A stretch of DNA of 64,000 nucleotides from Mucilaginibacter rubeus (GTDB lineage Bacteria > Bacteroidota > Bacteroidia > Sphingobacteriales > Sphingobacteriaceae): assembly GCF_014643835.1 (NCBI RefSeq), contig NZ_BMKD01000004.1, forward strand, positions 372,001-436,000, written 5' to 3'. The notes beneath the pieces were generated by a model. That model had not been told where the DNA came from, made no database searches, and saw only the letters and a program-made list of their open reading frames with translations. The position numbers and the translations under genes were made by a program. Below, piece after piece: positions 1 through 64,000 of this stretch; the first letter of the stretch is position 1, and each line of letters begins with the position of its first letter.

Positions 1-1
1 G

Positions 2-910
2 CTGATAATCAGTTTCCTGATTTCGATATTGATCGTGTATATTATTGGTCGCCGGTTTTCATACCATACCTTTAAACCGGTACGCAGCATCATAAAAAAG
101 GTAAATACCATTACCGCCAGCAACCTGCATTTGCGTTTGGAGGATTACAACGGGAAAGACGAAATAGCCGAGCTTACCCAAACTTTCAACAACATGCTCG
201 ACAGGCTGGAAACAGCCTTTGAAACCCAGAACAACTTTATCAGCAACGCCTCGCACGAGTTACGCACCCCCCTGGCCATCATTAAAGGCGAAGCCGAACT
301 TTCCCTTAAAAATCTGGATCAACCAGGGGCCGATCTGCATAAAAACCTCAAAGAGATCCTAACCGGCACACAAAGCCTGCAGGATATAATTACCAGCCTA
401 TTGGGGCTGGCACAAAGCGGGTTCGACGGTAAAAAACAAAACTGGGAGCAAATTAGGGCTGATGAGCTGGCGTTTATGGTTAAAGAAGCTGTTGATCATA
501 TTATCCCGACAAATAACCTCAGCATTGATTTTTCATCACTGCCTGATGATGTGGATAGCCTGGTTACACAGGGCAACATCAACCTGCTCAAACTGGCCAT
601 AAGTAATATTGGCCTTAACGCCTGTAAATATTCCGAAAACAAACCGGTAATTCTTAAGGTATATGCCGAAAATCACAGCGTCATTTTTAGTGTAAAGGAC
701 CAGGGGATAGGTATTCCCGAATGTGATGTCCAACACATATTCGAACCATTTTTCCGTGCATCAAATACCGGCAAATATGAGGGGCACGGCGTAGGCCTCC
801 CTCTTGCACTAAACATTGTAAGGTTGCATAAGGGCAATATCGGTATCGTTTCTAAAGAGGGCGAAGGTACCGAGATCAGGGTAATGCTGCCGGTTTATAA
901 AACCAAATAA
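2..910 (+). CDS. Sensor histidine kinase, C-terminal part (5' end outside window)
   Basis: The reading frame is open to the left edge of the window, so the gene starts upstream and only the last part is present. Seen: a hydrophobic segment rich in Ile/Leu (end of a transmembrane helix), a HAMP-like linker, a HisKA dimerisation domain with the H-box SHELRTPLAIIKGEAEL, an N-box (LNACKYSENKP), a G1 box (DQGIGIP) and a G2 box (GHGVGLPLAL). This is a membrane two-component kinase that autophosphorylates on the H-box His and would pass phosphate to a response regulator. The regulator is not in the window and is probably encoded just upstream. The sensed signal cannot be told. Confidence 0.93.
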   Translation: MIISFLISILIVYIIGRRFSYHTFKPVRSIIKKVNTITASNLHLRLEDYNGKDEIAELTQTFNNMLDRLETAFETQNNFISNASHELRTPLAIIKGEAELSLKNLDQPGADLHKNLKEILTGTQSLQDIITSLLGLAQSGFDGKKQNWEQIRADELAFMVKEAVDHIIPTNNLSIDFSSLPDDVDSLVTQGNINLLKLAISNIGLNACKYSENKPVILKVYAENHSVIFSVKDQGIGIPECDVQHIFEPFFRASNTGKYEGHGVGLPLALNIVRLHKGNIGIVSKEGEGTEIRVMLPVYKTK

Positions 911-1108
911 CACGTTTTGCCACGAACGTACCCCTGAGGGTATTGTGTGTTTTATAGGCTTTGCAAAGCGAATTAAGCATGGCGTAGGAGATTTCTTTTT
1001 CCCGCCAGCTCTCAACCGTTTGTTTATCATTCAACATTGTATTTATTAACATTAATCCATCACTGGCACAGCTATTGTTTTAATCAACCTGCATCAAAAC
1101 TAAACACC

Positions 1109-1477
1109 ATGAAAGCATTTAAAATAAAACTGGCCGTTATGCTATTGGGATTAACATTGGGCGCTACAGCGCCTTTGCTGGCGCAATCATCTAAAGATAC
1201 TTCATCATCAACTACCAAGGCTAATGGGGCAGGCGCCGGGAACGGGTCGAGCCAGGGTGCTCCGGGCACAGCTACCGTATCAGGCACCGGAACGGGGACA
1301 TTGCAGGACAGTGACAAAGCCAGCGTACCCAGCGGCGATGCCGGCGTAAAGCAAAGTACCGATCAGAAAACGGTAAACCCATCGCAGATAAGCGGTTACT
1401 GGATTTTGGGACTATTTAGCCTCATTGGCTTGATCATGCTGATCATATTGCGGAGAAAGAAGCAAGCAAATAACTAA
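1109..1477 (+). CDS. Small secreted/membrane protein with Gly/Thr/Ser-rich body and C-terminal anchor
   Basis: A 122-residue protein of no recognised family. The start at 1109 is preferred over an in-frame codon at 1037 because MKAFKIKLAVMLLG begins a typical signal peptide ending near LLAQ. The mature part is low-complexity (Gly, Ser, Thr, Ala; NGAGAGNGSS). It ends in one hydrophobic helix (about 20 residues) followed by RRKKQANN, a positive-inside tail. The layout resembles a tail-anchored or sorting-signal protein without an LPXTG motif. It could be an envelope spacer protein; function unknown. It lies 198 bp downstream of the kinase, so it may be a separate unit. Confidence 0.6.
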   Translation: MKAFKIKLAVMLLGLTLGATAPLLAQSSKDTSSSTTKANGAGAGNGSSQGAPGTATVSGTGTGTLQDSDKASVPSGDAGVKQSTDQKTVNPSQISGYWILGLFSLIGLIMLIILRRKKQANN

Positions 1478-1493
1478 GCATACGCGTTAACGA

Positions 1494-2594
1494 TTATAGC
1501 AATTGTTTGCTCTCACGCTTTTTTATGATTCGGTAGCCGATTTTTTGAGCGGGCAACTCAATAAAATAATATAGAAATGAAGCAATGAATATGCAAACCA
1601 CCAAGACTAATAAAAACCTTGTAGTATAATTTGCTATAGCTTCGGTTCGGCTTTGAACAGTAAAATAATTGAGCAGTTGGAAATGCTTTAGCCAATCTAT
1701 CACAGCGAAATTGATTAAGTATATGCTGAAACTTATTTTACCTATATACCTTGTGACCTGGTTAACAATTATTTTAAATTCAAATTTGCTTAGGGCAAGG
1801 GCCAGCAATAAAAATGCTATTGTGCATAATAGATAATCGGGAATAATGTCTATTTGAGCATTTCGCAGCATCAGAATCAGTGCAGCGAGTAATATGACAG
1901 ATGGCTTAATCTTTATTTGATAATTATCCTTGATGATAAAATAAAAGATTATACCCAGTGCAAATGCCGGTAATTGTGAGGGAAAGTAAAAGAAGAGGTA
2001 ATTACTCCATAAAATTTCGTTGTGCATCAATGGATGGCGGTGCAAAATATTATCAAGAATAAAACGAAAAATAAGTGATAAAATAAAAAATACTGCGGCT
2101 TGCTGTGTGTTTTTTATTTTATGAAATAAAACGGGAACGAAGAGATAAAAAAGCATTTCAACAGCAACCGACCAGCCGCCCGGCACAGTGCTGTTGAGCC
2201 AGGTGGGATTGAAGCCGTGTAAAAAAAGTACGTTGCCAATAATATTTTCAACTGTTATACCAGGAGCATCACCTAACGAATGACGGGGGCCAAAACCATC
2301 CTGCCATAAAAAATAAATGATGGCGAGATAGTACATCGGCGCGATTCTGAAAAAGCGACGGATAAAAAAATTACCCGTAAAATGTTGCTCTGTTCCATAC
2401 TTGGCATTTGCGGAAAGAAAAAGAGTAAACGCACTAATAAAAAAGAATAGCTGAACACCGGCGCTCCCACGCACCAAAATGTTATTGAGCTGGGGTGGTA
2501 TGTAACTGGCCGAGCCTGCCTGCCAGCTGTGTACCATTATAACTCCTAAAATAGCCCAGCCCCTTAAGGCGTCAATATATCTTAATTTTAGCAT
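1494..2594 (-). CDS. Acyltransferase 3 family membrane protein (OafA/YrhL type)
   Basis: A 366-residue integral membrane protein with about ten hydrophobic segments. The N-terminus LRYIDALRGWAILGVIMVHS is the hallmark of acyltransferase-3 enzymes: Arg-Gly followed by the catalytic-site His. These enzymes move acetyl or other acyl groups across the membrane onto sugars of O-antigen, capsule or exopolysaccharide. Length is normal for the acyltransferase domain alone, with no SGNH domain fused. It is convergent with the small secreted gene (16 bp apart). The substrate cannot be inferred, as no polysaccharide cluster surrounds it. Confidence 0.9.
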   Translation of the reverse strand: MLKLRYIDALRGWAILGVIMVHSWQAGSASYIPPQLNNILVRGSAGVQLFFFISAFTLFLSANAKYGTEQHFTGNFFIRRFFRIAPMYYLAIIYFLWQDGFGPRHSLGDAPGITVENIIGNVLFLHGFNPTWLNSTVPGGWSVAVEMLFYLFVPVLFHKIKNTQQAAVFFILSLIFRFILDNILHRHPLMHNEILWSNYLFFYFPSQLPAFALGIIFYFIIKDNYQIKIKPSVILLAALILMLRNAQIDIIPDYLLCTIAFLLLALALSKFEFKIIVNQVTRYIGKISFSIYLINFAVIDWLKHFQLLNYFTVQSRTEAIANYTTRFLLVLVVCIFIASFLYYFIELPAQKIGYRIIKKRESKQLL

Positions 2595-2705
2595 GCAGAC
2601 TTTGTGATAAGCTGTCTTTTTATTACACGATTTTTAGGAGGCTAAAGGTGTAAAAAAGATAGCGCAATATAAAGCAAACCGCTATTAAATAATTTTTTCG
2701 TAGAT

Positions 2706-2723
2706 GTTGTCATTTTAGACAAC
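2706..2723 (-). terminator. Weak hairpin after the GH42 gene
   Basis: GTTGTC and GACAAC arms (2706-2711, 2718-2723) with a 6-nt AT loop lie 6 bp past the GH42 stop. There is no clear T-tract, so this is only a possible terminator. Confidence 0.3.
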
Positions 2724-2728
2724 GATAA

Positions 2729-4813
2729 TTAATTAACCTCAATGATCTTAACTGCCCATGGCTCCAGTTTTAAATCGCTGTTTTTGCTGACATTATCGCC
2801 TGATAACAACTCTTTGCCATTATTATACGGATAAGTCATATTGGTTTCTTTTGCCGAATAATTAAAATAATAATGAACCGTTTTGCCGCCCTGGTTTACA
2901 CCTTGTTTGGTGATAACAGGCCAGGCTATCTGCTGATCGGTACCCCAGAGACCAACTTTTTTTACGGCATCGGCCAATAATTTGTCGGTAACGGCGCTGG
3001 TGGTTAAGCTGCCTATATATGTTGCCAGGCCCTTGCCGTAAGTGTTTTCGGTAATGGCGGCGTACTTGCCCCAAACCGGGTGATCATAGTAAGCTAATAC
3101 TTTAGCGGTAGTAGGAGTAATGAGCTCCATCCAGGTATTCAGCTTTTTATCTTCGGGTTTCAGGTTCCAATCATCAGCTTTTAATGATACATTGCTGGGT
3201 TCGGTAAACTGGCTGTAGTAAATTCCGCAGGCTTCTTCAATAATTCCCGGCTGATGGGTGGTACGTACTTTCACATTTTCGTCGGCGAAACCGCTTTTGA
3301 AGGTATAAATGATATGCCCGCCGTTTTTAACATAGGTGTTTAATCGCTTTAGCAAACTATCCGGTGCCGCGTATAGCAGGGGAACTATCAGCAGTTTATA
3401 ATCTTCAATATTTTTACTTGTTGGGTCAACAAAATCACAGCCTACGTTCATATGGTACAGGCCATCGTAAAACTGGCGCAATACATCATTATAGCCGGTA
3501 CGTACGCCCCAGCCAAAGCCAAAAGCCTTGAAACCGGTAAGGGCTTCGTTACTGAACAGGATGGCTACCTCGTTTTTCTTTTTCAGGTTGATGAGTTTGC
3601 TGCTTAACCTGTCGAAATCTTTGCCGATGGTTTTGGCTTCGTCATAAACCGGGTTGGGCTCAAAATCATGACTTAACAAACCTTTCCAGTAGGTTTCGGC
3701 CGAGTTATGGATAGAGTGCCATGGCCAGTAGCTCACCATATTTGCCCCCGATGCCAAATGACTAAAAGCCTGCAACCTCAGCTGACCGGGATACGGTACC
3801 CATTGCGGAAAGCCCTGAGCTTCGGTTTCGATAGTAAGGTAGTTTTTGCCGCCTTTCATTGATCGGGCCACATCGCCTCCAAAAGAGATCTCCACACCGG
3901 TAAGCTTATCCTGGCTGGGGTGGTAAATATCAATGCCTGCAATATCCAAAGCTTTGGCCGCTGCAAAATGATCAACATCGGGCTGAATGCCGAACGAATA
4001 GCCGTGCCATTCCAGGTCGAAGTTTTGGGTGATGAACTGATCGGGACGTTTGTATTCGCGCACAATGGCGGCCTGCCATGCTAAATAATCAGTAACCAGC
4101 TGCCGCTGAAATTTGGCAAACTCGGATGAAAGGCTGCCATTAATGGTATTAACCATCGACGGAAAATCGTCCCAGTTATTGATGCGGTTGCTCCAGTAAT
4201 CGAGCCCGAAAATATGGTTGATGTTATCAAGTGTTTTATACTTAGCCTTCATGTAGTTAACAAACAGCGCCTGCACGTTTGGTCCGGCCGTGCCGTATGA
4301 TTTGGTTTCGTTATCCACCTGGTATCCTATTACCGCCTTATTGTCCTTAACGTGTTCCATGATCTTGCGGATAACACGCTCGGCATAAAAACGGTAATCT
4401 TTATTGGTGATATCCATGTTTTGCCGTGGCCCGTACTGGTTTTGGCCCGATGGGGTAATAGCTAAGATCTCGGGATGCTTTTTTACCATCCAGGTAGGCA
4501 CAGCATAGGTTGGCGTACCTATAATAACATGGATCCCTGCTTTTTGCATAGCGTTTAAAACCCTGTCGATATGTGTAAAATCGAAAACGCCATCCTGTGG
4601 CTCTTCCGTACTCCAGGTTGATTCGGCAATGCGCACCACGTTAATGCCGCAGGCTTTCATCATTTGCACGTCCTTATCCAGTCGTTCATAAGGCATGTAC
4701 TCGTCATAATAAGCTACGCCGTAAAGCAGCTTATCCATTTTAGGATATTGCGCGAAAGCAGATGCAATAAAAAGTAATTGCATGACGAAGAACAGCAGGG
4801 ATTTCTTGTTCAT
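2729..4813 (-). CDS. Secreted GH42 beta-galactosidase
   Basis: A 694-residue protein with a signal peptide (MNKKSLLFFVMQLLFIASAFAQ). The start at 4813 is chosen because an in-frame ATG 69 nt upstream adds residues before the signal sequence. The (beta/alpha)8 barrel begins at LLYGVAYYDEYMP. The acid/base Glu sits in QVDNETKSYG (about E169) and the nucleophile in LTIETEAQGFPQW (about E329), both as in glycoside hydrolase 42. A class-I glutamine-amidotransferase-like trimerisation domain (VGCDFVDPTS, LLIVPLLYAAP) and a C-terminal beta domain follow. It would release terminal beta-galactose (or alpha-arabinopyranose) from glycans outside the cytoplasm. It is divergent from the GH43 gene, suggesting a shared role in plant arabinogalactan use (inference). 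Confidence 0.93.
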   Translation of the reverse strand: MNKKSLLFFVMQLLFIASAFAQYPKMDKLLYGVAYYDEYMPYERLDKDVQMMKACGINVVRIAESTWSTEEPQDGVFDFTHIDRVLNAMQKAGIHVIIGTPTYAVPTWMVKKHPEILAITPSGQNQYGPRQNMDITNKDYRFYAERVIRKIMEHVKDNKAVIGYQVDNETKSYGTAGPNVQALFVNYMKAKYKTLDNINHIFGLDYWSNRINNWDDFPSMVNTINGSLSSEFAKFQRQLVTDYLAWQAAIVREYKRPDQFITQNFDLEWHGYSFGIQPDVDHFAAAKALDIAGIDIYHPSQDKLTGVEISFGGDVARSMKGGKNYLTIETEAQGFPQWVPYPGQLRLQAFSHLASGANMVSYWPWHSIHNSAETYWKGLLSHDFEPNPVYDEAKTIGKDFDRLSSKLINLKKKNEVAILFSNEALTGFKAFGFGWGVRTGYNDVLRQFYDGLYHMNVGCDFVDPTSKNIEDYKLLIVPLLYAAPDSLLKRLNTYVKNGGHIIYTFKSGFADENVKVRTTHQPGIIEEACGIYYSQFTEPSNVSLKADDWNLKPEDKKLNTWMELITPTTAKVLAYYDHPVWGKYAAITENTYGKGLATYIGSLTTSAVTDKLLADAVKKVGLWGTDQQIAWPVITKQGVNQGGKTVHYYFNYSAKETNMTYPYNNGKELLSGDNVSKNSDLKLEPWAVKIIEVN

Positions 4814-4864
4814 AAAAGCGATATTTAGGATAACTGGCTTGTGCTGATGAAAGTACGAATTAAT

Positions 4865-4879
4865 TGTGTTTTTAACACA
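4865..4879. promoter_or_regulatory. Palindrome in the GH42/GH43 divergent intergenic region
   Basis: TGTGTT-TTT-AACACA is a perfect inverted repeat, extended in another register to ATTGTGT and ACACAAT. It lies 52 bp upstream of the GH42 start and 120 bp upstream of the GH43 start, in the only shared control region of the two genes. An operator is plausible; the binding protein is unknown. No consensus TTTG/TAnnTTTG promoter was found on either strand here. Confidence 0.4.
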
Positions 4880-4999
4880 CAATGTTAAAATATTTTACGA
4901 TGTGAAACAGATGTAGTAGTACACAAAACTTTTATTGCTGTTTAAAAACTGATATTAGCCCCCTGTTGTAATACCATTATAACCTGTTAGTATTTCCTT

Positions 5000-6754
5000 A
5001 TGAAAACAGTTACCCGTTATCTGCTCGTCCTGATATGTTGCTGCGCAATGAGCGCCCATGCTCAGCAAAAACGCCTTACCTACTGCAACCCGCTTAACCT
5101 CGATTATGGTTACACCCCTTTCGAAACATTTGCGAGCTGGGGCAAACACCGCGCCACTGCCGATCCAACCATGACGTTGTTTAAAGGTAAGTATTATTTG
5201 TTCTCTACCAATCAGTTTGGCTATTGGTGGAGCGACGACATGCTGAACTGGAATTTTGTGTACCGCAAATTTGTTCGCCCATATAACGAAGTAAAGGGTG
5301 ACGAACTTTGTGCTCCTGCCACGCTGGTTTTGGGCGATACCCTGCTGGTGATCGGATCGACCTATAATAAAGATTTTACCCTGTGGATGAGCACCAATCC
5401 CACACATGACGATTGGAAAGCCGCCAAGGATTATTTTAAAGTAGGCGCCTGGGACCCGGGTATGTTTGCCGATGACGACGGCCGGGTTTATATTTACCAT
5501 GGCTCCAGCAATACATTGCCACTTTACGGGCAGGAGATTGACAGGCATACCTTTGAACCCATCGGCCCCAAAAAAGAAATGGTAAAGCTCAATCCAGAAG
5601 AGCATGGCTGGGAGCGCTTTGGCGAACATAATGATAATGTATTCCTGCTGCCCTTTATTGAAGGCTCATGGATGAACAAGTATAAAGGGAAGTATTACCT
5701 GCAATTCGGCGCACCGGGTACTGAGCAAAGTGGCTATGCCGATGGTGTTTTTGTGAGCGATCATCCGCTTGGTCCGTTCACTTACCAAAAGCATAACCCT
5801 TTCTCGTACAAACCGGGTGGCTTTGCCAAAGGGGCGGGACATGGTGCCACCTGGGCCGATAAGTATGGCAATTACTGGCATATCAGTACCATGGGCATCT
5901 CGGTGAAAAATAACTTTGAGCGCCGCATTGGCTTCTGGCCCGCCGGTTTTGATAAGGATGGCGTACTGTACAGCAATACCGCTTATGGAGATTATCCGCA
6001 TTATTTATCCAAGGGCCCGGAAGATCACCTGAAAACTAATTTCACCGGCTGGATGATCCTCAATTATAATAAACCCGTAGAAGTTTCATCAACCCTTGGC
6101 GCGTATGCCGCTAATAACGCGGTTGATGAGGATATTAAAACTTACTGGAGCGCCAAAACAGCCAATAAAGGCGAATGGCTTAAAACTGATCTTGGCGGGA
6201 CCAGCACCGTAAGTGCCATCCAAATTAACTACGCCGATCAGGATGCCACGTTTATGGGCAAATCATTAGGTGTGTATCATCAGTATATCGTTTATTCGTC
6301 GCTCAATGGCAAAACCTGGCAGCCCCTTATCGACAAAAGTAAAAACCGCAAAGATGTGCCGCACGATTATATCGAGCTTAAAAATCCTGTCAAAGCGCGT
6401 TACATAAAAATGGTTAACCTGCACATGCCTACAGGCAAATTTGCAATATCTGGCTTAAGGGTGTTTGGTAAAGGTGCAGGTGCAAAACCCGATACCGTGC
6501 AAAACCTGATTATACTGCGTGGCGACAGCGAACGCCGCAACGCCTGGCTTAAGTGGAAGCCAAACGATAATGCCACCGGCTACACCATTTACTTCGGCAT
6601 AGCGCCCGATAAATTGTACAACAACATGATGGTTTACGGCCGTAACGAATACTATTTTAATGGGATGGATAAAAGCCTGCCATACTATTTTCAGATAGAA
6701 GCGTTTAATGAAAACGGAATTTCGGCAAGGACAAAGGTTGTGAAGGTGGAATAG
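5000..6754 (+). CDS. Secreted GH43-family glycosidase with discoidin-like CBM and FN3 domain
   Basis: A 584-residue protein with a signal peptide (MKTVTRYLLVLICCCAMSAHAQ). The five-bladed propeller carries the GH43 acidic triad: general base D55 (TADPTM), pKa modulator D152 (GAWDPGMFADDDG) and general acid E221 (FIEGSWMNK). Residues about 350-490 form an F5/8-type discoidin fold (WSAKTANKGEWLKTDLGG ... YIKMVNLHMP), a CBM32-like sugar-binding module. Residues about 498-584 resemble a fibronectin-III domain (YTIYFGIAPD). Likely an exo-acting arabinosidase, xylosidase or galactosidase; GH43 substrate cannot be called from motifs. It is transcribed away from the GH42 gene, probably serving the same substrate. 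Confidence 0.9.
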   Translation: MKTVTRYLLVLICCCAMSAHAQQKRLTYCNPLNLDYGYTPFETFASWGKHRATADPTMTLFKGKYYLFSTNQFGYWWSDDMLNWNFVYRKFVRPYNEVKGDELCAPATLVLGDTLLVIGSTYNKDFTLWMSTNPTHDDWKAAKDYFKVGAWDPGMFADDDGRVYIYHGSSNTLPLYGQEIDRHTFEPIGPKKEMVKLNPEEHGWERFGEHNDNVFLLPFIEGSWMNKYKGKYYLQFGAPGTEQSGYADGVFVSDHPLGPFTYQKHNPFSYKPGGFAKGAGHGATWADKYGNYWHISTMGISVKNNFERRIGFWPAGFDKDGVLYSNTAYGDYPHYLSKGPEDHLKTNFTGWMILNYNKPVEVSSTLGAYAANNAVDEDIKTYWSAKTANKGEWLKTDLGGTSTVSAIQINYADQDATFMGKSLGVYHQYIVYSSLNGKTWQPLIDKSKNRKDVPHDYIELKNPVKARYIKMVNLHMPTGKFAISGLRVFGKGAGAKPDTVQNLIILRGDSERRNAWLKWKPNDNATGYTIYFGIAPDKLYNNMMVYGRNEYYFNGMDKSLPYYFQIEAFNENGISARTKVVKVE

Positions 6755-6772
6755 TGTTAATATTCCTTTTAA

Positions 6773-6853
6773 TGTAGGGACGCATAATTGCGTCTCCCGT
6801 ACACTCATTCAAAGCGTTTTATCTTACTGGAGACTTAATTATGTGTCTCTACA
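6773..6853. repeat. Imperfect inverted repeat of the GACGC..GCGTCTC type
   Basis: A 25-nt arm at 6773-6797 (TGTAGGGACGCATAATTGCG and on) and its imperfect complement at 6829-6853 flank a 31-nt spacer. A related half (GACGCATCACACGCGTCTCT) is at 39407-39426. The GTAGAGACGC...GCGTCTC word resembles short non-autonomous elements common in Bacteroidota intergenic DNA. Confidence 0.6.
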
Positions 6854-6897
6854 TAAAATATTTTTAAATTTGATAAATACAGTTTGCAGGTAGACAG

Positions 6898-6953
6898 TTC
6901 ATTGCCGTTGACTTTAATGTTGTGCAACAGCCACTAAAACCAACGGCAATGAA
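6898..6953. repeat. 56-bp hairpin element, copy 1
   Basis: Perfect 13-bp arms TTCATTGCCGTTG (6898-6910) and CAACGGCAATGAA (6941-6953) enclose 30 nt containing GTTGTGCAAC. A near-identical copy is at 39468-39522. The interior is conserved as strongly as the arms. It lies just upstream of the 6989 gene. Confidence 0.8.
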
Positions 6954-6988
6954 TATTTTATTCAAACATAAGATACTAAATCCCCCTT

Positions 6989-7492
6989 ATGCTAAAAACC
7001 ATCCTCCCCCTCCTCATAACCCTAATGCTCAGCATCACTGCCAAAGCCCAGCAAGCCGACAGTACCCTGAAAAAATCGCCCATAAAAACCCTGAGCGACA
7101 AAAAGTTTACCCAACTGATTACCGGTGAGTATTTGTTTGACCATATTGAACAGGTTGCCCGGCTTAACCATTATCCCATGCCCGATGCAGCGCTGAAGTT
7201 TAAAAAAGAACTAAGCCTGAGCCCGGTTCAGCTTACCAAAATTACGGCCATTGCTGCCGAACTGCACCGCAAACGGGTAGAGATGGGCAATTTTATTGTT
7301 ACCAACGAAACCACGCTTGATAAACTGATGAGAAAAGGCACGGATAATGGTAGTATCATCTTTTACGCTAACCGCTCGGGACTGTATTACGGCGAGCTCA
7401 GGAATGCCATTTTGCAGGCCTGTTTAAGCACCGGCAATGCATTGGCCCCGCAGCAAATCACGAAGTTGGAAACACTCGCTGCTCATAATTGA
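6989..7492 (+). CDS. Exported helical protein, weakly CpxP/Spy-like
   Basis: A 167-residue protein with a signal peptide ending near ITAKAQQ. The mature part looks all-helical. It has two segments, LSLSPVQLTKI and LAPQQITKLETL, that resemble the repeated LTxxQ motif of periplasmic CpxP/Spy-type proteins. The match is by eye and weak; it may instead be an uncharacterised Bacteroidota family. It is followed 47 bp later by accA on the same strand. Role unknown, possibly envelope stress or metal sensing. Confidence 0.6.
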   Translation: MLKTILPLLITLMLSITAKAQQADSTLKKSPIKTLSDKKFTQLITGEYLFDHIEQVARLNHYPMPDAALKFKKELSLSPVQLTKITAIAAELHRKRVEMGNFIVTNETTLDKLMRKGTDNGSIIFYANRSGLYYGELRNAILQACLSTGNALAPQQITKLETLAAHN

Positions 7493-7539
7493 AAATATCC
7501 CGTTTGATTTGCTTAATTTAGCGCCTCCAAATAAAGTGT

Positions 7540-8493
7540 ATGAAGATTACGTTTGATTTTGAAAAACCACTGGCTGAGTTACAGCAGCAAATAGAGAAGG
7601 TAAAGCAGGTTGAGGAAAAAAACAAACTCGACATGTCGGCAACTGTTGCCGAGCTGGAAGGAAAGCTGGAAGAAGCCAAAAAAGATATATACAACAACCT
7701 TACAGGCTGGCAAAAAGTACAAATTTCGCGTCACCCGGAAAGGCCTTACACCTTGCAGTACATCGAGCTGATGTGCGATGATTTCATTGAGCTGCATGGC
7801 GACCGTACCGTAGGTGATGATAAAGCTATAATTGGTGGTTTTGGTACGCTGAATGGCCAAACGGTAATGTTTATCGGTCATCAAAAGGGCCGTAACACCA
7901 AGGAGCGCCAGTACCGTAACTTCGGCATGGCCAACCCCGAAGGGTACCGTAAAGCCTTAAGGCTGATGAAAATGGCCGAAAAATTCAACAAGCCCGTTGT
8001 TACTTTAATTGATACTCCGGGAGCTTATCCGGGTTTGGAGGCCGAAGAGCGCGGACAAGGTGAAGCCATTGCCCGTAACCTGCTCGAAATGGCAGTGCTG
8101 AAAGTGCCGGTGATCTGTGTTATTATTGGCGAAGGCGCATCGGGCGGCGCATTGGGTATTGGTATTGGCGATAGGGTACTGATGCTGGATAACTCATGGT
8201 ATTCGGTGATCTCTCCCGAAAACTGCTCAACCATTCTTTGGAAAACCTGGGAAAATAAAGAGCGTGCCGCTGAAGTACTTAAACTAACCTCGACAGAAAT
8301 GTTTAAGAACAAGCTGATTGACGGGGTGATCAAAGAACCGCTTGGCGGTGCCCATCAAGATCCGGTTGCTATGGCCGGTATCCTAAAAAAACAATTGTTA
8401 AAAGACCTGAAAACCCTTAAAGAGCGCAATATTGATGAGCTTGTAGCCGAACGTATTGATAAATTCTGCTCAATGGGTGTGGTTAATGAATAA
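7540..8493 (+). CDS. accA: Acetyl-CoA carboxylase carboxyltransferase subunit alpha
   Basis: A 317-residue protein collinear with AccA. The N-terminal helical segment ([17 protein letters not shown]) is followed by the crotonase-like carboxyltransferase core: [44 protein letters not shown] and [17 protein letters not shown], the last two lining the active site. With AccD it transfers the carboxyl group from carboxybiotin to acetyl-CoA, making malonyl-CoA for fatty-acid synthesis in the cytoplasm. AccB, AccC and AccD are not in this window. Full length. Confidence 0.98.
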
Positions 8494-8503
8494 TAACAAG
8501 GTA

Positions 8504-8554
8504 TCGCGATGCAATCGCTAAACCATATTAAGCGCTCGTTGCAAACGAGCGCAA
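8504..8554 (+). repeat. REP unit 1 (RAYT-associated)
   Basis: GCGATGCAATCGC hairpin, then AAACCATATTAAGC, then the hairpin GCTCGTTGCAAACGAGC and GCAAG. Same architecture as the units at 8572, 9236 and 9294. Confidence 0.8.
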
Positions 8555-8571
8555 GAACTAAATAAAATACC

Positions 8572-8635
8572 CTTGCGCTCGTTTATAACGAGTGCTTAAC
8601 ATGGGTTTACGTTTGTAACGTAAATCCATGTTAAG
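8572..8635 (-). repeat. REP unit 2, inverted
   Basis: Read on the minus strand: a first hairpin ACGTTACAAACGT, then an AAACCCATGTTAAGC-like linker, then ACTCGTTATAAACGAGC. Hairpin bases differ from unit 1, but the first stem stays fully paired and the second changes only one end pair. Its left half starts 17 bp after unit 1, so the two form a head-to-head pair. It overlaps the last codons of the transposase relic. Confidence 0.75.
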
Positions 8636-9201
8636 CTTTCACGGAGATAAAGCCCCTCTCCAATAAAGTCACTTCCAATAGTCCCCGTTCCCCGGCATAG
8701 TTAATCGCCGAGCTATATATGTAATGTTCAGGATAGCTTACTATTTCTGCCCGTACGGGATTATCATGAATGTAATCCAATTTTTGAAAAAGTATTTCTT
8801 CCCGGTCGCACTCAATGGAATGATAGCCATCCCGCCACACTTTATAATTTTGTATCCGATCATCAAACCTTGCATTATATTGAAAGCGATATAACATCCA
8901 ATCCTCCGGCTTTCATTCTCTTCTTTTATTAGTTTAATGATTTGTTTGTTGGTATGTTTTTTAAAATCGCGCACAATATCAGGTAGTCTTACTGGGCTTC
9001 TTGCGGATACCAGCAAATGGAGGTGATTAGTCATCAGACAAAAAGCATATATCTCCAAACCTTTGTTTTTTGGCAGTAAATAAGGGAATCAATAATAAGT
9101 TGTTTGTAAGATGGCCTGATAAATACATCAATCCAATCAACTATTGTAAATGTTACAAAGTGAATTTCCCCATGGTTTCTAACTCTGTATTGATGCGACA
9201 T
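8631..9201 (-). pseudogene. REP-associated tyrosine transposase (RAYT, Y1_Tnp), two frameshifts
   Basis: Reading minus from the ATG at 9201: HFVTFTIVDWIDVF, then a frame change in an A-run near 9070-9075, then LEIYAFCLMTNHLHLLVSA (the HxH HUH motif), DFKKHTNKQIIKLI, a second frame change near 8895-8900, then MLYRFQYNARFDD, VWRDGYHS and YIHDNPVRAEIVSYPEHYIYSS. Start, stop and all Y1-family motifs are present, so the gene is full length (about 190 codons) but needs one extra base at each of two homopolymers. RAYTs are single-copy nucleases that act on REP hairpins, and four REP units flank this one. Sequencing error at both runs is the alternative. Confidence 0.85.
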
Positions 9202-9235
9202 TGATGATAAGTGTTTAAGCTAAATTAATGATCGT

Positions 9236-9285
9236 GCGATACAATCGCAAAACCATGTTAAGCGCTCGTTGCAAACGAGCGCAAG
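9236..9285 (+). repeat. REP unit 3
   Basis: GCGATACAATCGC hairpin, AAAACCATGTTAAGC linker, GCTCGTTGCAAACGAGC hairpin, GCAAG. Upstream side of the transposase relic. Confidence 0.8.
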
Positions 9286-9293
9286 GAGTAGAG

Positions 9294-9345
9294 CTGCGTT
9301 GCAAATGCAAAACCAAGTTAAGCCGCTCGTTGCAAACGAGCACAA
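9294..9345 (+). repeat. REP unit 4
   Basis: A degenerate first hairpin (TGCGTTGCAAATGCA), AAACCAAGTTAAGC linker, then CGCTCGTTGCAAACGAGCA. Tandem with unit 3, 8 bp apart. Confidence 0.75.
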
Positions 9346-9383
9346 GAATATATTAAATTTGATCATCAATTAAACCGTTCCTC

Positions 9384-9587
9384 ATGAAGACTGAAAAATC
9401 AGAAAGCCCATTTGGTAAATTGGGCAACCCTGCTCAGCGTGCGTTGGCTAATGCGGGCATAACATCCTTGCTTGAATTATCAAAACTTACCGAGAAAGAG
9501 TTTTTGCAGTTGCACGGTGTCGGCAAAAGTTCGGTGCCGATAGTGAAGGAGAAGATGAAAGAAGAAGGTTTAGGCTTTAGGGAATAA
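9384..9587 (+). CDS. Small helix-hairpin-helix protein, RNA polymerase alpha-CTD-like
   Basis: A 67-residue protein. The segment FGKLGNPAQRALANAGI followed by SLLELSKLTEKEFLQLHGVG and KSSVPIVKEKM is the pattern of the RNA polymerase alpha C-terminal domain and related helix-hairpin-helix modules. These bind DNA backbones or protein partners. It has no other domain. Such stand-alone proteins are common in Bacteroidota and their role is not settled. It stands alone between the REP region and a convergent bestrophin gene. Confidence 0.75.
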   Translation: MKTEKSESPFGKLGNPAQRALANAGITSLLELSKLTEKEFLQLHGVGKSSVPIVKEKMKEEGLGFRE

Positions 9588-9595
9588 ATAAGTGA

Positions 9596-9621
9596 ACCCC
9601 TGTGCCTTCCCGCACAGGGGT
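9596..9621. terminator. Hairpin between convergent HHH and bestrophin genes
   Basis: ACCCCTGTGC (9596-9605) and GCACAGGGGT (9612-9621) form a perfect 10-bp stem with a CTTCCC loop, 8 bp and 7 bp from the two stops. Flanking T-tracts are poor, so efficiency is uncertain. Confidence 0.6.
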
Positions 9622-9628
9622 GTAAAGC

Positions 9629-10561
9629 TTACAGTATATAATATACGTTTGCTTTAGCGGCGGCAGTTTGCACCGGCGCCTTTTCACTCTCATGTTTATC
9701 GTTAAGCATCTGCTTTAAGTCGCGTTCAATGGTTTGCGATATGGCAGTTGTTGGGGTGTCTGTCGGTTTATTCTCAAATGGGTCCTGCAGGTGGATGGCC
9801 ATTTTCTCTACCAGTAAAAATGCTGCCGCTATAGCTATGATCAGCGGTACTTCAAACATGCCGAAGAATTCGATGAGGCCAAATGGCAGCAATATGATAA
9901 ACAGGTACAGGCAAAAATGGATGTATAAGCTGTATGTAACCGGAAATACCGTGTTCTTGATCCGCTCGCATTTGCCCATAGCATCACACAGGCGATTAAG
10001 TGTACCATCTATCTGCACTTGCTGGTAATCATTAAGCCATCCATTTTTATAAGCCAGTTTTAGGTCAAGCCCGTGCAGTTTTAGCAAGCTGTTGGGCATG
10101 TTTGTAAAACGATGAGTGAATTTTACTTCTTCGTCAACCAGCAGGTGGGCGTTTTTAGCATATGGATCTTGCTTGCGTAATGATTGGCTTAAGCCATGGC
10201 ACCATGCTATTTGCCTGTAAACAAACCGTTTTTTGAATCCTTCAATTTCTTCACATACAGCGTTATCGCCATCTAAGAAAGTGATCAACTCGCGCACCAG
10301 CGATCTTGAATCGTTCACTATAGCTCCCCAAATACTCCGGGCTTCCCACCAGCGGTCATAGGCCTGGTTTGAGCGAAATGCCAGTAACAAGGATATGATG
10401 GTAGCCAGTATGGCCGGCACAGCAATTGGGATTGAAATGCGGTACTCAGGCAAAAAACGATGGAATAAGGCTATAGCTACAGCATACACGGCAACCAGTA
10501 ACAACTCATTCTTTATTTTGCCCACTACATATTTTACCGGGATATTTTCTTTTAGTAACAT
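9629..10561 (-). CDS. Bestrophin-family anion channel protein
   Basis: A 310-residue membrane protein. SLLLAFRSNQAYDRWWEAR followed by IWGAIVNDSRSLVRELI is the signature of bacterial bestrophins (older name UPF0187), with further hydrophobic segments at LYIHFCLYLFIILLPFGLI and the downstream helix. These form pentameric anion or cation channels in the inner membrane. The C-terminus ends in an Ala-rich tail. The gene follows the 10594 gene by 32 bp on the same strand, so they are probably co-transcribed. Confidence 0.92.
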   Translation of the reverse strand: MLLKENIPVKYVVGKIKNELLLVAVYAVAIALFHRFLPEYRISIPIAVPAILATIISLLLAFRSNQAYDRWWEARSIWGAIVNDSRSLVRELITFLDGDNAVCEEIEGFKKRFVYRQIAWCHGLSQSLRKQDPYAKNAHLLVDEEVKFTHRFTNMPNSLLKLHGLDLKLAYKNGWLNDYQQVQIDGTLNRLCDAMGKCERIKNTVFPVTYSLYIHFCLYLFIILLPFGLIEFFGMFEVPLIIAIAAAFLLVEKMAIHLQDPFENKPTDTPTTAISQTIERDLKQMLNDKHESEKAPVQTAAAKANVYYIL

Positions 10562-10593
10562 AGATAGTTGTTTTAAATGATTTTTAATAAATA

Positions 10594-11085
10594 TTAAACC
10601 TCCAGCAGTTCATGTTCTGCTTCGGCATTAACGATGGTTAAAGACTGTTTAACTTCAGCTTTAAGGGTAATTATTTTATACCCGCTCCGCTGCATCAATA
10701 TGGTAGGGTCAAAACTGTTAGGTGTTAACCTTGCATAGCTGTGGTTTTCGGGCATGGCAATCAGGCCTGTCTCTTTTTCTTCGAGATAGTTTTTAAATAC
10801 AGCCACCGTGTTGCCATAAAAAAAATCGGGGGTGATGTTTTCTATCCGGTCTGCATAGTCATTCTTCAGCATAGTACAACCGGCGTAAAATTCATCGCTG
10901 ATGAGCTGATATTCCCTGCTTCTGCGGGATAATAATAGCAGATCGGATATAGAGTCGGACAATTGGAGGAAATGAACGAGCGATATATTGAGCTTTTGAT
11001 CCGGATAGCGCTCTGCCAAAACAGGTATAATGTTTAATGATGATAAGGTGAAATCAGACGGGATGATAATGTTTAATGTTTTCAT
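10594..11085 (-). CDS. Hypothetical protein, possibly universal-stress-like fold
   Basis: A 163-residue cytoplasmic protein with no signal peptide. It opens with MKTLNIIIPSDFTLSSLNII, a beta strand followed by a loop and helix, as in universal stress proteins and adenine-nucleotide hydrolases. A later stretch (ETGLIAMPENHS) could be the fourth strand. The ATP-binding GxxG motif of USPs is not visible, so this is fold-level guesswork. It precedes the bestrophin gene by 32 bp, hinting at joint expression. Confidence 0.55.
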   Translation of the reverse strand: MKTLNIIIPSDFTLSSLNIIPVLAERYPDQKLNISLVHFLQLSDSISDLLLLSRRSREYQLISDEFYAGCTMLKNDYADRIENITPDFFYGNTVAVFKNYLEEKETGLIAMPENHSYARLTPNSFDPTILMQRSGYKIITLKAEVKQSLTIVNAEAEHELLEV

Positions 11086-11344
11086 GATGATACCTTTTTT
11101 GTGTTTACTACTGTTTGTTGATACAATAGTCGGTACCGGGCATTAAAACGGTTTAAGAAAGAAATTAGAATGTGATTAGAATTTTCAGGATATCATCGAT
11201 GGTGCACAGAATCGTGCGTTGGGGCCACAGAAAAATCCTATACCCTGCCAAGGGCTATACAGGGCAGATAAGATTTCTTATCCTTTCGTCGCCCGTTCCC
11301 GCCTTTCGAAGTGCTTCGGATTTGACATCTTTATTTCAGGTAAT
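11086..11344. other. Intergenic stretch upstream of the 10594 gene and downstream of leuS
   Basis: No gene is supported. Two overlapping plus-strand frames across it lack any recognisable protein signal. A small CGAAG-TG-CTTCG hairpin near 11318 is the only other structure seen. Confidence 0.5.
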
Positions 11345-11380
11345 AAAAAAGCCCTGGCCTTGCGTTGCAAAACCAGGGTT
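11345..11380 (-). terminator. leuS terminator
   Basis: Read on the minus strand: AACCCTGG, a 15-nt loop, CCAGGGC and then TTTTTTATT. It lies 40 bp past the leuS stop and has the right polarity for a rho-independent terminator. Confidence 0.8.
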
Positions 11381-11419
11381 GGGATTTCTAAAAGTGCCTC
11401 CTTTAAGGGGCAGAGGGGA

Positions 11420-14224
11420 TTAAACCACCATATTAACAATCCTGCCTTTTACCACAATCAGTTTTTTAGGGGTTTTACCATCCAGGTATTTTTGTACATC
11501 GGCATTAGCCAAAACAAAGACTTCTATTTCTTTAACATCAAGGCTTAACGAGATGCTTAGGTTCATTTTCATTTTACCGTTGATAGAGATTGGATAAGCA
11601 AACTCATCTTCAACCAAATACTCGGCATTAAATTTAGGGAATGGTGCATATGATAAAGTACCATCAGCATTACCCAATAACGACCAAAGCTCCTCGCAAA
11701 TGTGCGGCGCATAAGGCGAAAGGATGATCACCATATCCTGCAATATCGCACGGTTGTTGCATTTCAAATCGGTTAATTCATTAACAGCGATCATGAAGCT
11801 GGATACCGAAGTATTGAACGAAAAACGCTCGATATCTTCTTCAACCTTTTTAATGATCTTATGCAATGATTTCAACTCGGCTTTTGACGGAGCGGCATTG
11901 TTTACGCCAAACTCCCAGGCATCATTATGGAATAACCTCCAGAATTTACGCAGGAATTTGAAAACACCCTCAATACCATTGGTATTCCACGGTTTGCTCT
12001 GCTCCAGCGGACCTAAGAACATCTCATACATCCGTAAGGTATCGGCACCAAAGCGGGTTGCTATATCATCCGGATTTACAACGTTGTAATACCGTTTCGA
12101 CATTTTTTCAACTTCGACGCCACAGATGTATTTGCCGTTTTCCAGGATAAATTCAGCATCTGCAAATTCAGGTCGCCATTGTTTAAACTTGGCAATGTTT
12201 AATACTTCGTTTTCAACAATGTTAACATCAACGTGTATTGGCGTAGTTTTATGTTCTTTGATCAATCCGTGCGATACATAGGTGTTGGTACCTTTGCCTT
12301 CCTCGTCAATCAGCCTGTAAACAAAATTACTACGGCCCTGGATCATGCCCTGGTTAATCAATTTTTTGAAAGGCTCTTCCTCAACAACAAGGTCAAGGTC
12401 CTTCAAAAATTTGTTCCAGAAACGGCTGTACAACAGGTGACCAGTTGCATGTTCACTGCCACCGATGTACAAATCAACGTCTTTCCAGTATTCAATAGCC
12501 TCGCGCGATGCAAACTCCTTATCGTTTTGGGCATCCATATAACGGTACCAGTACCAGCTTGAGCCAGCCCAGCCCGGCATGGTGCTTAGCTCGTAAGGCA
12601 AACCACCTTCATATTTCCAATCCTCTGCCCGACCTAACGGCGGTTCGCCGGTTTCGGTGGGGAGATATTTATCAATTTCGGGCAATAGTAATGGCAAGTG
12701 GCTTTCATTAATTAAATGAGGTAAACCCTCTTTAAAGTAAACCGGCACCGGCTCGCCCCAGTAACGTTGACGGCCGAAAATGGCGTCACGCATCCTGAAG
12801 TTAACTTTGGCTTTACCGGCATTGATCTCTTCCAGTTTGGCAACCACCGCGGCAGTTGCTTCTTTGTAAGCTAAGCCGTTGATAAAATCAGAGTTGATGT
12901 AGGTGCCTTCTTTAGTTGGGTCGGCTTCAGTTTCGATATTTTGAATATCGATGATCGGCACTATCGGCAAATTAAAATGCTTCGCGAAAAGGTAATCTCG
13001 CTGATCGCCTGATGGTACGGCCATAACCGCGCCTGTTCCGTATCCTGCCAAAACATAATCGGCAATCCAGACTGGGATCGGCTGCCCATTTAACGGGTTA
13101 AGCACATAGCTACCGGTAAATGCGCCTGATACAGTCTTGGCATCAGCCATCCTGTCAAGCTCCGATTTCTTTTTGGTTTGAGTAATGTAAGCTTCAATTT
13201 CTGCCTTTTGCTCAGGTGTAGTTAATGCAGAAACTAATTCATGCTCAGGAGCAATTACCAAGAAGGTAACACCGAAAATAGTATCAACCCTTGTGGTAAA
13301 CACTTCGATGAAGTCGGTATCCAAAACAGCGTTATGACCTGATTTATCTATCGGGAATTTAACTGAAGCACCAGTACTTTTACCGATCCAGTTCCTTTGC
13401 ATTTCTTTCAAAGGCTCGGGCCAGTCGATAGTATCAAGGCCTTGTAATAACCTTTCAGCGTATGCGGTAATGCGCATGCTCCATTGGGTCATTTTCTTTT
13501 GTTCAACGGGGTAGCCGCCACGCTCGCTAAAGCCGTCTTTTACTTCGTCGTTTGCCAATACGGTACCAAGAGCGGGGCACCAGTTTACGGTACTTTCGCG
13601 CAGGTAGGTAAGGCGGTATTTTAACAATTCGGACTGCTGTTCTTCATTGCTGAACGCTTTCCACTCATCGGCAGTAAAACTTAAAATTTCATCATCACAA
13701 ACGGCATTGATACCGGCAGAACCTTTGGTTTCAAAATGTGCTACCAGTTGATCAATTGACTGGGCCTTGTCGGCATCTTTATTATACCAGCTGTTAAACA
13801 GTTGCATGAAGATCCACTGGGTCCATTTATAATAATCGGGAGAGCTGGTACGCACCTCGCGGCTCCAGTCGAACGAAAAGCCGATCTGGTCCAACTGGCG
13901 ACGATAGGTTGCAATATTATCTTCGGTAGTTATAGCAGGGTGCTGACCGGTTTGTATGGCGTATTGCTCGGCCGGCAGACCAAAGCTATCATAGCCCATA
14001 GGGTGCAATACGTTAAAGCCTTTTAAACGTTTGTAGCGTGCAAAAATATCAGAAGCGATATAGCCCAGCGGGTGCCCAACGTGCAGGCCTGCCCCAGACG
14101 GGTAAGGGAACATATCCAGCACATAATATTTGGGCTTACTGCTTTTGTCTTCGGCTTTGAAGGTTTGGTTTTGTGCCCAAAACTGCTGCCATTTTTGCTC
14201 TATCTCTTTAAATTGGTAGTCCAT
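11420..14224 (-). CDS. leuS: Leucyl-tRNA synthetase
   Basis: A 934-residue class-I synthetase that charges tRNA-Leu with leucine in the cytoplasm. The HIGH-type motif is HVGH within [16 protein letters not shown] (about residues 41-55), and the KMSKS-type motif is EKMSKRYYN (about residue 706). A CP1 editing domain lies between ([14 protein letters not shown] and [14 protein letters not shown]). Long insertions such as the [20 protein letters not shown] segment are usual in the Bacteroidota form. The N-terminus [18 protein letters not shown] matches the family start. A promoter is visible about 150 bp upstream. Confidence 0.98.
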
Positions 14225-14376
14225 TTGATGTTTACGCGTATGAGGTTGCGAAATTAAGCATTTCCCTATTAGTTTAGTAGTTATTAATGGATTAGTTGAC
14301 GGTTAATGGCGTCTTTTTAAATAATTTGCTATGGAGTTTAACCTTTCAGGGGCTTTTGCATATTTAGGTTAACGCA

Positions 14377-14403
14377 CAAAATTAATCAATCTAAAATTTC
14401 AAC
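14377..14403 (-). promoter_or_regulatory. Candidate leuS promoter
   Basis: On the minus strand: GTTG (-33-like), 16-17 nt, then TAATTTTG, which fits the Bacteroidota -7 consensus TAnnTTTG. The implied leader to the leuS ATG is about 145 nt. Confidence 0.5.
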
Positions 14404-14555
14404 AGGATGAGTCTCCGGAGTTAAAACCGCTCTTTATGCCTCGTCCTAAAAAAGTTTACAGATTTTAGTGTAGTGTTCTTAGGTATTTACGGGGGCCATA
14501 AATACGTAGCGCAGCTGGCCTTACGTTGCTTTATATTATGATCAGTTATGGCCCC
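14404..14555. other. Structured stretch between dnaK terminator and leuS promoter
   Basis: No gene seen. GGGGCCATA (14492-14500) and TATGGCCCC (14547-14555) form a 9-bp inverted repeat enclosing ACGTAGCG/CGTTGC-type sub-stems. AGGATGAG (14404) and CTCGTCCT (near 14440) form a second stem with one wobble pair. No known RNA family was recognised. Confidence 0.45.
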
Positions 14556-14594
14556 GCAGGTCCATCCTACTCTGCAACCAGGCAATATCCCCAC

Positions 14595-14633
14595 AAAAAA
14601 AGCCCGGGATGGAATTAACCAAACCGGGCTTTT
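14595..14633 (-). terminator. dnaK terminator
   Basis: AAAAGCCCGG and CCGGGCTTTT arms with a 16-nt loop, followed on the minus strand by a run of seven T, 18 bp past the dnaK stop. Confidence 0.88.
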
Positions 14634-14650
14634 CATTATATAAAAACTTA

Positions 14651-16552
14651 TTATTTCACTTCTTCAAAATCAACATCTGTTACAGTGTCAGAGTTGTCTT
14701 GCGCGCCTGCACCGTTATCACCGGCACCTGGTGCGCCTTGAGCACCTTCGGCAGAAGCTTTGTACATATCTTCAGATGCAGCAGTCCAGGCAGTGTTAAG
14801 CTCGGTTTGTGCAGCTTCGATAGCGTCAAAGTTTTTAGCTGAATAAGCCTCTTTCAATTTAGCTAAACCAGCTTCGATAGGTGCTTTTTTATCAGCAGGG
14901 ATCTTATCGCCGTACTCTTTCAATTGTTTTTCAGTCGAGAAGATCAGGGCATCGGCAGCGTTCAGTTTTTCAACTTCTTCTTTTGCCTTTTTGTCAGCAT
15001 CAGCATTAGCCTCAGCTTCGTCCTTCATCTTTTTGATCTCGGCATCAGTTAAACCTGAAGAGGCTTCGATACGGATCTTTTGCTCTTTACCTGTAGCTTT
15101 ATCTTTTGCAGATACGTGCAGGATACCGTTAGCATCTATATCGAAAGTAACTTCGATTTGTGGTACACCACGAGGTGCAGGCGGAATACCATCCAGGTGG
15201 AAACGGCCTATCGTACGGTTACCCGCAGCCATTGGGCGCTCACCTTGTAATATGTGGATCTCAACTGAAGGCTGGCTGTCGCTGGCGGTTGAGAACGTTT
15301 CAGATTTTTTAGTAGGGATAGTAGTGTTCGACTCAATTAATTTAGTCATTACACCACCCATGGTTTCGATACCTAATGAAAGCGGGGTAACGTCAAGCAA
15401 TAACACATCCTTAACCTCACCGGTTAATACACCACCCTGGATAGCAGCACCGATAGCAACAACTTCATCAGGGTTAACACCTTTTGAAGGAGCTTTACCA
15501 AAGAATTTTTGTACAGCTTCCTGGATAGCAGGGATACGGGTTGAACCACCTACCAGGATCACTTCGTCGATATCAGAAGTGCTTAAACCGGCATTTTTCA
15601 AAGCTGATTTACAAGGCTCAATAGTACGTTTGATCAGGCTATCAGCTAATTGCTCAAATTTAGCACGAGTTAATGTTTTAACTAAGTGCTTAGGCATACC
15701 GTCAACTGCAGTAATGTATGGCAGGTTAACTTCAGTTTGAGCAGAGCTTGATAACTCGATTTTAGCTTTCTCAGCCGATTCTTTTAAACGTTGTAAAGCC
15801 ATTGGGTCTTTACGCAGGTCAATGCCTTCGTCGTTTTTAAACTCGTCGGCTAACCAGTCAATAATTACCTGGTCAAAGTCGTCACCACCTAAGTGAGTAT
15901 CACCATCGGTAGCTTTTACTTCAAATACACCGTCGCCTAATTCCAATACGGATACGTCATGAGTACCGCCACCGCAGTCAAACACAACTATCTTCATATC
16001 TTTATGAGCTTTATCAAAACCGTAAGCTAATGCAGCAGCAGTAGGTTCGTTAATGATACGGCGTACTTTTAAACCGGCAATTTCACCAGCTTCTTTAGTT
16101 GCCTGGCGCTGAGCGTCGTTAAAGTAAGCAGGAACGGTAATAACCGCTTCGGTTACTTCGGTACCTAAGAAATCTTCAGCAGTTTTCTTCATTTTCTGAA
16201 GAATCATTGCAGAAATTTCTTGCGGGGTATATTTACGGTCGCCAATTTCAACACGAGGAGTGTTGTTGTCACCTTTAACTACTTTATAAGGTACACGTGC
16301 CGCTTCACTTGTAACTTCACTAAACTGGTTACCCATAAAGCGTTTAATTGACGAAATGGTTTTTGTAGGGTTTGTGATAGCCTGACGTTTTGCAGGATCA
16401 CCAACTTTACGTTCGCCATTATCAATAAAAGCTACTACAGACGGCGTAGTACGTTTACCCTCGCTGTTAGCTATAACAACAGGCTCGTTACCTTCCATTA
16501 CAGCAACGCAGGAGTTTGTTGTTCCTAAGTCGATTCCAATTATTTTAGACAT
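14651..16552 (-). CDS. dnaK: Chaperone DnaK (Hsp70)
   Basis: A 633-residue cytosolic Hsp70. The N-terminus [20 protein letters not shown] is the phosphate-1 motif of the actin-like ATPase. [17 protein letters not shown] is phosphate-2 (with Cys-Gly-Gly-Gly-Thr-His rather than the usual DLGGGTFD), and [14 protein letters not shown] is the adenosine motif. The linker and substrate domain begin at [19 protein letters not shown]. The tail is Gly/Ala-rich and ends [12 protein letters not shown], the EEVD-like end of bacterial DnaK. With DnaJ and GrpE (not here) it refolds client proteins. A sigma-54-like element lies 50 bp upstream. Confidence 0.98.
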
Positions 16553-16601
16553 ATATGATTGTTTTTTCTTTTTGATTATTGTTTACTTACCACTGCTGTT
16601 T

Positions 16602-16618
16602 ATCAATGCCTGTGCCAA
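16602..16618 (-). promoter_or_regulatory. Sigma-54-like element upstream of dnaK
   Basis: The minus strand reads TTGGCACAGGCATTGAT: TGGCAC as a -24 element, five bases, then TTGAT close to the -12 consensus TTGCA. The ATG is 50 bp downstream. CTGCCA/TGTCA-like half-sites further upstream (16640-16710) could be activator sites. The match is by eye. Confidence 0.45.
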
Positions 16619-16716
16619 TATGCCAATGGCAGTAAAAATTGCCTGTAATTGTCAGTTCGTGAACAAGGCGACAGGATAACTTACTTTGTGATGACAGGTT
16701 GGCAGGACTGTTTGAG

Positions 16717-16752
16717 GTAAAAGGCGAAAGGTTGAAGGCAAAAGGTTATTAT
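16717..16752. repeat. Degenerate tandem-word half-element (AAAGGCGAAAGG type)
   Basis: GTAAAAGGCGAAAGGTTGAA then GGCAAAAGGTT: a short purine word repeated with variation. It resembles, in the same or opposite sense, the words of the element between rpsH and rpsN (27335-27402). No second arm is obvious here. Confidence 0.5.
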
Positions 16753-16812
16753 TTGGTTTGCTAATTGGCAGGATATCGACTAACTTGAAACTTCGAATCA
16801 CAGGTATCAATC

Positions 16813-17103
16813 ATGAAGTACGTCAGGGAGGGCAATAATAAATTTGGAACAATATTATACACTATCGATGGCAGCTATGTGCGGAAAGGCCAGGGCAGGT
16901 TTGGCGATATTTTATATACCATAGATGGCAAAATAGTAAAAAAGGGCCAGGGGATGTTTGGCGATGTAGTTTGCAATATTGACGACAACCTGATCAGGAA
17001 AGGCCGCAGCCTCTTTGGTGATGTGCTCTACAATATCGATGGAAATTTTGTGCGGGAAGGCCGCAGCCGGTTTGGGGATATCAAGTTTTATATTGATGGG
17101 TGA
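16813..17103 (+). CDS. Small protein made of five 19-residue repeats
   Basis: A 96-residue protein that is an initiator Met plus exactly five 19-residue units: residues 2-20, 21-39, 40-58, 59-77 and 78-96. Consensus: x-V/I-R/K-x-G-x-x-x-F-G-D-I/V-L-Y-x-I-D-G, for example YVRKGQGRFGDILYTIDG. There is no signal peptide, Cys pattern or catalytic motif. The regular turn residues (Gly at unit positions 5, 10 and 19) suggest beta hairpins stacked as a small solenoid or propeller. Family not recognised. It sits alone between dnaK (divergent) and a toxin-antitoxin pair. Confidence 0.8.
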   Translation: MKYVREGNNKFGTILYTIDGSYVRKGQGRFGDILYTIDGKIVKKGQGMFGDVVCNIDDNLIRKGRSLFGDVLYNIDGNFVREGRSRFGDIKFYIDG

Positions 17104-17187
17104 GGGTAGCGTTTACATAGCAGAGTTTTATTTTATCAATAACTTTTTATTCAACAATCACTTTCAAAATTTGTATTTAATAAAGTG

Positions 17188-17195
17188 TAAATTTG
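17188..17195 (+). promoter_or_regulatory. Candidate -7 box of the 17199 operon
   Basis: TAAATTTG fits TAnnTTTG, but it lies only 3 nt before the ATG. A transcript from it would be leaderless or start inside the gene. A second TTTG at 17170-17173 is too close for an ideal -33. Weak. Confidence 0.3.
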
Positions 17196-17198
17196 TAT

Positions 17199-17405
17199 AT
17201 GGAGACATTGATTGTACTGCCGAAGGATAAAGAGCAGTTAGCTGCATTAAAAGCAATTATGAAAGCTCTTAAAGTTGATTACAAAACCGAAAAAGGCGAA
17301 AAAGCCTATAATAAGGATTTTGTAAATAAAATGAAGCAAAGTGAAGATGATTTAAAGGCCGGTAGAACTACACAAATAACACCTGCCGATATATGGAACT
17401 TGTAA
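17199..17405 (+). CDS. Antitoxin of a YoeB-type module (DUF2683-like)
   Basis: A 68-residue acidic/basic helical protein, METLIVLPKDKEQLAALKAI at the N-terminus and ITPADIWNL at the C-terminus. The ATG at 17199 is preferred to an upstream TTG. The layout, a short N-terminal dimer region and a Lys-rich C-terminal arm ending in DIW, fits the small antitoxins that precede RelE/YoeB-type toxins in Bacteroidota. Its end overlaps the toxin start by 13 bp, the usual translational coupling. It should bind the toxin and repress the operon (family inference). Confidence 0.75.
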   Translation: METLIVLPKDKEQLAALKAIMKALKVDYKTEKGEKAYNKDFVNKMKQSEDDLKAGRTTQITPADIWNL

Positions 17406-17637
17406 TAACCGACACTGCTAAAGAAGATATTAGATTTTTCTTAAAAAGTGGCCAGAGTTCTATAGTAAAGAAAATTGAACGTCTACTCATTGCTATAAAA
17501 GAATCACCATTTATGGTATTGGCAAACCGGAGCCATTAAAACATGAATATTCGGGTAAATGGTCAAGGCGAATTGATAACCAGCACCGCATCATCTACGA
17601 AGTGATAGACAATAGTATTATTATTTATTCCCCTTAA
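17393..17637 (+). pseudogene. YoeB/Txe-family toxin with a one-base frameshift
   Basis: From the ATG at 17393: MELVITDTAKEDIRFFLKSG and IERLLIAIKESPF in one frame, then, after the T-run at 17510-17512, YGIGKPEPLKHEYSGKWSRR, IDNQHRIIYEV and IIIYSP in the next frame. The second half has the YoeB catalytic positions (Glu in KPEPLK, Arg in SRRID, His in QHRIIYEV). The total of 245 nt is one base short of an open frame (82 codons including the stop). Either the toxin is dead, leaving an orphan antitoxin, or the T-run was undercounted in sequencing. YoeB toxins cut mRNA at the ribosome. Confidence 0.82.
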
Positions 17638-18016
17638 AAGGGCATTACGCCTAATCATTTAATTACGTTGCTATAATGTGTGATCATCAACTGCAAACTG
17701 CCTGCTCAAAACTGCCAACTGATATGGGCGTTGCCTTCGGCCCTGGCTATATGCTCATACGCCTGCAGGCCTTACGCTCATGGCCGGTATCTGCTCCTAT
17801 CCCTAACGCACTTCTCAGTTTTATAAAATGCCGTGGATTTTCAACTAAAATCCCTTATATTTATCCTAATCAAACAAACCGCCTCTGTTACTTAACACCC
17901 CCAACAGGTTTATTACATTGCCTGGAATTGCTTAACAAACAGCCATACCACACCGGCTGTACCTTCACTTTAAAAAAGCGAACTGGTTTTTTATTGTTAT
18001 TTAATTCCAACATTAA
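17638..18016. other. Intergenic DNA with one GGCGTTGCC-type repeat
   Basis: No protein-coding signal. The plus-strand frame from 17676 runs through a repeat and overlaps the next gene, so it is rejected. The repeat at 17726-17819 is annotated separately. Confidence 0.5.
17726..17819. repeat. GGCGTTGCC...CCCTAACGC element, copy 1
   Basis: Begins GGGCGTTGCC and ends CCCTAACGC, with short complementary ends (GCGTT/AACGC). A 99-bp relative is at 38669-38767, sharing the first 26 and last 14 positions well and the centre poorly. Confidence 0.6.
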
Positions 18017-18541
18017 ATGTTTTTTATCCAATCACAACGGTTAAAGATGATACCGTTAACACACGCGCAATTATTATTGCTTAAACAAAACCGTAAGCTG
18101 CTGGAGCTATCATTAGGCTTAACTCCTTCAGCTATGCTAATCGATCCGTTATATCTCAAAGAAATTGATGATGCTTTCGATAGTTTCTGGCTACCTAATA
18201 CGCTCGCCTTCCCTGATAAATACCTGTGGTATACCAGCTGGGAGATCGTTCTTAAAAGCACCAATACCGTCATTGGCGGCATAGGCTTTGCCGGTTATCC
18301 TAATGATGCCGGCGAAGCGGAGATTGGTTATATGATCGACGCCAACCAGCATAACAAAGGTTATGCTACAGAGGCTTTACAATTACTTTCGCACTGGGCA
18401 TTTACACATGAATTTGTGAAAGCTATCATAGTGCATACTTATGCAGATAACCTGCCATCACGAAGGATATTGGAAAAGTGCGGTTTCACTTTGATGAATG
18501 AAGTTGAAGACTTATTGACTTATAGCCTGAACCGCGAGTAA
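18017..18541 (+). CDS. GNAT-family N-acetyltransferase (RimJ/RimL-like)
   Basis: A 174-residue cytoplasmic enzyme. Motif A, which holds the acetyl-CoA pyrophosphate, is YMIDANQHNKGYATEAL (Q/R-x-x-G-x-G/A pattern as NKGYATEA), and motif B includes YADNLPSRRILEKCGF, typical of the RimJ/RimL branch. It would transfer acetyl from acetyl-CoA to an amine (protein N-terminus, antibiotic or metabolite; not predictable). An alternative start at 18047 would shorten it by 10 residues. It is convergent with rplQ across a strong terminator. Confidence 0.9.
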   Translation: MFFIQSQRLKMIPLTHAQLLLLKQNRKLLELSLGLTPSAMLIDPLYLKEIDDAFDSFWLPNTLAFPDKYLWYTSWEIVLKSTNTVIGGIGFAGYPNDAGEAEIGYMIDANQHNKGYATEALQLLSHWAFTHEFVKAIIVHTYADNLPSRRILEKCGFTLMNEVEDLLTYSLNRE

Positions 18542-18591
18542 ACAGATCAGGAATCGCCATGATTTTACCTAAAACCGGCAGTCAATTACAT

Positions 18592-18626
18592 AAAAAACGG
18601 CCCACTCAAATGAGTGGGCCGTTTTT
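18592..18626. terminator. Bidirectional terminator between GNAT and rplQ
   Basis: AACGGCCCACTC (18597-18608) and GAGTGGGCCGTT with an AAAT-type loop, flanked by an A-run and a T-run. It works on both strands and ends the ribosomal block. Confidence 0.92.
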
Positions 18627-18651
18627 AGTATCCGTTAAACCGAATAATTAA

Positions 18652-19203
18652 TTATTCGCCTTTTTCAGCGTTTTCTTCGTTTTCAGAAGGTGCAGGTGCT
18701 TCAGCAGCCGGTTCTTCTTTAACGTCTTCAACTAATACAGCTTCTTCTGCAGCTACAGGAGCAGCAGTTTTAGCTTTTGCACCAGAACCACCACGACGAC
18801 GGGTTGATTTCTTAGCAGGAGCAGCAGCGTCAGCACCGTAAACAGTGTTGTAATCAACAAGCTCGATGATTGCCATTTCAGCGTTATCGCCTAAACGGTT
18901 TTCTAACTTGATGATACGGGTGTAACCACCCGGACGGTTAGCAATTTTTTCAGCGATTTCGCGGAAAACGATTGATGTAGCGTCTTTATCCTGCAGGTAG
19001 CTGAATACTGTACGACGTGAGTGCGTAGTATCGTTTTTTGATTTTGTTAAAAGTGGCTCAACATAACCGCGTAAAACTTTTGCTTTTGCTAATGTTGTAG
19101 TGATACGCTTGTGTAAAATAAGCGAAGATGCCATGTTAGCCAGCATCGCTTTGCGGTGGCTGGTAGTACGGCCTAAGTGATTGTTTTTGTTTCCGTGTCT
19201 CAT
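18652..19203 (-). CDS. rplQ: Ribosomal protein L17
   Basis: L17 of the large subunit. The conserved core [41 protein letters not shown] is followed by a C-terminal extension of about 55 residues that is first basic ([15 protein letters not shown]) and then acidic ([15 protein letters not shown]). Total 183 residues against about 120-130 in most bacteria; such tails are frequent in Bacteroidota. Last gene of the block. Confidence 0.97.
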
Positions 19204-19280
19204 TGTTTTATATATTTCACGTGCATACCGTTGGGCGATAGGCTCAAGCCCTCGGAATTATGCTTTCGCTTAATGTTTGC

Positions 19281-19369
19281 AACAAGAATCAAGAGCCAAG
19301 AAATCAAGAGTCAAGATATAAAATTCCTGATTCTTGCTTCTCACCGTCTTGCTTCTTTCTTATTCTTCG
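19281..19369. repeat. Degenerate tandem-word inverted repeat, rplQ-rpoA gap
   Basis: Left arm 19281-19316 repeats AAGAATCAAGAGCC-like words. Right arm 19328-19369 repeats their complement (GATTCTTGCTTCT, GTCTTGCTTCTTTC). Together they would fold into a long imperfect stem in the mRNA. Confidence 0.7.
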
Positions 19370-20352
19370 TCTAACTTAAATTTAGACAGGTTCATGCCAA
19401 AAGATAAACCTTTTGATTTAACCAGGTCCTGGATCTCAGTTAATGATTTTTTACCAAAGTTCCTGAATTTTAACATGTCAGCAACATCGTACGATACCAG
19501 ATCAGCCAGGCTGCGGATATCAGCAGCTTTAAGGCAGTTAAGGGCACGTACAGAAAGGTCAAGATCAACCAGTTCGGTTTTAAGGATCTTGCGCATGTGC
19601 AGGATCTCTTCATCAACTTCTTTGGTTTCTTCTTTAGCCTGTGCTTCAAGCATCATGTTTTCATCACTGAACAGCATGAAGTGCTGGATCAGGATCTTAG
19701 CTGCTTCTTTCAAAGCATCTTCAGGATGGATCGAACCATCGGTAGCAATATCCAATACTAATTTTTCATAGTCGGTTTTTTGCTCAACACGATAGTTTTC
19801 GATGGTATATTTTACGTTTTTGATCGGCGTATAGATCGAGTCGATAGCGATCACACCTACGTTAGCGTCAGGATTTTTATTTTCCTCGCTTGGTACGTAA
19901 CCACGGCCCTTGCCTACAGTAAGCTCAACTTCAAGCGTTACAGCCGGGTCCATATTGCAAAGTACCAAATCAGGATTTAATACAGTAAAGTTGTTAGAGA
20001 ATTTGGTGATATCTCCTGCTTTAAATGCATCCTGGCCATTTACAATAACAAATATTTTCTCGCTGTCGCCAGATTCACCTGTTTTCTTAAAACGAACTTG
20101 TTTAAGGTTCAGGATGATCTCGGTTACGTCTTCAACAACACCTTTGATGGTTGAAAATTCATGCGTTACTCCCGAAAAACGAACAGAAGTAATTGCATAA
20201 CCTTCAAGTGATGAAAGTAAGATACGACGCAGAGCATTACCAATGGTTACACCAAAACCTGGTTCTAACGGACGAAATTCAAACGTACCATCAAAATCAT
20301 TTGCTTTTTGCATGATAACCTTGTCTGGTTTTTGAAATGCTAAAATTGCCAT
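19360..20352 (-). CDS. rpoA: DNA-directed RNA polymerase subunit alpha
   Basis: A 330-residue RNA polymerase alpha subunit. The N-terminal domain ([36 protein letters not shown]) dimerises and seats beta and beta-prime. The C-terminal domain ([39 protein letters not shown]) is the helix-hairpin-helix part that contacts UP-element DNA and activators. Normal length. Note that a free-standing alpha-CTD-like protein occurs at 9384. Confidence 0.98.
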
Positions 20353-20390
20353 TTATATCCTTTATTTATTGTTTACTTGATAATTGATTT

Positions 20391-20532
20391 GAGATATGGG
20401 ATTTGAGATGTGAGATTTACTCTGCTGTTCAAACGCTTATTCAAATCTTTTGTTTGTGATTTGCATATATACGAAAACCAGAAATGAGATTTGAAAAAAC
20501 TCTCAAATCTCACATCTGATATCTCATATCTT
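20391..20532. repeat. Degenerate tandem-word inverted repeat, rpoA-rpsD gap
   Basis: Left arm 20391-20417 (GAGATATGGGATTTGAGATG...) and right arm 20499-20532 (CTCAAATCTCACATCTGATA...) are complementary repeats of a GAGATTTGAGAT word, with about 80 nt between. Confidence 0.72.
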
Positions 20533-21139
20533 ATTTAGAGTACAACTCGACGATCAGGTTTTCCTTGATGTTTTCAGGGATCTCATCGCGGTTAGGATAG
20601 TTAAGGAATTTACCTGTAAGGTTGTTCGCATCCCACTCTAACCAGCTGTATTTGTTGATTCTTCTACCGGCTACTGAAGTAGTGATAGCCTCTAATGATT
20701 TAGATTTTTCACGTACTGCAACCACATCACCAGCTTTCAATGCATATGAAGCGATGTTTACAACAGCACCGTTAACAGTGATGTGTTTGTGGTTAACCAA
20801 TTGGCGAGCTGCCGAACGTGTAGGAGCAATACCTAAACGGAAAACAGCGTTATCTAAACGTGCTTCCAGGAATTTCAACAGGTTTTCGCCTGTGATACCT
20901 TCTTTAGCAGAAGCGCGGTGAAATAAGTTTTCGAACTGACGCTCTAATACACCATAAGTGTATTTAACTTTTTGTTTCTCTTGCAACTGAGTAGAGTACT
21001 CTGATTGCTTTCCACGGCGTTTTGAAGCACCGTGCATGCCCGGAGGATAGTTTTTACGTTCTAACGCTTTGTCCGGACCGAAGATCGGCTCACGGAAACG
21101 ACGGGCAATTTTGGATTTTGGTCCTGTATATCTGGCCAT
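20531..21139 (-). CDS. rpsD: Ribosomal protein S4
   Basis: A 202-residue primary 16S rRNA-binding protein of the small subunit. N-terminal helices ([15 protein letters not shown]) are followed by the S4 RNA-binding domain ([39 protein letters not shown]). The N-terminal zinc-binding cysteines of some S4 proteins are absent (C-minus form). The end, [14 protein letters not shown], is the family C-terminus. Confidence 0.98.
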
Positions 21140-21206
21140 TTTTGTGTGTTCTTAAAGTATCATGCAGCCTGCAGCTGCCGAATCTTAGCTTTAAAAAATA
21201 TGTTAA

Positions 21207-21596
21207 TTAAACTCTTCTTCTTTTTGAAGGACGGCAACCGTTGTGTGGAAGCGGTGTAATATCTTTAATCGTAGTTACTTCGATACCTGCAGTTTGCAAA
21301 GTACGGATAGCTGACTCACGACCGGCACCTGGGCCTTTTACAAATACTTCAACTTTACGTAAGCCTAAGTCATAAGCAACTTTACCGCAATCGGCAGCAG
21401 CTTGTGAGGCAGCGTAAGGAGTATTCTTTTTTGAACCTTTGAAACCCATTTTACCAGCTGATGACCAAGAAACTGCCTGGCCGGTTTTGTTGGTAAGGGT
21501 GATGATGATGTTGTTGAAAGTAGCATTGATATGCGCTTCGCCAACAGGCTCAACAATCACAATGCGTTTTTTGGTTACTTTTTTAGCTTTAGCCAT
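21207..21596 (-). CDS. rpsK: Ribosomal protein S11
   Basis: A 129-residue platform protein of the 30S subunit. [19 protein letters not shown] and the C-terminal [18 protein letters not shown] match the family. It contacts the Shine-Dalgarno helix region of 16S rRNA. Full length. Confidence 0.98.
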
Positions 21597-21698
21597 TTTT
21601 TAAATCTGTTACTTACGAATTACTGGATCAATACGATAATCCGGACCCGTAAAAATTACTTAATGAGGTATTCCTGACGAATTAAAGGTTATCAAGCG

Positions 21699-21735
21699 GC
21701 TATTAACCAATCTCTAACCTCTAAACACCAATCAC
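21699..21735. repeat. Half-element of CTAATCTCTAAC-type words, rpsK-rpsM gap
   Basis: ACCAATCTCTAACCTCTAAACACC and onward repeats a short word. The same word family appears at 47397-47425 (CCCTAATCTCTAATCACTAA). A matching second arm is not evident in this 138-nt gap. Confidence 0.45.
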
Positions 21736-22112
21736 TATTTAGTAGCTTTCTTTTTGTTAGCAACTGTTTTACGTTTACCTTTACGGGTACGTGAATTGTT
21801 TTTAGTACGCTGACCACGTAATGGTAAACCTTTACGGTGACGTGTACCACGGTAACAACCAATATCCATCAAACGCTTAATGTTAAGCTGCACTTCTGAA
21901 CGTAATGCACCTTCAACCTTAATTTGGTCGTTAATAATTCCGCGTATAGAAGATAATTGCTCATCGGTCCAGTCTTGTACTTTGATGTTAAAATCAATAC
22001 CAGCATCAGTCAAAATTCTTTGAGCTGTTGAGCGACCAATACCGAAAATGTAAGTAAGTCCGATTTCTCCTCTTTTATTCTTTGGTAAATCAATACCTGA
22101 TATCCTTGCCAT
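21735..22112 (-). CDS. rpsM: Ribosomal protein S13
   Basis: A 125-residue head protein of the 30S subunit that contacts the large subunit and P-site t[23 protein letters not shown] and [20 protein letters not shown] are diagnostic. The basic tail ends [13 protein letters not shown]. Confidence 0.98.
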
Positions 22113-22121
22113 ATTTCTTGT

Positions 22122-22198
22122 AATTTATTGAGTTATCGAATTATTGAACTATCGAATCGCTATCATCAGTAATTCAATCATTCTCCAATTCAGTAATT
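22122..22198. repeat. Degenerate tandem-word inverted repeat, rpsM-rpmJ gap
   Basis: Left arm 22122-22157 (TTATTGAGTTATCGAATTAT...) and right arm 22166-22198 (CAGTAATTCAATCATTCTCC...) are imperfect complements built from an AATTATTGA-type word. It fills nearly the whole 91-nt gap. Confidence 0.68.
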
Positions 22199-22203
22199 TT
22201 TTC

Positions 22204-22320
22204 TTAGCCCTGGCGTTGTTTAAACTTCGGGTTCTTTTTGTTAATAACGTAAAGTTTCCCGTTACGGCGGATGATTTTGCAATCAGCGCTGCGCTTTTTG
22301 ATGGATGCTCTAACTTTCAT
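22204..22320 (-). CDS. rpmJ: Ribosomal protein L36
   Basis: A 38-residue protein: [20 protein letters not shown], then [21 protein letters not shown] at 22320, stop at 22204. It has only one Cys, and the Cys-Cys-Cys-His zinc set of the classic L36 is gone (Cys14 only; position 17, after IIR, has no Cys). This is the zinc-free form, common in this phylum. It lies 4 bp downstream of infA. Confidence 0.96.
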
Positions 22321-22324
22321 CTTT

Positions 22325-22543
22325 TTATTTATATCTATAGGTTATTCTACCCTTTGTTAAATCGTATGGACTCATTTCCAGTTTCACCCTGTCGCCAGGA
22401 AGAATTTTGATGTAGTGCATACGCATTTTGCCCGATATGTGCGCTATAATCTCATGACCATTTTCAAGTTCAACTCTGAACATTGCATTTGACAATGCCT
22501 CTCTAATTGTACCGTCTTGCTCAATCGAAGATTGTTTAGCCAT
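22325..22543 (-). CDS. infA: Translation initiation factor IF-1
   Basis: A 72-residue OB-fold (S1-like) protein that occupies the ribosomal A site during initiation. [40 protein letters not shown] and [20 protein letters not shown] are as in all bacterial IF-1. Full length. Confidence 0.98.
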
Positions 22544-22607
22544 ATTTTGTTGATTATTACTTAATTATCCGCCCTAAAACCGGGATGCAAAATTAATAAA
22601 AAATTAT

Positions 22608-23399
22608 TTAATTATTATTTTTTTCTTTTAAAACATTTTCTACGTAATCAAACGTCGATAAAATGTCTGGAGTACCTTTTCGTACCGCTACTGTATGCTC
22701 ATAATGTGCCGAAGGTTTCTTGTCAGATGTTGAAACTGTCCAGCCATCATCCCAAAACTTAACACCGGCACGGCCGGCATTGATCATGGGCTCAATGGCT
22801 ATCACCATGCCTTCTTCCAGTTTGATACCGGCACCGCGTTTGCCATAGTTAGGTACTTCGGGCTTTTCGTGCAGCTTTAATCCTACACCATGGCCAACAA
22901 GTTCCTTTACTACACCAAAGCCGTTCTTTTCGGCATGCTCCTGTACCGCGTATCCTATATCACCAATACGCATCCCTACAACCGCCTTTTCAACACCCAG
23001 CTTTAAGCATTCCTGCGTTACACGCATCAGCTTTTTAACCTGGTCGTTAACTTCACCAATGGCAAAGGTATAAGCCGAGTCGCCGTAGTATTTATTTAAA
23101 ACAACGCCGCAATCAACTGATACCAGGTCGCCCTCAGTTAAAACATGCGATCCGGGGAAGCCGTGTACAACCTGGTCATTCAGGGAGATACACAGTGAAT
23201 AAGGAAATCCGTGATAGTTTAAAAAGGCAGGAATCCCGCCGTTGTCCCGTATAAAGGTTTCGGCAAGCTTATCCAGTTCAATTGTTTTAACACCCGGAGC
23301 AATAACCTTAGCTATCTCTCCGAGTGTTTTTGAAACAAGTAAAGAACTTTCTCTTATGAGTTCTATCTCTTCGACAGACTTATAATTGATTTTTGACAT
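22608..23399 (-). CDS. map: Methionine aminopeptidase, type I
   Basis: A 263-residue cytosolic metalloprotease that removes the initiator Met from nascent proteins. The five metal ligands are visible: Asp in VSVDCGVV, Asp in YYGDSAYTF, His in GHGVGLKLHE, Glu in AIEPMIN and Glu in HYEHTVAV. It lacks the zinc-finger extension of type Ic. It follows secY by 6 bp. No adk is present between secY and map. Confidence 0.97.
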   Translation of the reverse strand: MSKINYKSVEEIELIRESSLLVSKTLGEIAKVIAPGVKTIELDKLAETFIRDNGGIPAFLNYHGFPYSLCISLNDQVVHGFPGSHVLTEGDLVSVDCGVVLNKYYGDSAYTFAIGEVNDQVKKLMRVTQECLKLGVEKAVVGMRIGDIGYAVQEHAEKNGFGVVKELVGHGVGLKLHEKPEVPNYGKRGAGIKLEEGMVIAIEPMINAGRAGVKFWDDGWTVSTSDKKPSAHYEHTVAVRKGTPDILSTFDYVENVLKEKNNN

Positions 23400-23405
23400 T
23401 GCTAA

Positions 23406-24749
23406 TTAAATCGCTGTCGGACTGGTACCGGCAGCGGCAGGCATAGCTGTACGTCCCTTAATCCGTCCGGTTTTCATTAAACCATCATAATGGCGCATCA
23501 ACAGGTGACTTTCTATTTGCTGTAATGTATCCAAAACAACACCCACCAGGATGATCAGCGATGTACCGCCGAAGAACCTTGCGAATACCGGAGATACACC
23601 AACCAAACTGGCCAATGCCGGGATGATTGCTATAATAGCCAGGAATACTGATCCTGGTAAAGTGATCTTTGAAATTACGCCATCAATAAACTCTGCAGTA
23701 GTACGGCCTGGTTTAATGCCCGGGATAAAGCCACCATTCTTCTTCATATCATCGGCCATTTGGTTAGGATTAACCGTAATGGCGGTATAGAAGTAAGTGA
23801 ACAGGATGATCAATATCCCAAACAACAGGTTATGCTCCCATGAGTTATAGTTAGCTAAAGCTATCAATATACCGTTTGATGATACGTTAGGGAAAAACTG
23901 CGATACAGTTTGCGGGATAAACATCAATGCCTGAGCAAATATGATTGGCATTACACCTGCAGCATTAACCTTTAAAGGTATATACTGGCGTACACCGCCA
24001 TATTGTTTGTTACCCACAATACGTTTAGCGTATTGTACCGAAATTTTACGTGTTCCCTGTACTATCAGTATAGTAAACATTACTACACCAATAAGACCTA
24101 CGATCTCCACAATGAAAGCAATTAAACCACCGGCACCGCCATTACGCGAAACGAACTCGGTAGTAAACGCCATTGGTAACTGAGCAATGATACCCACCAT
24201 AATAATAAGTGAGATACCATTACCGATACCTTTATCGGTGATCTTTTCGCCTAACCACATTACAAATAATGTACCTGCCGTTAACACAAACGTGTTAATG
24301 AAGATAAAGGTAAAAGGATCGGCAATAGTCCTTGCATCAGCAGCAACCTGCGACTTAAGGTAACCTATAGCCTGTAAAAAGGTAATACCTATTGTCAGGT
24401 AGCGGGTCCATTGGTTAAGCTTGTTGCGACCGCTTTCACCTTCTTTTTGCAATTTGGTAAAATACGGAACGGCAATACCCAGCAGTTGCACCACAATTGA
24501 AGCCGAAATGTAAGGCATAACACCTAACGCGAAAATAGAGGAACGTGAAAACGATCCTCCTGCAAACATATTCAGCAATCCTACTAATCCTTCTGCCTTT
24601 TGAGTTGATGCTACCGCGGCGTTAACGCCCGGTAAAACCACGAATGAGCCTACACGATATATTAAAAGAAATAAGAGTGTGTTAGTAATACGCACTCTCA
24701 GATCTTCGATTTTCCAGATATTGGATAATGTGGTGAAAAATTTCTTCAT
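23406..24749 (-). CDS. secY: Preprotein translocase subunit SecY
   Basis: A 447-residue inner-membrane channel of the Sec system with ten hydrophobic segments. Recognisable parts are LLIYRVGSFVVLPGVN (TM1), the plug-side GGSFSRSSIFALGVMPYISA (TM2) and RIVGNKQYGG with VNAAGVMPIIFAQ. The C-terminus is slightly extended (AMPAAAGTSPTAI). It exports unfolded proteins with SecA, SecE and SecG. Confidence 0.98.
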   Translation of the reverse strand: MKKFFTTLSNIWKIEDLRVRITNTLLFLLIYRVGSFVVLPGVNAAVASTQKAEGLVGLLNMFAGGSFSRSSIFALGVMPYISASIVVQLLGIAVPYFTKLQKEGESGRNKLNQWTRYLTIGITFLQAIGYLKSQVAADARTIADPFTFIFINTFVLTAGTLFVMWLGEKITDKGIGNGISLIIMVGIIAQLPMAFTTEFVSRNGGAGGLIAFIVEIVGLIGVVMFTILIVQGTRKISVQYAKRIVGNKQYGGVRQYIPLKVNAAGVMPIIFAQALMFIPQTVSQFFPNVSSNGILIALANYNSWEHNLLFGILIILFTYFYTAITVNPNQMADDMKKNGGFIPGIKPGRTTAEFIDGVISKITLPGSVFLAIIAIIPALASLVGVSPVFARFFGGTSLIILVGVVLDTLQQIESHLLMRHYDGLMKTGRIKGRTAMPAAAGTSPTAI

Positions 24750-24754
24750 CGAAA

Positions 24755-25201
24755 TTATAACTTAACTATGGTACCACCTGCAGCTTCAATAGCTTTTTGA
24801 GCTGTAGCAGTAAATGCATGTGCTTTAACTTCTAATTTGGCAGTAAGCTCACCACGACCCAGGATCTTAACCAGGTCGTTACGTGATACCAAACCGTGCT
24901 CTTTCAAAGTATCAAAATCAACAGCAGTAAGCGAAAACTTTGTTACTAATTCCTGAAGTACGTCAAGGTTTACACCTGTGTACTCAACACGGTTAGGGTT
25001 TTTAAAGCCCACTTTAGGCACACGGCGCTGTAAAGGCATCTGACCGCCTTCAAAGCCTACCTTGGTGCTGGTACCTGAACGTGAACCGGCGCCTTTGTGG
25101 CCACGGGTTGACGTACCGCCACGGCCAGAACCTGTACCACGGCCAATTCTTTTTCTATTTTTGGTTGAACCTTCTGCAGGTTTTAAATTACTTAAATTCA
25201 T
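24755..25201 (-). CDS. rplO: Ribosomal protein L15
   Basis: A 148-residue large-subunit protein. The start at 25201 (MNLSNLKPAEGSTKNRKRIG) matches the family; an ATG 18 nt upstream is not used by homologues as recalled. The Gly/Arg-rich GRGTGSGRGGTSTRGHKGAG tract threads into 23S rRNA. It lies 5 bp upstream of secY, the classic spc-operon order. Confidence 0.97.
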   Translation of the reverse strand: MNLSNLKPAEGSTKNRKRIGRGTGSGRGGTSTRGHKGAGSRSGTSTKVGFEGGQMPLQRRVPKVGFKNPNRVEYTGVNLDVLQELVTKFSLTAVDFDTLKEHGLVSRNDLVKILGRGELTAKLEVKAHAFTATAQKAIEAAGGTIVKL

Positions 25202-25205
25202 GATA

Positions 25206-25385
25206 TTAAATATTTTCAACCGCTACCAGGTGGTTCACTTTCCTAACCATCCCAACTATAGCAGGTGTAGCCTCAACTTCCACACTGTGGTTAATTTTAC
25301 GCAAGCCTAAAGCCTCGATTGTTTTTTTCTGGCGTTCCGTTCTGTCGATCACGCTCTTAATCTGTGTTATTTTGATCTTAGCCAT
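25206..25385 (-). CDS. rpmD: Ribosomal protein L30
   Basis: A 59-residue protein, [20 protein letters not shown] at the start, [20 protein letters not shown] and [13 protein letters not shown] at the end. ATG at 25385, TAA at 25206. It sits between rpsE (6 bp) and rplO (4 bp), its standard position. Confidence 0.97.
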
Positions 25386-25391
25386 GACTGA

Positions 25392-25910
25392 TTATCCGTT
25401 AAATACTTTACCTAAACTAATTCCGCGCTGTTGTGCTACTGTATTTGCATCACGTAACTGGGCTAATGCCGATACGGTTGCTTTTACCACGTTGTGCGGG
25501 TTTGATGAACCTTTTGATTTTGCCAATACGTTGTGTACACCTGCCGATTCTAATACGGCACGCATAGCACCACCAGCAATTACACCGGTACCGTTAGCAG
25601 CTGGTTTAATGAAAACAAAACCACCGCTAAATTTACCAATTTGCTCATGAGGTACAGTTCCGTTAATGATTGGAACTTTTACCAGGTTCTTTTTAGCATC
25701 ATCAATGCCTTTAGCAATAGCTTCAGTTACCTCTTTAGCTTTACCTAAACCGTAACCTACAACACCGTTTTCATCACCTACTACCACGATAGCAGAGAAG
25801 CTGAAAGTACGGCCGCCTTTGGTTACTTTGGCAACACGCTGTATGCTTACCAAGCGGTCTTTTAATTCGATCTCGCTTGTTTTTACTCTTTTTATGTTGA
25901 TTGTTGACAT
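25392..25910 (-). CDS. rpsE: Ribosomal protein S5
   Basis: A 172-residue protein of the 30S body near the mRNA entry channel. Double-stranded-RNA-binding N-terminal part: [40 protein letters not shown] and [19 protein letters not shown] are conserved. Full length. Confidence 0.98.
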
Positions 25911-25922
25911 TTCTCTTTTCGA

Positions 25923-26273
25923 TTAAAAGTTTAAACCACCTTCACGTGCACCTTCGGCCAATGACTTAACACGGCCATGGTACAGGTAACCGTTCCTGTC
26001 GAAAACCACATCTTTAATACCTGCAGCGATAGCTTTTGAAGCTACCAGTTTGCCTACAGCTACTGATTGATCTGATTTTGTACCTTCAGCGGCAAAATCT
26101 TTTGATAAAGATGATGCTGAAACTAAAGTTTTACCGGTTACATCGTCAATGATCTGCGCATAAATACCTTTATTACTTCTAAATACTGACAGGCGGGGAC
26201 GTTCTGTTGACCCTGAAAGGCGTTTCCTGATGCCTTTTTTAATCCTGTCTCTTCTTGATAGTTTAGCTCCCAT
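25923..26273 (-). CDS. rplR: Ribosomal protein L18
   Basis: A 116-residue 5S rRNA-binding protein. Basic N-terminus ([18 protein letters not shown]), then [20 protein letters not shown], and the C-terminus [19 protein letters not shown]. Confidence 0.98.
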
Positions 26274-26278
26274 GACGA

Positions 26279-26836
26279 TTATTTTTTAGATGCTGATTTA
26301 CCTGCTTTTCTTCTCAAAATCTCGCCCTGGAACTTGATACCTTTACCTTTGTAAGGCTCTGGTGCGCGTAATGAACGGATTTTAGCTGCTACCTGGCCAA
26401 TTAACTGTTTGTCAATTGATTCAAGGATGATGGTTGGGTTTTTACCCTTATCAGCAGTGGTTGTAACTTTAATTTCTTGCGGTAATTCAAATACATAGTG
26501 GTGAGAGAAACCCAACACTAAATCTAATGTATTACCGGTATTGGTGGCACGGTAACCTACACCCACTAATTCCTGGGTTACTTTGTAACCTTCGGTTACA
26601 CCAATTACCATGTTATTTAAAAGCGCGCGGTATAAACCATGTAACGCTTTGTGACGTTTTTGATCAGACGGGCGTTGAACCAGTAACTGACCGTCTTCCT
26701 GTGCAATAGTGATATCGCTATCAATTGCCTGTTGCAACTGGCCTTTAGGACCTTTTACGGTAACAACATTATCTGCTGAAACTGTAATGGTTACTCCCTG
26801 TGGCAGTGCTATCGGTGCTTTTCCTACTCTTGACAT
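26279..26836 (-). CDS. rplF: Ribosomal protein L6
   Basis: A 185-residue protein near the sarcin-ricin loop, with two similar domains. [19 protein letters not shown] starts it, and [20 protein letters not shown] is the invariant C-terminal signature. Full length. Confidence 0.98.
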
Positions 26837-26853
26837 TGCTTAAATTTCTTCTG

Positions 26854-27252
26854 TTAATAAACGTAGCATAAAACCTCACCACCAACATTTTGCTGACGAG
26901 CTTCTTTATCAGACATAACGCCTTTAGAAGTTGACAGGATGGCGATACCTAAACCATTTAATACACGTGGCATGTTTTCCATACCTGCGTATTTCCTCAA
27001 ACCTGGTTTGCTGATGCGCGAAATGCTGCGGATAGCAGAAATTTTAGTTATCGGGTGGTATTTCAAAGCAACTTTGATAGTGCCCTGAGGACCATTATCC
27101 TCAAACTTATAATTTGCAATGTAACCTTTGTCGAAAAGCACCTTAGTGATTTCCTTCTTCAGATTTGATGCAGGAATTTCAACAACCCGGTGGTTGGCTT
27201 TAATAGCATTCCTTACTCTTGTAAGATAATCTGCGATTGGATCTGTATTCAT
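26854..27252 (-). CDS. rpsH: Ribosomal protein S8
   Basis: A 132-residue central-domain 16S rRNA-binding protein. MNTDPIADYLTRVRNAIKAN and ILSTSKGVMSDKEARQQNVG are diagnostic. In E. coli S8 is the translational repressor of its operon. Here the gene is preceded by a 148-nt gap holding a tandem-word inverted repeat instead of direct coupling to rpsN. Confidence 0.98.
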   Translation of the reverse strand: MNTDPIADYLTRVRNAIKANHRVVEIPASNLKKEITKVLFDKGYIANYKFEDNGPQGTIKVALKYHPITKISAIRSISRISKPGLRKYAGMENMPRVLNGLGIAILSTSKGVMSDKEARQQNVGGEVLCYVY

Positions 27253-27334
27253 TTTATTGTGTTATGACGGTGGTTTCCTTCCGGTAACATCCCGGGCGAC
27301 CTTCCATCGGTTAATTCATTCATTTTAAGCTCAA

Positions 27335-27402
27335 TGCATAAAGCAAAAAGCCTAAAGCTTTTATGCCTTACGCTTTTCGCCTTTTGCTTTCAGCTTTTGC
27401 TT
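27335..27402. repeat. Degenerate tandem-word inverted repeat, rpsN-rpsH gap
   Basis: Left arm 27335-27360 (GCATAAAGCAAAAAGCCTAA...) and right arm 27361-27402 (TTTTGCTTTCAGCTTTTGCT and CGCTTTTCGCC) are complementary runs of AAAGCAAAAGGC-like words with almost no loop. Confidence 0.7.
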
Positions 27403-27670
27403 ACCAGCTTGCTTTTTTTACTCCCGGGATCTTGCCTTCAAGAGCCATTTCACGGAATGTAACACGTGAAATGCCAAACTGACGCATATAACCACGAGGG
27501 CGGCCGGTTAATTTGCAACGGTTGTGCAGTTTTACCGGTGATGATGCTTTTGGTAATTTATCTAAAGCAGCGTAATCGCCAGCTTCTTTTAAAGCAGCTC
27601 TTTTTTCAGCGTATTTAGCTACTAATTTTGCGCGCTTTACTTCACGTGCTTTTACACCTTCTTTAGCCAT
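27401..27670 (-). CDS. rpsN: Ribosomal protein S14 (zinc-free type)
   Basis: An 89-residue head protein of the 30S subunit. The start at 27670 ([20 protein letters not shown]) is chosen over an ATG 30 nt upstream because it matches the family N-terminus. [20 protein letters not shown] and the ending GVKKASW are standard. It has one Cys and no CxxC pairs, so it is the longer zinc-independent form. The first 8 bases overlap the end of rplE. Confidence 0.97.
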
Positions 27671-28226
27671 TGCTATTTTGATTTTTAAATGGTAAACCAA
27701 ATTGTTTCAACAACTCCAATGCTTCAACATCGTTTGTTGCGGAGGTTACAAAGGTAATATCCATACCTTGGATTTTATTGATTTTGTCAATATTTATCTC
27801 AGGGAAGATAATTTGCTCAGTAATACCTAATGTATAGTTGCCGCGGCCATCAAAACCTTTATCGTTGATGCCTTTGAAGTCACGGATACGTGGCAGGGCT
27901 ACAGCGATTAAACGATCCAAAAACTCGTACATTGTGTTGTCACGCAGGGTAACACGTACGCCAACCGGCATATTTTTACGCAATTTAAAGTTTGAGATAT
28001 CTTTTTTAGATTTTGAAGATACTGCTTGCTGACCAGTGATGGTAGTTAACTCGGTGATGGTGTTTTCGATCAATTTCTTGTCGGTAGTTGCACCACCTAC
28101 ACCCTGGTTAATGGCAATTTTCTCCAATTTAGGAACCTGCATTACGCTTTTGTACTGAAATTTATCTTTCAGTGCGGTGCGGATTTCGTCCTTGTATTTT
28201 GATTTTAATCTTGGTACGTAAGTCAT
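27663..28226 (-). CDS. rplE: Ribosomal protein L5
   Basis: A 187-residue 5S rRNA-binding protein of the central protuberance. [36 protein letters not shown] and [18 protein letters not shown] are family signatures. Its start overlaps the rplX stop by one base. Confidence 0.98.
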
Positions 28227-28555
28227 TACTTAATTTCCTCCCCTGATTTTTTTGCTACCCTTACTAATTTGCCGGCGTCATTTTTTTGACGGCCAACACG
28301 GGTTGTATTACCTGTTTTAGGATCAACCAGCATTAGGTTTGAAATATGTATAGCAGCTTCTTGTTTAACAATTCCGCCGTTAGGGTTAGCAGCATTAGGT
28401 TTAGTATGTTTTGATACCATATTGGCACCTTCAACAATAGCCCTGTTCTTATCTACCAAAACCTCAACGATTTTGCCTTGTGATCCTTTTGAATCGCCGG
28501 CGATAACTTTAACCAGGTCGCCTTTACGGATCTTTAATTTTACTTTCTTTTCCAT
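28226..28555 (-). CDS. rplX: Ribosomal protein L24
   Basis: A 109-residue assembly-initiator protein of the 50S subunit with a KOW motif: [40 protein letters not shown] follows. Full length, one base before rplN. Confidence 0.97.
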
Positions 28556-28556
28556 G

Positions 28557-28925
28557 TTACAATACCTCCGGTGCTAATGATACAATTTTCATAAATTGTT
28601 TCTCGCGCAGTTCCCTTGCAACAGGGCCAAAGATACGTGTACCTCTTGGCTCGTCCTGGTTGTTTAACAACACAGCTGCGTTATCGTCGAAACGGATATA
28701 TGAACCGTCTTTTCTGCGGATCTCTTTTTTAGTGCGCACAACTACGGCTTTTGATACGGTACCTTTTTTCACGTTACCTGATGGTAAAGCGCTTTTTACG
28801 GTAACCACAATTTTATCGCCGATTGATGCATACCTTTTACCGGTACCACCCAATACACGGATCACTAAAACTTCTTTAGCGCCGCTATTGTCGGCTACTG
28901 TTAATCTTGATTCCTGTTGTACCAT
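28557..28925 (-). CDS. rplN: Ribosomal protein L14
   Basis: A 122-residue protein at the subunit interface. [40 protein letters not shown] and the end [10 protein letters not shown] match the family exactly. Confidence 0.98.
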
Positions 28926-28926
28926 C

Positions 28927-29181
28927 TTATTTAGCCCTTTCTAAAATTTCAACTAATCGCCAGTTTTTGGTTTTGCTCAGCGGGCGGGTTTCCATGATCA
29001 ATACTGTATCGCCTACGCCACAGGTATTGTTTTCATCATGAGCCTTGAATTTGGTAGTTTTCTTTACGAATTTACCATAGATAGGGTGTTTCACCTTACG
29101 CTCAACGGCCACAACAATAGATTTTTCCATCTTGTTGCTTACTACGAGGCCGGTACGTGTTTTTCTTAAATTTCTTTCCAT
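28927..29181 (-). CDS. rpsQ: Ribosomal protein S17
   Basis: An 84-residue OB-fold 16S rRNA-binding protein. [19 protein letters not shown] and [19 protein letters not shown] are diagnostic. Confidence 0.98.
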
Positions 29182-29201
29182 TTTTACTAATGTTTAAAAA
29201 A

Positions 29202-29411
29202 TTAATTCTTTTCAGAAGCGGCCGCCGCTTTACGTTTTGTTAATTCAGTATTTAACTGAGCAATTCCTTTGCGTACTTTGGTTATACGGGACGGGTTCTC
29301 AATAGCTGAAACTGCATGAGCAAATTTCAATTTGGTAAGGGTAGCCCTTTCCTCGCTGATCTTAGCAACAATCTCTTCAGTTGATAGGCCCAAAATTTCT
29401 GAGTTCTTCAT
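29202..29411 (-). CDS. rpmC: Ribosomal protein L29
   Basis: A 69-residue two-helix protein near the nascent-chain exit: MKNSEILGLSTEEIVAKISE, ending in a Lys/Ala tail (KRKAAAASEKN). It is separated from rplP by a 124-nt gap with a tandem-word inverted repeat, whereas in most bacteria the two genes abut. Confidence 0.95.
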   Translation of the reverse strand: MKNSEILGLSTEEIVAKISEERATLTKLKFAHAVSAIENPSRITKVRKGIAQLNTELTKRKAAAASEKN

Positions 29412-29419
29412 TTTTCTTT

Positions 29420-29530
29420 GTTATTTGTTGTCTGTTGGTAAGTTTAAACGTTGTATTGTTTTTATTTGAATGGTGAAATTCGGCATCTAACTTCACAACA
29501 TTAAAACTTTACAACTCTTCAACTAACTCC
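29420..29530. repeat. Degenerate tandem-word inverted repeat, rplP-rpmC gap
   Basis: Left arm 29420-29461 (GTTATTTGTTGTCTGTTGGT...) and right arm 29490-29530 (ACTTCACAACATTAAAACTT...) are imperfect complements built of GTTGTAAAGTTT-like words. Confidence 0.6.
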
Positions 29531-29535
29531 TCAAT

Positions 29536-29958
29536 TTATGCTTCTACGTAATCCCTACGTACAATAAATTTAGTTTGCACCGGTAATTTCTGTGCTGCAA
29601 GGCGTAAAGCCTCTTTAGCAACTTCCAAAGGCACGCCTTCGGCTTCAAAAATGATCCTTCCGGGGCGTACTACCGCAACCCAGTATTCAGGAGCACCTTT
29701 ACCTTTACCCATACGTACCTCTGCAGGTTTCTTGGTTACAGGTTTGTCAGGGAATATCCTGATCCAAACCTGTCCTTCACGTTTCATAAAACGTGTTACA
29801 GCGATACGTGCAGCCTCGATCTGACGGCTGGTAATCCATGCCGCTTCGAGTGATTTAACACCAAAAGATCCGAATGAAAGTTCAGCACCACGGGTGGCTA
29901 AACCTTTCATCCTGCCTTTTTGCATCTTTCTGAACTTCGTTCTTTTTGGCTGTAGCAT
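29536..29958 (-). CDS. rplP: Ribosomal protein L16
   Basis: A 140-residue protein that organises the A-site tRNA region of the 50S subunit. [40 protein letters not shown] and the end [11 protein letters not shown] are characteristic. Confidence 0.98.
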
Positions 29959-30008
29959 TTTCTTAAGCTTTTATATCGTTATTCGATATTTGTCTTGTAC
30001 TTTAATTA

Positions 30009-30881
30009 TTATCTCTTACCTGGGCCACCCGGACGGTTTCCACCTTGTCCACCCGGACGGTTTCCACCTTGTCCGCCTGGACGGTTACCACCGCCACGAC
30101 GATCGCCACCTGGTTTCCTGTCGCCACGACGCTCACCGCCGCGCTCGCCGCCTCTTTCGTTACCACGGCCACCAAAGCCTGGTGCACCGCCCTCTGGCCT
30201 GCCACCTTTGCCGCTTGCGCTGCTGGTACCGCCAATGTTTGGAGAAAGATCGCGTTTGCCATAAACCTCGCCTTTGCAGATCCAAACTTTAACACCTATT
30301 TTACCATAGGTAGTTAATGCTTCTGCTAATGCGTAGTCGATGTCAGCACGGAAAGTGTGCAAAGGAATCCTGCCTTCTTTATATTGCTCGCTACGTGCCA
30401 TCTCAGCGCCGCCTAAACGGCCTGAAGTCATTACCTTGATACCTTCGGCACCCATACGCATGGTTGCAGCGATTGTGGTTTTCATGGCACGACGGAAAGA
30501 GATACGTGCTTCTAATTGTTTTGCAATGCCTTCTGCAACTAATTGTGCATCAAGCTCAGGACGTTTGATCTCGAAAATGTTGATCTGAACTTCTTTCTTG
30601 GTAAGTTTTTTCAACTCTTCTTTGATCTTGTCAACTTCCTGACCGCCTTTACCGATCACAATACCCGGACGGGCAGTGTGGATAGTTACGGTAATGCGTT
30701 TTAAAGTACGCTCGATAACTACTTTAGATACACCACCTTTAGCAATACGAGCTGAAAGGTATTTGCGGATTTTTTCGTCTTCAACTAATTTATCGGAGTA
30801 GTTGTTGCCACCGAACCAGTTAGAATCCCAACCTCTGATGATTCCTAACCTGTTACCTATTGGATGTGCTTTCTGTCCCAT
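30009..30881 (-). CDS. rpsC: Ribosomal protein S3 with Gly/Arg-rich C-terminal tail
   Basis: A 290-residue protein. Residues 1-220 are normal S3: [20 protein letters not shown], a KH domain with GKGG ([19 protein letters not shown]) and [19 protein letters not shown]. After that a tail of about 65 residues is made of repeats such as [20 protein letters not shown] and three GGNRPGG units. Typical S3 ends near 210-240. The tail looks like an RGG box, a disordered single-stranded-RNA-binding element. S3 lines the mRNA entry tunnel and acts in helicase activity of the ribosome, so extra RNA contacts there are plausible (inference). Confidence 0.97.
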
Positions 30882-30887
30882 TTCAAA

Positions 30888-31316
30888 TTAATTGTTATCG
30901 TTTTTACTATCCACAACAAGTGTTACGTGGTTTGAGCGTTTGCGGATACGGTATCCCCTTCCTTGCGGAGCAGGGCGTAACCTTTTTAACTGACGGCCAC
31001 CGCCTACAGATACTTCCTTAACAAAAAGGTTGCTGTCTTCAACACGTTTGCCTTCGTTTTTTGCTTCCCAGTTTTTGATAGCTGATAACAAAAGTTTCTC
31101 TACACGAATAGCAGCTTCTTTGTTAGTAAATTTCAATATGTATAACGCTTTCTCAACGTTTTCACCGCGGATCAAGTCAACCACCAAACGCATTTTGCGT
31201 GGTGAAGTTGGGCAGTCCTGTAACTTAGCAACAGAAGCGCCGCCTACAAGAGCTTTCGCAGCTTCTTTTTGTTGCCTGATCAGTACAGACTTTTTAATTT
31301 TTGTTGTTGCTTCCAT
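30888..31316 (-). CDS. rplV: Ribosomal protein L22
   Basis: A 142-residue protein lining the exit tunnel. The N-terminus ([20 protein letters not shown]) is about 25 residues longer than E. coli L22. The core begins at [20 protein letters not shown], and the tunnel loop is [20 protein letters not shown]. Confidence 0.97.
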
Positions 31317-31322
31317 TGCCTG

Positions 31323-31589
31323 TTATTTTTTCTTTTCTGCGTGTCCGCGGAATGTACGGGTTGGGGCAAACTCTCCCAGCTTGTGTCCAACCATGTTTTC
31401 TGTTACGTACACAGGGATAAACTTGTTACCGTTGTGTACTGCGAATGTATGACCAACGAAATCAGGAGAGATCATGGAACGACGTGACCATGTTTTTACA
31501 ACTGATTTTTTATTTGCATCATTCAGCACCATAACTTTTTTATCTAAGTTATGATCGATGTAAGGTCCTTTTTTTATTGAACGAGCCAT
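31323..31589 (-). CDS. rpsS: Ribosomal protein S19
   Basis: An 88-residue protein of the 30S head: [40 protein letters not shown] and [20 protein letters not shown]. Its start overlaps the rplB stop by one base. Confidence 0.98.
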
Positions 31590-32416
31590 TATTTCTTCCT
31601 TCTTTCAATGATGTAACGATCCGATGTTTTCTTCTTGTCACGGGTTTTGTAGCCTTTAGCCAATAAACCTTTACGTGAACGTGGGTGACCACCTGAGGCA
31701 CGGCCTTCACCACCACCCATAGGGTGATCTACCGGGTTCATAGCTACACCACGTACCCTTGGCCTGCGGCCTAACCAGCGTTTGCGGCCGGCTTTACCTA
31801 ACACAGCGTTTGCTCTTTCGCCATTTGAAACGGTACCGATAGTTGCCAAACAAGTTGACAGGATCATGCGGGTTTCGCCTGAAGGCAATTTGATGATAGC
31901 ATATTTGCCATCACGTGCTGATAATTGAGCGTAAGTACCGGCGCTGCGGGCAATTACACCACCCTGGCCAGGGTTTAACTCAATGTTGTGAATGATCGAA
32001 CCAAGAGGGATATTCTTTAATGGTAAGGTATTACCTACTTCGGGAGCTGCTGTTTCGCCTGCTGTTACAATTGTACCAACTGTTAAGCCTTCCGGAGCAA
32101 TCATGTACCTTTTCTCGCCATCAGCAAAGTGTAGCAGGGCTATACGTGCCGAACGGTTAGGATCGTACTCGATAGTTGCAACTTTTGCCGGGATATCAAA
32201 CTTATTACGTTTAAAATCAATTAACCTGTATGCTTGTTTATGACCACCACCTAAGTAGCGCATAGTCATTTTACCGCTGTTGTTACGACCGCCCGATCTT
32301 TTGTTTGATGCTACAACCAACGATTTTTCAGGAACGTTTGTTGTGATATCTGAATTAGATACATCAACTCTGAAGCGGGTACCCGGGGTAACCGGTTTAA
32401 ATCTCTTTACTGCCAT
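31589..32416 (-). CDS. rplB: Ribosomal protein L2
   Basis: A 275-residue primary 23S rRNA-binding protein next to the peptidyl-transferase centre. [20 protein letters not shown] and the conserved His in [14 protein letters not shown] are present, as is the basic C-terminus. Confidence 0.98.
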
Positions 32417-32424
32417 TTCTATAA

Positions 32425-32715
32425 TTATATATTGCTGTAAAAATCAATTACTTCTCCGTCCTTCAACGTAATGATCGCTTTTTTGTAAGTAGCTGAACGG
32501 CCCTGAACGGCGCCTGCCTTAGTATTGCGAGTTTTAAGTTTGCCGACGTATTTCATGGTGTTTACCGCCGTAACGTTTACACCGTACATTGCCTCAATGG
32601 CACTCTTGATCTGAATTTTGTTAGCCCTGTGATCAACTTTGAAAGCATAACGGTTAAGCTTGTCAGTTAACTGAGTAACTTTTTCAGTAAGTAGGGGTTG
32701 TTTTAAAATTTCCAT
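32425..32715 (-). CDS. rplW: Ribosomal protein L23
   Basis: A 96-residue exit-site protein that docks trigger factor and [43 protein letters not shown] and [10 protein letters not shown]. Full length. Confidence 0.97.
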
Positions 32716-32717
32716 AA

Positions 32718-33350
32718 TTACTTAGCTAATGCTTCCTCCAAAGTTTTAACAGCACCTGTAGTTAACAACAGCTTGCCTGCGTTTAACACATCATAAGTGT
32801 TAAGCTGCTCAACTGAAATTACTTTGCTTTTCTTCAGGTTCCTGCTTGATAAATACACATTGTTATTTTCGGCAGATGCTACTACTAATAATGTTTTTTC
32901 ATTAGTAACATTCAGATCGGCCTCAAGCTTAAGGTAGTTTTTAGTTTTGATGCTATCAAAGCTAAAATCCTCTAACACTAAAATATTGTTATCTTTTGCT
33001 TTGTATGATAAAGCTGATTTACGGGCCAGTGATTTAAGCTTTTTGTTTAATTTGAAGCTATAATCGCGTGGCTGCGGACCGAATACACGGCCACCACCGT
33101 TAAATAATGGTGATTTAATACCACCGGCACGGGCACCGCCTGTACCTTTTTGTTTGTATAATTTGCGGGTTGAACCTGCAATTTCATTACGCTGTTTTGA
33201 TTTGTGTGTACCCTGACGCTGGTTAGCAAGAAATTGCTTAACATCAAGATAGATAGCGTGATCATTTGGCTCAATACCGAAAACCGACTCAGGAAGCTGC
33301 ACCTTGGCACCTGTTTCTTTACCTGATACGTTTAATACGTTAACTTCCAT
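32718..33350 (-). CDS. rplD: Ribosomal protein L4
   Basis: A 210-residue protein. The tunnel loop is [20 protein letters not shown] with [20 protein letters not shown]. In E. coli L4 represses its own operon by binding the leader, but no equivalent leader fold is proven here. Confidence 0.97.
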
Positions 33351-33351
33351 C

Positions 33352-33969
33352 TTATTTATCCACTATTACGAATGAACCCTTAGCTCCGGGGATGGAACCT
33401 TTAACTACTAACAGATTCTGCTCCGCGAAAACCTTAACTACTTCAAGGTTTTGTATTTTAACACGGGCGTTTCCGGTTTGACCTGCCATGCGCATACCTT
33501 TAAATACACGTGATGGCCATGATGACGCACCCAAAGAACCTGGCGCACGTAAACGGTTGTGCTGACCGTGAGTTTGCATACCCACGCCGCCAAAACCATG
33601 ACGTTTTACCACACCCTGAAAACCCTTACCTTTTGAGGTACCTACCACGTCAACAAAATCTCCCGCAGCAAAAATGTCGACAGTAACGGTGTCGCCTAAT
33701 GCTTTTTGATCTTCGAAAGTTTTGAATTCAACCAGTTTACGCTTTGGAGCGCTACCGGCTTTCTGGAAGTGTCCTTTTAGAGGGGCAGAAGTGTTTTTTT
33801 CCTTTTTGTCGCCATACGCTAACTGAACAGCAGCGTATCCGTCTGTATCCACAGACTTAACTTGTGTTACCACGCAAGGGCCAGCTTCGATTACTGTGCA
33901 GGGAATGTTTTTCCCTGTTTCGTCGAAAATGCTGGTCATTCCTACTTTTTTACCAATAATTCCTGACAT
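33352..33969 (-). CDS. rplC: Ribosomal protein L3
   Basis: A 205-residue 23S rRNA-binding protein. The start at 33969 ([20 protein letters not shown]) is taken because the 24 nt before it add a non-family [28 protein letters not shown] and [20 protein letters not shown] are diagnostic. First gene of the block: no rpsJ precedes it. Confidence 0.97.
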
Positions 33970-33993
33970 TTTTTTAATTGTTTTTGTGCCCAT

Positions 33994-34011
33994 CGAAGCA
34001 GTAGGGCTTCG
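33994..34011 (-). promoter_or_regulatory. Hairpin in the rplC leader
   Basis: CGAAGC (33994-33999) and GCTTCG (34006-34011) lie 25-42 nt upstream of the rplC ATG, inside the short leader made from the promoter at 34044-34074. It could take part in autoregulation; not testable by eye. Confidence 0.4.
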
Positions 34012-34043
34012 TTCAAGGCATATTTCTCCCCCGAAAGGGACGG

Positions 34044-34074
34044 CAAAGATAGAAACTTTGTATTAATTATCAAA
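34044..34074 (-). promoter_or_regulatory. Promoter of the ribosomal protein operon
   Basis: On the minus strand: TTTG, exactly 19 nt, then TATCTTTG, a perfect match to the Bacteroidota consensus TTTG/TAnnTTTG. Transcription would begin near 34038, about 70 nt before the rplC start. Confidence 0.88.
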
Positions 34075-34363
34075 TAGTTAGTAAGTTATTTTTTTATAAT
34101 TTTTGCATCCGCGTTTTAACATATGTTTGAAAGGTATTTGGCTAAGCATTAGCCGGTTTGATTTTTTGACTTTTCATAGCCATTTTGGGAGGTATGTTAC
34201 AACATCACCCGGTTGACGGCGTAAAACTGAAGATGGGCCGGGGAAATTTTTAAAGATTGGGGGGATTAAGGGGAAGGTTACTATAGCCCATATCCGCTAT
34301 GCCAACTACAATAATTGCCATCCCAATGATCAGGGCTTAAATTTAATGATTGGAATTTCATAA
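34075..34363. other. Non-coding gap between the rplC promoter and the VapBC module
   Basis: AT-rich DNA on the rplC side, then more mixed sequence. No gene, repeat or RNA was recognised. The standard upstream partners rpsJ, fusA, rpsG and rpsL are not here. Confidence 0.5.
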
Positions 34364-34384
34364 ATTTGAATTTAAACTTCAAAT
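34364..34384 (+). promoter_or_regulatory. Operator/promoter of the VapBC-like module
   Basis: ATTTGAA-TTTAAAC-TTCAAAT is a perfect 7-bp inverted repeat ending one base before the antitoxin ATG. It overlaps a -7-like box TAAATTTG (34361-34368). The position suits autorepression by the toxin-antitoxin complex, the usual mode in this class. Confidence 0.6.
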
Positions 34385-34385
34385 A

Positions 34386-34592
34386 ATGGATACTTTACTT
34401 ATAGAAGTAACTAATCAAAACGCATATAACCTGCTCAGGGAGCTTGAAAAGTTGCATTTGATCAAAGTTCTCAAAAACACTTCCTCTCCTAAAATAAAGT
34501 TATCAGATAAATTTGCTGGCAAATTACCAATCGCTGATGCTGAGAAACTCCAGGAACACATTAAACAAAGCCGTAAAGAATGGGATATTTGA
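34386..34592 (+). CDS. Antitoxin of a PIN-toxin (VapBC-type) module
   Basis: A 68-residue protein, MDTLLIEVTNQNAYNLLREL ... ISDADAEK-type middle and EHIKQSRKEWDI at the end. The start at 34386 is preferred to one at 34350, which would lie upstream of the operator. It has an N-terminal strand-helix-helix and a helical C-terminal arm. It resembles small Bacteroidota antitoxins rather than the AbrB-type VapB. It overlaps the toxin by 13 bp, as in the 17199 module. Confidence 0.75.
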   Translation: MDTLLIEVTNQNAYNLLRELEKLHLIKVLKNTSSPKIKLSDKFAGKLPIADAEKLQEHIKQSRKEWDI

Positions 34593-34960
34593 TTGATAGC
34601 AACGCTATAATTGATTATCTGAGCGGCAATCTGCCTGAAAAAGGTATGCTTTGGATGAATGATGTAATCAATGAAACTCCTGTTGTTTCTGTAATTGTAA
34701 AAATTGAAGTATTAGGCTATAAAAATTCTCCTGAAACTGACCAATTATTAAATGAATTTATTGGTGCTTGTATAATGATTCCATTATCGGATGAAATTAT
34801 AGATCAGACTATTCAACTTAAAAAGGCACACAAGATAAAAACTCCCGACGCCATCATAGCAGCTACCGCCAAATCGCTTGGATTTACGCTGATTTCACGC
34901 AATACCGGTGACTTTAAAAAAATAAAAGGGTTAATAGTATCTAATCCATGGACGGTTTAA
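34580..34960 (+). CDS. PIN-domain toxin, VapC family
   Basis: A 126-residue ribonuclease. The four acidic positions of the PIN active site are in place: D6 (LIDSNAIIDYL), E43 (VKIEVLGY), D90 (KTPDAIIAATA) and D111 (SRNTGDFKKI). VapC toxins cut tRNA or rRNA in the presence of Mg or Mn. The frame is intact, unlike the YoeB-like toxin at 17393. The module lies just upstream of the ribosomal operon on the opposite strand. Confidence 0.93.
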   Translation: MGYLIDSNAIIDYLSGNLPEKGMLWMNDVINETPVVSVIVKIEVLGYKNSPETDQLLNEFIGACIMIPLSDEIIDQTIQLKKAHKIKTPDAIIAATAKSLGFTLISRNTGDFKKIKGLIVSNPWTV

Positions 34961-35125
34961 CTCCTATTTCAGAAAATCAGTTTTTTTGTCACTTTTAGTT
35001 CCTCCAACATTAACTAAACAATGTTTTTTGTACCCTAATGCAAACAATTAACAGTCGGACACCATAAGCCAGCATTCCGAAAAATGAAATCCTCCTGCTG
35101 TTTCTATTAAGGCCTTTCTAAATAT

Positions 35126-36613
35126 TCAGTTCTTTACTATGGCAACTATTTTTTTTTGAACAAGTGCATTGTCTTGCGCAAACAAGCTAAAGCGTACACC
35201 GCCGCGGGTTTCAAAACTGTCTTTTTTTATTAATTGCCTGCTTTTCAATAGTTCAGAAAGTTTCCGGGGTTGATCTTCAACGGAATATGTAAGTACCCAC
35301 AAACGCTTAACGGCATAAGGAGGATGCGTATTTAAAAGGCCATCCCTATAGATTACATCGAGCCCCTCATTTATAATACCTAAATCTTTATAGTATTTTA
35401 CCGGTAAGCCTGTTAAGTTGCCGGTATAAAGGGCATCGCCTTTTTCAAATTTTTTATTGATGGTTTCAATCCCCCTTTTAATATCATCATGCTGCGTGTA
35501 CGGTGGCTGATGTATAAATACAACCCTGGCCATTAATGCCGGAAGCAGTAAAAAGATAAAACCGATAACTTTTCCAAATCTCAGATGAGATAGCCCGGTG
35601 ACTAAAAACTCACAGCTAAATACACACGTAATGACCAGGCCAGGGGTTAAGTACAAATATAAGCGGGTTTCAAATGGATATAATTTAAGCCCGGATAAAA
35701 CAAGATGGACGCAAACCGGCAGTAATGTTAATATCATGAGATCGTATCTTCTGTACCTAACCAACAGTATGACCCCCAAGCCGAATAATGCCATAATACA
35801 GCTCCCGATAAGTTGCCCGAAGTAAAAAAGAAAATAAAAAATGCCGTGAAAACGACCTGCTATCCACCCCCAAAACGACGAATCAAGGGGCATAAAAGCA
35901 CCCGCGTTTGACCAGTAACCAACCATTTTATGTTGTGTTGGGTGGCTGTAGATAAACACAAAATAATATAAAGCAAAGAAAACACCCCAACACAAATTGG
36001 TGATTATAAAATGCCTGCCCAGGGGCCTATTTTCCGATCTCGATTTATAAAACAGGTATACATCAACCGTAAGCAGGATAATCGGTGTGATGTTGGAGAG
36101 ATATATGCAGATTAAGCCCAGTACCAAAAGCTTATAGTAAAACCCCTTTAATGCTTTCTCTTCAATCAACAGATAATAGAATATGGTAATTACCAGAAGA
36201 TCGACAATATACTGCTTGGCCTCGCTCGAGTAATAAATTATGGTTTGATTAAAAACAACCAGGCTCAATCCTAAAATAATGCTGTAAATGCTTTTGAAAA
36301 GCCTGCTTAGTATCCGGGCAAACAGAGGCAGGAACGCCAAATAGCAGATAAGTGGAAATACCTTAAGCGCATAATCAGATCTGGGCACCAGCGATATAAA
36401 TGCTTTTTGAATAAGCAGGAACAACACAGGCGCAACCCCATTATAATCAAGAGGCCGGAACAGACCAACAGCATTACGGTGTATTAAATTAAGGGTTAAT
36501 ACAGCTTCATCAAGCCATACGCCCCGGTCGCTTAAAAATTGAATCCCCGCTAATATTATTGCGATTATAAAAAGGGCACTTAAAACAAATCTTTGGGTTA
36601 GGTATCTGTTCAC
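35126..36613 (-). CDS. GT-C-fold membrane glycosyltransferase (GT39/ArnT-like)
   Basis: A 495-residue protein with about ten hydrophobic helices and a soluble C-terminal part. The first periplasmic loop contains GVWLDEAVLTLN, with the Asp-Glu pair typical of dolichyl/undecaprenyl-phosphate-sugar glycosyltransferases of the PMT/ArnT superfamily. SEAKQYIVDLL is another loop feature seen in this group. It would transfer a lipid-linked sugar to an envelope acceptor. No partner genes lie nearby. Confidence 0.8.
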   Translation of the reverse strand: MNRYLTQRFVLSALFIIAIILAGIQFLSDRGVWLDEAVLTLNLIHRNAVGLFRPLDYNGVAPVLFLLIQKAFISLVPRSDYALKVFPLICYLAFLPLFARILSRLFKSIYSIILGLSLVVFNQTIIYYSSEAKQYIVDLLVITIFYYLLIEEKALKGFYYKLLVLGLICIYLSNITPIILLTVDVYLFYKSRSENRPLGRHFIITNLCWGVFFALYYFVFIYSHPTQHKMVGYWSNAGAFMPLDSSFWGWIAGRFHGIFYFLFYFGQLIGSCIMALFGLGVILLVRYRRYDLMILTLLPVCVHLVLSGLKLYPFETRLYLYLTPGLVITCVFSCEFLVTGLSHLRFGKVIGFIFLLLPALMARVVFIHQPPYTQHDDIKRGIETINKKFEKGDALYTGNLTGLPVKYYKDLGIINEGLDVIYRDGLLNTHPPYAVKRLWVLTYSVEDQPRKLSELLKSRQLIKKDSFETRGGVRFSLFAQDNALVQKKIVAIVKN

Positions 36614-36728
36614 TTAAATTTCGTTTAAGGCTTTTTAGATTTGAGTCTAAACTACAAAAGTATTTAGATTTTTCCCCGAAAGCTAACCAACAAAAACCGG
36701 CACCGCACCTGTCGCCCGGAACATTACC

Positions 36729-38441
36729 TTAATTCATAACCACCGAACTTACGGGCACCTCATCGGCATGCGAAAACGAGCGCGTGAAGCCCGCCTTGTA
36801 ATAAGGCAACTTTTCAGTACGGTTTTGCGCCTTTAAACTTTGGTACATTCCCAGCATCGACCAGCCGTTACCCGGGTTACGTTCCAGGTCTTCGCGGAAA
36901 ACTTTTTCGGCCTGCGGGTTATAATCGGTTTTGAGCAGGTAGGCCCCGAGAAACTGCCTTGCCGGGATAGGCCACTCGGCAGGCTCCGAGTAAATCATGT
37001 TATCTTCTGTTTGCACTGCTTTTTTTAAAGCTGCCATGCCATCATCAAACTTATTGCGGCCAAGTAAAATAGCACCATCCAATATATTTTCGGCAACAGT
37101 GGCGCCATCCAGCGCGATATTAAAAGGAATATGCCGCTGTTTTAAAGAGGCATCATCAAGCCTGCCACGCAATAAAGCAAGCTGGGCCACGGCCGAATCC
37201 TGCCCGCCCGTATACAGAAATGCCATTCCGCGGGCAAAATGGTATAACACCTGCGCATAAGCCCAGTCGCCATTGGGGCCAACGCTGTCTTTCAGCAGTT
37301 CGTGCCATTTGCCAAGGCGCATCATCGTAAATACGGGCATCATGTACAGATATTGCGAATAAGTATCGCCTGCCGAAGGTTTTACCGCATTGCGGCAGCG
37401 TTGGGCCGCTTCCATCCCCCGCTCGTACATAGCCCCGTTAAAGGCACAAAGTGTTTCGACAGCGTAAAAATGAGAGTTTATTTTTGTGAGCTTTAAATTG
37501 GGCGCCAGGGCGGCATAAGTAACAATACATTTTGCTGCTTTTTCATTAACGTCAACACCCTGAAAATACAAACCATTGCGCTGATAAACATGACTGGCCA
37601 TATGCACCATATGCCCGATACCGGGGAACAACCTTTTTAAAGCCCCTGCATTGGCCAGCGCGGCGCCGGGGTTACGCGAAGCCTCGGTTAAATGGATATA
37701 ATAATGCAGCGCCGCCGGGTGCTCCGGATTGGTATTTAAAACGCCTTTACACAAGGTAACCAGTTCGGCTGTCCAGGGTTTATCGGTACCGTCGGGCGCC
37801 CAAAAATCCCAGGGGTGAATGAGCATTACCGCGTCGATATACAGCATCTTAAGGTCGGCATCGGTTGGGTAAGCCTGCATCAGTTTCTTCAGATCCTGTG
37901 CATAAGCTTCATTGTCGCTTGCGTTGGTGCCCCCCTGCGGGTAACGAAGGTTCATCGCCGCTATCAAGGCTTTTTCCTTTTCGGGGGCACTGCCGGCAAC
38001 AGCGTTCATTTGTTTCAAAACAGCAGGCAAACCGGCGGGCGCAACATACGGCCCGCCTGCGTTATAGTAAGGGCCCTGGCTTAAAGCCTGCCCCCAGTAA
38101 GCCATGGCAGCCGAGGGGTCAAAGCGCGACGCTTCTTTGAACGACGCGAATGCCTCCTTCATGTGATAGCTGTAATACATAGTTAAGCCCTGGTTAAAAT
38201 AAAACCGGGCGCTGTCATTATGGGCAGTTATGGCATAATTATGATGCCCCCAGCCGGGCAAGCGCTGTATAAATTTGCCGTTCCCCGCCGTATCTGCATC
38301 CTGCACTATACCCGATCCGCACATTACCGGGATTGCCGGTTTTGTTTTGCCCGATACTTTTAATTTTTTTCCCTGGAACGCAAACAAATAGGTAGCGAAC
38401 AACACCACAGGGAACACAAATAACAGCGATACCTTTTTCAT
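36729..38441 (-). CDS. Secreted tetratricopeptide-repeat protein
   Basis: A 570-residue protein with a signal peptide (KKVSLLFVFPVVLFATYLFA). TPR-like helices are seen at ARFYFNQGLTMYYSYHMKEA, then FASFKEASRFDPSAAMAYWG, and near the C-terminus (YNPQAEKVFREDLERNPGNG). Other motifs, PTDADLKMLYIDAVM and HPAALHYYIHLTEASRNPGA, recur in a family of long bacterial TPR proteins of unknown role. Likely periplasmic protein-protein contacts. Confidence 0.82.
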   Translation of the reverse strand: MKKVSLLFVFPVVLFATYLFAFQGKKLKVSGKTKPAIPVMCGSGIVQDADTAGNGKFIQRLPGWGHHNYAITAHNDSARFYFNQGLTMYYSYHMKEAFASFKEASRFDPSAAMAYWGQALSQGPYYNAGGPYVAPAGLPAVLKQMNAVAGSAPEKEKALIAAMNLRYPQGGTNASDNEAYAQDLKKLMQAYPTDADLKMLYIDAVMLIHPWDFWAPDGTDKPWTAELVTLCKGVLNTNPEHPAALHYYIHLTEASRNPGAALANAGALKRLFPGIGHMVHMASHVYQRNGLYFQGVDVNEKAAKCIVTYAALAPNLKLTKINSHFYAVETLCAFNGAMYERGMEAAQRCRNAVKPSAGDTYSQYLYMMPVFTMMRLGKWHELLKDSVGPNGDWAYAQVLYHFARGMAFLYTGGQDSAVAQLALLRGRLDDASLKQRHIPFNIALDGATVAENILDGAILLGRNKFDDGMAALKKAVQTEDNMIYSEPAEWPIPARQFLGAYLLKTDYNPQAEKVFREDLERNPGNGWSMLGMYQSLKAQNRTEKLPYYKAGFTRSFSHADEVPVSSVVMN

Positions 38442-38668
38442 GTTCGACTTTTTAAAATGAGAAACCGGAATACAATTGGCTGGTTACGAAAACCTATACT
38501 AATATAAGGTATTATAGGCAGGAATGGATGAGGGAATTGATTTGGGCTGGATAGTATATTTTGTTGAGCTGAAGACAGATAAATGTAAATAAGAAGAAAG
38601 GGTGGAATCGTTTATTTAGGAACTCAGGGTTTTAATGAGATATTCAACCCCCTCCTGAAGCAGCTAAT
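38442..38668. other. Non-coding DNA upstream of the TPR gene
   Basis: No gene and no clear promoter. The repeat-rich zone starts at 38669. Confidence 0.4.
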
Positions 38669-38767
38669 GGCGTTGCCTGCGGCCCGGGCTTTCCGCTGCA
38701 AATCCTCGCTTTGCCCCGATCACTAATGCCTGCCCAAGCTGTGGGTTTTCCGCTGCAATCCCTAACG
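38669..38767. repeat. GGCGTTGCC...CCCTAACG element, copy 2
   Basis: Starts GGCGTTGCCTGCGGCCCGGG and ends CCGCTGCAATCCCTAACG. Internally it repeats TTTCCGCTGCAA(A)TC twice (38690s and 38747-38760). Related to 17726-17819. Confidence 0.65.
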
Positions 38768-38788
38768 TGGTAGGAAGTTTGGTCCCAT

Positions 38789-38838
38789 CGCTGCTGCAAG
38801 CGTCCTCGTTTGTAGCCCGCGTTTAGGTTCAATGTAAA
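38789..38838. repeat. Partial copy of the CGCAAGCGTCCTCG element
   Basis: CGCTGCTGCAAGCGTCCTCG followed by TTTGTAGCCCGCGTTTAGG matches the left half of the palindromic element at 39298, with about 80 % identity by eye. The right arm is missing. Confidence 0.6.
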
Positions 38839-38907
38839 GACAGGGATTGACAGGTTGCACCAGAGGTGCAAAAGGTTTGTAGAAATCAAATAAACAGTGT
38901 TTTTAGT

Positions 38908-38949
38908 GTGCCAGAGGTACACAACTCCGGTGTTCCGTACCTCTGGCAC
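38908..38949. repeat. 13-bp inverted repeat (GTGCCAGAGGTAC)
   Basis: GTGCCAGAGGTAC (38908-38920) and GTACCTCTGGCAC (38937-38949) with a 16-nt loop. A CACCAGAGGTGCA word just upstream (near 38857) is a smaller relative. Confidence 0.7.
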
Positions 38950-39107
38950 GGTTGTGTTCGGTATAATATATTGCTACAACCGGTTCCCCCTCTGGGAATG
39001 TTCCATAACTTAATGACATTGCCTTGCGGTAGCGGTGAAATTTATATTATTCTTAAATCGTAACCCGTGGCGGTTATTAAAAATGACAGCATTCAACATA
39101 AAAACAA

Positions 39108-39128
39108 AGGACCGGCTTCACCGGTCCT
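39108..39128 (-). terminator. Terminator of the OsmC-like relic
   Basis: AGGACCGG and CCGGTCCT with a CTTCA loop, followed on the minus strand by TTTGTTTTTATG. It lies 29 bp past the relic's stop, so it outlived its gene. Confidence 0.8.
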
Positions 39129-39157
39129 CTGAATAGCATACCAAAGCAAAATTTACT

Positions 39158-39297
39158 TAAGCGTAAATTACATCCAGTGAAATAGGCACATTCAAGGCTT
39201 TGGAGATGATACAATTTGCTTTTGCACCTTCAGCAATTTCTTTAAACTGTTGCTCACTAAGGCCGTCAATAGCAGTGGCTTTCAAGTTTAAAATCAT
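39158..39297 (-). pseudogene. OsmC-like protein, C-terminal remnant
   Basis: The minus frame reads MILNLKATAIDGLSEQQFKE, then IAEGAKANCIISKALNVPIS and LDVIYA before TAA at 39158. This is the C-terminal end of an OsmC/Ohr-type peroxidase, including the second active-site Cys (AKANC). Homology ends exactly where a 27-bp inverted-repeat arm begins (39298). The N-terminal two thirds, with the first Cys, are not found to the right. The gene was broken by insertion or deletion at the repeat. Confidence 0.78.
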
Positions 39298-39403
39298 CGC
39301 TCCCGCAAGCGTCCTCGCTTGTGGCCCGCGTTCAGGTATACAATGTGAAAAGCCCTCTTACAACTTAGCATGGTGCCCACAAGCGAGGACGCTTGCGGGA
39401 GCG
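39298..39403. repeat. Palindromic element with perfect 27-bp arms
   Basis: Left arm 39298-39324 (CGCTCCCGCAAGCGTCCTCG...) is the exact complement of 39377-39403 (...CGAGGACGCTTGCGGGAGCG). The 52-nt centre has no coding capacity. Arms contain a smaller GCAAGCG/CGCTTGC symmetry. It looks like a non-autonomous mobile or structured element. Confidence 0.85.
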
Positions 39404-39467
39404 GGGGACGCATCACACGCGTCTCTACAAAAAACATTTATTTATTCGTTTTACAACACGCGAAACA
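39404..39467. repeat. GACGC..GCGTCTC half-element
   Basis: GGGACGCATCACACGCGTCTC and CTACA match one arm of the 6773 element. It directly follows the palindromic element and precedes copy 2 of the 56-bp hairpin. Confidence 0.5.
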
Positions 39468-39522
39468 TTCATTACCGTTGGCTTTAATGTTGTGCAACAG
39501 CCACTAAAACCAACGGCAATGA
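39468..39522. repeat. 56-bp hairpin element, copy 2
   Basis: TTCATTACCGTTGG ... CCAACGGCAATGA. It differs from copy 1 (6898-6953) at about three positions. One change weakens a pair (A opposite C) while another (A to G) adds a pair at the stem base. Confidence 0.8.
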
Positions 39523-39867
39523 TTTTATTAGGATACATAAATAATTCGATTCAATTTTAACAGCTTCATAGCTTACCAGGCTGCTGATCACGGACTCACT
39601 CACCTTCCCGTTGATACATGAGTGTCGCGTATATCAATACCATGTATAGATAACTAAGTTGATTGCAATAGATTGGCGAGACTCAATAAGAACACACACA
39701 CGCGTGCGTCAGCAAATGGATATTATTACACGGGTTCTCAATCCTATTTAAAACCCGAAACGGAATAGTTGCAGGTATTTAAACTACCTTTAGCAGATCT
39801 GTTGAAACCACCAAAGCCCTTCAATCAATTAATTGCGTGCATGATAGCTTATTTAAGCAGGCTTTGT
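39523..39867. other. Non-coding DNA upstream of the 39901 gene
   Basis: No gene or clear repeat. A short CA/GC run (ACACACACGCGTGCG near 39691) and several small hairpins only. Confidence 0.4.
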
Positions 39868-39875
39868 TATATTTG
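39868..39875 (+). promoter_or_regulatory. Candidate -7 box of the 39901 gene
   Basis: TATATTTG fits TAnnTTTG, 25 nt before the ATG. No TTTG is found at the proper -33 distance. Confidence 0.4.
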
Positions 39876-39900
39876 ACGACTTAATTAACTTAAACATATC

Positions 39901-40785
39901 ATGAACCAAATCTTAAGTTTCGGAGCTGGCCGAAATCCGTCCCTTCTGCTCTCATTTAAAACATTAGCTTTAATAATTTTCTTCAGTACTTTTTCACTGG
40001 TAAGCAAAGCTCAAGTTGACACAATTATTTCCAATAACGCCAAAATAGCCTGCAACGTAAAAGAGATCACACCAGATGCAGTTAAGTATTCCTATCCCGG
40101 CGAAGACTTACTAAATTCCGTTTATAAAAACACCATACAAAAGATAGTTTTCAAAAGCGGCCGTGTCCAGACTTTTGCAGAAGCTACGTCGTATAAAACC
40201 ATTAACGGCGTTATGGATTATGATAAAGTTGCTATTACTGCTGTTGAAAGCGAAGTTCGGGGCCTTTATAAACTAACCGATGTAAGTTCAAAAGCTAAAG
40301 GAACAACCGTATTCTCCAGCCAGGAAAGAGTAAAAGACAGAGCATATCATAAAATGAAGATTCAAGCGGCCATGTTTGGAGCGAACATCGTTTATCTTAC
40401 AAATCAACGTACGGAAGGCAATAAATACGGAGGTTATTTTCAAAGCGGTTCTACAGCCGAAACAAATCTAACCGGCGTAGGCTACTCTAATGTTTTACCG
40501 GATTATGAAAAGTTTAAACAGCTGATCGGATCTAAAACAGATTTCATTGCTGTAAAAAAATATGAATTAGGCGCCAGTGATACAGATGTATCATTAGATG
40601 ATATCGAAAAGCCTTTCACACTATCTAATGTTACATTCGATAGCGGAATTGTATTAGTAACTGCTCAATTGAAGGGTGAAAGTAATAACAATGTATTTCA
40701 ATTAGCAAGCTTTACAGATAGCACGTTTAGCGTTGCTTACAAACACAAAGGAACCGCATATAACATCGAAATAAAAGTTAAGTAG
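39901..40785 (+). CDS. Secreted protein of unknown function
   Basis: A 294-residue protein with a long signal region ending SLVSKAQVDT (about residue 37). The N-terminal part, TIISNNAKIACNVKEITPDA followed by VKYSY and an IQKIVFKSGR strand, is the beta pattern often found at the front of Bacteroidota exported proteins. The middle (KMKIQAAMFGANIVYLTNQR) resembles the GAN-V segment of RcsF/DUF4156-like domains, but this is a weak match. The C-terminus is beta-rich. It is followed by a good terminator. Confidence 0.65.
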   Translation: MNQILSFGAGRNPSLLLSFKTLALIIFFSTFSLVSKAQVDTIISNNAKIACNVKEITPDAVKYSYPGEDLLNSVYKNTIQKIVFKSGRVQTFAEATSYKTINGVMDYDKVAITAVESEVRGLYKLTDVSSKAKGTTVFSSQERVKDRAYHKMKIQAAMFGANIVYLTNQRTEGNKYGGYFQSGSTAETNLTGVGYSNVLPDYEKFKQLIGSKTDFIAVKKYELGASDTDVSLDDIEKPFTLSNVTFDSGIVLVTAQLKGESNNNVFQLASFTDSTFSVAYKHKGTAYNIEIKVK

Positions 40786-40799
40786 TAATACAGTTTTCA

Positions 40800-40830
40800 A
40801 ACGCCAGGCTTACCTCCGCCTGGCGTTTTC
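40800..40830 (+). terminator. Terminator of the 39901 gene
   Basis: AACGCCAGGC (40800-40809) and GCCTGGCGTT (40818-40827), TTACCTCC loop, followed by TTTC. It is 14 bp past the stop. Confidence 0.85.
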
Positions 40831-41293
40831 TGCATTTAATCAAAAAATTCCTTTTTCCTTACATAATAAAGGCACGTCATGTATGCCGCAACATACGAGT
40901 GCCTTATTGATTGATAAGAAATTATTATCATAAGCCAAACCCTCGCCGGCGCACACGTGTCGCGTGCGCCTCGCACGTTAAATTTACGTCATCACCAACT
41001 CACAATCTTTCATTTCCGATAATAGTTCAGCTATAAAAAAGACAATACGTCGGATAAGGACACGCTTCCGCCAGCCTAAGGATCGACTACTTTGCTTCTG
41101 CGAAGCTGGACGATGTGGTACAGTGCCTAAGCAGGATCATTATTTAGGCCGACAGGTCATCCCCGTTGAGTTCGGGCTTTGGCCTCCCCTTAAAAATAGC
41201 TTGCCTGCACCTGGTTCATCTAATTTAATGAAAACTAAACTGCCAATGTCAGAGCAAGGAAAATTTGAAATTTCAGCACAGGATGTTTGATCA
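40831..41293. other. Gene-free stretch with nested hairpins
   Basis: AAGGCAC (40869-40875) and GTGCCTT (40899-40905) enclose GTATG/CATAC, forming a stem inside a stem. GGCGCAC and GTGCGCC near 40946-40972 are another inverted repeat. A minus-strand frame of about 60 codons across 41147-41285 (ending SPNSTGMTCRPK) has no family match and is not called. Confidence 0.45.
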
Positions 41294-41773
41294 TTAGGCG
41301 CTGGGAAGGTCCGGTTCTATCCTTGATTCCTTCCTTTGCCCGTATATCTCCAAATGTTTAGTCGCCAATGCCGATATAACACCTGCCTTGTCGTTTTTGA
41401 GTGCCGCCGTCAATTCCTTTTTGATCTCGGTGTTATTTTCTGAGACTCCCCAAAGGGCCATTTCCATAATGATCGGGATAAGCCCGACACCCCTCTCCGT
41501 AAGACAATAGGCCACCCTCGGTTTACCGGGAACCGGGTATTTCATAATGAACCCTTCGTTTTCCAGCATTTTTAACCGATCTGTTAACACATTGGTCGCG
41601 ATACCCTCAGCCGACTGAATGAACTCGCCAAAGGTATTTTTATTGTTAAGCAGAATGTCACGGATGATGAGCAGCGTCCATTTATCACCGAGAAAGTCAA
41701 GGCTGAAGCTGATCGGACAAGCCGAACGTTTCTTTATTTTTTTTATCATATCGTCGTAATCGTCAACAACCAT
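41294..41773 (-). CDS. HxlR-family transcriptional regulator
   Basis: A 159-residue winged-helix protein. CPISFSLDFLGDKWTLLIIR is the HxlR signature with its leading Cys, FGEFIQSAEGIATNVLTDRL the recognition region, and YCLTERGVGLIPIIMEMALW the C-terminal part. HxlR proteins often sense redox or electrophiles through that Cys. Divergent from the 41945 gene, with two operator-like sites between, so it probably represses that gene and perhaps itself. Confidence 0.93.
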   Translation of the reverse strand: MVVDDYDDMIKKIKKRSACPISFSLDFLGDKWTLLIIRDILLNNKNTFGEFIQSAEGIATNVLTDRLKMLENEGFIMKYPVPGKPRVAYCLTERGVGLIPIIMEMALWGVSENNTEIKKELTAALKNDKAGVISALATKHLEIYGQRKESRIEPDLPSA

Positions 41774-41843
41774 TGCGCTTGCTGATCACAAGCGCAAATT
41801 TAAATATAAAACGGGCGATAAAAAAATCAACGAAGAAATTTGC

Positions 41844-41860
41844 ACTTGCAAATAACAAGT
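41844..41860. promoter_or_regulatory. Putative HxlR operator 1
   Basis: ACTTG-CAAATAA-CAAGT, perfect 5-bp arms, within TTTGCACTTGCAAATAACAA. It lies in the spacer region of the plus promoter. Confidence 0.7.
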
Positions 41861-41869
41861 AAATATATC

Positions 41870-41877
41870 TATATTTG
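41870..41877 (+). promoter_or_regulatory. -7 box of the 41945 gene
   Basis: TATATTTG fits TAnnTTTG and lies 67 nt before the ATG, between the two operators. The -33 counterpart would be TTG at 41846-41848, spacing 21. Confidence 0.6.
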
Positions 41878-41878
41878 C

Positions 41879-41895
41879 ACTTGCAAAAAGCAACT
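41879..41895. promoter_or_regulatory. Putative HxlR operator 2
   Basis: ACTTGCAAAAAGCAACT: same left half-site as operator 1 (both preceded by ATTTGC), right half CAACT instead of CAAGT. Centre-to-centre distance 35 bp, just after the -7 box. Confidence 0.6.
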
Positions 41896-41944
41896 ACAAA
41901 TGCACGTTTAGTTTCTTTAGACAAACAAAGCAAATAACTCTTAT

Positions 41945-42667
41945 ATGAACGACCTCTTGAAATTTACGATCGACGCCCATGGCGGCTTAGATAACTGGAA
42001 AAAATTTAAAAACATATCCGCGCACCTTAAGATTGGCGGTGTCACCTGGGCATTTAAGCAGGTACCGGGTATAATGGATGATATCAATGTCTTGTCAAGC
42101 ACAACAAAGCAACATGTTTCTTTTTATCCTTTCTTAAAAGAAGATTGGCACAATACGTTTGAAGCACATAAAGTTGCCATCATCGACGACAATGACCTAT
42201 TGGTTGATCAGCTTTATTTTCCGCGAAACAGTTTTAAGGGATATGTAACAGAAACCCCCTGGTCAAAACTCCAGGTAACTTATTTTAGCGGTTACGCAAT
42301 GTGGACCTATTTAAATGCGCCATTTTGCCTTGCAGAGCCTGGGTATGAGGTAAAGGAACTGGAACCATGGACTGAAAATGGTGAGGTTTTAAGACGATTG
42401 CATGTTACCTTCCCCGAAGACATTGCTACTCATGGCAGGGAACAGGTATTATATATTGATGAAACAGGCCTTCTCAAGAGACATGATTACAATGTCGAGA
42501 TCCTTAACAATGCGGCTTCCGTGCATTATGTGGCCGATTATACAGAAGTTCAAGGTATAAAGTTTCCAACAAGCAGGCATGTTTACAAGCGGAATGAAGA
42601 TAATACCGCTTTGGTTCCTGCCCCGCTATTCATTTCCATTGAATTAAGTGATATAAAATTGAGTTAA
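41945..42667 (+). CDS. Hypothetical protein, possibly LolA-like beta fold
   Basis: A 240-residue protein without a signal peptide. It opens MNDLLKFTIDAHGGLDNWKK and has alternating beta strands with YIDETGLLKRHDYNVEILN and VQGIKFPTSRHVYK. This layout, an 'AHGGLD-W' start and an Asp-x-x-Gly-Leu turn before KRHDY, occurs in a group of uncharacterised proteins with an outer-membrane-lipoprotein-carrier-like beta sheet. Enzymatic residues are not evident. Being under HxlR control suggests it answers oxidants or a toxic compound. Confidence 0.65.
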   Translation: MNDLLKFTIDAHGGLDNWKKFKNISAHLKIGGVTWAFKQVPGIMDDINVLSSTTKQHVSFYPFLKEDWHNTFEAHKVAIIDDNDLLVDQLYFPRNSFKGYVTETPWSKLQVTYFSGYAMWTYLNAPFCLAEPGYEVKELEPWTENGEVLRRLHVTFPEDIATHGREQVLYIDETGLLKRHDYNVEILNNAASVHYVADYTEVQGIKFPTSRHVYKRNEDNTALVPAPLFISIELSDIKLS

Positions 42668-42690
42668 GCATTGACCATGCTTTATAACAT

Positions 42691-42719
42691 AAAGCCGGCA
42701 TTTGCTGGCTTTACCTTTT
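42691..42719 (+). terminator. Terminator of the 41945 gene
   Basis: AAAGCCGGCA and TGCTGGCTTT pair along 10 positions (one G-U), followed by ACCTTTTT. It is 23 bp past the stop. Confidence 0.75.
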
Positions 42720-43017
42720 TAAAACGATTTTTTTCTGATCGCGCTATGTTTACCATATACGAGGCGCAATTAAGATGGCCAGCTCCCGATCCCCCTCGCT
42801 GGCGCGTGTGGCCCGCATGCTATTCTACATCATCACAAAACTCACGATCTTTTATTCCGGCAAATGGTTTGAGCTTTCAGCTTAACCTTGTGCTTATTAC
42901 GCCCCATTCACGCCTGTCGCTGCCCCGCAAGGGTGTCTGTGCCAATACCCTCAATAAAAACACGCGACACACATCGCCCTCAAAATGAAGCAATAAAAAA
43001 TTTCCAGAAAAAATTGC
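42720..43017. other. Gene-free stretch
   Basis: The plus frame 42671-42988 crosses the terminator and GC-rich repeat-like DNA and is not credible as a gene. CGCTGGCGCGTGTGGCCCGC near 42798 recalls words of the 39298 element (GTGGCCCGCG). Confidence 0.4.
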
Positions 43018-43061
43018 GTAACTCAAAAGTTACCTATACATTTACGTAACTTTGAAGTTAC
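43018..43061. promoter_or_regulatory. Two GTAACT-N4-AGTTAC operators and -7 box
   Basis: GTAACTCAAAAGTTAC (43018-43033) and GTAACTTTGAAGTTAC (43046-43061) are perfect palindromes, centres 28 bp apart. The second contains TAACTTTG (43047-43054), a -7 box by the TAnnTTTG rule. A dimeric repressor bound there would block the promoter. The regulator gene is not adjacent. Confidence 0.75.
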
Positions 43062-43115
43062 CCATTTTAACAAGGCCTGTTAAATAACGAATTATTCAAC
43101 TTAAAGATCAAAAAA

Positions 43116-43583
43116 ATGACAACTACAGATTTCACAACAACCTTATTGGTAAACCACAGCCCTGAAGAAGTTTTTGATGCGTTAAAAAATGTCCGGGGAT
43201 GGTGGTCAGGCCTGCATTCGGAAATATTTGAAGGCGAGTCGGAAAAACTTGGCGACGAGTTTTCATTCTTTGCCGGCGACGGGGCGCACTACACCAAACA
43301 AAAACTTGTTGAATTGGTCCCCAACAAGAAAATAGCCTGGCTGATTACCGATAGCAAGCTAACTTTTACACAAAACCAAACCGAGTGGACCGGCACCAAA
43401 CTTTGCTTTGAAATTTTTGCAGAGGGCGATGCGACAAAAATTGTATTTACCCACGTTGGACTGGTACCAGAATTTGAATGTTATCACGCCTGCGCACCGG
43501 CATGGACACAATACATCCAGGAGCGGTTGCTGAACTGGATAAATACAGCTACGGCAAGCAAAACAATGTCAGCGGCGCAGTAA
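43116..43583 (+). CDS. SRPBCC/AHSA1-family protein
   Basis: A 155-residue START/Bet-v1-like ligand-binding protein. FTTTLLVNHSPEEVFDALKN is the first strand and helix, WWSGLHSEIFEGESEKLGDE and KIVFTHVGLVPEFECYHACA follow, with a final long helix (WTQYIQERLLNWIN). Members bind hydrophobic ligands; many are paired with ArsR-type repressors. Two palindromic operators lie upstream. Function beyond ligand binding is unknown. Confidence 0.9.
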   Translation: MTTTDFTTTLLVNHSPEEVFDALKNVRGWWSGLHSEIFEGESEKLGDEFSFFAGDGAHYTKQKLVELVPNKKIAWLITDSKLTFTQNQTEWTGTKLCFEIFAEGDATKIVFTHVGLVPEFECYHACAPAWTQYIQERLLNWINTATASKTMSAAQ

Positions 43584-43609
43584 TGCGTGATTTGGTATAT
43601 CTGTTTTCA

Positions 43610-43655
43610 TATCATTGGCTCGCACATGTGGCAAGCCAATGATATATTTTTTTAT
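43610..43655. terminator. Terminator between SRPBCC and ATP-grasp genes
   Basis: ATATCATTGGCT (43610-43621) and AGCCAATGATAT (43635-43646), perfect 12-bp stem, followed on plus by ATTTTTTT. It serves the plus-strand gene and possibly both. Confidence 0.9.
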
Positions 43656-43681
43656 ACAGTGAGTAAATTTCTACTTCTGTA

Positions 43682-44476
43682 TTATGAAACCATCCACTCA
43701 CCAGCATACTCAATAAACGCTTTATTTACAAAAGGAAAAACTGTAACGTTTGGAATATGGTTAACTTCCAGCAGGTACCTTTCGCCGTTTTTACCAATAA
43801 TGTAATCAACGCCCACGGTTTGGAGATTAAAGTGTTTGGCTATAGCCGTGCTATCAAGCAATAGTTCCTGATCTATCTCCATTTCCCATGAACCTTCGTT
43901 ATGGATTGATTTTAGCCAGGTGTCGCCTGTAAGCCTGATCTGCCAGTTTTTATCACCCACTATCATGATGCGTACAGCTTCGCCATCAATAAATTCTTCA
44001 ATAACGGATGTTTCTGTACTTGTCCAGTCGCCGTTAAATTTATTTTTATCTTCACCACAATGCCATATGCCCCATTTGGCAACAACTTCTGTTTCTGAAT
44101 TGTATTCCTGCTCGCCGATAACCATTCCGCGTTTGATGCCCGAAAATTTCGATACCGACAAGGCCCTTACCAAGCCGGGGATGCGTTGGCGCAGATCCAT
44201 CATGCCAAGCGCATTAGGCAGACATGGCCCGTTCCACATGGCCAATAGCGTAATGAAATCGAGATCATCCTTGTAAATACCATGAAATATCACTTTGTTA
44301 ACGAGCAAATACTTTCCTGGTATAGATGAACTTTCAACATATAGCTGCCCCTCAATAAGTTTCACCTGGGGTACCAGGTCATAATGCACCATCAGGTAGT
44401 TAAAATTTAAACTTTGTTTAAGTGCATTTACTTCGGCTTCTTCCAGGCCAATTACCAGGATGCGTATCTTGTCCAT
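43682..44476 (-). CDS. ATP-grasp (RimK-like) protein
   Basis: A 264-residue cytosolic protein. The last third has the ATP-grasp features SVIEEFIDGEAVRIMIVGDK, LQTVGVDYIIGKNG and ERYLLEVNHIPNVTVFP, where Asp, Glu and Asn hold Mg-ATP as in RimK/glutathione-synthetase-like ligases. The N-terminal half is not recognised. The substrate pair joined is unknown. Some members make peptide natural products, but no precursor peptide is seen here. Confidence 0.8.
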   Translation of the reverse strand: MDKIRILVIGLEEAEVNALKQSLNFNYLMVHYDLVPQVKLIEGQLYVESSSIPGKYLLVNKVIFHGIYKDDLDFITLLAMWNGPCLPNALGMMDLRQRIPGLVRALSVSKFSGIKRGMVIGEQEYNSETEVVAKWGIWHCGEDKNKFNGDWTSTETSVIEEFIDGEAVRIMIVGDKNWQIRLTGDTWLKSIHNEGSWEMEIDQELLLDSTAIAKHFNLQTVGVDYIIGKNGERYLLEVNHIPNVTVFPFVNKAFIEYAGEWMVS

Positions 44477-44568
44477 AGCATTACTTTTGTTTATTGAATA
44501 TTTACTGATCGGCCATCATTCTGGCAGAGTCAATTACGGCTATATAAAACCAATCGTTTCACCCCACC

Positions 44569-45843
44569 CTAATTAAAGGTGACCTTGCTTATTTTGTGTA
44601 CCCCGGAGTTCACTATATAAAGATTTCCGGTAGAATCAAAGGCAAGCCCCAAAGGACGATTGGTAGTGGCTGTTCCAAGAGCGCCGTTAACAATGCCATT
44701 TGTTGTGTTACCAGAAATAAGGGTTATCACCTGGCCTAATTTATTGAGCATCCTTATCCTGTAGAGATGGTTTTCAAAATCAGCATCGCTAAAAAATATA
44801 TTACCTTCTGCGTCTGATACCAATGATTGAGGACCGAATATTTGTGCATTTGTTCCCTCGCCATCGGTAAGGCCAAATGCTCCATTACCTATAACAGTAC
44901 TAACTTCGCCCTCGGGAGTAATTTTACGAATTCGGAAATGATCGGCATCAACTATATAAACATTACCTGTTGGATCGGCAGTTCCTCTGGTCATAACACC
45001 AAACCTCGCAGCACTTCCTTTCCCGTCAACATATCCCTGCTCTCCGGTTTTACCACCTGCAATAATTGTAGCAACTCCTGCGGGAGTGACCTTAAACACA
45101 CAACCGCCACTGCTTAGATAATACAAATTCCCTGCCGCATTAATAGGTAAATCAATTGACTGAGAACCTAATTTTGCAACGGCTCCAGCACCATCTGCTA
45201 ATCCGGTACTGGTAGCACTACCAGCTAAAACAGATACATTTTTTCCGGGCGATACTTTCAATATCGTGCCTGCAACTGGTATGTATAAATTGCCCTGTTC
45301 GTCGGCAGCGAAACCCGTGAAATTACTCACAGAAGTATTAGTGTAATATACCTCTTGCGCATCCGGTTTTATTTCATACACATTAGTACCGTCGGCACCA
45401 AACATACGTCCTGTGCCATCAAACTTAATTTGATCAATATTTATAGCTCCAAGAGATGTAAAATCAGTCATTGCTCCTGTTGTAACGGTAAAACCTGTAG
45501 CCGACGCCGCCTTTTTTCCGTTACTAAGTAATTCTATTTTACCGGTGGCTGCCGTTGCGGGTACCGTTGCCACAATTTGAGTTGCTGTTACCGAATTAAT
45601 TTTGGCAGTAACACCGTTAAACGTAACCGTGTTGTTAGCTATAGTAGTGTTAAAGTTTGTTCCTGTTATAGTTACCACGGTATTGGGTAAGCCCTTGGCA
45701 GGAGCAAATGCTGTTATGGTAACCGGCAATTCGGGATTAATGGGTGGCTTGGGTTGCGATTTTGAACAGGAGATGAGCAAAATTGAAAAAGCGGATATAA
45801 CAACGAGGTTTGAAATTGCCTTTACAGGATAAAAATTGCGCAT
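44569..45843 (-). CDS. Lipoprotein with IPT/TIG domain and NHL repeats
   Basis: A 424-residue exported protein. The lipobox is LLISCSKSQ (Cys near residue 26). Residues about 38-118 are an IPT/TIG immunoglobulin-like domain (ITAFAPAKGLPNTVVTITGT). The rest holds NHL-type beta-propeller repeats: GRMFGADGTNVYEI, GNLYIPVAGTIL, TGNVYIVDADHFRIRKITPE, EGNIFFSDADFENHLYRIR and TGNLYIVNSGVHKISKV. Probably a surface binding protein; no enzyme motif. Confidence 0.9.
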   Translation of the reverse strand: MRNFYPVKAISNLVVISAFSILLISCSKSQPKPPINPELPVTITAFAPAKGLPNTVVTITGTNFNTTIANNTVTFNGVTAKINSVTATQIVATVPATAATGKIELLSNGKKAASATGFTVTTGAMTDFTSLGAINIDQIKFDGTGRMFGADGTNVYEIKPDAQEVYYTNTSVSNFTGFAADEQGNLYIPVAGTILKVSPGKNVSVLAGSATSTGLADGAGAVAKLGSQSIDLPINAAGNLYYLSSGGCVFKVTPAGVATIIAGGKTGEQGYVDGKGSAARFGVMTRGTADPTGNVYIVDADHFRIRKITPEGEVSTVIGNGAFGLTDGEGTNAQIFGPQSLVSDAEGNIFFSDADFENHLYRIRMLNKLGQVITLISGNTTNGIVNGALGTATTNRPLGLAFDSTGNLYIVNSGVHKISKVTFN

Positions 45844-46151
45844 ATATAGTTTAGATTGGTTTAGGAAACAAATGTAGCTATTTATCGCCGGAAATAAGGA
45901 CAGTCAGATAAGTGTCGCGCATAATTGAAATTATTAAGACTGACACCATCCTGTCAGTGTTCCACTTTAAAAGCACCAACCAGTAACGCGTTGATTATCA
46001 AAACACATCACTGGTTGAAGTTTAGCGATAGTACAAATCGTCCTAAAATAAGTTAAGCCTTCAACTTAACCGGCGTTGTTGATCTATGTATACGACAACA
46101 TTGTGAGTACCAATAACTGATCCCGATGGGAGAAGCTACATTAGTTTATTA
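45844..46151. other. Divergent intergenic region with small hairpins
   Basis: No gene. ACTGACA/TGTCAGT (45939-45958), CAACCAGT/ACTGGTTG (45977-46017) and GTTAAG/CTTAAC near 46052 are short inverted repeats. The function of each is unknown. Confidence 0.45.
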
Positions 46152-46159
46152 TATATTTG
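46152..46159 (+). promoter_or_regulatory. Candidate -7 box of the 46176 gene
   Basis: TATATTTG fits TAnnTTTG, 16 nt before the ATG. No TTTG at -33. Confidence 0.4.
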
Positions 46160-46175
46160 AGAAACAAATAACCTT

Positions 46176-46733
46176 ATGACAATAAAGTTAGGCGACTTCT
46201 TCCCTAAGAAATCAGTAGATGAGCCTGCATTGGAACTTGACGACCCAAGATGGTCAACCTTAGAAGGCGGTTACAGAGGAACATTATATGATGCTTCAAT
46301 AGCCTTGAAGAAACTTGAACTTGCAGACAATAAACAAACTGTTAACCAAATCTATCAAGAACTATGGAACGAGCTACACCATCAGGGAGACGTTGGTTTA
46401 GCCTCATATTATTCAGTTCCTCATTTAGTTCGAATATCATTACAAAAACAGATTGTGGATTATAATATCCTTGGCCTTGTTTCCGTCATTGAAATACAAA
46501 GGCACAAGGACAATCCACTTTTACCTACTAAATTAAAGCCAAATTATAAGAAAGCTATTGAAGATTTGGCAGAGCTTGCAAAACTTGCTATGAGCCAATA
46601 TTGGGATTTAGATTTAGCAACAACAGCATTAACAGCAATTGCGTTAGCTAAAGGGCAAGTAAAATTAGCAAATGCTATTCTGAACATGGATAGTGAAGAT
46701 ACTATAGCTGAGTTCCTTGAATCCTATAGTTAG
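46176..46733 (+). CDS. Hypothetical protein, immunity-like
   Basis: A 185-residue soluble, probably all-helical protein. Notable stretches: DDPRWSTLEGGYRGTLYDAS, ELWNELHHQGDVGLASYYSV and PHLVRISLQ. The 'GDVG-ASY-VPHLV' pattern is recalled from uncharacterised proteins, some found beside polymorphic toxins as candidate immunity proteins. That link is from memory and unproven, and no toxin gene is visible here. It is more AT-rich than its neighbours, which hints at transfer. It precedes the 46761 gene by 27 bp on the same strand. Confidence 0.6.
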   Translation: MTIKLGDFFPKKSVDEPALELDDPRWSTLEGGYRGTLYDASIALKKLELADNKQTVNQIYQELWNELHHQGDVGLASYYSVPHLVRISLQKQIVDYNILGLVSVIEIQRHKDNPLLPTKLKPNYKKAIEDLAELAKLAMSQYWDLDLATTALTAIALAKGQVKLANAILNMDSEDTIAEFLESYS

Positions 46734-46760
46734 CCATTTGCTGATATATTCCCTGATACA

Positions 46761-47171
46761 ATGAAGAAAAAACTTTGTGGCTTAGAATTTAATATAGAGA
46801 ATATAGAGCAGATCATTAACATGGGCGGCCCATGGATTTGCTCTATATACCTCGAAAACCATTTAATTTCAGACCATTGTGTTATCGACAATATTTTAGA
46901 ACATCCTTCCTTTGAAAGAGTTTATTTCGTTAAATATCACCGTACCTCAAAATGGAAAACAGATAACTTCTTTACTTTGAATTACTTTTCGGTTAATGAT
47001 AATAAGATCTATCAATCAAAACGAAGATTTGAAATGCTCTATCTTAAAAAAATTTTGAATCAGGAAAGCATCGAGATATTCTATGCATTTCATGACAAAA
47101 ACCAAGATAGAAGAGATGTTTTCGCAGTCTCTGAACAACAATTTGATATAATATCAGAATATTTGAAATGA
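46761..47171 (+). CDS. Hypothetical protein, no family recognised
   Basis: A 136-residue protein with no signal peptide. The N-terminal MKKKLCGLEFNIENIEQIIN leads into alternating strands (WICSIYLENHLISDH, RVYFVKYHRTSKWKTDNFFT, IYQSKRRFEMLYLKKI). It is rich in Phe, Tyr and Lys, AT-rich in base content and lacks known motifs. It is probably co-transcribed with the 46176 gene; the pair may be a small accessory cassette such as immunity genes (inference). Confidence 0.55.
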   Translation: MKKKLCGLEFNIENIEQIINMGGPWICSIYLENHLISDHCVIDNILEHPSFERVYFVKYHRTSKWKTDNFFTLNYFSVNDNKIYQSKRRFEMLYLKKILNQESIEIFYAFHDKNQDRRDVFAVSEQQFDIISEYLK

Positions 47172-47205
47172 CCTTAGCTTTTCTGAAAGCTTACAACCAA
47201 TGTCA

Positions 47206-47391
47206 GTGTTCAATTTTTCAAAAACAGGGTGTTCAACATTTTACGAGCCAAAATTACAACTAACTGACTATCAACACCAACCTGTTCAAAACAGCGAATA
47301 GATGATTTTACAGAATTTATAAACAACTGATTATCAACAACAATCAGATTACAAAAAACAACAAGTGTTCACACCTTAAAAAATTGAACAC
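47206..47391. repeat. 13-bp arms of a long-range inverted repeat
   Basis: GTGTTCAATTTTT (47206-47218) and AAAAATTGAACAC (47379-47391) are exact complements 160 bp apart. The 160-bp core is AT-rich with repeated AACAACTGATTATC/ACTGACTATCAAC words. It lies directly downstream of the 46176-46761 pair. Confidence 0.55.
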
Positions 47392-47396
47392 CTGCC

Positions 47397-47425
47397 AATC
47401 AATCCCTAATCTCTAATCACTAATA
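47397..47425. repeat. Half-element of CTAATCTCTAAT-type words
   Basis: AATCCCTAATCTCTAATCAC followed by TAATACC, before the 47431 gene's stop. Same word family as 21699-21735. Confidence 0.5.
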
Positions 47426-47430
47426 CCAAA

Positions 47431-48690
47431 CTACTCCATCATCAACCTGCGGATCAGCTCCGCACTTTGCGCTTTGCCCTCTTCAAGCCGGTGGCTAAAG
47501 AATGCCTGCGTATCGTTAAAGTGTTTCTTATATCCCTCCATATCCCCATATCCAATAATAGCCGACCATTCCCTCACCGCCGAGTGAAACTCCAGGTCAT
47601 CGCCGCGGATGGTTTTATCGTACAGGGCTGTTTCCAGTGATTCTTCCAGCAGCTCTTCGTTCTTAAACAGGTATTCGGCAATACCCAAGCGCAGACGGAA
47701 GGGCGGGGTTTGGCAAATGAGGTTATCATAGGGATTAACGCCGAGGTGGTACCAGGCATCAACCATGCTCAGGATACTGAGGTGCGAGTTTGGCTTTTGA
47801 TGATCGGCATGCTGTGACAGCGAGAACTCCTTCATCACCGTATCATTGAGCATAATAGGCTTGCGGCTTTCGTGAAAAACAAAGTCACGCGCGCGGTAAA
47901 GGCGCTGCTTAAACGCATCGGCTTCTTCCTTGATCATCAGCTTAAACAACTCCGACTCCGATTCGGCATAGCGCTTCACCTGCTGGCGGGCATACGGGTT
48001 GAGGATAGCAAGCCCGGCATAAACGTGGGCCTTATAGCTGAAGATGCGGAGGGTGGTCAGGATCTTCACATTATCTATCCCCCCAATATATGAAGCGTTT
48101 TCCCAGGGGAAAAACCCGGCCGATTTCCAGGCTGTGCCCATGCTCTCAAAACCAACGTGGGTAACGGCCTGGGTATCGGCTACGATGCGGTCGTGCTCGT
48201 GGTAGTCGGCAATTTCAACTATATTGCTGCCAATGGCCGTAAACAGGTCGTACATGCGCTGGTAGGCATCGGGCGTTGAGCGGTGCGGGATCAGGATGAG
48301 GGTTTGCCCGGCGGGTTCAAACCCCGGGCCGTGCATGCCATGAAAAGTAACTATCTGGGCATCGGCAGGCAGGTGCTTTTCAAAGGTGGCAATCTCCGGG
48401 GACTTAACCGAAGTTTGCCCGGCCACTATAGCGCCGTACTTGGTTGAAGGGCCATACTCGGCAACCACACGCTCCATGCTATCGGCCTCAACCGAATAGA
48501 TGATCAGGTCGTTGATGCGGGCAACGTCGCTGCCGTGATCCATAACGGTGATGCCGTGGGGCTTAAGCTCTTCTTCAAGCTTTTCACGGTTGGCAGGCAG
48601 GTCGCAGCCCGAAACGGTGTAACCGGCCTTTGCGAAAGCCTTTGCGTACAGGCGGCCCATGTCGCCTAACCCAATAATACCTATATTCAT
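47431..48690 (-). CDS. Prephenate dehydrogenase-like protein (TyrA family)
   Basis: A 419-residue NAD(P)-dependent oxidoreductase. MNIGIIGLGDMGRLYAKAF is the Rossmann dinucleotide motif. SVKSPEIATFEKHLP, VTFHGMHGPGF and ADTQAVTHVGFESMG fit the catalytic region of prephenate dehydrogenases. The long helical C-terminal half is as in the fungal TYR1-type enzymes rather than the short bacterial TyrA. It would convert prephenate to 4-hydroxyphenylpyruvate in tyrosine synthesis. No other aromatic-pathway gene lies nearby, so a different substrate is possible. Confidence 0.82.
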   Translation of the reverse strand: MNIGIIGLGDMGRLYAKAFAKAGYTVSGCDLPANREKLEEELKPHGITVMDHGSDVARINDLIIYSVEADSMERVVAEYGPSTKYGAIVAGQTSVKSPEIATFEKHLPADAQIVTFHGMHGPGFEPAGQTLILIPHRSTPDAYQRMYDLFTAIGSNIVEIADYHEHDRIVADTQAVTHVGFESMGTAWKSAGFFPWENASYIGGIDNVKILTTLRIFSYKAHVYAGLAILNPYARQQVKRYAESESELFKLMIKEEADAFKQRLYRARDFVFHESRKPIMLNDTVMKEFSLSQHADHQKPNSHLSILSMVDAWYHLGVNPYDNLICQTPPFRLRLGIAEYLFKNEELLEESLETALYDKTIRGDDLEFHSAVREWSAIIGYGDMEGYKKHFNDTQAFFSHRLEEGKAQSAELIRRLMME

Positions 48691-48820
48691 GCCGCTAATA
48701 TAACTATGAGTAGGTTAATTACGTACGAAAGCTTATTTTAGCCTCAAAAACGCAGGGTGTATATAATAAAAACCGTAAACATCCTGTTTTGTTAATAGCA
48801 TATACCTAATTTTACATTTG

Positions 48821-49567
48821 ATGAACAAGCATTTACTACTTACGATAACGGTTTTAATAGCGATGATAACGGGCAGTGTTGCGGCAACTTTTGCACAGGA
48901 CAGCACCAGGAAGAAAACCGCTGCCTTAAAGCCTAATGCTATTCCGCCCATTGTAAGATCGAGCCCGGCAGCGCTTAAAAATCCGGCTGTAACATCGCAA
49001 CAACCTACTAAATCTGCTTATACCCTGCCCAAAATCAGTGCTGCTGCCGATTCGGCCCTGCAAAAAGATAAAAGCCTTAATGGCCAGTACAAATACCTGC
49101 TCAGCAAACTATACCACTATCAGCAGCCGCTGGTTGCCGCCCTGTGGAAAAACATGAAGGATACCCTGAACACCGAGCGCCGCCAGCTTAAAGAGGCCCG
49201 GGCCAAACTTGCCGAACAGGGTAAAAATGTTGAAAGCCTTAAATCTGACGCAAGCAATAAGGAACAAGCCCTCAACGAATCAAACGCCAAACGCGATGAG
49301 ATAAGCCTATTAGGCATTCCGTTTACCAAAGCAACATACAACCTGGTAATGTGGGGACTGGTTATTGTATTTGGGGTAGTTGCCGTTATCGTGATAGCCC
49401 GCTCGGGTGCACACAGCCGCGAAGCTAAATACCGCATCAAGCTTTACGAAGAGCTTGACGAAGAATACAAAGCCTATAAAGCTAAAGCCAACGAAAAAGA
49501 AAAGAAGCTTGCCCGCGAACTTCAAACCGAACGCAATAAGCTTGATGAGCTGTTAGGCAGAGGATAA
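48821..49567 (+). CDS. Membrane-anchored coiled-coil protein
   Basis: A 248-residue protein. It has an N-terminal signal or anchor (HLLLTITVLIAMITGSVAAT), a Pro/Ala-rich linker and a helix-rich region (TERRQLKEARAKLAEQGKNV). One strong transmembrane segment follows (LVMWGLVIVFGVVAVIVIAR) and a charged C-terminal coiled coil (YDELDEEYKAYKAKANEKEK-like heptads). Such two-sided proteins often act as scaffolds. The start at 48821 (ATG) is preferred over the TTG at 48818. Family unknown. Confidence 0.7.
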   Translation: MNKHLLLTITVLIAMITGSVAATFAQDSTRKKTAALKPNAIPPIVRSSPAALKNPAVTSQQPTKSAYTLPKISAAADSALQKDKSLNGQYKYLLSKLYHYQQPLVAALWKNMKDTLNTERRQLKEARAKLAEQGKNVESLKSDASNKEQALNESNAKRDEISLLGIPFTKATYNLVMWGLVIVFGVVAVIVIARSGAHSREAKYRIKLYEELDEEYKAYKAKANEKEKKLARELQTERNKLDELLGRG

Positions 49568-49706
49568 TTTTTTTGATTTCAGAATTACACATACTTCATG
49601 TCATTGCGAAGCGTGGCAATCGCATACGCCTTGCTGCGAGATTGCCGCGTCGCGCCATACACACAGGCAGCCCCGCTCCTCGCAATGACATAATTTTATA
49701 AACATC

Positions 49707-50330
49707 ATGCCCAATACCAACCTGCTTTCTCTCATAACTCAATTACGTTCCGTTGCCGATACAGGTCTGCTATACGCCAAAAACGAATACGATATTGAAC
49801 GTTACCAGGAACTGCAACACCTGAGCACTAAAATGTTTGATGAGGTAAGCGGCTATGGTGCAGAGACCATCAATATGCTATTTCCCCAGGCAACGGATTA
49901 CCCTACTGCCAAAGTTGACTTGCGTGGCATCCTGCTTTCGCCGGATAATAAGATCCTGCTGGCTAAAGAGAGCGGGGATGGAAAATGGTCGTTACCCGGT
50001 GGATGGGGCGATATAGGCTATACACCTAAGGAAACCATAGTAAAAGAGTTTTGGGAGGAAACCGGTTTCCAGGTTACCGCCGACAGGCTGCTGGCCGTAT
50101 TTGATAAAAAAATGCACCCGCACCCGCCACAGCCTTTTTATGTGTATAAAATGGTTTTCTACTGTAAAGCCATAACCACAGAAATTAATAAAGGCTTTGA
50201 TGTGCTGGATGTTCAGTATTTTGACATCAACAATCTGCCCCCACTATCGGAAGACCGGATCCTGAAAAGCCAAATCGAACTGCTCTATCAAAAGATCATT
50301 ACTAACGATATCAGCGTTTGGGCAGATTGA
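49707..50330 (+). CDS. Nudix hydrolase (YjhB-like)
   Basis: A 207-residue protein. An N-terminal helical region (LLSLITQLRSVADTGLLYAK) precedes the Nudix fold. The Nudix box is GGWGDIGYTPKETIVKEFWE followed by ETGF: the Glu-Glu of REUXEE are present, but the Arg is Lys and the first Glu is Tyr, a variation usual for this subgroup. It would hydrolyse a nucleoside diphosphate derivative such as an ADP-sugar (substrate uncertain) with Mg or Mn. Confidence 0.88.
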   Translation: MPNTNLLSLITQLRSVADTGLLYAKNEYDIERYQELQHLSTKMFDEVSGYGAETINMLFPQATDYPTAKVDLRGILLSPDNKILLAKESGDGKWSLPGGWGDIGYTPKETIVKEFWEETGFQVTADRLLAVFDKKMHPHPPQPFYVYKMVFYCKAITTEINKGFDVLDVQYFDINNLPPLSEDRILKSQIELLYQKIITNDISVWAD

Positions 50331-50399
50331 TTAATGCTAACTGCGCCAACTCATATCTAACCCAAACTGCTACTGCAACTGTCGCTGCTACTAAAAAAA

Positions 50400-51083
50400 C
50401 TACTCTTTCAAATCAGGCAGCGTACGTTTATCAGCCGGTAGTGCCAGATACTTCTTGTACGAATCATTGATATAAACCGCCAGCGACGGACCACTGTTAC
50501 TTTTGATGAACGCGTATGACGGCCTGTAAAGCGTCATGAAATTTTCAAGCTCCCGGCCACGCAACGGAATAATGCTTTGCACGTAGTTCATGGTAAACAC
50601 TTCGTCTACATGGCGCTCTTCTTCTTCGTGCTTAAAATATTTTTTTAAACGACGGGCGTCTTTTGCTTCCTTGCTAAACCATGAGGTTGGGGACAGGGGA
50701 TAAATTTTACTCCGGGTGTATACCTCGGGATATTCTTTATGAGCATCAAAAGTTTCGCGTTTGGCGTTGATGTTAACCTGCTTTAAAGCTATGGTTTGAG
50801 CAACCAATTCTATTTTTTTGTTGGTAAAATCGGTAACATATAAGGTATCCGATACATAACCCGGAGAACTGAAAATAAGCGTATGCCCTGTTTCGGTACG
50901 GATACTGAAATTACCTTTGCTGTCGGTAATGGTCATCTGCCGGTTTTGGTTATCGCGCACAAAAACATCCCCCATTTTATTGTTTTTACCAAACTCAAAA
51001 ACAGTGCCTTTTACAACGGTTTGGGCATTTACGGTGCAGGCTAAAAACAGTAATGCGAATAATACAAGGTATCGGTATTTCAT
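50400..51083 (-). CDS. Secreted carboxypeptidase-regulatory-like domain protein
   Basis: A 227-residue protein with signal peptide YRYLVLFALLFLACTVNAQ. Residues about 20-95 form the CarboxypepD_reg-like beta sandwich: VVKGTVFEFGKNNKMGDVFV, then TITDSKGNFSIRTETGHTLI and YVSDTLYVTD. In Bacteroidota this domain also starts SusC-like transporters, but no TonB barrel follows here. The remainder (SWFSKEAKDARRLKKYFKHE) is helical. Function unknown, likely envelope. Confidence 0.8.
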   Translation of the reverse strand: MKYRYLVLFALLFLACTVNAQTVVKGTVFEFGKNNKMGDVFVRDNQNRQMTITDSKGNFSIRTETGHTLIFSSPGYVSDTLYVTDFTNKKIELVAQTIALKQVNINAKRETFDAHKEYPEVYTRSKIYPLSPTSWFSKEAKDARRLKKYFKHEEEERHVDEVFTMNYVQSIIPLRGRELENFMTLYRPSYAFIKSNSGPSLAVYINDSYKKYLALPADKRTLPDLKE

Positions 51084-51205
51084 AGTAGATTATTTGTGCT
51101 GTAAATTAAACTTATTTTTTGTACCAAAGGTTTTCAATTTAACACTTTTTAACCCCACCCTTGTCTTAAATGACAAAACCCTGAACCAGCATTACCATAT
51201 GGTGC

Positions 51206-51236
51206 AAAAAAAACGCTCCATCAAATTGATGGAGCG
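51206..51236 (-). terminator. Terminator of the LiaF/PspC operon
   Basis: CGCTCCATCA and TGATGGAGCG (10-bp arms, 3-nt loop) followed on the minus strand by eight T. Past the 51294 gene's stop by about 60 bp. Confidence 0.92.
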
Positions 51237-51293
51237 GATGGCAAGTCATTATTGTTGTATTATGTCCCGGTATCGTTTTACTCAGGATTTAGG

Positions 51294-52277
51294 TTAATAT
51301 CGGTTAACTTTAAAATCAGAGATCCCACCACTCATATGGATCAGGATCCTGTTTTTTGCGGCATCAAAGCCATCGGTTTCGTAGTCGTTATCACTCTTTT
51401 TACTAAAGCCCTCAAACTCATTTGATGAGAGGCCGGTATTGGAGGTGATACGGCATGCAGCGCCCTTTGGTACCCTTATAGTAACCTCCGACGCGCCGGT
51501 TGAAACCTCTATATTAGTATTGGCAAGAGGGGCTCCAAGCTTAACATCAAACGAGGCTGCACCGCCCTTTAAAGATAAGCTTTTTATTTTAAATTTTGAA
51601 AGATCAAAATTTAAATCTGTTGCACCTGTAGTTACGTCAATATCCCAAACCGGATTGGTGTTTAATTTGATGTCGGCCTTATTGTTTTTGCGGTCGTCGG
51701 AGTCAAAATGAAAACCTTTATTATTTTTCAAATTAAGGTTAAGCACATATACCGAATCATCCTTACTATGGTTAAAGGTATACTTACCGTAAAGTTCCTG
51801 CGTTTGGGCATTGAACAAATCGGCAGTGCTGTCGCTTAAATTATATATGGTACCGCCGCCGCTGATGTTAAGGCGGGCATGTTTAATATCCGCAGTATAC
51901 TCCTGTTTAAAAGTTTTATCGCCGCCTATTTTAACCACGCCCTGATCGGTGTTGGTAGTATCGGTGTCGTCGTCATCGTCATTGTTATAATCATCGCTGT
52001 GGAAGGTCCATGCATTTGGCCAAAAATGGTAGCGTTTGCCAAAGTTGCCAAATACCAGCAATGCAAAGCAGCCTACTACAACCGCCAGCTTGAGAATAGT
52101 AGCCAATGGCGACCGGTTGCCTGCAAATACCAGGCTGATACCCCCCATTATTAAAAATATAGGCCATAGATACAGGAGGTTCATCCAGTCGAAATTTATT
52201 ACGTGGAAGTTATCCAGCAGGAATACCACTCCCAACAATACCAGGATCGCGCCCGGAACAAGTTTATCGCTTCTCAT
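51294..52277 (-). CDS. LiaF-like transmembrane protein
   Basis: A 327-residue protein. The N-terminal half has about three hydrophobic helices (LVPGAILVLLGVVFLLDNFH, LLYLWPIFLIMGGISLVFAG and AVVVGCFALLVFGNFG). The C-terminal half is a beta-solenoid-like 'toast-rack' domain (VTTGATDLNFDLSKFKIKSL, VSTGASEVTIRVPKGAACRI), as in LiaF/VraT and related envelope-stress proteins. The acidic DDYNNDDDDDTDTTNTD linker is notable. It follows the PspC gene by 4 bp, so the two act together. Confidence 0.88.
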   Translation of the reverse strand: MRSDKLVPGAILVLLGVVFLLDNFHVINFDWMNLLYLWPIFLIMGGISLVFAGNRSPLATILKLAVVVGCFALLVFGNFGKRYHFWPNAWTFHSDDYNNDDDDDTDTTNTDQGVVKIGGDKTFKQEYTADIKHARLNISGGGTIYNLSDSTADLFNAQTQELYGKYTFNHSKDDSVYVLNLNLKNNKGFHFDSDDRKNNKADIKLNTNPVWDIDVTTGATDLNFDLSKFKIKSLSLKGGAASFDVKLGAPLANTNIEVSTGASEVTIRVPKGAACRITSNTGLSSNEFEGFSKKSDNDYETDGFDAAKNRILIHMSGGISDFKVNRY

Positions 52278-52281
52278 AATA

Positions 52282-52881
52282 TTATATAGTTGGAGGTGTA
52301 TCTTTTGTTTCAGTTTCTTCTTTTGCAGGTTCGGCTTCCGGAGCGTCTGTTACCTCGTTAGCATGCCAGTTTTGTTTTTCCCATGGCTGTTTTTTTACTC
52401 CTGAAATTATCAGGGCAATACCGGCGCCTACCAGCATTACGGGCCAAAGGCTTTCAAAATCCCAGTCGGGCATCAGGTCAAGCTCGTTAAGCAGAAATAT
52501 CGACCCCAAAAAGATCATCGCCACGCCAAATATTAACCCAACTGTTGAAGCCTGCTTTTTAGGAGGATTTACAAATGGCGGAGGATTAAAAGGCCGGCCG
52601 GCAAATTTCGGGTCGTAAAATGGTCCTGATTGTGGAGCACCTGTAAACGGGTTATCCTGCGGAGGTACCCTGTAATCAACGCCGGGGGTAAAGTCAAAGC
52701 CTTTCTTGGGCAATACTATCCATAGTACTATATATATAGGTAAGCTAAAGCCTTTTAAAATAAGGGTTACCAAAAATATCGCCCTGATAACTGCCACGTC
52801 CGTGCCAAAGTGCTCGGCAAGGCCCGCGCAAACACCGCCTATTACCTTTCGGTGTTCATCGCGATGAAGTTTCTTTTCCAT
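52282..52881 (-). CDS. PspC-domain protein
   Basis: A 199-residue membrane protein. The PspC domain is HRDEHRKVIGGVCAGLAEHF followed by VAVIRAIFLVTLIL and IVLWIVLPKKGF. After a proline/Phe-rich linker come two more hydrophobic helices (VGLIFGVAMIFLGSIFLLN and LWPVMLVGAGIALIIS). PspC proteins take part in phage-shock and envelope-stress response. It is the first gene of a two-gene unit with the LiaF-like protein. Confidence 0.92.
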   Translation of the reverse strand: MEKKLHRDEHRKVIGGVCAGLAEHFGTDVAVIRAIFLVTLILKGFSLPIYIVLWIVLPKKGFDFTPGVDYRVPPQDNPFTGAPQSGPFYDPKFAGRPFNPPPFVNPPKKQASTVGLIFGVAMIFLGSIFLLNELDLMPDWDFESLWPVMLVGAGIALIISGVKKQPWEKQNWHANEVTDAPEAEPAKEETETKDTPPTI

Positions 52882-52914
52882 AATTTATGTTCGTTTATGT
52901 TTTAAGTTGATTTA

Positions 52915-53619
52915 TCATAACTGGCCCGGCGCAGGTTTGATGATGATTTCGTCGACATTGGCGCCGGGGCTCATCCTGTAAATATTGATGATTGCCGATG
53001 CTATGTCTTCGGGCAGCACCATGGTATTTGGGTCAACCACCGCGCCTTTCCATGAATCCGTTAACGTTGATCCCGGAATTACGGCCGTAACTTTTACACC
53101 ATGCTCCTGCATCTCGAGCCTCATTACTCTTGTTAGACCTAACAACGCATACTTTGTTACACTGTAACTACCCGCTTGTGGCACCGGGTTTATAGCGGCT
53201 ACCGAACATATATTAAAAAAGTGGCCTTTATGCGCCTTTGCCATGGTTTTACCAAAATAACGGTACAACTCATAGGCCGGCATCAGGTTGGTATTCATCT
53301 GTACCTGAAGGGTATCCTCGTTATCATCCAATATACTTGCGGGGATGAACGTGCCCAGGTTATTTACTACAACATCAATAAAACCAAATTCTGCTTCTGC
53401 TGCAGCTGCAAATTTCAGCAGTTCGGCTTTATTACTGCCATCGGCCTTCATAGCAAAAACCTTTACCTCGGCATCAAATTGTTCAAGCTCATCTTTAAAA
53501 TTCAATAATTCCTGCTCGTTCCGCGAACAAATTGCCACGTTTAATCCTTCATTAGCAAAAGCAATTGCAATTGAGCGGCCCATGCCTTTAGTTGAACCGG
53601 TGATGAGTACGTTTTTCAT
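52915..53619 (-). CDS. SDR-family oxidoreductase (3-ketoacyl reductase-like)
   Basis: A 234-residue classical short-chain dehydrogenase. Cofactor motif ITGSTKGMGRSIAIAFANEG, NNLG in VVVNNLGTFIPA, catalytic Ser in NICSVAAINP and the Tyr-x-x-x-Lys in GSYSVTKYALLGL. The CSRNEQ stretch after the second strand suggests NADPH preference. The substrate is not predictable. The C-terminus DEIIIKPAPGQL is a family-typical dimer strand. Confidence 0.93.
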   Translation of the reverse strand: MKNVLITGSTKGMGRSIAIAFANEGLNVAICSRNEQELLNFKDELEQFDAEVKVFAMKADGSNKAELLKFAAAAEAEFGFIDVVVNNLGTFIPASILDDNEDTLQVQMNTNLMPAYELYRYFGKTMAKAHKGHFFNICSVAAINPVPQAGSYSVTKYALLGLTRVMRLEMQEHGVKVTAVIPGSTLTDSWKGAVVDPNTMVLPEDIASAIINIYRMSPGANVDEIIIKPAPGQL

Positions 53620-53786
53620 ATTGTTTAAATTAATTTTTATAGTTAGTGAAGCTTTATGCCCGCAATTTACGTAAGCAGAGTAATTGAAACGCTTATAAAA
53701 TTGAATTTAAATGACTGGTTTTAACACCTGACCATTTAGGCTTAAAGGTAAAAAGCGTATTTTTAACCGATTTTTTATGCATCTAC

Positions 53787-54518
53787 ATGTTTCATAGCTT
53801 AGGAAAATATATACTCTTACTGCGTTTAAGTTTCAGGAAACCCGAAAAATTCAGTGTATACTGGGCCGAGATCATGCGTGAGATGGTTTCGGTGGGTATT
53901 GGCTCTTTAGGCATTGTTGCTATTATTTCGCTTTTTATTGGCGCGGTAGCTACCATCCAAACGGCTTTCCAGCTTATCAGCGATTTTATCCCCAAAACAG
54001 TGGTAGGAGGTATTACCCGCGATTCAACTATCCTGGAGTTTAGCCCAACCATATCGGCACTGGTATTGGCCGGCCGTGTAGGCTCGGCCATGGCATCGCA
54101 AATTGGCACAATGCGCGTTACCGAACAGATAGATGCCCTGGAAATTATGGGTGTAAACGCCCCTGGTTATTTGATATCGCCTAAAATCATTTCCGGTGTT
54201 ACCATGATCCCCTTACTGGTTATTGTTTCTGTAGGTTTAGGATTAACCGGCGGCTATATTGCCTGCTGGGCATCAAATGATGTATCAACCAATGATTATT
54301 TGAGAGGCCTGACCGACGGATTTAACCCGGTTATTGTCACTGTTTGCGCCGTTAAAGCGATATCATTCGGCTTCGTAATTACCTCCATATGTTCATACCA
54401 GGGCTTTTATGTTAACGGCGGATCACTTGAGGTTGGCCAATCTGCAACACGCGGAGTGGTGTGGAGCTGTATCATGATCCTGTTTTGTGACCTTATCATT
54501 TCACGCCTGTTACTATGA
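53787..54518 (+). CDS. MlaE-family ABC transporter permease
   Basis: A 243-residue inner-membrane permease with about five helices. REMVSVGIGSLGIVAIISLF, GRVGSAMASQIGTMRVTEQI (the loop before the coupling region) and DALEIMGVNAPGYLISPKII are MlaE signatures. With the ATPase that follows (4-bp ATGA overlap) it forms the Mla/MCE lipid-transport core. These systems move phospholipids between membranes. The MCE (MlaD-type) substrate-binding gene is not adjacent. Confidence 0.95.
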   Translation: MFHSLGKYILLLRLSFRKPEKFSVYWAEIMREMVSVGIGSLGIVAIISLFIGAVATIQTAFQLISDFIPKTVVGGITRDSTILEFSPTISALVLAGRVGSAMASQIGTMRVTEQIDALEIMGVNAPGYLISPKIISGVTMIPLLVIVSVGLGLTGGYIACWASNDVSTNDYLRGLTDGFNPVIVTVCAVKAISFGFVITSICSYQGFYVNGGSLEVGQSATRGVVWSCIMILFCDLIISRLLL

Positions 54519-55267
54519 TCGAAATACAAGACGTATATAAAAGCTTCGGCGAAAACGAAGTACTGAAGGGCATCACTGCAATTTTCCATCCCGGAAAAAA
54601 CAACCTGATCATCGGTGGGTCTGGTTCTGGTAAAACCACTTTGCTTAAATGCATTGTTGGGCTGCATGAACCTACTAAGGGCGATGTGATTTTTGATGGC
54701 GAGAATTTTACCAATATGAATTTTGAGCAACGCGTGCCTATCCGTACTCAAATAGGGATGCTTTTTCAGAACTCGGCCCTTTTTGACTCCATGACGGTTG
54801 AGCAAAACATTATGTTTCCGCTTAACCTGTTCACCGATCAATCAAAAAGCGAAAAACTTGACCGCGCCAACTTTTGTCTCGAAAGGGTTAACCTTGCCGG
54901 CAAAAACAAATTATATCCATCCGAACTATCAGGAGGTATGAAAAAACGTGTGGGTATCGCCCGCGCCATTTCCATGCAACCTAAATATTTGTTTGTTGAC
55001 GAACCTAACTCGGGTCTTGATCCGGTAACATCTATCCTGATAGATGAACTGATTGCCGAACTTACAGCAGAGTACAGCATTACTACTGTAGTGGTAACCC
55101 ACGATATGAACTCGGTAATGGGTATTGGCGATCACATCATTTTCCTTCACCAGGGTAAAAAATGGTGGGAAGGATCGAATAAGGAGATAGCCAAAACCGA
55201 CAACAAAGAGCTCAACGAATTTGTATTTGCCAGTCCGTTTATGCGGGCAGCGAAGGCTACGCTATAG
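54515..55267 (+). CDS. MlaF-family ABC transporter ATPase
   Basis: A 250-residue ATPase. Walker A GGSGSGKTTLLK, Q-loop region GMLFQNSALFDSMTVEQNI, signature LSGGMKKRVGIARAISMQ, Walker B YLFVDEPNSGLDP and a switch His in VVTHDMNSV. It powers the permease encoded just before it. Lipid export versus import cannot be told. Confidence 0.96.
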   Translation: MIEIQDVYKSFGENEVLKGITAIFHPGKNNLIIGGSGSGKTTLLKCIVGLHEPTKGDVIFDGENFTNMNFEQRVPIRTQIGMLFQNSALFDSMTVEQNIMFPLNLFTDQSKSEKLDRANFCLERVNLAGKNKLYPSELSGGMKKRVGIARAISMQPKYLFVDEPNSGLDPVTSILIDELIAELTAEYSITTVVVTHDMNSVMGIGDHIIFLHQGKKWWEGSNKEIAKTDNKELNEFVFASPFMRAAKATL

Positions 55268-55270
55268 CGA

Positions 55271-55443
55271 GTCAGAAGTGGGAGGTCCGAAAGTCCGAAA
55301 GAAAGCATTTTTGTGTGAAAATTGAGAGATCGAAAGTCCGTAGGAAAAACCTTAGATTTGCGCAATTAAATTAATTAACGCAAGATTTCCGGCAATAGAC
55401 TTCTCTATCTTTCGGACATCCGACTTACGGACTTTCGGACTTC
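55271..55443. repeat. Degenerate tandem-word inverted repeat (GTCCGAAA type)
   Basis: Left arm 55271-55305 (GTCAGAAGTGGGAGGTCCGA, AAGTCCGAAAG) and right arm 55400-55443 (CTTTCGGACATCCGACTTAC, GGACTTTCGGAC), about 95 nt apart. It fills the gap between mlaF-like and methyltransferase genes. Confidence 0.7.
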
Positions 55444-55449
55444 AAAAAA

Positions 55450-56340
55450 ATGATCCAATTACTTACCCCAACGCACTGGAAAGATTACGAACTGATTGAT
55501 TGCGGCGACTTTGAAAAGCTGGAACGTTTTGGGAATATCATACTCATCCGTCCCGAACCGCAGGCGGTTTGGAACAAAACCCTGCCCGCTTCAGAGTGGC
55601 AGCGTCTACACCATATCAAGTTTAAAGGCCGTTCGGCAACATCAGGCGAGTGGTTGAAAAAAGATCCTAAAACTCCCGACCGCTGGCATATCGAATATAA
55701 AAACAAGGAAGCCGCCATTAAATTCAGGCTGGGCCTTACCTCGTTTAAACATGTTGGTATCTTCCCGGAACAGGCTGTAAACTGGGATTACATTAGCCAA
55801 AACGTTAAACGCTTCAAAACGCCAGATCCTAAAGTACTTAACCTGTTTGCCTATACCGGCGGTGCTTCATTAATTGCGCGCGCCGCAGGTGCCGATACCA
55901 CTCACGTTGACTCCATTAAACAAGTAGTTACCTGGGCCAATGAAAACCAGGAAATTTCAGGACTTAAAGATATACGCTGGGTTGTTGAGGATGCTCTGAA
56001 GTTTGTTAAACGCGAATTGAAACGCAGTAAAAAATACAATGGCATCATTCTCGATCCGCCAGCTTACGGCAATGGGCCAAACGGCGAAAAATGGAAACTG
56101 GAAGATAATATCACCGAAATGATGCGTGATGTAACCCAACTGCTCGACCCTGAAGAGCATTTCCTGATCCTGAACACTTACTCTCTTGGATTTTCATCTG
56201 TAATAGTTGAAAACCTCATTAAAAGCTCGTTCCCGCAGGTGCAAAACCTCGAAATTGGCGAGCTTTACCTGCAGGCCACAGCCGGGTCAAAACTACCTTT
56301 AGGGGTTTTTGGAAAGTTTCATAAAATTAAAAGTAATTAA
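55450..56340 (+). CDS. Class I SAM-dependent methyltransferase (RlmI-like)
   Basis: A 296-residue enzyme. Motif I is KVLNLFAYTGGASLIARAAG (SAM binding), the acidic motif II is in THVDSIKQVV, and motif IV is GIILDPPAYGNGPNG, a DPPxY-type loop as in RNA cytosine-C5 or guanine-N2 methyltransferases of the RlmI/RlmK group. The N-terminal strands form the PUA-like or adapter part. It probably methylates 23S rRNA; the target base is not predictable. Confidence 0.9.
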   Translation: MIQLLTPTHWKDYELIDCGDFEKLERFGNIILIRPEPQAVWNKTLPASEWQRLHHIKFKGRSATSGEWLKKDPKTPDRWHIEYKNKEAAIKFRLGLTSFKHVGIFPEQAVNWDYISQNVKRFKTPDPKVLNLFAYTGGASLIARAAGADTTHVDSIKQVVTWANENQEISGLKDIRWVVEDALKFVKRELKRSKKYNGIILDPPAYGNGPNGEKWKLEDNITEMMRDVTQLLDPEEHFLILNTYSLGFSSVIVENLIKSSFPQVQNLEIGELYLQATAGSKLPLGVFGKFHKIKSN

Positions 56341-56460
56341 TTTCCAATATCTATCTTTGGCGGCGACCAAACCAACACAATTGCTGCTTTATAAGTAGCT
56401 GGAAATTAAATTAATTAAACACGCCTTACATACACCTGCATTATATTGAAAGTTAAAACA

Positions 56461-57534
56461 ATGAAATTAAAAACGCTTGTACTATCCGCTACATTTGTGG
56501 CATCGGCAGCTTTGCTTTTAAACAGCTGCTCACAAAACGGCAGCAATGCCAAAACCGACGGTAAAAAAACCGCAGCTGCAGTTAAAGGTGATTCGGCCCA
56601 GGCTGAAACAGCAGATACCTTAAGCGTTAAAAAATCCACCTACCCTCCTATTGATAAAAAGCTGTACGATTCGTTGATGAAATTCAACGCGCATGGTGAT
56701 ACTACAGGCAGGTGGCCAGTAAAAAATACGCCTTATCCAATTGGTGGAGCTATTTTACCATTCAAACGTGTAGTTGCTTATTACGGTAACCTATACTCAA
56801 AAAGAATGGGCATTTTGGGCGAATTGCCGCCAAAAGAAATGCTTGCCAAATTAAAAGGCGAAGTAAAACACTGGGAAAAGGCAGATCCTAAAACTCCTGT
56901 TCAACCTGCGTTGCATTACATTGCCGTTGTAGCCCAGGGCGATGGCGGTAAAGACGGCAAATTCCGTTATCGTATGCCATTTAAACAGATCGACAGTGTA
57001 TTGGTACTGGCTAAAAAAGCCCATGCTATTGTATTTTTAGATGTACAGGTAGCTTTAAGCAACATCCGCGCGGAATTACCACTACTTGAAAAATACCTGG
57101 AATTGCCACAAGTACATTTTGGTATGGACCCTGAGTTTTCAATGAAAGACGGAACTCACCCAGGTAAAAAGATTGGCACTTATGATGCCGATGACATCAA
57201 CTACGTATCAGACTATCTTGCCAAAATTGTTAAGAAAAATGGACTGCCGCCAAAAATCCTGATAGTTCACCGCTTTACTAAAAAGATGGTGACCAATTAT
57301 AAGAGTATCAAATTGCACCCGGAAATTCAACTGGTAATGAACATGGATGGCTGGGGCGAACCTGACCTAAAAACCGGCACTTACCGCTACTTCATTAACC
57401 AGGAGCCGGTACAGTTTACAGGCTTTAAATTGTTTTACAAAAACGATATCAAAAAACCACCTCACCACATGTTAACCCCTGAGGAGGTTTTATCAAGATA
57501 CAAACCATACCCGATTTATATCCAGTATCAATAA
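56461..57534 (+). CDS. Lipoprotein of unknown function
   Basis: A 357-residue exported protein. The start at 56461 (MKLKTLVLSATFVASAALLL) is chosen over 56446. The lipobox is LLLNSCSQN. A Lys/Ala-rich linker follows. The body has FKRVVAYYGNLYSKRMGILG and YIAVVAQGDGGKDGKFRYRM, then ILIVHRFTKKMVTNYKSIKL and ELPLLEKYLELPQVHFGMDP. These suggest a TIM-barrel-like glycoside or amidohydrolase fold, but no family was recognised with confidence. A terminator follows. Confidence 0.7.
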   Translation: MKLKTLVLSATFVASAALLLNSCSQNGSNAKTDGKKTAAAVKGDSAQAETADTLSVKKSTYPPIDKKLYDSLMKFNAHGDTTGRWPVKNTPYPIGGAILPFKRVVAYYGNLYSKRMGILGELPPKEMLAKLKGEVKHWEKADPKTPVQPALHYIAVVAQGDGGKDGKFRYRMPFKQIDSVLVLAKKAHAIVFLDVQVALSNIRAELPLLEKYLELPQVHFGMDPEFSMKDGTHPGKKIGTYDADDINYVSDYLAKIVKKNGLPPKILIVHRFTKKMVTNYKSIKLHPEIQLVMNMDGWGEPDLKTGTYRYFINQEPVQFTGFKLFYKNDIKKPPHHMLTPEEVLSRYKPYPIYIQYQ

Positions 57535-57682
57535 GTTGGAAGTCTTAAGTCGAGAGTCTAAGTAGGAAGTTAAAAGTCCTGAGTAGTAATAATATATTAT
57601 TTACTCAGGGCTTTTGCATTTAAAGCCATATACTTGAAAAATCAATTTTTGACTTAGAACTCCGAACTTAAGACTTAGAACT
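57535..57682. repeat. Degenerate tandem-word inverted repeat (AGTCTTAAGTC type)
   Basis: Left arm 57535-57575 (TTGGAAGTCTTAAGTCGAGA...) and right arm 57650-57682 (GACTTAGAACTCCGAACTTA, AGACTTAGAAC) flank a terminator hairpin (57572-57615). The right arm runs into the start codon of the Gfo gene. Confidence 0.68.
57572..57615 (+). terminator. Terminator of the 56461 lipoprotein
   Basis: AAAGTCCTGAGTA and TACTCAGGGCTTTT, one G-U pair, AT-rich loop, then TGC. Confidence 0.75.
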
Positions 57683-58648
57683 ATGTTTAAATGGGGCATT
57701 ATTGGATGCGGGCGTATTGCACACAGATTTATGCAGGGTTTCGCAGTTGTTGATGGCGTTGAACTTGCAGCATCCTATTCGCGTAGAGCTGAAACTGTTG
57801 ATGCCTTTGTTGCACAATATGGTGGTATAGCTTGTAGAAGTATCGATGAATTACTCGCCAGTGATATCGATGCAGTTTATATAGCTACGCTGCCTGACAG
57901 CCATGCCGCCTATAGCATTGCCGCGCTTAAAGCAGGTAAACATGTGCTTTGCGAAAAACCGGTTACCGTAAACCTTGCCGAGTTGGATAATGTACTTGCC
58001 GTTGCCAAACATACCGGCTTGCTTTTTATGGAAGGAATGAAACCGCCCTTCTACCCTTTATACAGTAAATTAAAAGAATATATTACTGATGACCCTATAG
58101 GTCCTGTTGGCTATATACGCGCCGGATCGGCCGTGGCCGATTGTCCGCCCGATCATCCAAATTACAATCTTGAACTTGTCGGTGGTAGCCTCATGGGGAT
58201 TGCCATTTACGAAGCCTTTTTGGCACTCGACTGGCTCGGCCCCATGCAGGACATCCAAACCATGGGCAGGTTTGGTGAAACCGGGATTGATATGTTTGCT
58301 ATATTCCAGACCCTGCATCAAAATGGGTACGCGCAATTGTATTGTGGTTTTGATATGCATGGCAAAGGAGATGCACTGATAGTAGGAACATTAGGACACA
58401 TCACCATCCACAAAAACTGGTGGAACCCGGCAAAGGCCACTATTAGTTATCTTGATGGCCGTACCATAGAACTGGATGAACCATTTACCGCCGGAGGGCT
58501 TAACTATGAGATCATCCATTTTTGTGAACTTATAAAACAAGGCAAAACCGAAAGCTTGGTACTGCCTCATGATCTATCCAGGCAGATGATTGCCATGATA
58601 GATCAGGCAAGGGAGCAAATAGGGTTAAAGTATCCGGTGGAAAAGTAG
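57683..58648 (+). CDS. Gfo/Idh/MocA-family oxidoreductase
   Basis: A 321-residue NAD(P)-dependent enzyme. Rossmann motif GIIGCGRIAHRFMQG, then the conserved LCEKPVTVN (Glu-Lys-Pro binds the nicotinamide and the Lys is catalytic). The C-terminal alpha/beta domain shapes a sugar pocket (GGSLMGIAIYEAFLALDWLG). It would oxidise a sugar, inositol or diol. It stands alone. Confidence 0.92.
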   Translation: MFKWGIIGCGRIAHRFMQGFAVVDGVELAASYSRRAETVDAFVAQYGGIACRSIDELLASDIDAVYIATLPDSHAAYSIAALKAGKHVLCEKPVTVNLAELDNVLAVAKHTGLLFMEGMKPPFYPLYSKLKEYITDDPIGPVGYIRAGSAVADCPPDHPNYNLELVGGSLMGIAIYEAFLALDWLGPMQDIQTMGRFGETGIDMFAIFQTLHQNGYAQLYCGFDMHGKGDALIVGTLGHITIHKNWWNPAKATISYLDGRTIELDEPFTAGGLNYEIIHFCELIKQGKTESLVLPHDLSRQMIAMIDQAREQIGLKYPVEK

Positions 58649-58698
58649 AATCTATAATAAACTTTGCTGGCGCAAGTTTTGTGCGATAGCCGGAGCAC

Positions 58699-58758
58699 GG
58701 CTAACTTGTGCCTTCTACGTCATGCAAAGGGACAAAGCAGGAAAAGCACAAGTCAGCC
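58699..58758. repeat. Imperfect inverted repeat (GGCTAACTTGTGC)
   Basis: GGCTAACTTGTGC (58699-58711) and GCACAAGTCAGCC (58746-58758), one mismatch, 34-nt centre. Convergent gap between the Gfo and metallophosphoesterase genes. A possible terminator, lacking a T-run. Confidence 0.55.
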
Positions 58759-58821
58759 ACCCACATACCCAGGGCTCAAGACTTTCGCTAAAAATACTCC
58801 ATAATAAATCCGAAATTCTAT

Positions 58822-59667
58822 TTACAGTTTAGCTGAGTTTAGCACCGGGTTTTGGCTTGCGTTTACCTGGTAGGTGTAGATAGCATTTTGCTCATCAACT
58901 TCAACTATGCGATAGCCTTTGTAGTCAGTACCCCAGTCACCGCCTATATGCGAATCAAAAAAATGTGGGAGTTTATCGGTATAACGTACGCCATCTAACA
59001 AATGATCATGCCCATGAAAAACAGCTTTAACGTTGGGATAAGCATGCAGCAATTGGATAGTTTCAGGGCAATCGACAAATACATCATTCTTAACCCATTT
59101 GGTAGGCGGGATGTGCAGTATCACAAAAACTATCTTTTTATCTGCAAGTTTGTCTAATGAAGCTTTCAGAAAAGCATTATTGGGGCATGTATAAACGCCT
59201 TTTGTATCAGCGGTGTGAGCCAGTACAAAACCTATATCGCCAAACTCTACCGTGTATTTATCCTCATAACCAAAAGCGTTCTTCCAAACCGTGGCATCCG
59301 CAAAATCATGATTGCCGGGGATGGTATGATAAGGAACATTTAATTTATCAAGGTATTTAGTTTTGATCTCAGGGAGCAAGTCGGGGCGGTTGTGTACCAG
59401 GTCGCCGTTAACAATCACAAAATCAAGGTGGTTTTTGCTATGATCTTCGTTAAGCCATTTAACCATGTTGCCGGTGTGCAACGTAAAATCCGTTTTCGGC
59501 TGTCCGTAATGAATGTCAGAGGCTAAAGCAAACCTTAATTTTAGTTTGGCTTTGGTGGCACGGCTATACCGGTTATTTTCAGTGGCAAAACTATTGACAG
59601 CAGGTAAAAGACTTAAAGCGGCTACACCAGTTAAGGCAGTGCCAAAAAATTCGCGGCGCGAGGTCAT
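58822..59667 (-). CDS. Tat-exported metallophosphoesterase
   Basis: A 281-residue calcineurin-like phosphoesterase. TSRREFFGTALTGVAALSLL is a twin-arginine signal, so it is exported folded. Metal and catalytic motifs are present: ASDIHYG, NGDLVHNRPD, GNHD (PGNHDFAD), HIPPTKW and HGHDH. It would hydrolyse phosphomono- or diesters in the periplasm. It lies with GDPD and phosphatase genes, supporting a phosphoester role. Confidence 0.93.
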   Translation of the reverse strand: MTSRREFFGTALTGVAALSLLPAVNSFATENNRYSRATKAKLKLRFALASDIHYGQPKTDFTLHTGNMVKWLNEDHSKNHLDFVIVNGDLVHNRPDLLPEIKTKYLDKLNVPYHTIPGNHDFADATVWKNAFGYEDKYTVEFGDIGFVLAHTADTKGVYTCPNNAFLKASLDKLADKKIVFVILHIPPTKWVKNDVFVDCPETIQLLHAYPNVKAVFHGHDHLLDGVRYTDKLPHFFDSHIGGDWGTDYKGYRIVEVDEQNAIYTYQVNASQNPVLNSAKL

Positions 59668-59762
59668 AGGTAATTATTTTATGACAAAGGTAGGCTTGGG
59701 GTGTTAAATGAAAGTTAAAAAAACACCTAATTTGACTTGTCCTGATATAAACCGTATGAAGC

Positions 59763-60329
59763 TTACTCCAGTTTTAACGGCGGACCCACTATTTGCATAT
59801 CATGGTCGTTAAAAATTTTGGCGAGTTCCTGTTTTGTTGGTTCATGATCCAATGCTTGCATTGTTACAAAAAAATCTTCAAGCTTACCAGCAGGTTGAAA
59901 CGTAACCGTCATTTTTCCTTTTTCAGATACTTGTGTCCATGCATGTGGTACATTTCGGGGTAAAAAAACACTATCGCCTGTACTCAAATGGAACTTATCT
60001 TCACCAACCTGGAAGTAGTAGGCGCCATCTAAAACATAAAATATCTCGTCTTGCAAGGGATGCACATGCAATGGAGTACCCCGGCCTTGCGATAAACTTG
60101 TTTGTTCAAAAATAGCCAGGTCTCCGTCGGTATCACTGCCAGATACTTTCACATCCATTATATTTGAATTGACCCCTTTTAATTTAATATGCCCATGTAT
60201 GCGGCCCTCTCCCGCACCTATTTTAAATCCTTTGTTTACCCGCATAAATCTCTTTACATCTATAGAAAAGGACGTTAAAGGCATTGCAGCAAAAGCTAAC
60301 ATGGCAGTAATGAAATTATTTCTTTTCAT
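59763..60329 (-). CDS. Cupin-domain protein
   Basis: A 188-residue protein with an N-terminal hydrophobic signal (NFITAMLAFAAMPLTSF). The cupin motifs are HVHPLQDEIFYVLDGAYYFQ (His-x-His ... Glu) and VFLPRNVPHAWTQ (final His), so the metal site is complete. Cupin enzymes are diverse and function is open. It is 95 bp upstream of the metallophosphoesterase start, same strand. Confidence 0.85.
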   Translation of the reverse strand: MKRNNFITAMLAFAAMPLTSFSIDVKRFMRVNKGFKIGAGEGRIHGHIKLKGVNSNIMDVKVSGSDTDGDLAIFEQTSLSQGRGTPLHVHPLQDEIFYVLDGAYYFQVGEDKFHLSTGDSVFLPRNVPHAWTQVSEKGKMTVTFQPAGKLEDFFVTMQALDHEPTKQELAKIFNDHDMQIVGPPLKLE

Positions 60330-60605
60330 GGCAAAGCGGTTTTACATTGGTTTATAAAAAGAAACCCGTTAATATCTTACCTAATTGATATAAAAGTAGT
60401 TATAATTATTCAGTTACGCTAATCCTACGTATTCTTACGTAATCGGGGTACCGTTTTAGTTGATATATATATTCCGAGGGCTTTAATATTGCCTGCAACC
60501 TTTACCGGTTAGATGGGCATACCGAAAGGTCGCGGCGCGAGGTCATAGGATATTATTTCATTTGCAAACGTTGCTCTGTTATGGTAAATGACAGTTAAGA
60601 AACTA
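60330..60605. other. Gap with a relic of a second metallophosphoesterase start
   Basis: On the minus strand around 60530-60600 the sequence CCTATGACCTCGCGCCGCGA repeats the start of the 58822 gene (identical 19-nt core at 59650-59668), with similar upstream flank (GTTAAGAAAC versus GTTAAAAAAAC). The copied frame stops after about 14 codons. No other gene seen. Confidence 0.7.
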
Positions 60606-60695
60606 TCTGAATCAGAATTTTCAAAATGCTTGAATTTTCAGAATTAAACACATCACATTCCGGACATTCTTAAATTCTGAAAATTCTGATTCAGA
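60606..60695 (-). terminator. 18-bp inverted repeat after the GDPD gene
   Basis: TCTGAATCAGAATTTTCA (60606-60623) and TGAAAATTCTGATTCAGA (60678-60695), exact, 54 nt apart, 5 bp after the GDPD stop. It belongs to the tandem-word type (CAGAATTTTCA words repeat between). It may end the operon. Confidence 0.6.
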
Positions 60696-60699
60696 CAAT

Positions 60700-61521
60700 T
60701 TACCTCAACCCCTTTTCTTTTAAAAACTTCACCAAAGCGGCAGGATGGTCTGTTTGTAAACCTTTTAAACCTGCTACAAGGGCTTTGTTCCAATCCGCAG
60801 GGCCTTCACCTACACTTTGGATATCAGGCCAAACCGGGATGTGGTATTCTCCGGCCAAGGCCACCATATCAGCAGTGTATTGGTTATAAGATCCGTCAAG
60901 AATATCGGGGTGATACTGATCAATGAAGCTTTTTATGCCGGCAGTATTTTTAACACTATCGGGCAGGCTCAGCATCAGCGGCATTTTGGGGGCAGCTTTT
61001 CGCCAGCCTGTAAACTGAGCCGCGCTGTTGATATAAACCAATATCTGTTTTTCCATGCCATATTCTTTGATCGTTTGGTAAGCCTGTTCGGGGTCTGCAG
61101 CCTTAAAATCAAGGTAGATCCCTATCCGGTTTTTACACAATTGCAGGATCTGCTTAAAGGTTGGGATCCGAAATACCTCTTTGCTTGCAGTGTCCTTGCT
61201 TTTTACCTTTAACTGCAATAGCTCCGCAAGTGTAAAATCCTTCAGTTGGCCTTTGCCATCAGTCATGCGGTTAATGCTGCCATCATGCATGCTTACCAGC
61301 TCGCCATCTTTGGTGGTACGCAGGTCTATCTCTACATAATCCGCCTCATTTTTTATTGCCCCCTTATACGCTTCAAGCGTGTTCTCCGGATAAATGACGT
61401 GATCGCCGCGGTGGGCAGCGACTATAAACTTATGCCTTGAAACAGGAGCCGGGTTGGCCTGCCACCCATCACCGGGTAGCAGCCATAGTAAACCCAAAAT
61501 TGTTAATAGTTGAAAACGCAT
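60700..61521 (-). CDS. Exported glycerophosphodiester phosphodiesterase
   Basis: A 273-residue protein with a signal peptide (LLTILGLLWLLPGDGWQANP). The GDPD barrel has AAHRGDHVIYPENTLEAY (catalytic His-Arg, Glu), DYVEIDLRTTKDG (metal Glu, Asp) and VSMHDGSINRMTDG (second His). It cleaves glycerophosphodiesters such as glycerophosphocholine into glycerol-3-phosphate and alcohol. It lies 6 bp after the phosphatase gene. Confidence 0.95.
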   Translation of the reverse strand: MRFQLLTILGLLWLLPGDGWQANPAPVSRHKFIVAAHRGDHVIYPENTLEAYKGAIKNEADYVEIDLRTTKDGELVSMHDGSINRMTDGKGQLKDFTLAELLQLKVKSKDTASKEVFRIPTFKQILQLCKNRIGIYLDFKAADPEQAYQTIKEYGMEKQILVYINSAAQFTGWRKAAPKMPLMLSLPDSVKNTAGIKSFIDQYHPDILDGSYNQYTADMVALAGEYHIPVWPDIQSVGEGPADWNKALVAGLKGLQTDHPAALVKFLKEKGLR

Positions 61522-61527
61522 CGTTAT

Positions 61528-62625
61528 TTATTTTTTACCTGTAACACTACTTATCGCATCCCCCACCTCATGACCTGCCGCGGCTTTAAAATTAAAGCCC
61601 AATAAATTGGCTATGGTTTGAGCCAGCTGCTTATGATAAGTTGTTTCACCTTGTTTCATTTCGCCCGAGGCAGGCGTATCCGGACCGATAACTGCAAACC
61701 AGGTTTGCTCTGAATGCAACACGTCCGACCCATGGTCATGCCATTTCTTCATCGGCTCATCTCCCCTGCCGTGGTCGCAGGTAATGATCAGGGTAGTTTT
61801 GTTTTTATAAGCAGGCTCTGACTGGATATAATCCCAAAGTTGTTTTATAAAGCCATCTTCCTGTTTAATACGGTCAAGGTAAAACTTATAATTGCCTGCA
61901 TGGGCCATATCATCCGGTTCATCAAACGATATATATAATGCCCGCGGCTTGTATTGCATCATATAGTTTTTGGCAAACTCAAATGTCAGGAAGTCGATGC
62001 GGGTTGAATCGCTGATATAACGCGGTGCTTCCAATTGCAGTTCATTCAAGTATTTCAGGCGGTCGTTCATACCAGGAACATCCAGAGGCATAAAACCGGC
62101 GTTAACTAAAATACCGGCACGTTTCGGGCTTAAGATCTGCGAAAAACGTTCCCACGATGCAAATGCGGCTACCTTGTTTTCAAAACCTTTTTGCTTATTC
62201 AGAAATTCAAGCAGGTTCATGTTGGGGTTATAGATCCCATCGTTGGTGTTCATCCGCTTATCGGGGAAACCGGTAAATATTTCATTGTATCCCGGGTATG
62301 AAAAATGATACGGGTTGGCTACTTCATCCTTGCAGCCCAAATCACGGTTTCCATACAGTTGTCCTTTTTCAACTACCGTGTTCCAAAAAAAAGGCATCAG
62401 CAGTTTTCGACGATCTGAGATTGCGTCGGCCCAGAAATTTTTACGCACCTCATTTTTATCATACGTATCATTTGAATTGATGATGGCCGAATCGGCACCA
62501 CGGAAAACCTCCTGCCAGCGTAAACCATCGATGGTGACAATAACTACATTTTGAGTTTTGCGCGTTTGTGCAAAGAGGAGGGTAAAAGATGCTGAAAACA
62601 GCATCACTAAGATCAGCTTTTTCAT
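61528..62625 (-). CDS. Exported alkaline-phosphatase-superfamily phosphodiesterase
   Basis: A 365-residue protein with signal peptide KKLILVMLFSASFTLLFAQ. Metal-binding motifs are VIVTIDGLRWQEVF (first Asp), SFDEPDDMAHAG (Asp, His), ITCDHGRGDEP and WHDHGSDV (Asp, His). The nucleophile Ser or Thr likely lies in YHFSYPGYNEIFTGFP. It fits the sulfatase/phosphodiesterase (NPP-like) branch rather than classic PhoA. Likely releases phosphate or a phosphodiester head group outside the cytoplasm. Confidence 0.9.
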   Translation of the reverse strand: MKKLILVMLFSASFTLLFAQTRKTQNVVIVTIDGLRWQEVFRGADSAIINSNDTYDKNEVRKNFWADAISDRRKLLMPFFWNTVVEKGQLYGNRDLGCKDEVANPYHFSYPGYNEIFTGFPDKRMNTNDGIYNPNMNLLEFLNKQKGFENKVAAFASWERFSQILSPKRAGILVNAGFMPLDVPGMNDRLKYLNELQLEAPRYISDSTRIDFLTFEFAKNYMMQYKPRALYISFDEPDDMAHAGNYKFYLDRIKQEDGFIKQLWDYIQSEPAYKNKTTLIITCDHGRGDEPMKKWHDHGSDVLHSEQTWFAVIGPDTPASGEMKQGETTYHKQLAQTIANLLGFNFKAAAGHEVGDAISSVTGKK

Positions 62626-62643
62626 AGGTCGTGTTTAATCAAT

Positions 62644-62668
62644 AAAGGCCCCAAACTAAGGGGCCTTT
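62644..62668 (-). terminator. Hairpin after the SusD gene
   Basis: AAAGGCCCC (62644-62652) and GGGGCCTTT (62660-62668), 7-nt loop, followed on the minus strand by TATTGATT. Upstream of the phosphatase gene, so it may only attenuate transcription into that gene. Confidence 0.7.
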
Positions 62669-62690
62669 ATATAGTGTTATTTACGGTTTG

Positions 62691-64000
62691 TTATTTAAGC
62701 AACCACATGATGCCATTGATATCATCACTGCCGCCAAACTGGCTTGTTAATGCCGCTTTGTAATTTGTAGCGTTAACAGTACGCTCTGACTGCGGATATT
62801 CAAAACGTGTAGGGATACGGCTGCTATTACCCGTCCCCGGCCCGGTAGTGAATGCAGGTACACCTGTACGACGATAAGTGAAATATGACTCAAGGCCTGA
62901 GTGACGGAACAACGCGAGATATTTTTGCTGTAATATTTGTGTAAGACCTGTTGCACCGTCGGCATATTTTACAGCAGGTTGCGCATAGTAGGTTGTCCAG
63001 TTAACAGTAACCGGGAACACATCATAGCTCGACTGGTCGGCTGGACCTTTGGTTGCGCCCGGTCTGTAAAAGTATGCCGAAAATATACTTGAACCGGCAA
63101 CTGTTGGGATACCATAATACTGGTACGATGCCTGGATACCATTAATATAATAGGTTTCGGCATTGCCTGTTGCCCAGCCGCGGTTAATACCTTCGGCAAT
63201 ATTGAACATCAATTCAGGGTAGCCTATCTGGATACTTGGCTCGCCTATATAAGTTGAATAAAAGTGTTTACGGTTAATGAACGAGTAGCGCTGTAAGGTT
63301 GCATTGTTATACATCACACCAAGGTCAAGACCCGGATCGGCACCTACAAATGAATCAAAACTTGTTGGGCTTTGTTTCAGCGTATCAACCAAATAACGTG
63401 AAGGCTCTGCAGTTACAAAAACCCTTGGATCTTTAAATTTAGTAAGCAAACCGATATAAGTTGCCGATGAGTTTTGCCTTGATCCGTTTTGACCAAAGTT
63501 ATCCGGGTTTTGAGGATAGTAGTTACTCGGCGCTACAAATTTATATTGCAGGTTATCGTCATTGCTGGTCATCAGCGGGTATTTAGTTGGATTACCAACA
63601 ATAGCCGCAAATTGTGCTTTTACATCAATATCAGCTGTTTTTTTACTTAATGCAAGCAATAACCTGATGTGGAAACTGTTTACAGTTTTTTGCCACTTTG
63701 TAAGATCATTACCAAAGTAGATATCGTTTGACAAAGCGGCACCAACCCCTGTACCGCCCGAATTTGGATCGGCAATCAGTTTGGTTAAGTCGGCATTAGC
63801 GGCTTCAAGCCATGCTAAACATTGTACCATTACATCTTTCTGCGCATCATATTTGGGAGTAAGGTTATCCAGGCCTTTCAACGCATCGGTCATTGGGATA
63901 TCACCTTCTTCGAGGCTCATTTTGCTGAAGAAGTAAGCCCTGAAAAATTTACCCATAGCTTCATACGGGTTAACGGCAGCGCCACCGGTTGCTGCAGCAC
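62691..64000 (-). CDS. SusD/RagB-family nutrient-binding lipoprotein (5' end outside window)
   Basis: At least 436 residues; the frame stays open through the right edge, where it reads AAATGGAAVNPYEAMGKFFR. Features of SusD-like proteins are visible: AKFFRAYFFSK-type TPR helix, WQKTVNSFHIRLLLALSK, GYPELMFNIAEGINRGWATG (the conserved 'EA-N-RG' helix) and GLESYFTYRRTGVPAF near the C-terminus with RIPTRFEYPQSE. SusD proteins sit on the outer membrane above a SusC transporter and bind the nutrient. The SusC gene should lie just beyond the window. Followed by phosphoester hydrolase genes, so the nutrient may be a phosphorylated compound. Confidence 0.93.
   Translation of the reverse strand, partial: AAATGGAAVNPYEAMGKFFRAYFFSKMSLEEGDIPMTDALKGLDNLTPKYDAQKDVMVQCLAWLEAANADLTKLIADPNSGGTGVGAALSNDIYFGNDLTKWQKTVNSFHIRLLLALSKKTADIDVKAQFAAIVGNPTKYPLMTSNDDNLQYKFVAPSNYYPQNPDNFGQNGSRQNSSATYIGLLTKFKDPRVFVTAEPSRYLVDTLKQSPTSFDSFVGADPGLDLGVMYNNATLQRYSFINRKHFYSTYIGEPSIQIGYPELMFNIAEGINRGWATGNAETYYINGIQASYQYYGIPTVAGSSIFSAYFYRPGATKGPADQSSYDVFPVTVNWTTYYAQPAVKYADGATGLTQILQQKYLALFRHSGLESYFTYRRTGVPAFTTGPGTGNSSRIPTRFEYPQSERTVNATNYKAALTSQFGGSDDINGIMWLLK

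What the first reader, a model, noticed from the sequence alone, without database searches (positions are those of the whole stretch)
19281..29530. Ribosomal operon gaps filled with locus-specific tandem-word inverted repeats
The block from rplC to rplQ is tightly packed except for six gaps of 90 nt or more. Five hold a long imperfect inverted repeat whose arms are built from a short degenerate word repeated in tandem: 19281-19369, 20391-20532, 22122-22198, 27335-27402 and 29420-29530. The sixth (21597-21734) holds one such arm. The words differ (AAGAATCAAGAG, GAGATTTGAG, AATTATTGA, AAAGCAAAAGGC, GTTGTAAAGTT), but the design is the same. Elements of this kind recur elsewhere (55271, 57535, 60606) and as single arms (16717, 21699, 47397). 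A process that builds stems out of random words, or a selected mRNA structure between cistrons, would explain the pattern. No established name is known to me.
Basis: partly seen in the sequence, partly recalled or inferred. Interest (0 to 1): 0.72.

Follow-up and report, generated by a model that had tools for sequence, protein, structure and literature searches.

The report
Word-built stems between Mucilaginibacter genes
Between many genes of this bacterial genus, often starting right behind a stop codon, lie stem-forming DNA stretches written from a small shared set of 7-8-letter words whose spare letters vary; the same gap can hold a stem of a different word in a close relative, which ordinary repeat expansion, duplication or transposition does not easily explain.

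Summary
The ribosomal operon has exactly six gaps of 90 nt or more; five hold stems that fold better than shuffles (z -2.2 to -5.4, two only modestly), the sixth one word arm. The words are not locus-specific: they come from a limited dictionary of 7-8-nt words (fixed core, one or two free letters) shared across loci and species. Arrays are mainly noncoding; first arms usually start within 10 nt of a stop codon, and paired arrays are mostly G-rich arm first (71 to 9).

The arms of a stem are not mirror copies: partner arms are about as alike as same-word arms from unrelated loci, and in 120 GAGAT stems partner letters agree less than chance (28 against 38.8). Neighbouring units are near-independent or unlike in most words tested, with exceptions. 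Inverted duplication, plain slippage and whole-element copying are therefore poor fits. Gaps keep position while the whole stem is exchanged (3 of 11 elements against the nearest held relative), flanks intact.

Best reading: word-written intergenic stems, retained at gene 3' ends, perhaps as weak mRNA stems; the writer is unknown. Closest precedent: intergenic heptamer repeats of Xanthomonas and Nostoc.

The parts
19280..19359 (-). rpoA-rplQ gap: stem built of the CAAGAnn word, starting 2 nt after the rpoA stop
   Evidence: RNA fold z -3.95; identical in G001, 0.94 in G018, replaced by a TTAGAGA-word stem in G014
20386..20530 (-). rpsD-rpoA gap: stem of the GAGATnT word directly after the rpsD stop; a shorter inner partner arm follows the first arm
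   Evidence: fold z -5.42; by eye the same word stands at this gap in 13 of 20 relatives, 6 hold another hairpin and 1 is unclear
21707..21734 (-). rpsM-rpsK gap: single arm of the TTAGAGA/TTGGTGA word right after the rpsM stop
   Evidence: some other species carry GAGATnT stems here
22113..22203 (-). rpmJ-rpsM gap: stem of the GAATTAnT (8-nt) word
   Evidence: fold z -2.15; of 19 relatives with this gap, 7 hold such a word stem, 11 a different hairpin (ACAACGGTGG..CCGTTCGG type) and 1 (L050) both
27330..27400 (-). rpsN-rpsH gap: stem of the AAAGCnn word
   Evidence: fold z -5.15; same in G018; replaced by TTTCGG in G001, TTAGAGA in G014, AGTATCA in G021, AAAATTC in G023; flanks intact against G001 and G018
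29420..29535 (-). rplP-rpmC gap: stem of the GTTGTAA word
   Evidence: fold z -2.29; same word in G001, G018, G014, G021, G023
16714..16750 (+). single arm of the AAAGGnn word between divergent genes
   Evidence: the gap aligns to G001 at 0.92 (gap 8)
47397..47430 (-). single arm of the TTAGAGA word right after the stop of the gene at 47431-48690; a TTTCGG-word arm in G001
55268..55449 (+). stem of the AGTCCGAA word filling a codirectional gap from stop to start; G001, G018 and G014 share a different (GCAGT-word) stem here
57535..57682 (+). stem of the AGTCnnA word around an inner hairpin, from the stop codon to the next start
   Evidence: fold z -7.89; same word in G001 with a 12-nt shorter gap
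60606..60699 (-). longer, nearly perfect stem (CAGAATTTTCAGAATTT) right after a stop codon
   Evidence: fold z -6.87; same stem in G001 with small indels

Best explanation
These are members of a class of intergenic elements, 'word stems'. Each arm is a short array of a 7- or 8-nt word with a fixed core and one or two free letters. The same word is used on both sides of a gap, mostly G-rich form first and C-rich form second. Shown: the shared dictionary, the position at gap edges, the G-first geometry, the independent spelling of the two arms, and exchange of whole stems with flanks intact. Inferred: that the arms are written by a DNA-synthesis process that lays down the word (not copied from another locus, not folded back from one arm), that existing stems are then moved between strains by recombination in the flanking genes, and that they persist behind stop codons because a transcribed stem there is harmless or mildly useful (3'-end or intercistronic mRNA protection, insulation of neighbouring cistrons), while insertions at promoters are removed. 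The enzyme is not identified.
For: Arrays in 77 of 551 codirectional, 17 of 148 convergent and 17 of 192 divergent gaps against shuffle means of 10.5, 1.7 and 5.6 (the window and G001 share some orthologous gaps). Lag-7/8 hits are mainly noncoding although 82-91% of the sequence is called coding. Of 84 arrays with a partner 71 are G-first, 9 C-first, 4 ties (both arms of a stem may count); 60 without a partner are near stops G-rich 26, C-rich 4, tie 2 and near starts C-rich 21, G-rich 4, tie 3 (a few of these 60 are whole stems merged into one array, e.g. 27330). Shared dictionary: identical words in 18 of 724 within-genome pairs in G001 against 1.27 shuffled, 4 of 146 in G021 against 0.27, 13 of 740 between G014 and G001 against 2.0, 10 of 609 between G021 and G001 against 0.66. 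Arms are not mirrors: own versus cross-locus partner scores GAGAT 19.8/19.1 (17 stems), AAAGG 17.6/17.3 (5), TTTCG 18.3/17.4 (4), CCATGG 16.0/18.4 (5), AAGTC 16.8/12.2 (4, p 0.21); in 120 GAGAT stems partner letters agree 28 times against 38.8. GAGAT free letter A 325, T 321, G 289, C 33; neighbours equal 242 of 728 against 229. Neighbouring units unlike: CAAGA 2 of 34 equal against 13.0, AAAGG 17 of 88 against 30.3. No full-length donor for the G014 stem in its own genome, nor for the G001 stem among the 40 of 85 candidates scored.
Against: No writer was found: reverse transcriptases of family RVT_1 are missing from 5 of 10 genomes tested, including the one-contig genome G014 and G162, which is rich in GAGAT arrays. 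Some words do look slipped: GAGAT neighbours are equal 70 of 166 times against 52, and GAATTAnT 10 of 14 against 6.6; GAGAT 11 of 18. Unlike neighbours could be survivorship, since perfect repeats are lost; against a flat 25% only CAAGA is significant (4 of 44, p 0.007; AAAGG 19 of 102, 0.08; AAGTC 9 of 50, 0.16). G012, with few arrays, shows no excess of identical words within itself. Several of the 120 GAGAT stems are orthologous loci of related species, so they are not independent. Stem swaps may be imports of old alleles by homologous recombination rather than new writing. The gap at 55268 is 130 of 130 identical between G018 and G014 whose flanking genes are 91-92% identical, which suggests constraint, hence function, or a short recombination tract.
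Confidence: 0.42

Rival explanations
1. Selected mRNA structure: natural selection keeps an intercistronic or 3'-terminal RNA stem (exonuclease block, partial terminator, or insulation of the next start), and only pairing matters, so sequence drifts freely.
For: Most gaps fold better than shuffles. Inverted repeats of any kind are strongly enriched in convergent gaps (57-79% above all 12 shuffles), less in codirectional (16-45%), near chance in divergent (0-17%). GAGAT stems: 7 of 105 classifiable loci in divergent gaps against a 21.5% baseline. Position persists across the genus. One gap is more conserved than its flanks.
Against: Free drift does not explain a shared dictionary with conserved cores. 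Partner arms are no better matched than same-word arms of other loci at any significant level and facing free letters mismatch more than chance. Arrays without a partner are common: 60 of 144. For word arrays in general the depletion from divergent gaps is not significant (17 of 192 against 94 of 699, p 0.11).
Confidence: 0.3
2. Slippage-born tandem repeats: random heptamers expand by polymerase slippage, two complementary arrays meet by chance or selection, and only imperfect arrays survive.
For: Heptanucleotide repeats are the commonest class in most genomes of one survey and slippage was proposed (passages of PMC4679880, and PMC4692102). Excess of equal neighbours for GAGAT (70 of 166 against 52) and GAATTAnT (10 of 14 against 6.6). 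Pure microsatellites of the same words exist in other families.
Against: Neighbouring GAGAT units are near-independent in the larger count and AAAGG and CAAGA units are unlike their neighbours; the same word on both sides of a gap and the G-first rule are not predicted; the dictionary is shared across loci and genera.
Confidence: 0.16
3. A mobile palindromic family (REP/BIME or MITE-like) copied around the genome by a transposase.
For: Whole-stem presence/absence and replacement between relatives; the GAGAT form recurs across Sphingobacteriaceae and sporadically elsewhere.
Against: Matches of three stems to relatives or to their own genome reach arm length only (one search's list is cut, one search scored 40 of 85 candidates); many words in one genome; no obvious constant tag at the arm ends; the viral collection holds one match, a near-pure repeat in a GC-rich contig.
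Confidence: 0.07

Closest known systems
Intergenic heptamer repeats of Xanthomonas (GGGAATC) and Nostoc (GGGGAYT) (PMC4692102, passages seen)
   Same: 7-nt units, intergenic; in Xanthomonas close to the 5' neighbouring ORF (28 nt on average), mostly between the same genes in two species while length and sequence vary
   Different: One main word per genome and direct repeats, no inverted partner in the passages seen; here about 20 word clusters (146 arrays, loose clustering), degenerate units, paired arms and word exchange
TAACTGA direct repeats of Beggiatoaceae, Cyanobacteria and five Bacteroidetes (PMC4679880, passages seen)
   Same: Heptamer repeats, intergenic, also in Bacteroidetes
   Different: A single invariant word in direct repeats, in the main genome mostly just upstream of start codons; no stems in the passages seen
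REP/BIME palindromic elements (PMC3733652, passages seen)
   Same: Intergenic stems with proposed roles in termination and mRNA stability
   Different: 20-40 bp with GTAG/CGTC tags and sequence families; here arms of tandem words and loops that did not match between loci
Cyanobacterial STRR heptanucleotides (recalled; only a search listing seen)
   Same: Families of tandem heptanucleotides
   Different: Direct repeats (recalled); not compared here
DRT10 / telomerase repeat addition (PMC12632851, a bioRxiv preprint; abstract start and passages seen)
   Same: DNA synthesis that writes a short repeat; head-to-head telomere fusions have the same G-first geometry (recalled)
   Different: 9-nt repeats in protein-linked cDNA for phage defence; no insertion into the chromosome in the passages seen; RVT_1 missing from half of the genomes tested
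Horizontal regulatory transfer, swapping of intergenic alleles (search listing only; content recalled)
   Same: Would explain replaced gaps with intact flanks
   Different: Does not explain how word stems arise

Membership tests
REP/BIME elements | short palindrome with an unpaired GTAG or CGTC tag and a constant sequence within a family | tested here: not met
   arms are degenerate word arrays; three stems tested found only arm-length matches; composition just outside and inside GAGAT arms shows no such tag, only an outermost unit often starting with T
REP/BIME elements | associated RAYT tyrosine transposase | not tested
   no family search for RAYT was made
Heptanucleotide simple sequence repeats | 7-nt (or 8-nt) tandem periodicity in intergenic DNA | tested here: met
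   lag spectra
Heptanucleotide simple sequence repeats | perfect or near-perfect identical units (slippage products) | tested here: not met
   free letters of neighbours near-independent for GAGAT and unlike for CAAGA and AAAGG; partial exceptions GAGAT and GAATTAnT
Intrinsic (Rho-independent) terminators | GC-rich stem followed by a T run | tested here: inconclusive
   some inner hairpins are followed by T runs by eye, but the word stems are AT-rich and several lie inside the ribosomal operon; no systematic count was made
Known structured RNA families (Rfam 15) | match above a family's gathering score | tested here: not met
   0 matches in the 64-kb window
Inverted duplication | the two arms are mirror copies of each other | tested here: not met
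MITE | elements copied whole, loop included | tested here: not met
   (three stems; one search scored 40 of 85 candidates)
RT-written repeats (DRT10/telomerase-like) | a reverse transcriptase present wherever the elements are | tested here: not met
   RVT_1 (PF00078) in 5 of 10 genomes; none in G014, G021, G023, G012, G162; a divergent RT missed by this profile is not excluded

The most novel reading that the evidence does not exclude
Sphingobacteriaceae possess a word-writing DNA synthesis activity that extends the 3' ends of both sides of a break in intergenic DNA with the same short word (fixed core, one or two loosely specified letters) and then joins them, a telomere-fusion-like repair that leaves G-first stems behind stop codons and continually rewrites the spacers even of the ribosomal operon.
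Probability: 0.1. Interest if true: 0.92.

Novelty: new variant of a known kind. Interest (0 to 1): 0.64.

Why it matters
Intergenic heptamer repeats are known in a few bacteria, but their origin has rested on a slippage guess. Here the data go against simple slippage for most words tested: the two arms of a stem use one word yet spell it independently, neighbouring units are mostly not duplicates, and unrelated loci and genera share the dictionary. If a writing process exists, it would be a new kind of sequence-generating activity on a bacterial chromosome. If it is instead selection on mRNA stems, it would show that Bacteroidota keep intercistronic stems by position rather than by sequence. 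Either way, strain collections of Mucilaginibacter or Pedobacter make it directly testable.

Tried and rejected
Phage records: no megablast match to 19200-29600. Viral contigs: one match to the GAGAT stem pattern, a near-pure repeat in a GC-rich contig. Rfam: none at gathering score. Inverted duplication or snap-back: against it. In one search (60 stems) the own partner was strictly best in 13 (mean own 17.8, mean best other 20.6); that comparison takes the best of many others, so one search is the fairer test; one search left out the window, L031, L033, L034, L035 and L049 to avoid duplicates, and families with fewer than three stems.

A rule tied to transcription direction was my first reading of the G/C asymmetry. 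I dropped it for paired stems, because the reverse complement of a G-first stem is again G-first. For single arms the same symmetry gives 'G-word at the 5' edge of the gap, C-word at the 3' edge', so it does not show transcription either. The binomial p values for it treat arrays as independent, which they are not.

Reverse-transcriptase writer: not supported. The 'multi-frame stop codon' idea (7 and 8 are coprime to 3) was considered and dropped, because several words carry no stop codon (by eye, no call). One search used a crude ORF caller; its gap-type counts were superseded. Clustering used a loose threshold; the dictionary claim rests.

Papers: all ten searches used. From the titles and abstract starts listed, none describes inverted word-built stems in Bacteroidota; these searches cover only the open-licence library, and I read passages of four papers.
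Full report
WHAT IS THERE. The window is a Sphingobacteriaceae chromosome. Its own assembly is not held; the nearest held genome, G001, shares 36% of sampled 31-mers. On the sense strand each gap begins, within about 10 nt of the stop codon, with an array of a degenerate short word, and in five gaps the complementary word follows. Folded as RNA, the five stems have z-scores -3.95, -5.42, -2.15, -5.15 and -2.29, and the one-armed gap -2.17. The same design recurs at 55268, 57535 and 60606, with single arms near 16714 and 47397.

PERIOD AND PLACE. Self-similarity at lag 7 (30 hits against 1.1 in shuffles) and lag 8 (9 against 0) stands out in the window. In 400 kb of G014 lag-7 hits are 148 noncoding and 28 coding, in 400 kb of G012 38 and 13, in five operon regions 229 and 8, although 82-91% of these sequences is called coding. 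Over six data sets (G001, G014, G012, G021, part of G023, window; 891 gaps of 50-400 nt) arrays occur in 77 of 551 codirectional gaps (shuffle mean 10.5), 17 of 148 convergent (1.7) and 17 of 192 divergent (5.6). In codirectional gaps 52 arrays lie nearer the stop, 36 of them within 10 nt, and 49 nearer the next start, 25 within 10 nt. Inverted repeats of any kind exceed all 12 shuffles in 57-79% of convergent, 16-45% of codirectional and 0-17% of divergent gaps, where chance is about 8% (483 gaps).

G-FIRST. Of 144 arrays, 84 have a complementary partner in their gap: 71 G-first, 9 C-first, 4 ties; both arms of a stem may be counted. The 60 without a partner are G-rich next to stops (26 against 4, 2 ties) and C-rich next to starts (21 against 4, 3 ties); a few of these 60, such as 27330, are whole stems merged into one array. 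Because a G-first stem reads G-first on both strands, this is a geometry of the element (G-word at the 5' edge, C-word at the 3' edge, on either strand) rather than proof of a link to transcription. It is the geometry of a head-to-head join of two ends that were each extended at the 3' end with the same word (inference).

DICTIONARY. The words fall into a limited set: GAGATnT, AAAGGnn/AAAGCnn, AAGTCnn, CAAGAnn, TTAGAGA, GAATTAnT, TTTCGG, GTTCATrG, GTCCATrG, GTTGTAA, GCAGTnn, AGTATCA and others. In G001, 18 of 724 pairs of arrays at different loci have the identical consensus word, against 1.27 (maximum 4 in 100 runs) when letters are shuffled; G021 4 of 146 against 0.27; G014 2 of 181 against 0.21 (maximum 2); G012 0 of 16. 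Between genomes: G014-G001 13 of 740 against 2.0, G021-G001 10 of 609 against 0.66, G014-G021 2 of 340 against 0.34, G014-G012 1 of 84 against 0.06, and none for G012 with G021 or G001. Cores are conserved and one or two positions are free; mismatches concentrate at some phases (88 of 122 arrays above the null mean). Among 148 Bacteroidota genomes the simple GAGAT array occurs in 7, in varied spelling only in the window's family and otherwise as pure repeat. The AAGTC array occurs in 12 of 148, with varied spelling also in another family; the backward-read control pattern hit 10 of the 148 there, so that search is weaker.

ARMS ARE NOT COPIES OF EACH OTHER. Across 62 arm pairs the best alignment of one arm with its partner has mean identity 0.72, against 0.68 for the best alignment shifted by whole units and 0.655 between units within an arm. 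Within word families, partner arms are not significantly more alike than arms of other loci; the largest excess is AAGTC (4 stems, p 0.21), and the GAGAT family includes some orthologous gaps. In 120 GAGAT stems from named genomes the free letters of facing units agree 28 times against 38.8 by shuffling; several of these loci are orthologous between related species, so the count is not of independent events. Over 968 GAGAT units of 240 arms the free letter is A 325, T 321, G 289 and C only 33, and neighbours agree 242 of 728 times against 229 expected. A second count on a partly overlapping pool gave GAGAT 70 of 166 against 52 and GAATTAnT 10 of 14 against 6.6, hence some slippage, but AAAGG 17 of 88 against 30.3, CAAGA 2 of 34 against 13.0 and AAGTC 1 of 10 against 4.0, neighbours unlike. 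A third gave AAAGG 19 of 102, CAAGA 4 of 44, AAGTC 9 of 50 and GAGAT 11 of 18 (three arrays); against a flat 25% only CAAGA is significant. Together these speak against fold-back duplication and, for most words, against plain unit slippage.

TURNOVER. Orthologous gaps were read in 20 relatives and the window, three of the relatives in part. Of the 11 window elements listed, 3 hold a different word in G001 (27330, 47397, 55268). Flanks of the first and third are 97-100% identical over 300 nt, those of the second 93-99% per 100 nt. Between G018 and G014, 2 of 6 operon gaps differ; between G009 and G013, 5 of 7 (two of them presence/absence). At 55268, G001, G018 and G014 share a GCAGT-word stem, 97-100% identical between them although their flanking genes are 91-93% identical, while the window has an AGTCCGAA stem. 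BLAST of that window stem lists matches of arm length in six relatives, and only weak short ones in the loop (E 0.17 or more; the list is cut). The TTAGAGA stem of G014 has no full-length donor in its own genome (27 of 27 candidates scored), nor has the TTTCGG stem of G001 among 40 scored of 85. So these stems are not evident recent copies of another locus. Import of alleles by recombination in the flanking genes remains possible and does not explain origin.

FUNCTION. For word arrays in general the depletion from divergent gaps is not significant (p 0.11). The lack of significant arm-to-arm co-adaptation and the many arrays without partner speak against a finely tuned structure. I therefore favour written stems that are tolerated, and perhaps mildly useful, at gene 3' ends. 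The writer is unknown; a standard reverse transcriptase is not it, as far as PF00078 can tell (5 of 10 genomes have none).

KNOWN KINDS. The nearest precedents are the heptamer intergenic repeats of Xanthomonas and Nostoc (PMC4692102, passages), TAACTGA repeats (PMC4679880, passages) and REP elements (PMC3733652, passages). DRT10 (PMC12632851, abstract start and passages) shows that bacteria can write short DNA repeats, but of 9 nt and for defence. I file this as a new variant of heptamer intergenic repeats; it differs by a multi-word dictionary, paired G-first arms with independent spelling, and stem exchange.

Noticed in passing
window 27253-27314, minus strand (3' part of the rpsN-rpsH gap): A conserved motif GATGGAAGGTC-stem-GGAAACCACCATC just upstream of rpsH in 16 distinct sequences of the genus (one relative, L045, missed by the extraction pattern), with an inner stem of variable length; 2 of 8 predicted outer pairs show double changes. 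No Rfam match in the window; possibly a ribosomal-protein leader RNA.
   Followed up: partly
window 19204-19263, minus strand (3' part of the rpoA-rplQ gap): Strongly conserved GCATAATTCCGAGGGCTTGA..CGCCCAACGGTATGCACGTG upstream of rplQ; 12 predicted pairs, none with a double change, in the 11 of 18 distinct sequences given to the tool. Candidate leader RNA.
   Followed up: partly
rpmJ-rpsM gap of relatives (e.g. L037, L041; both kinds in L050): In species without the word stem this gap holds ACAACGGTGGCCCGCCGTTCGG, a conserved ordinary hairpin; L050 has a word stem placed between the stop codon and this hairpin.
   Followed up: no
window 49568-49706; many gaps of G014: A recurring stem family GTCATTGCGAGGAACGAAGCAATC..GATTGCTTCGTTCCTCGCAATGAC shares these gene-end positions with the word stems; in G001 the gap at 49568 holds a TTTCGG-word arm instead.
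   Followed up: no
window 6755-6988, 8494-8740 and 58649-58821: Other stem sequences (GTAGGGACGCATAATTGCGTCTC, CGCTCGTTTGCAACGAGCGC, GCGCAAGTTTTGTGCG) with rearranged content against G001.
   Followed up: no
L206: An AAGTCnn word array in a genome of another family lies inside an open frame (reads ..KVESQKSKVES.. by eye), apparently an in-frame insertion in a protein gene.
   Followed up: no
window 20386-20530 and the same gap in relatives: The rpsD-rpoA gap has three arms: the first arm can pair either with a nearby short arm followed by T-rich DNA or with the distal arm, a possible pair of alternative structures.
   Followed up: partly
window, whole: A lag-24 self-similarity signal (37 hits against 0.3 in shuffles) was seen in the lag spectrum and not located.
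   Followed up: no
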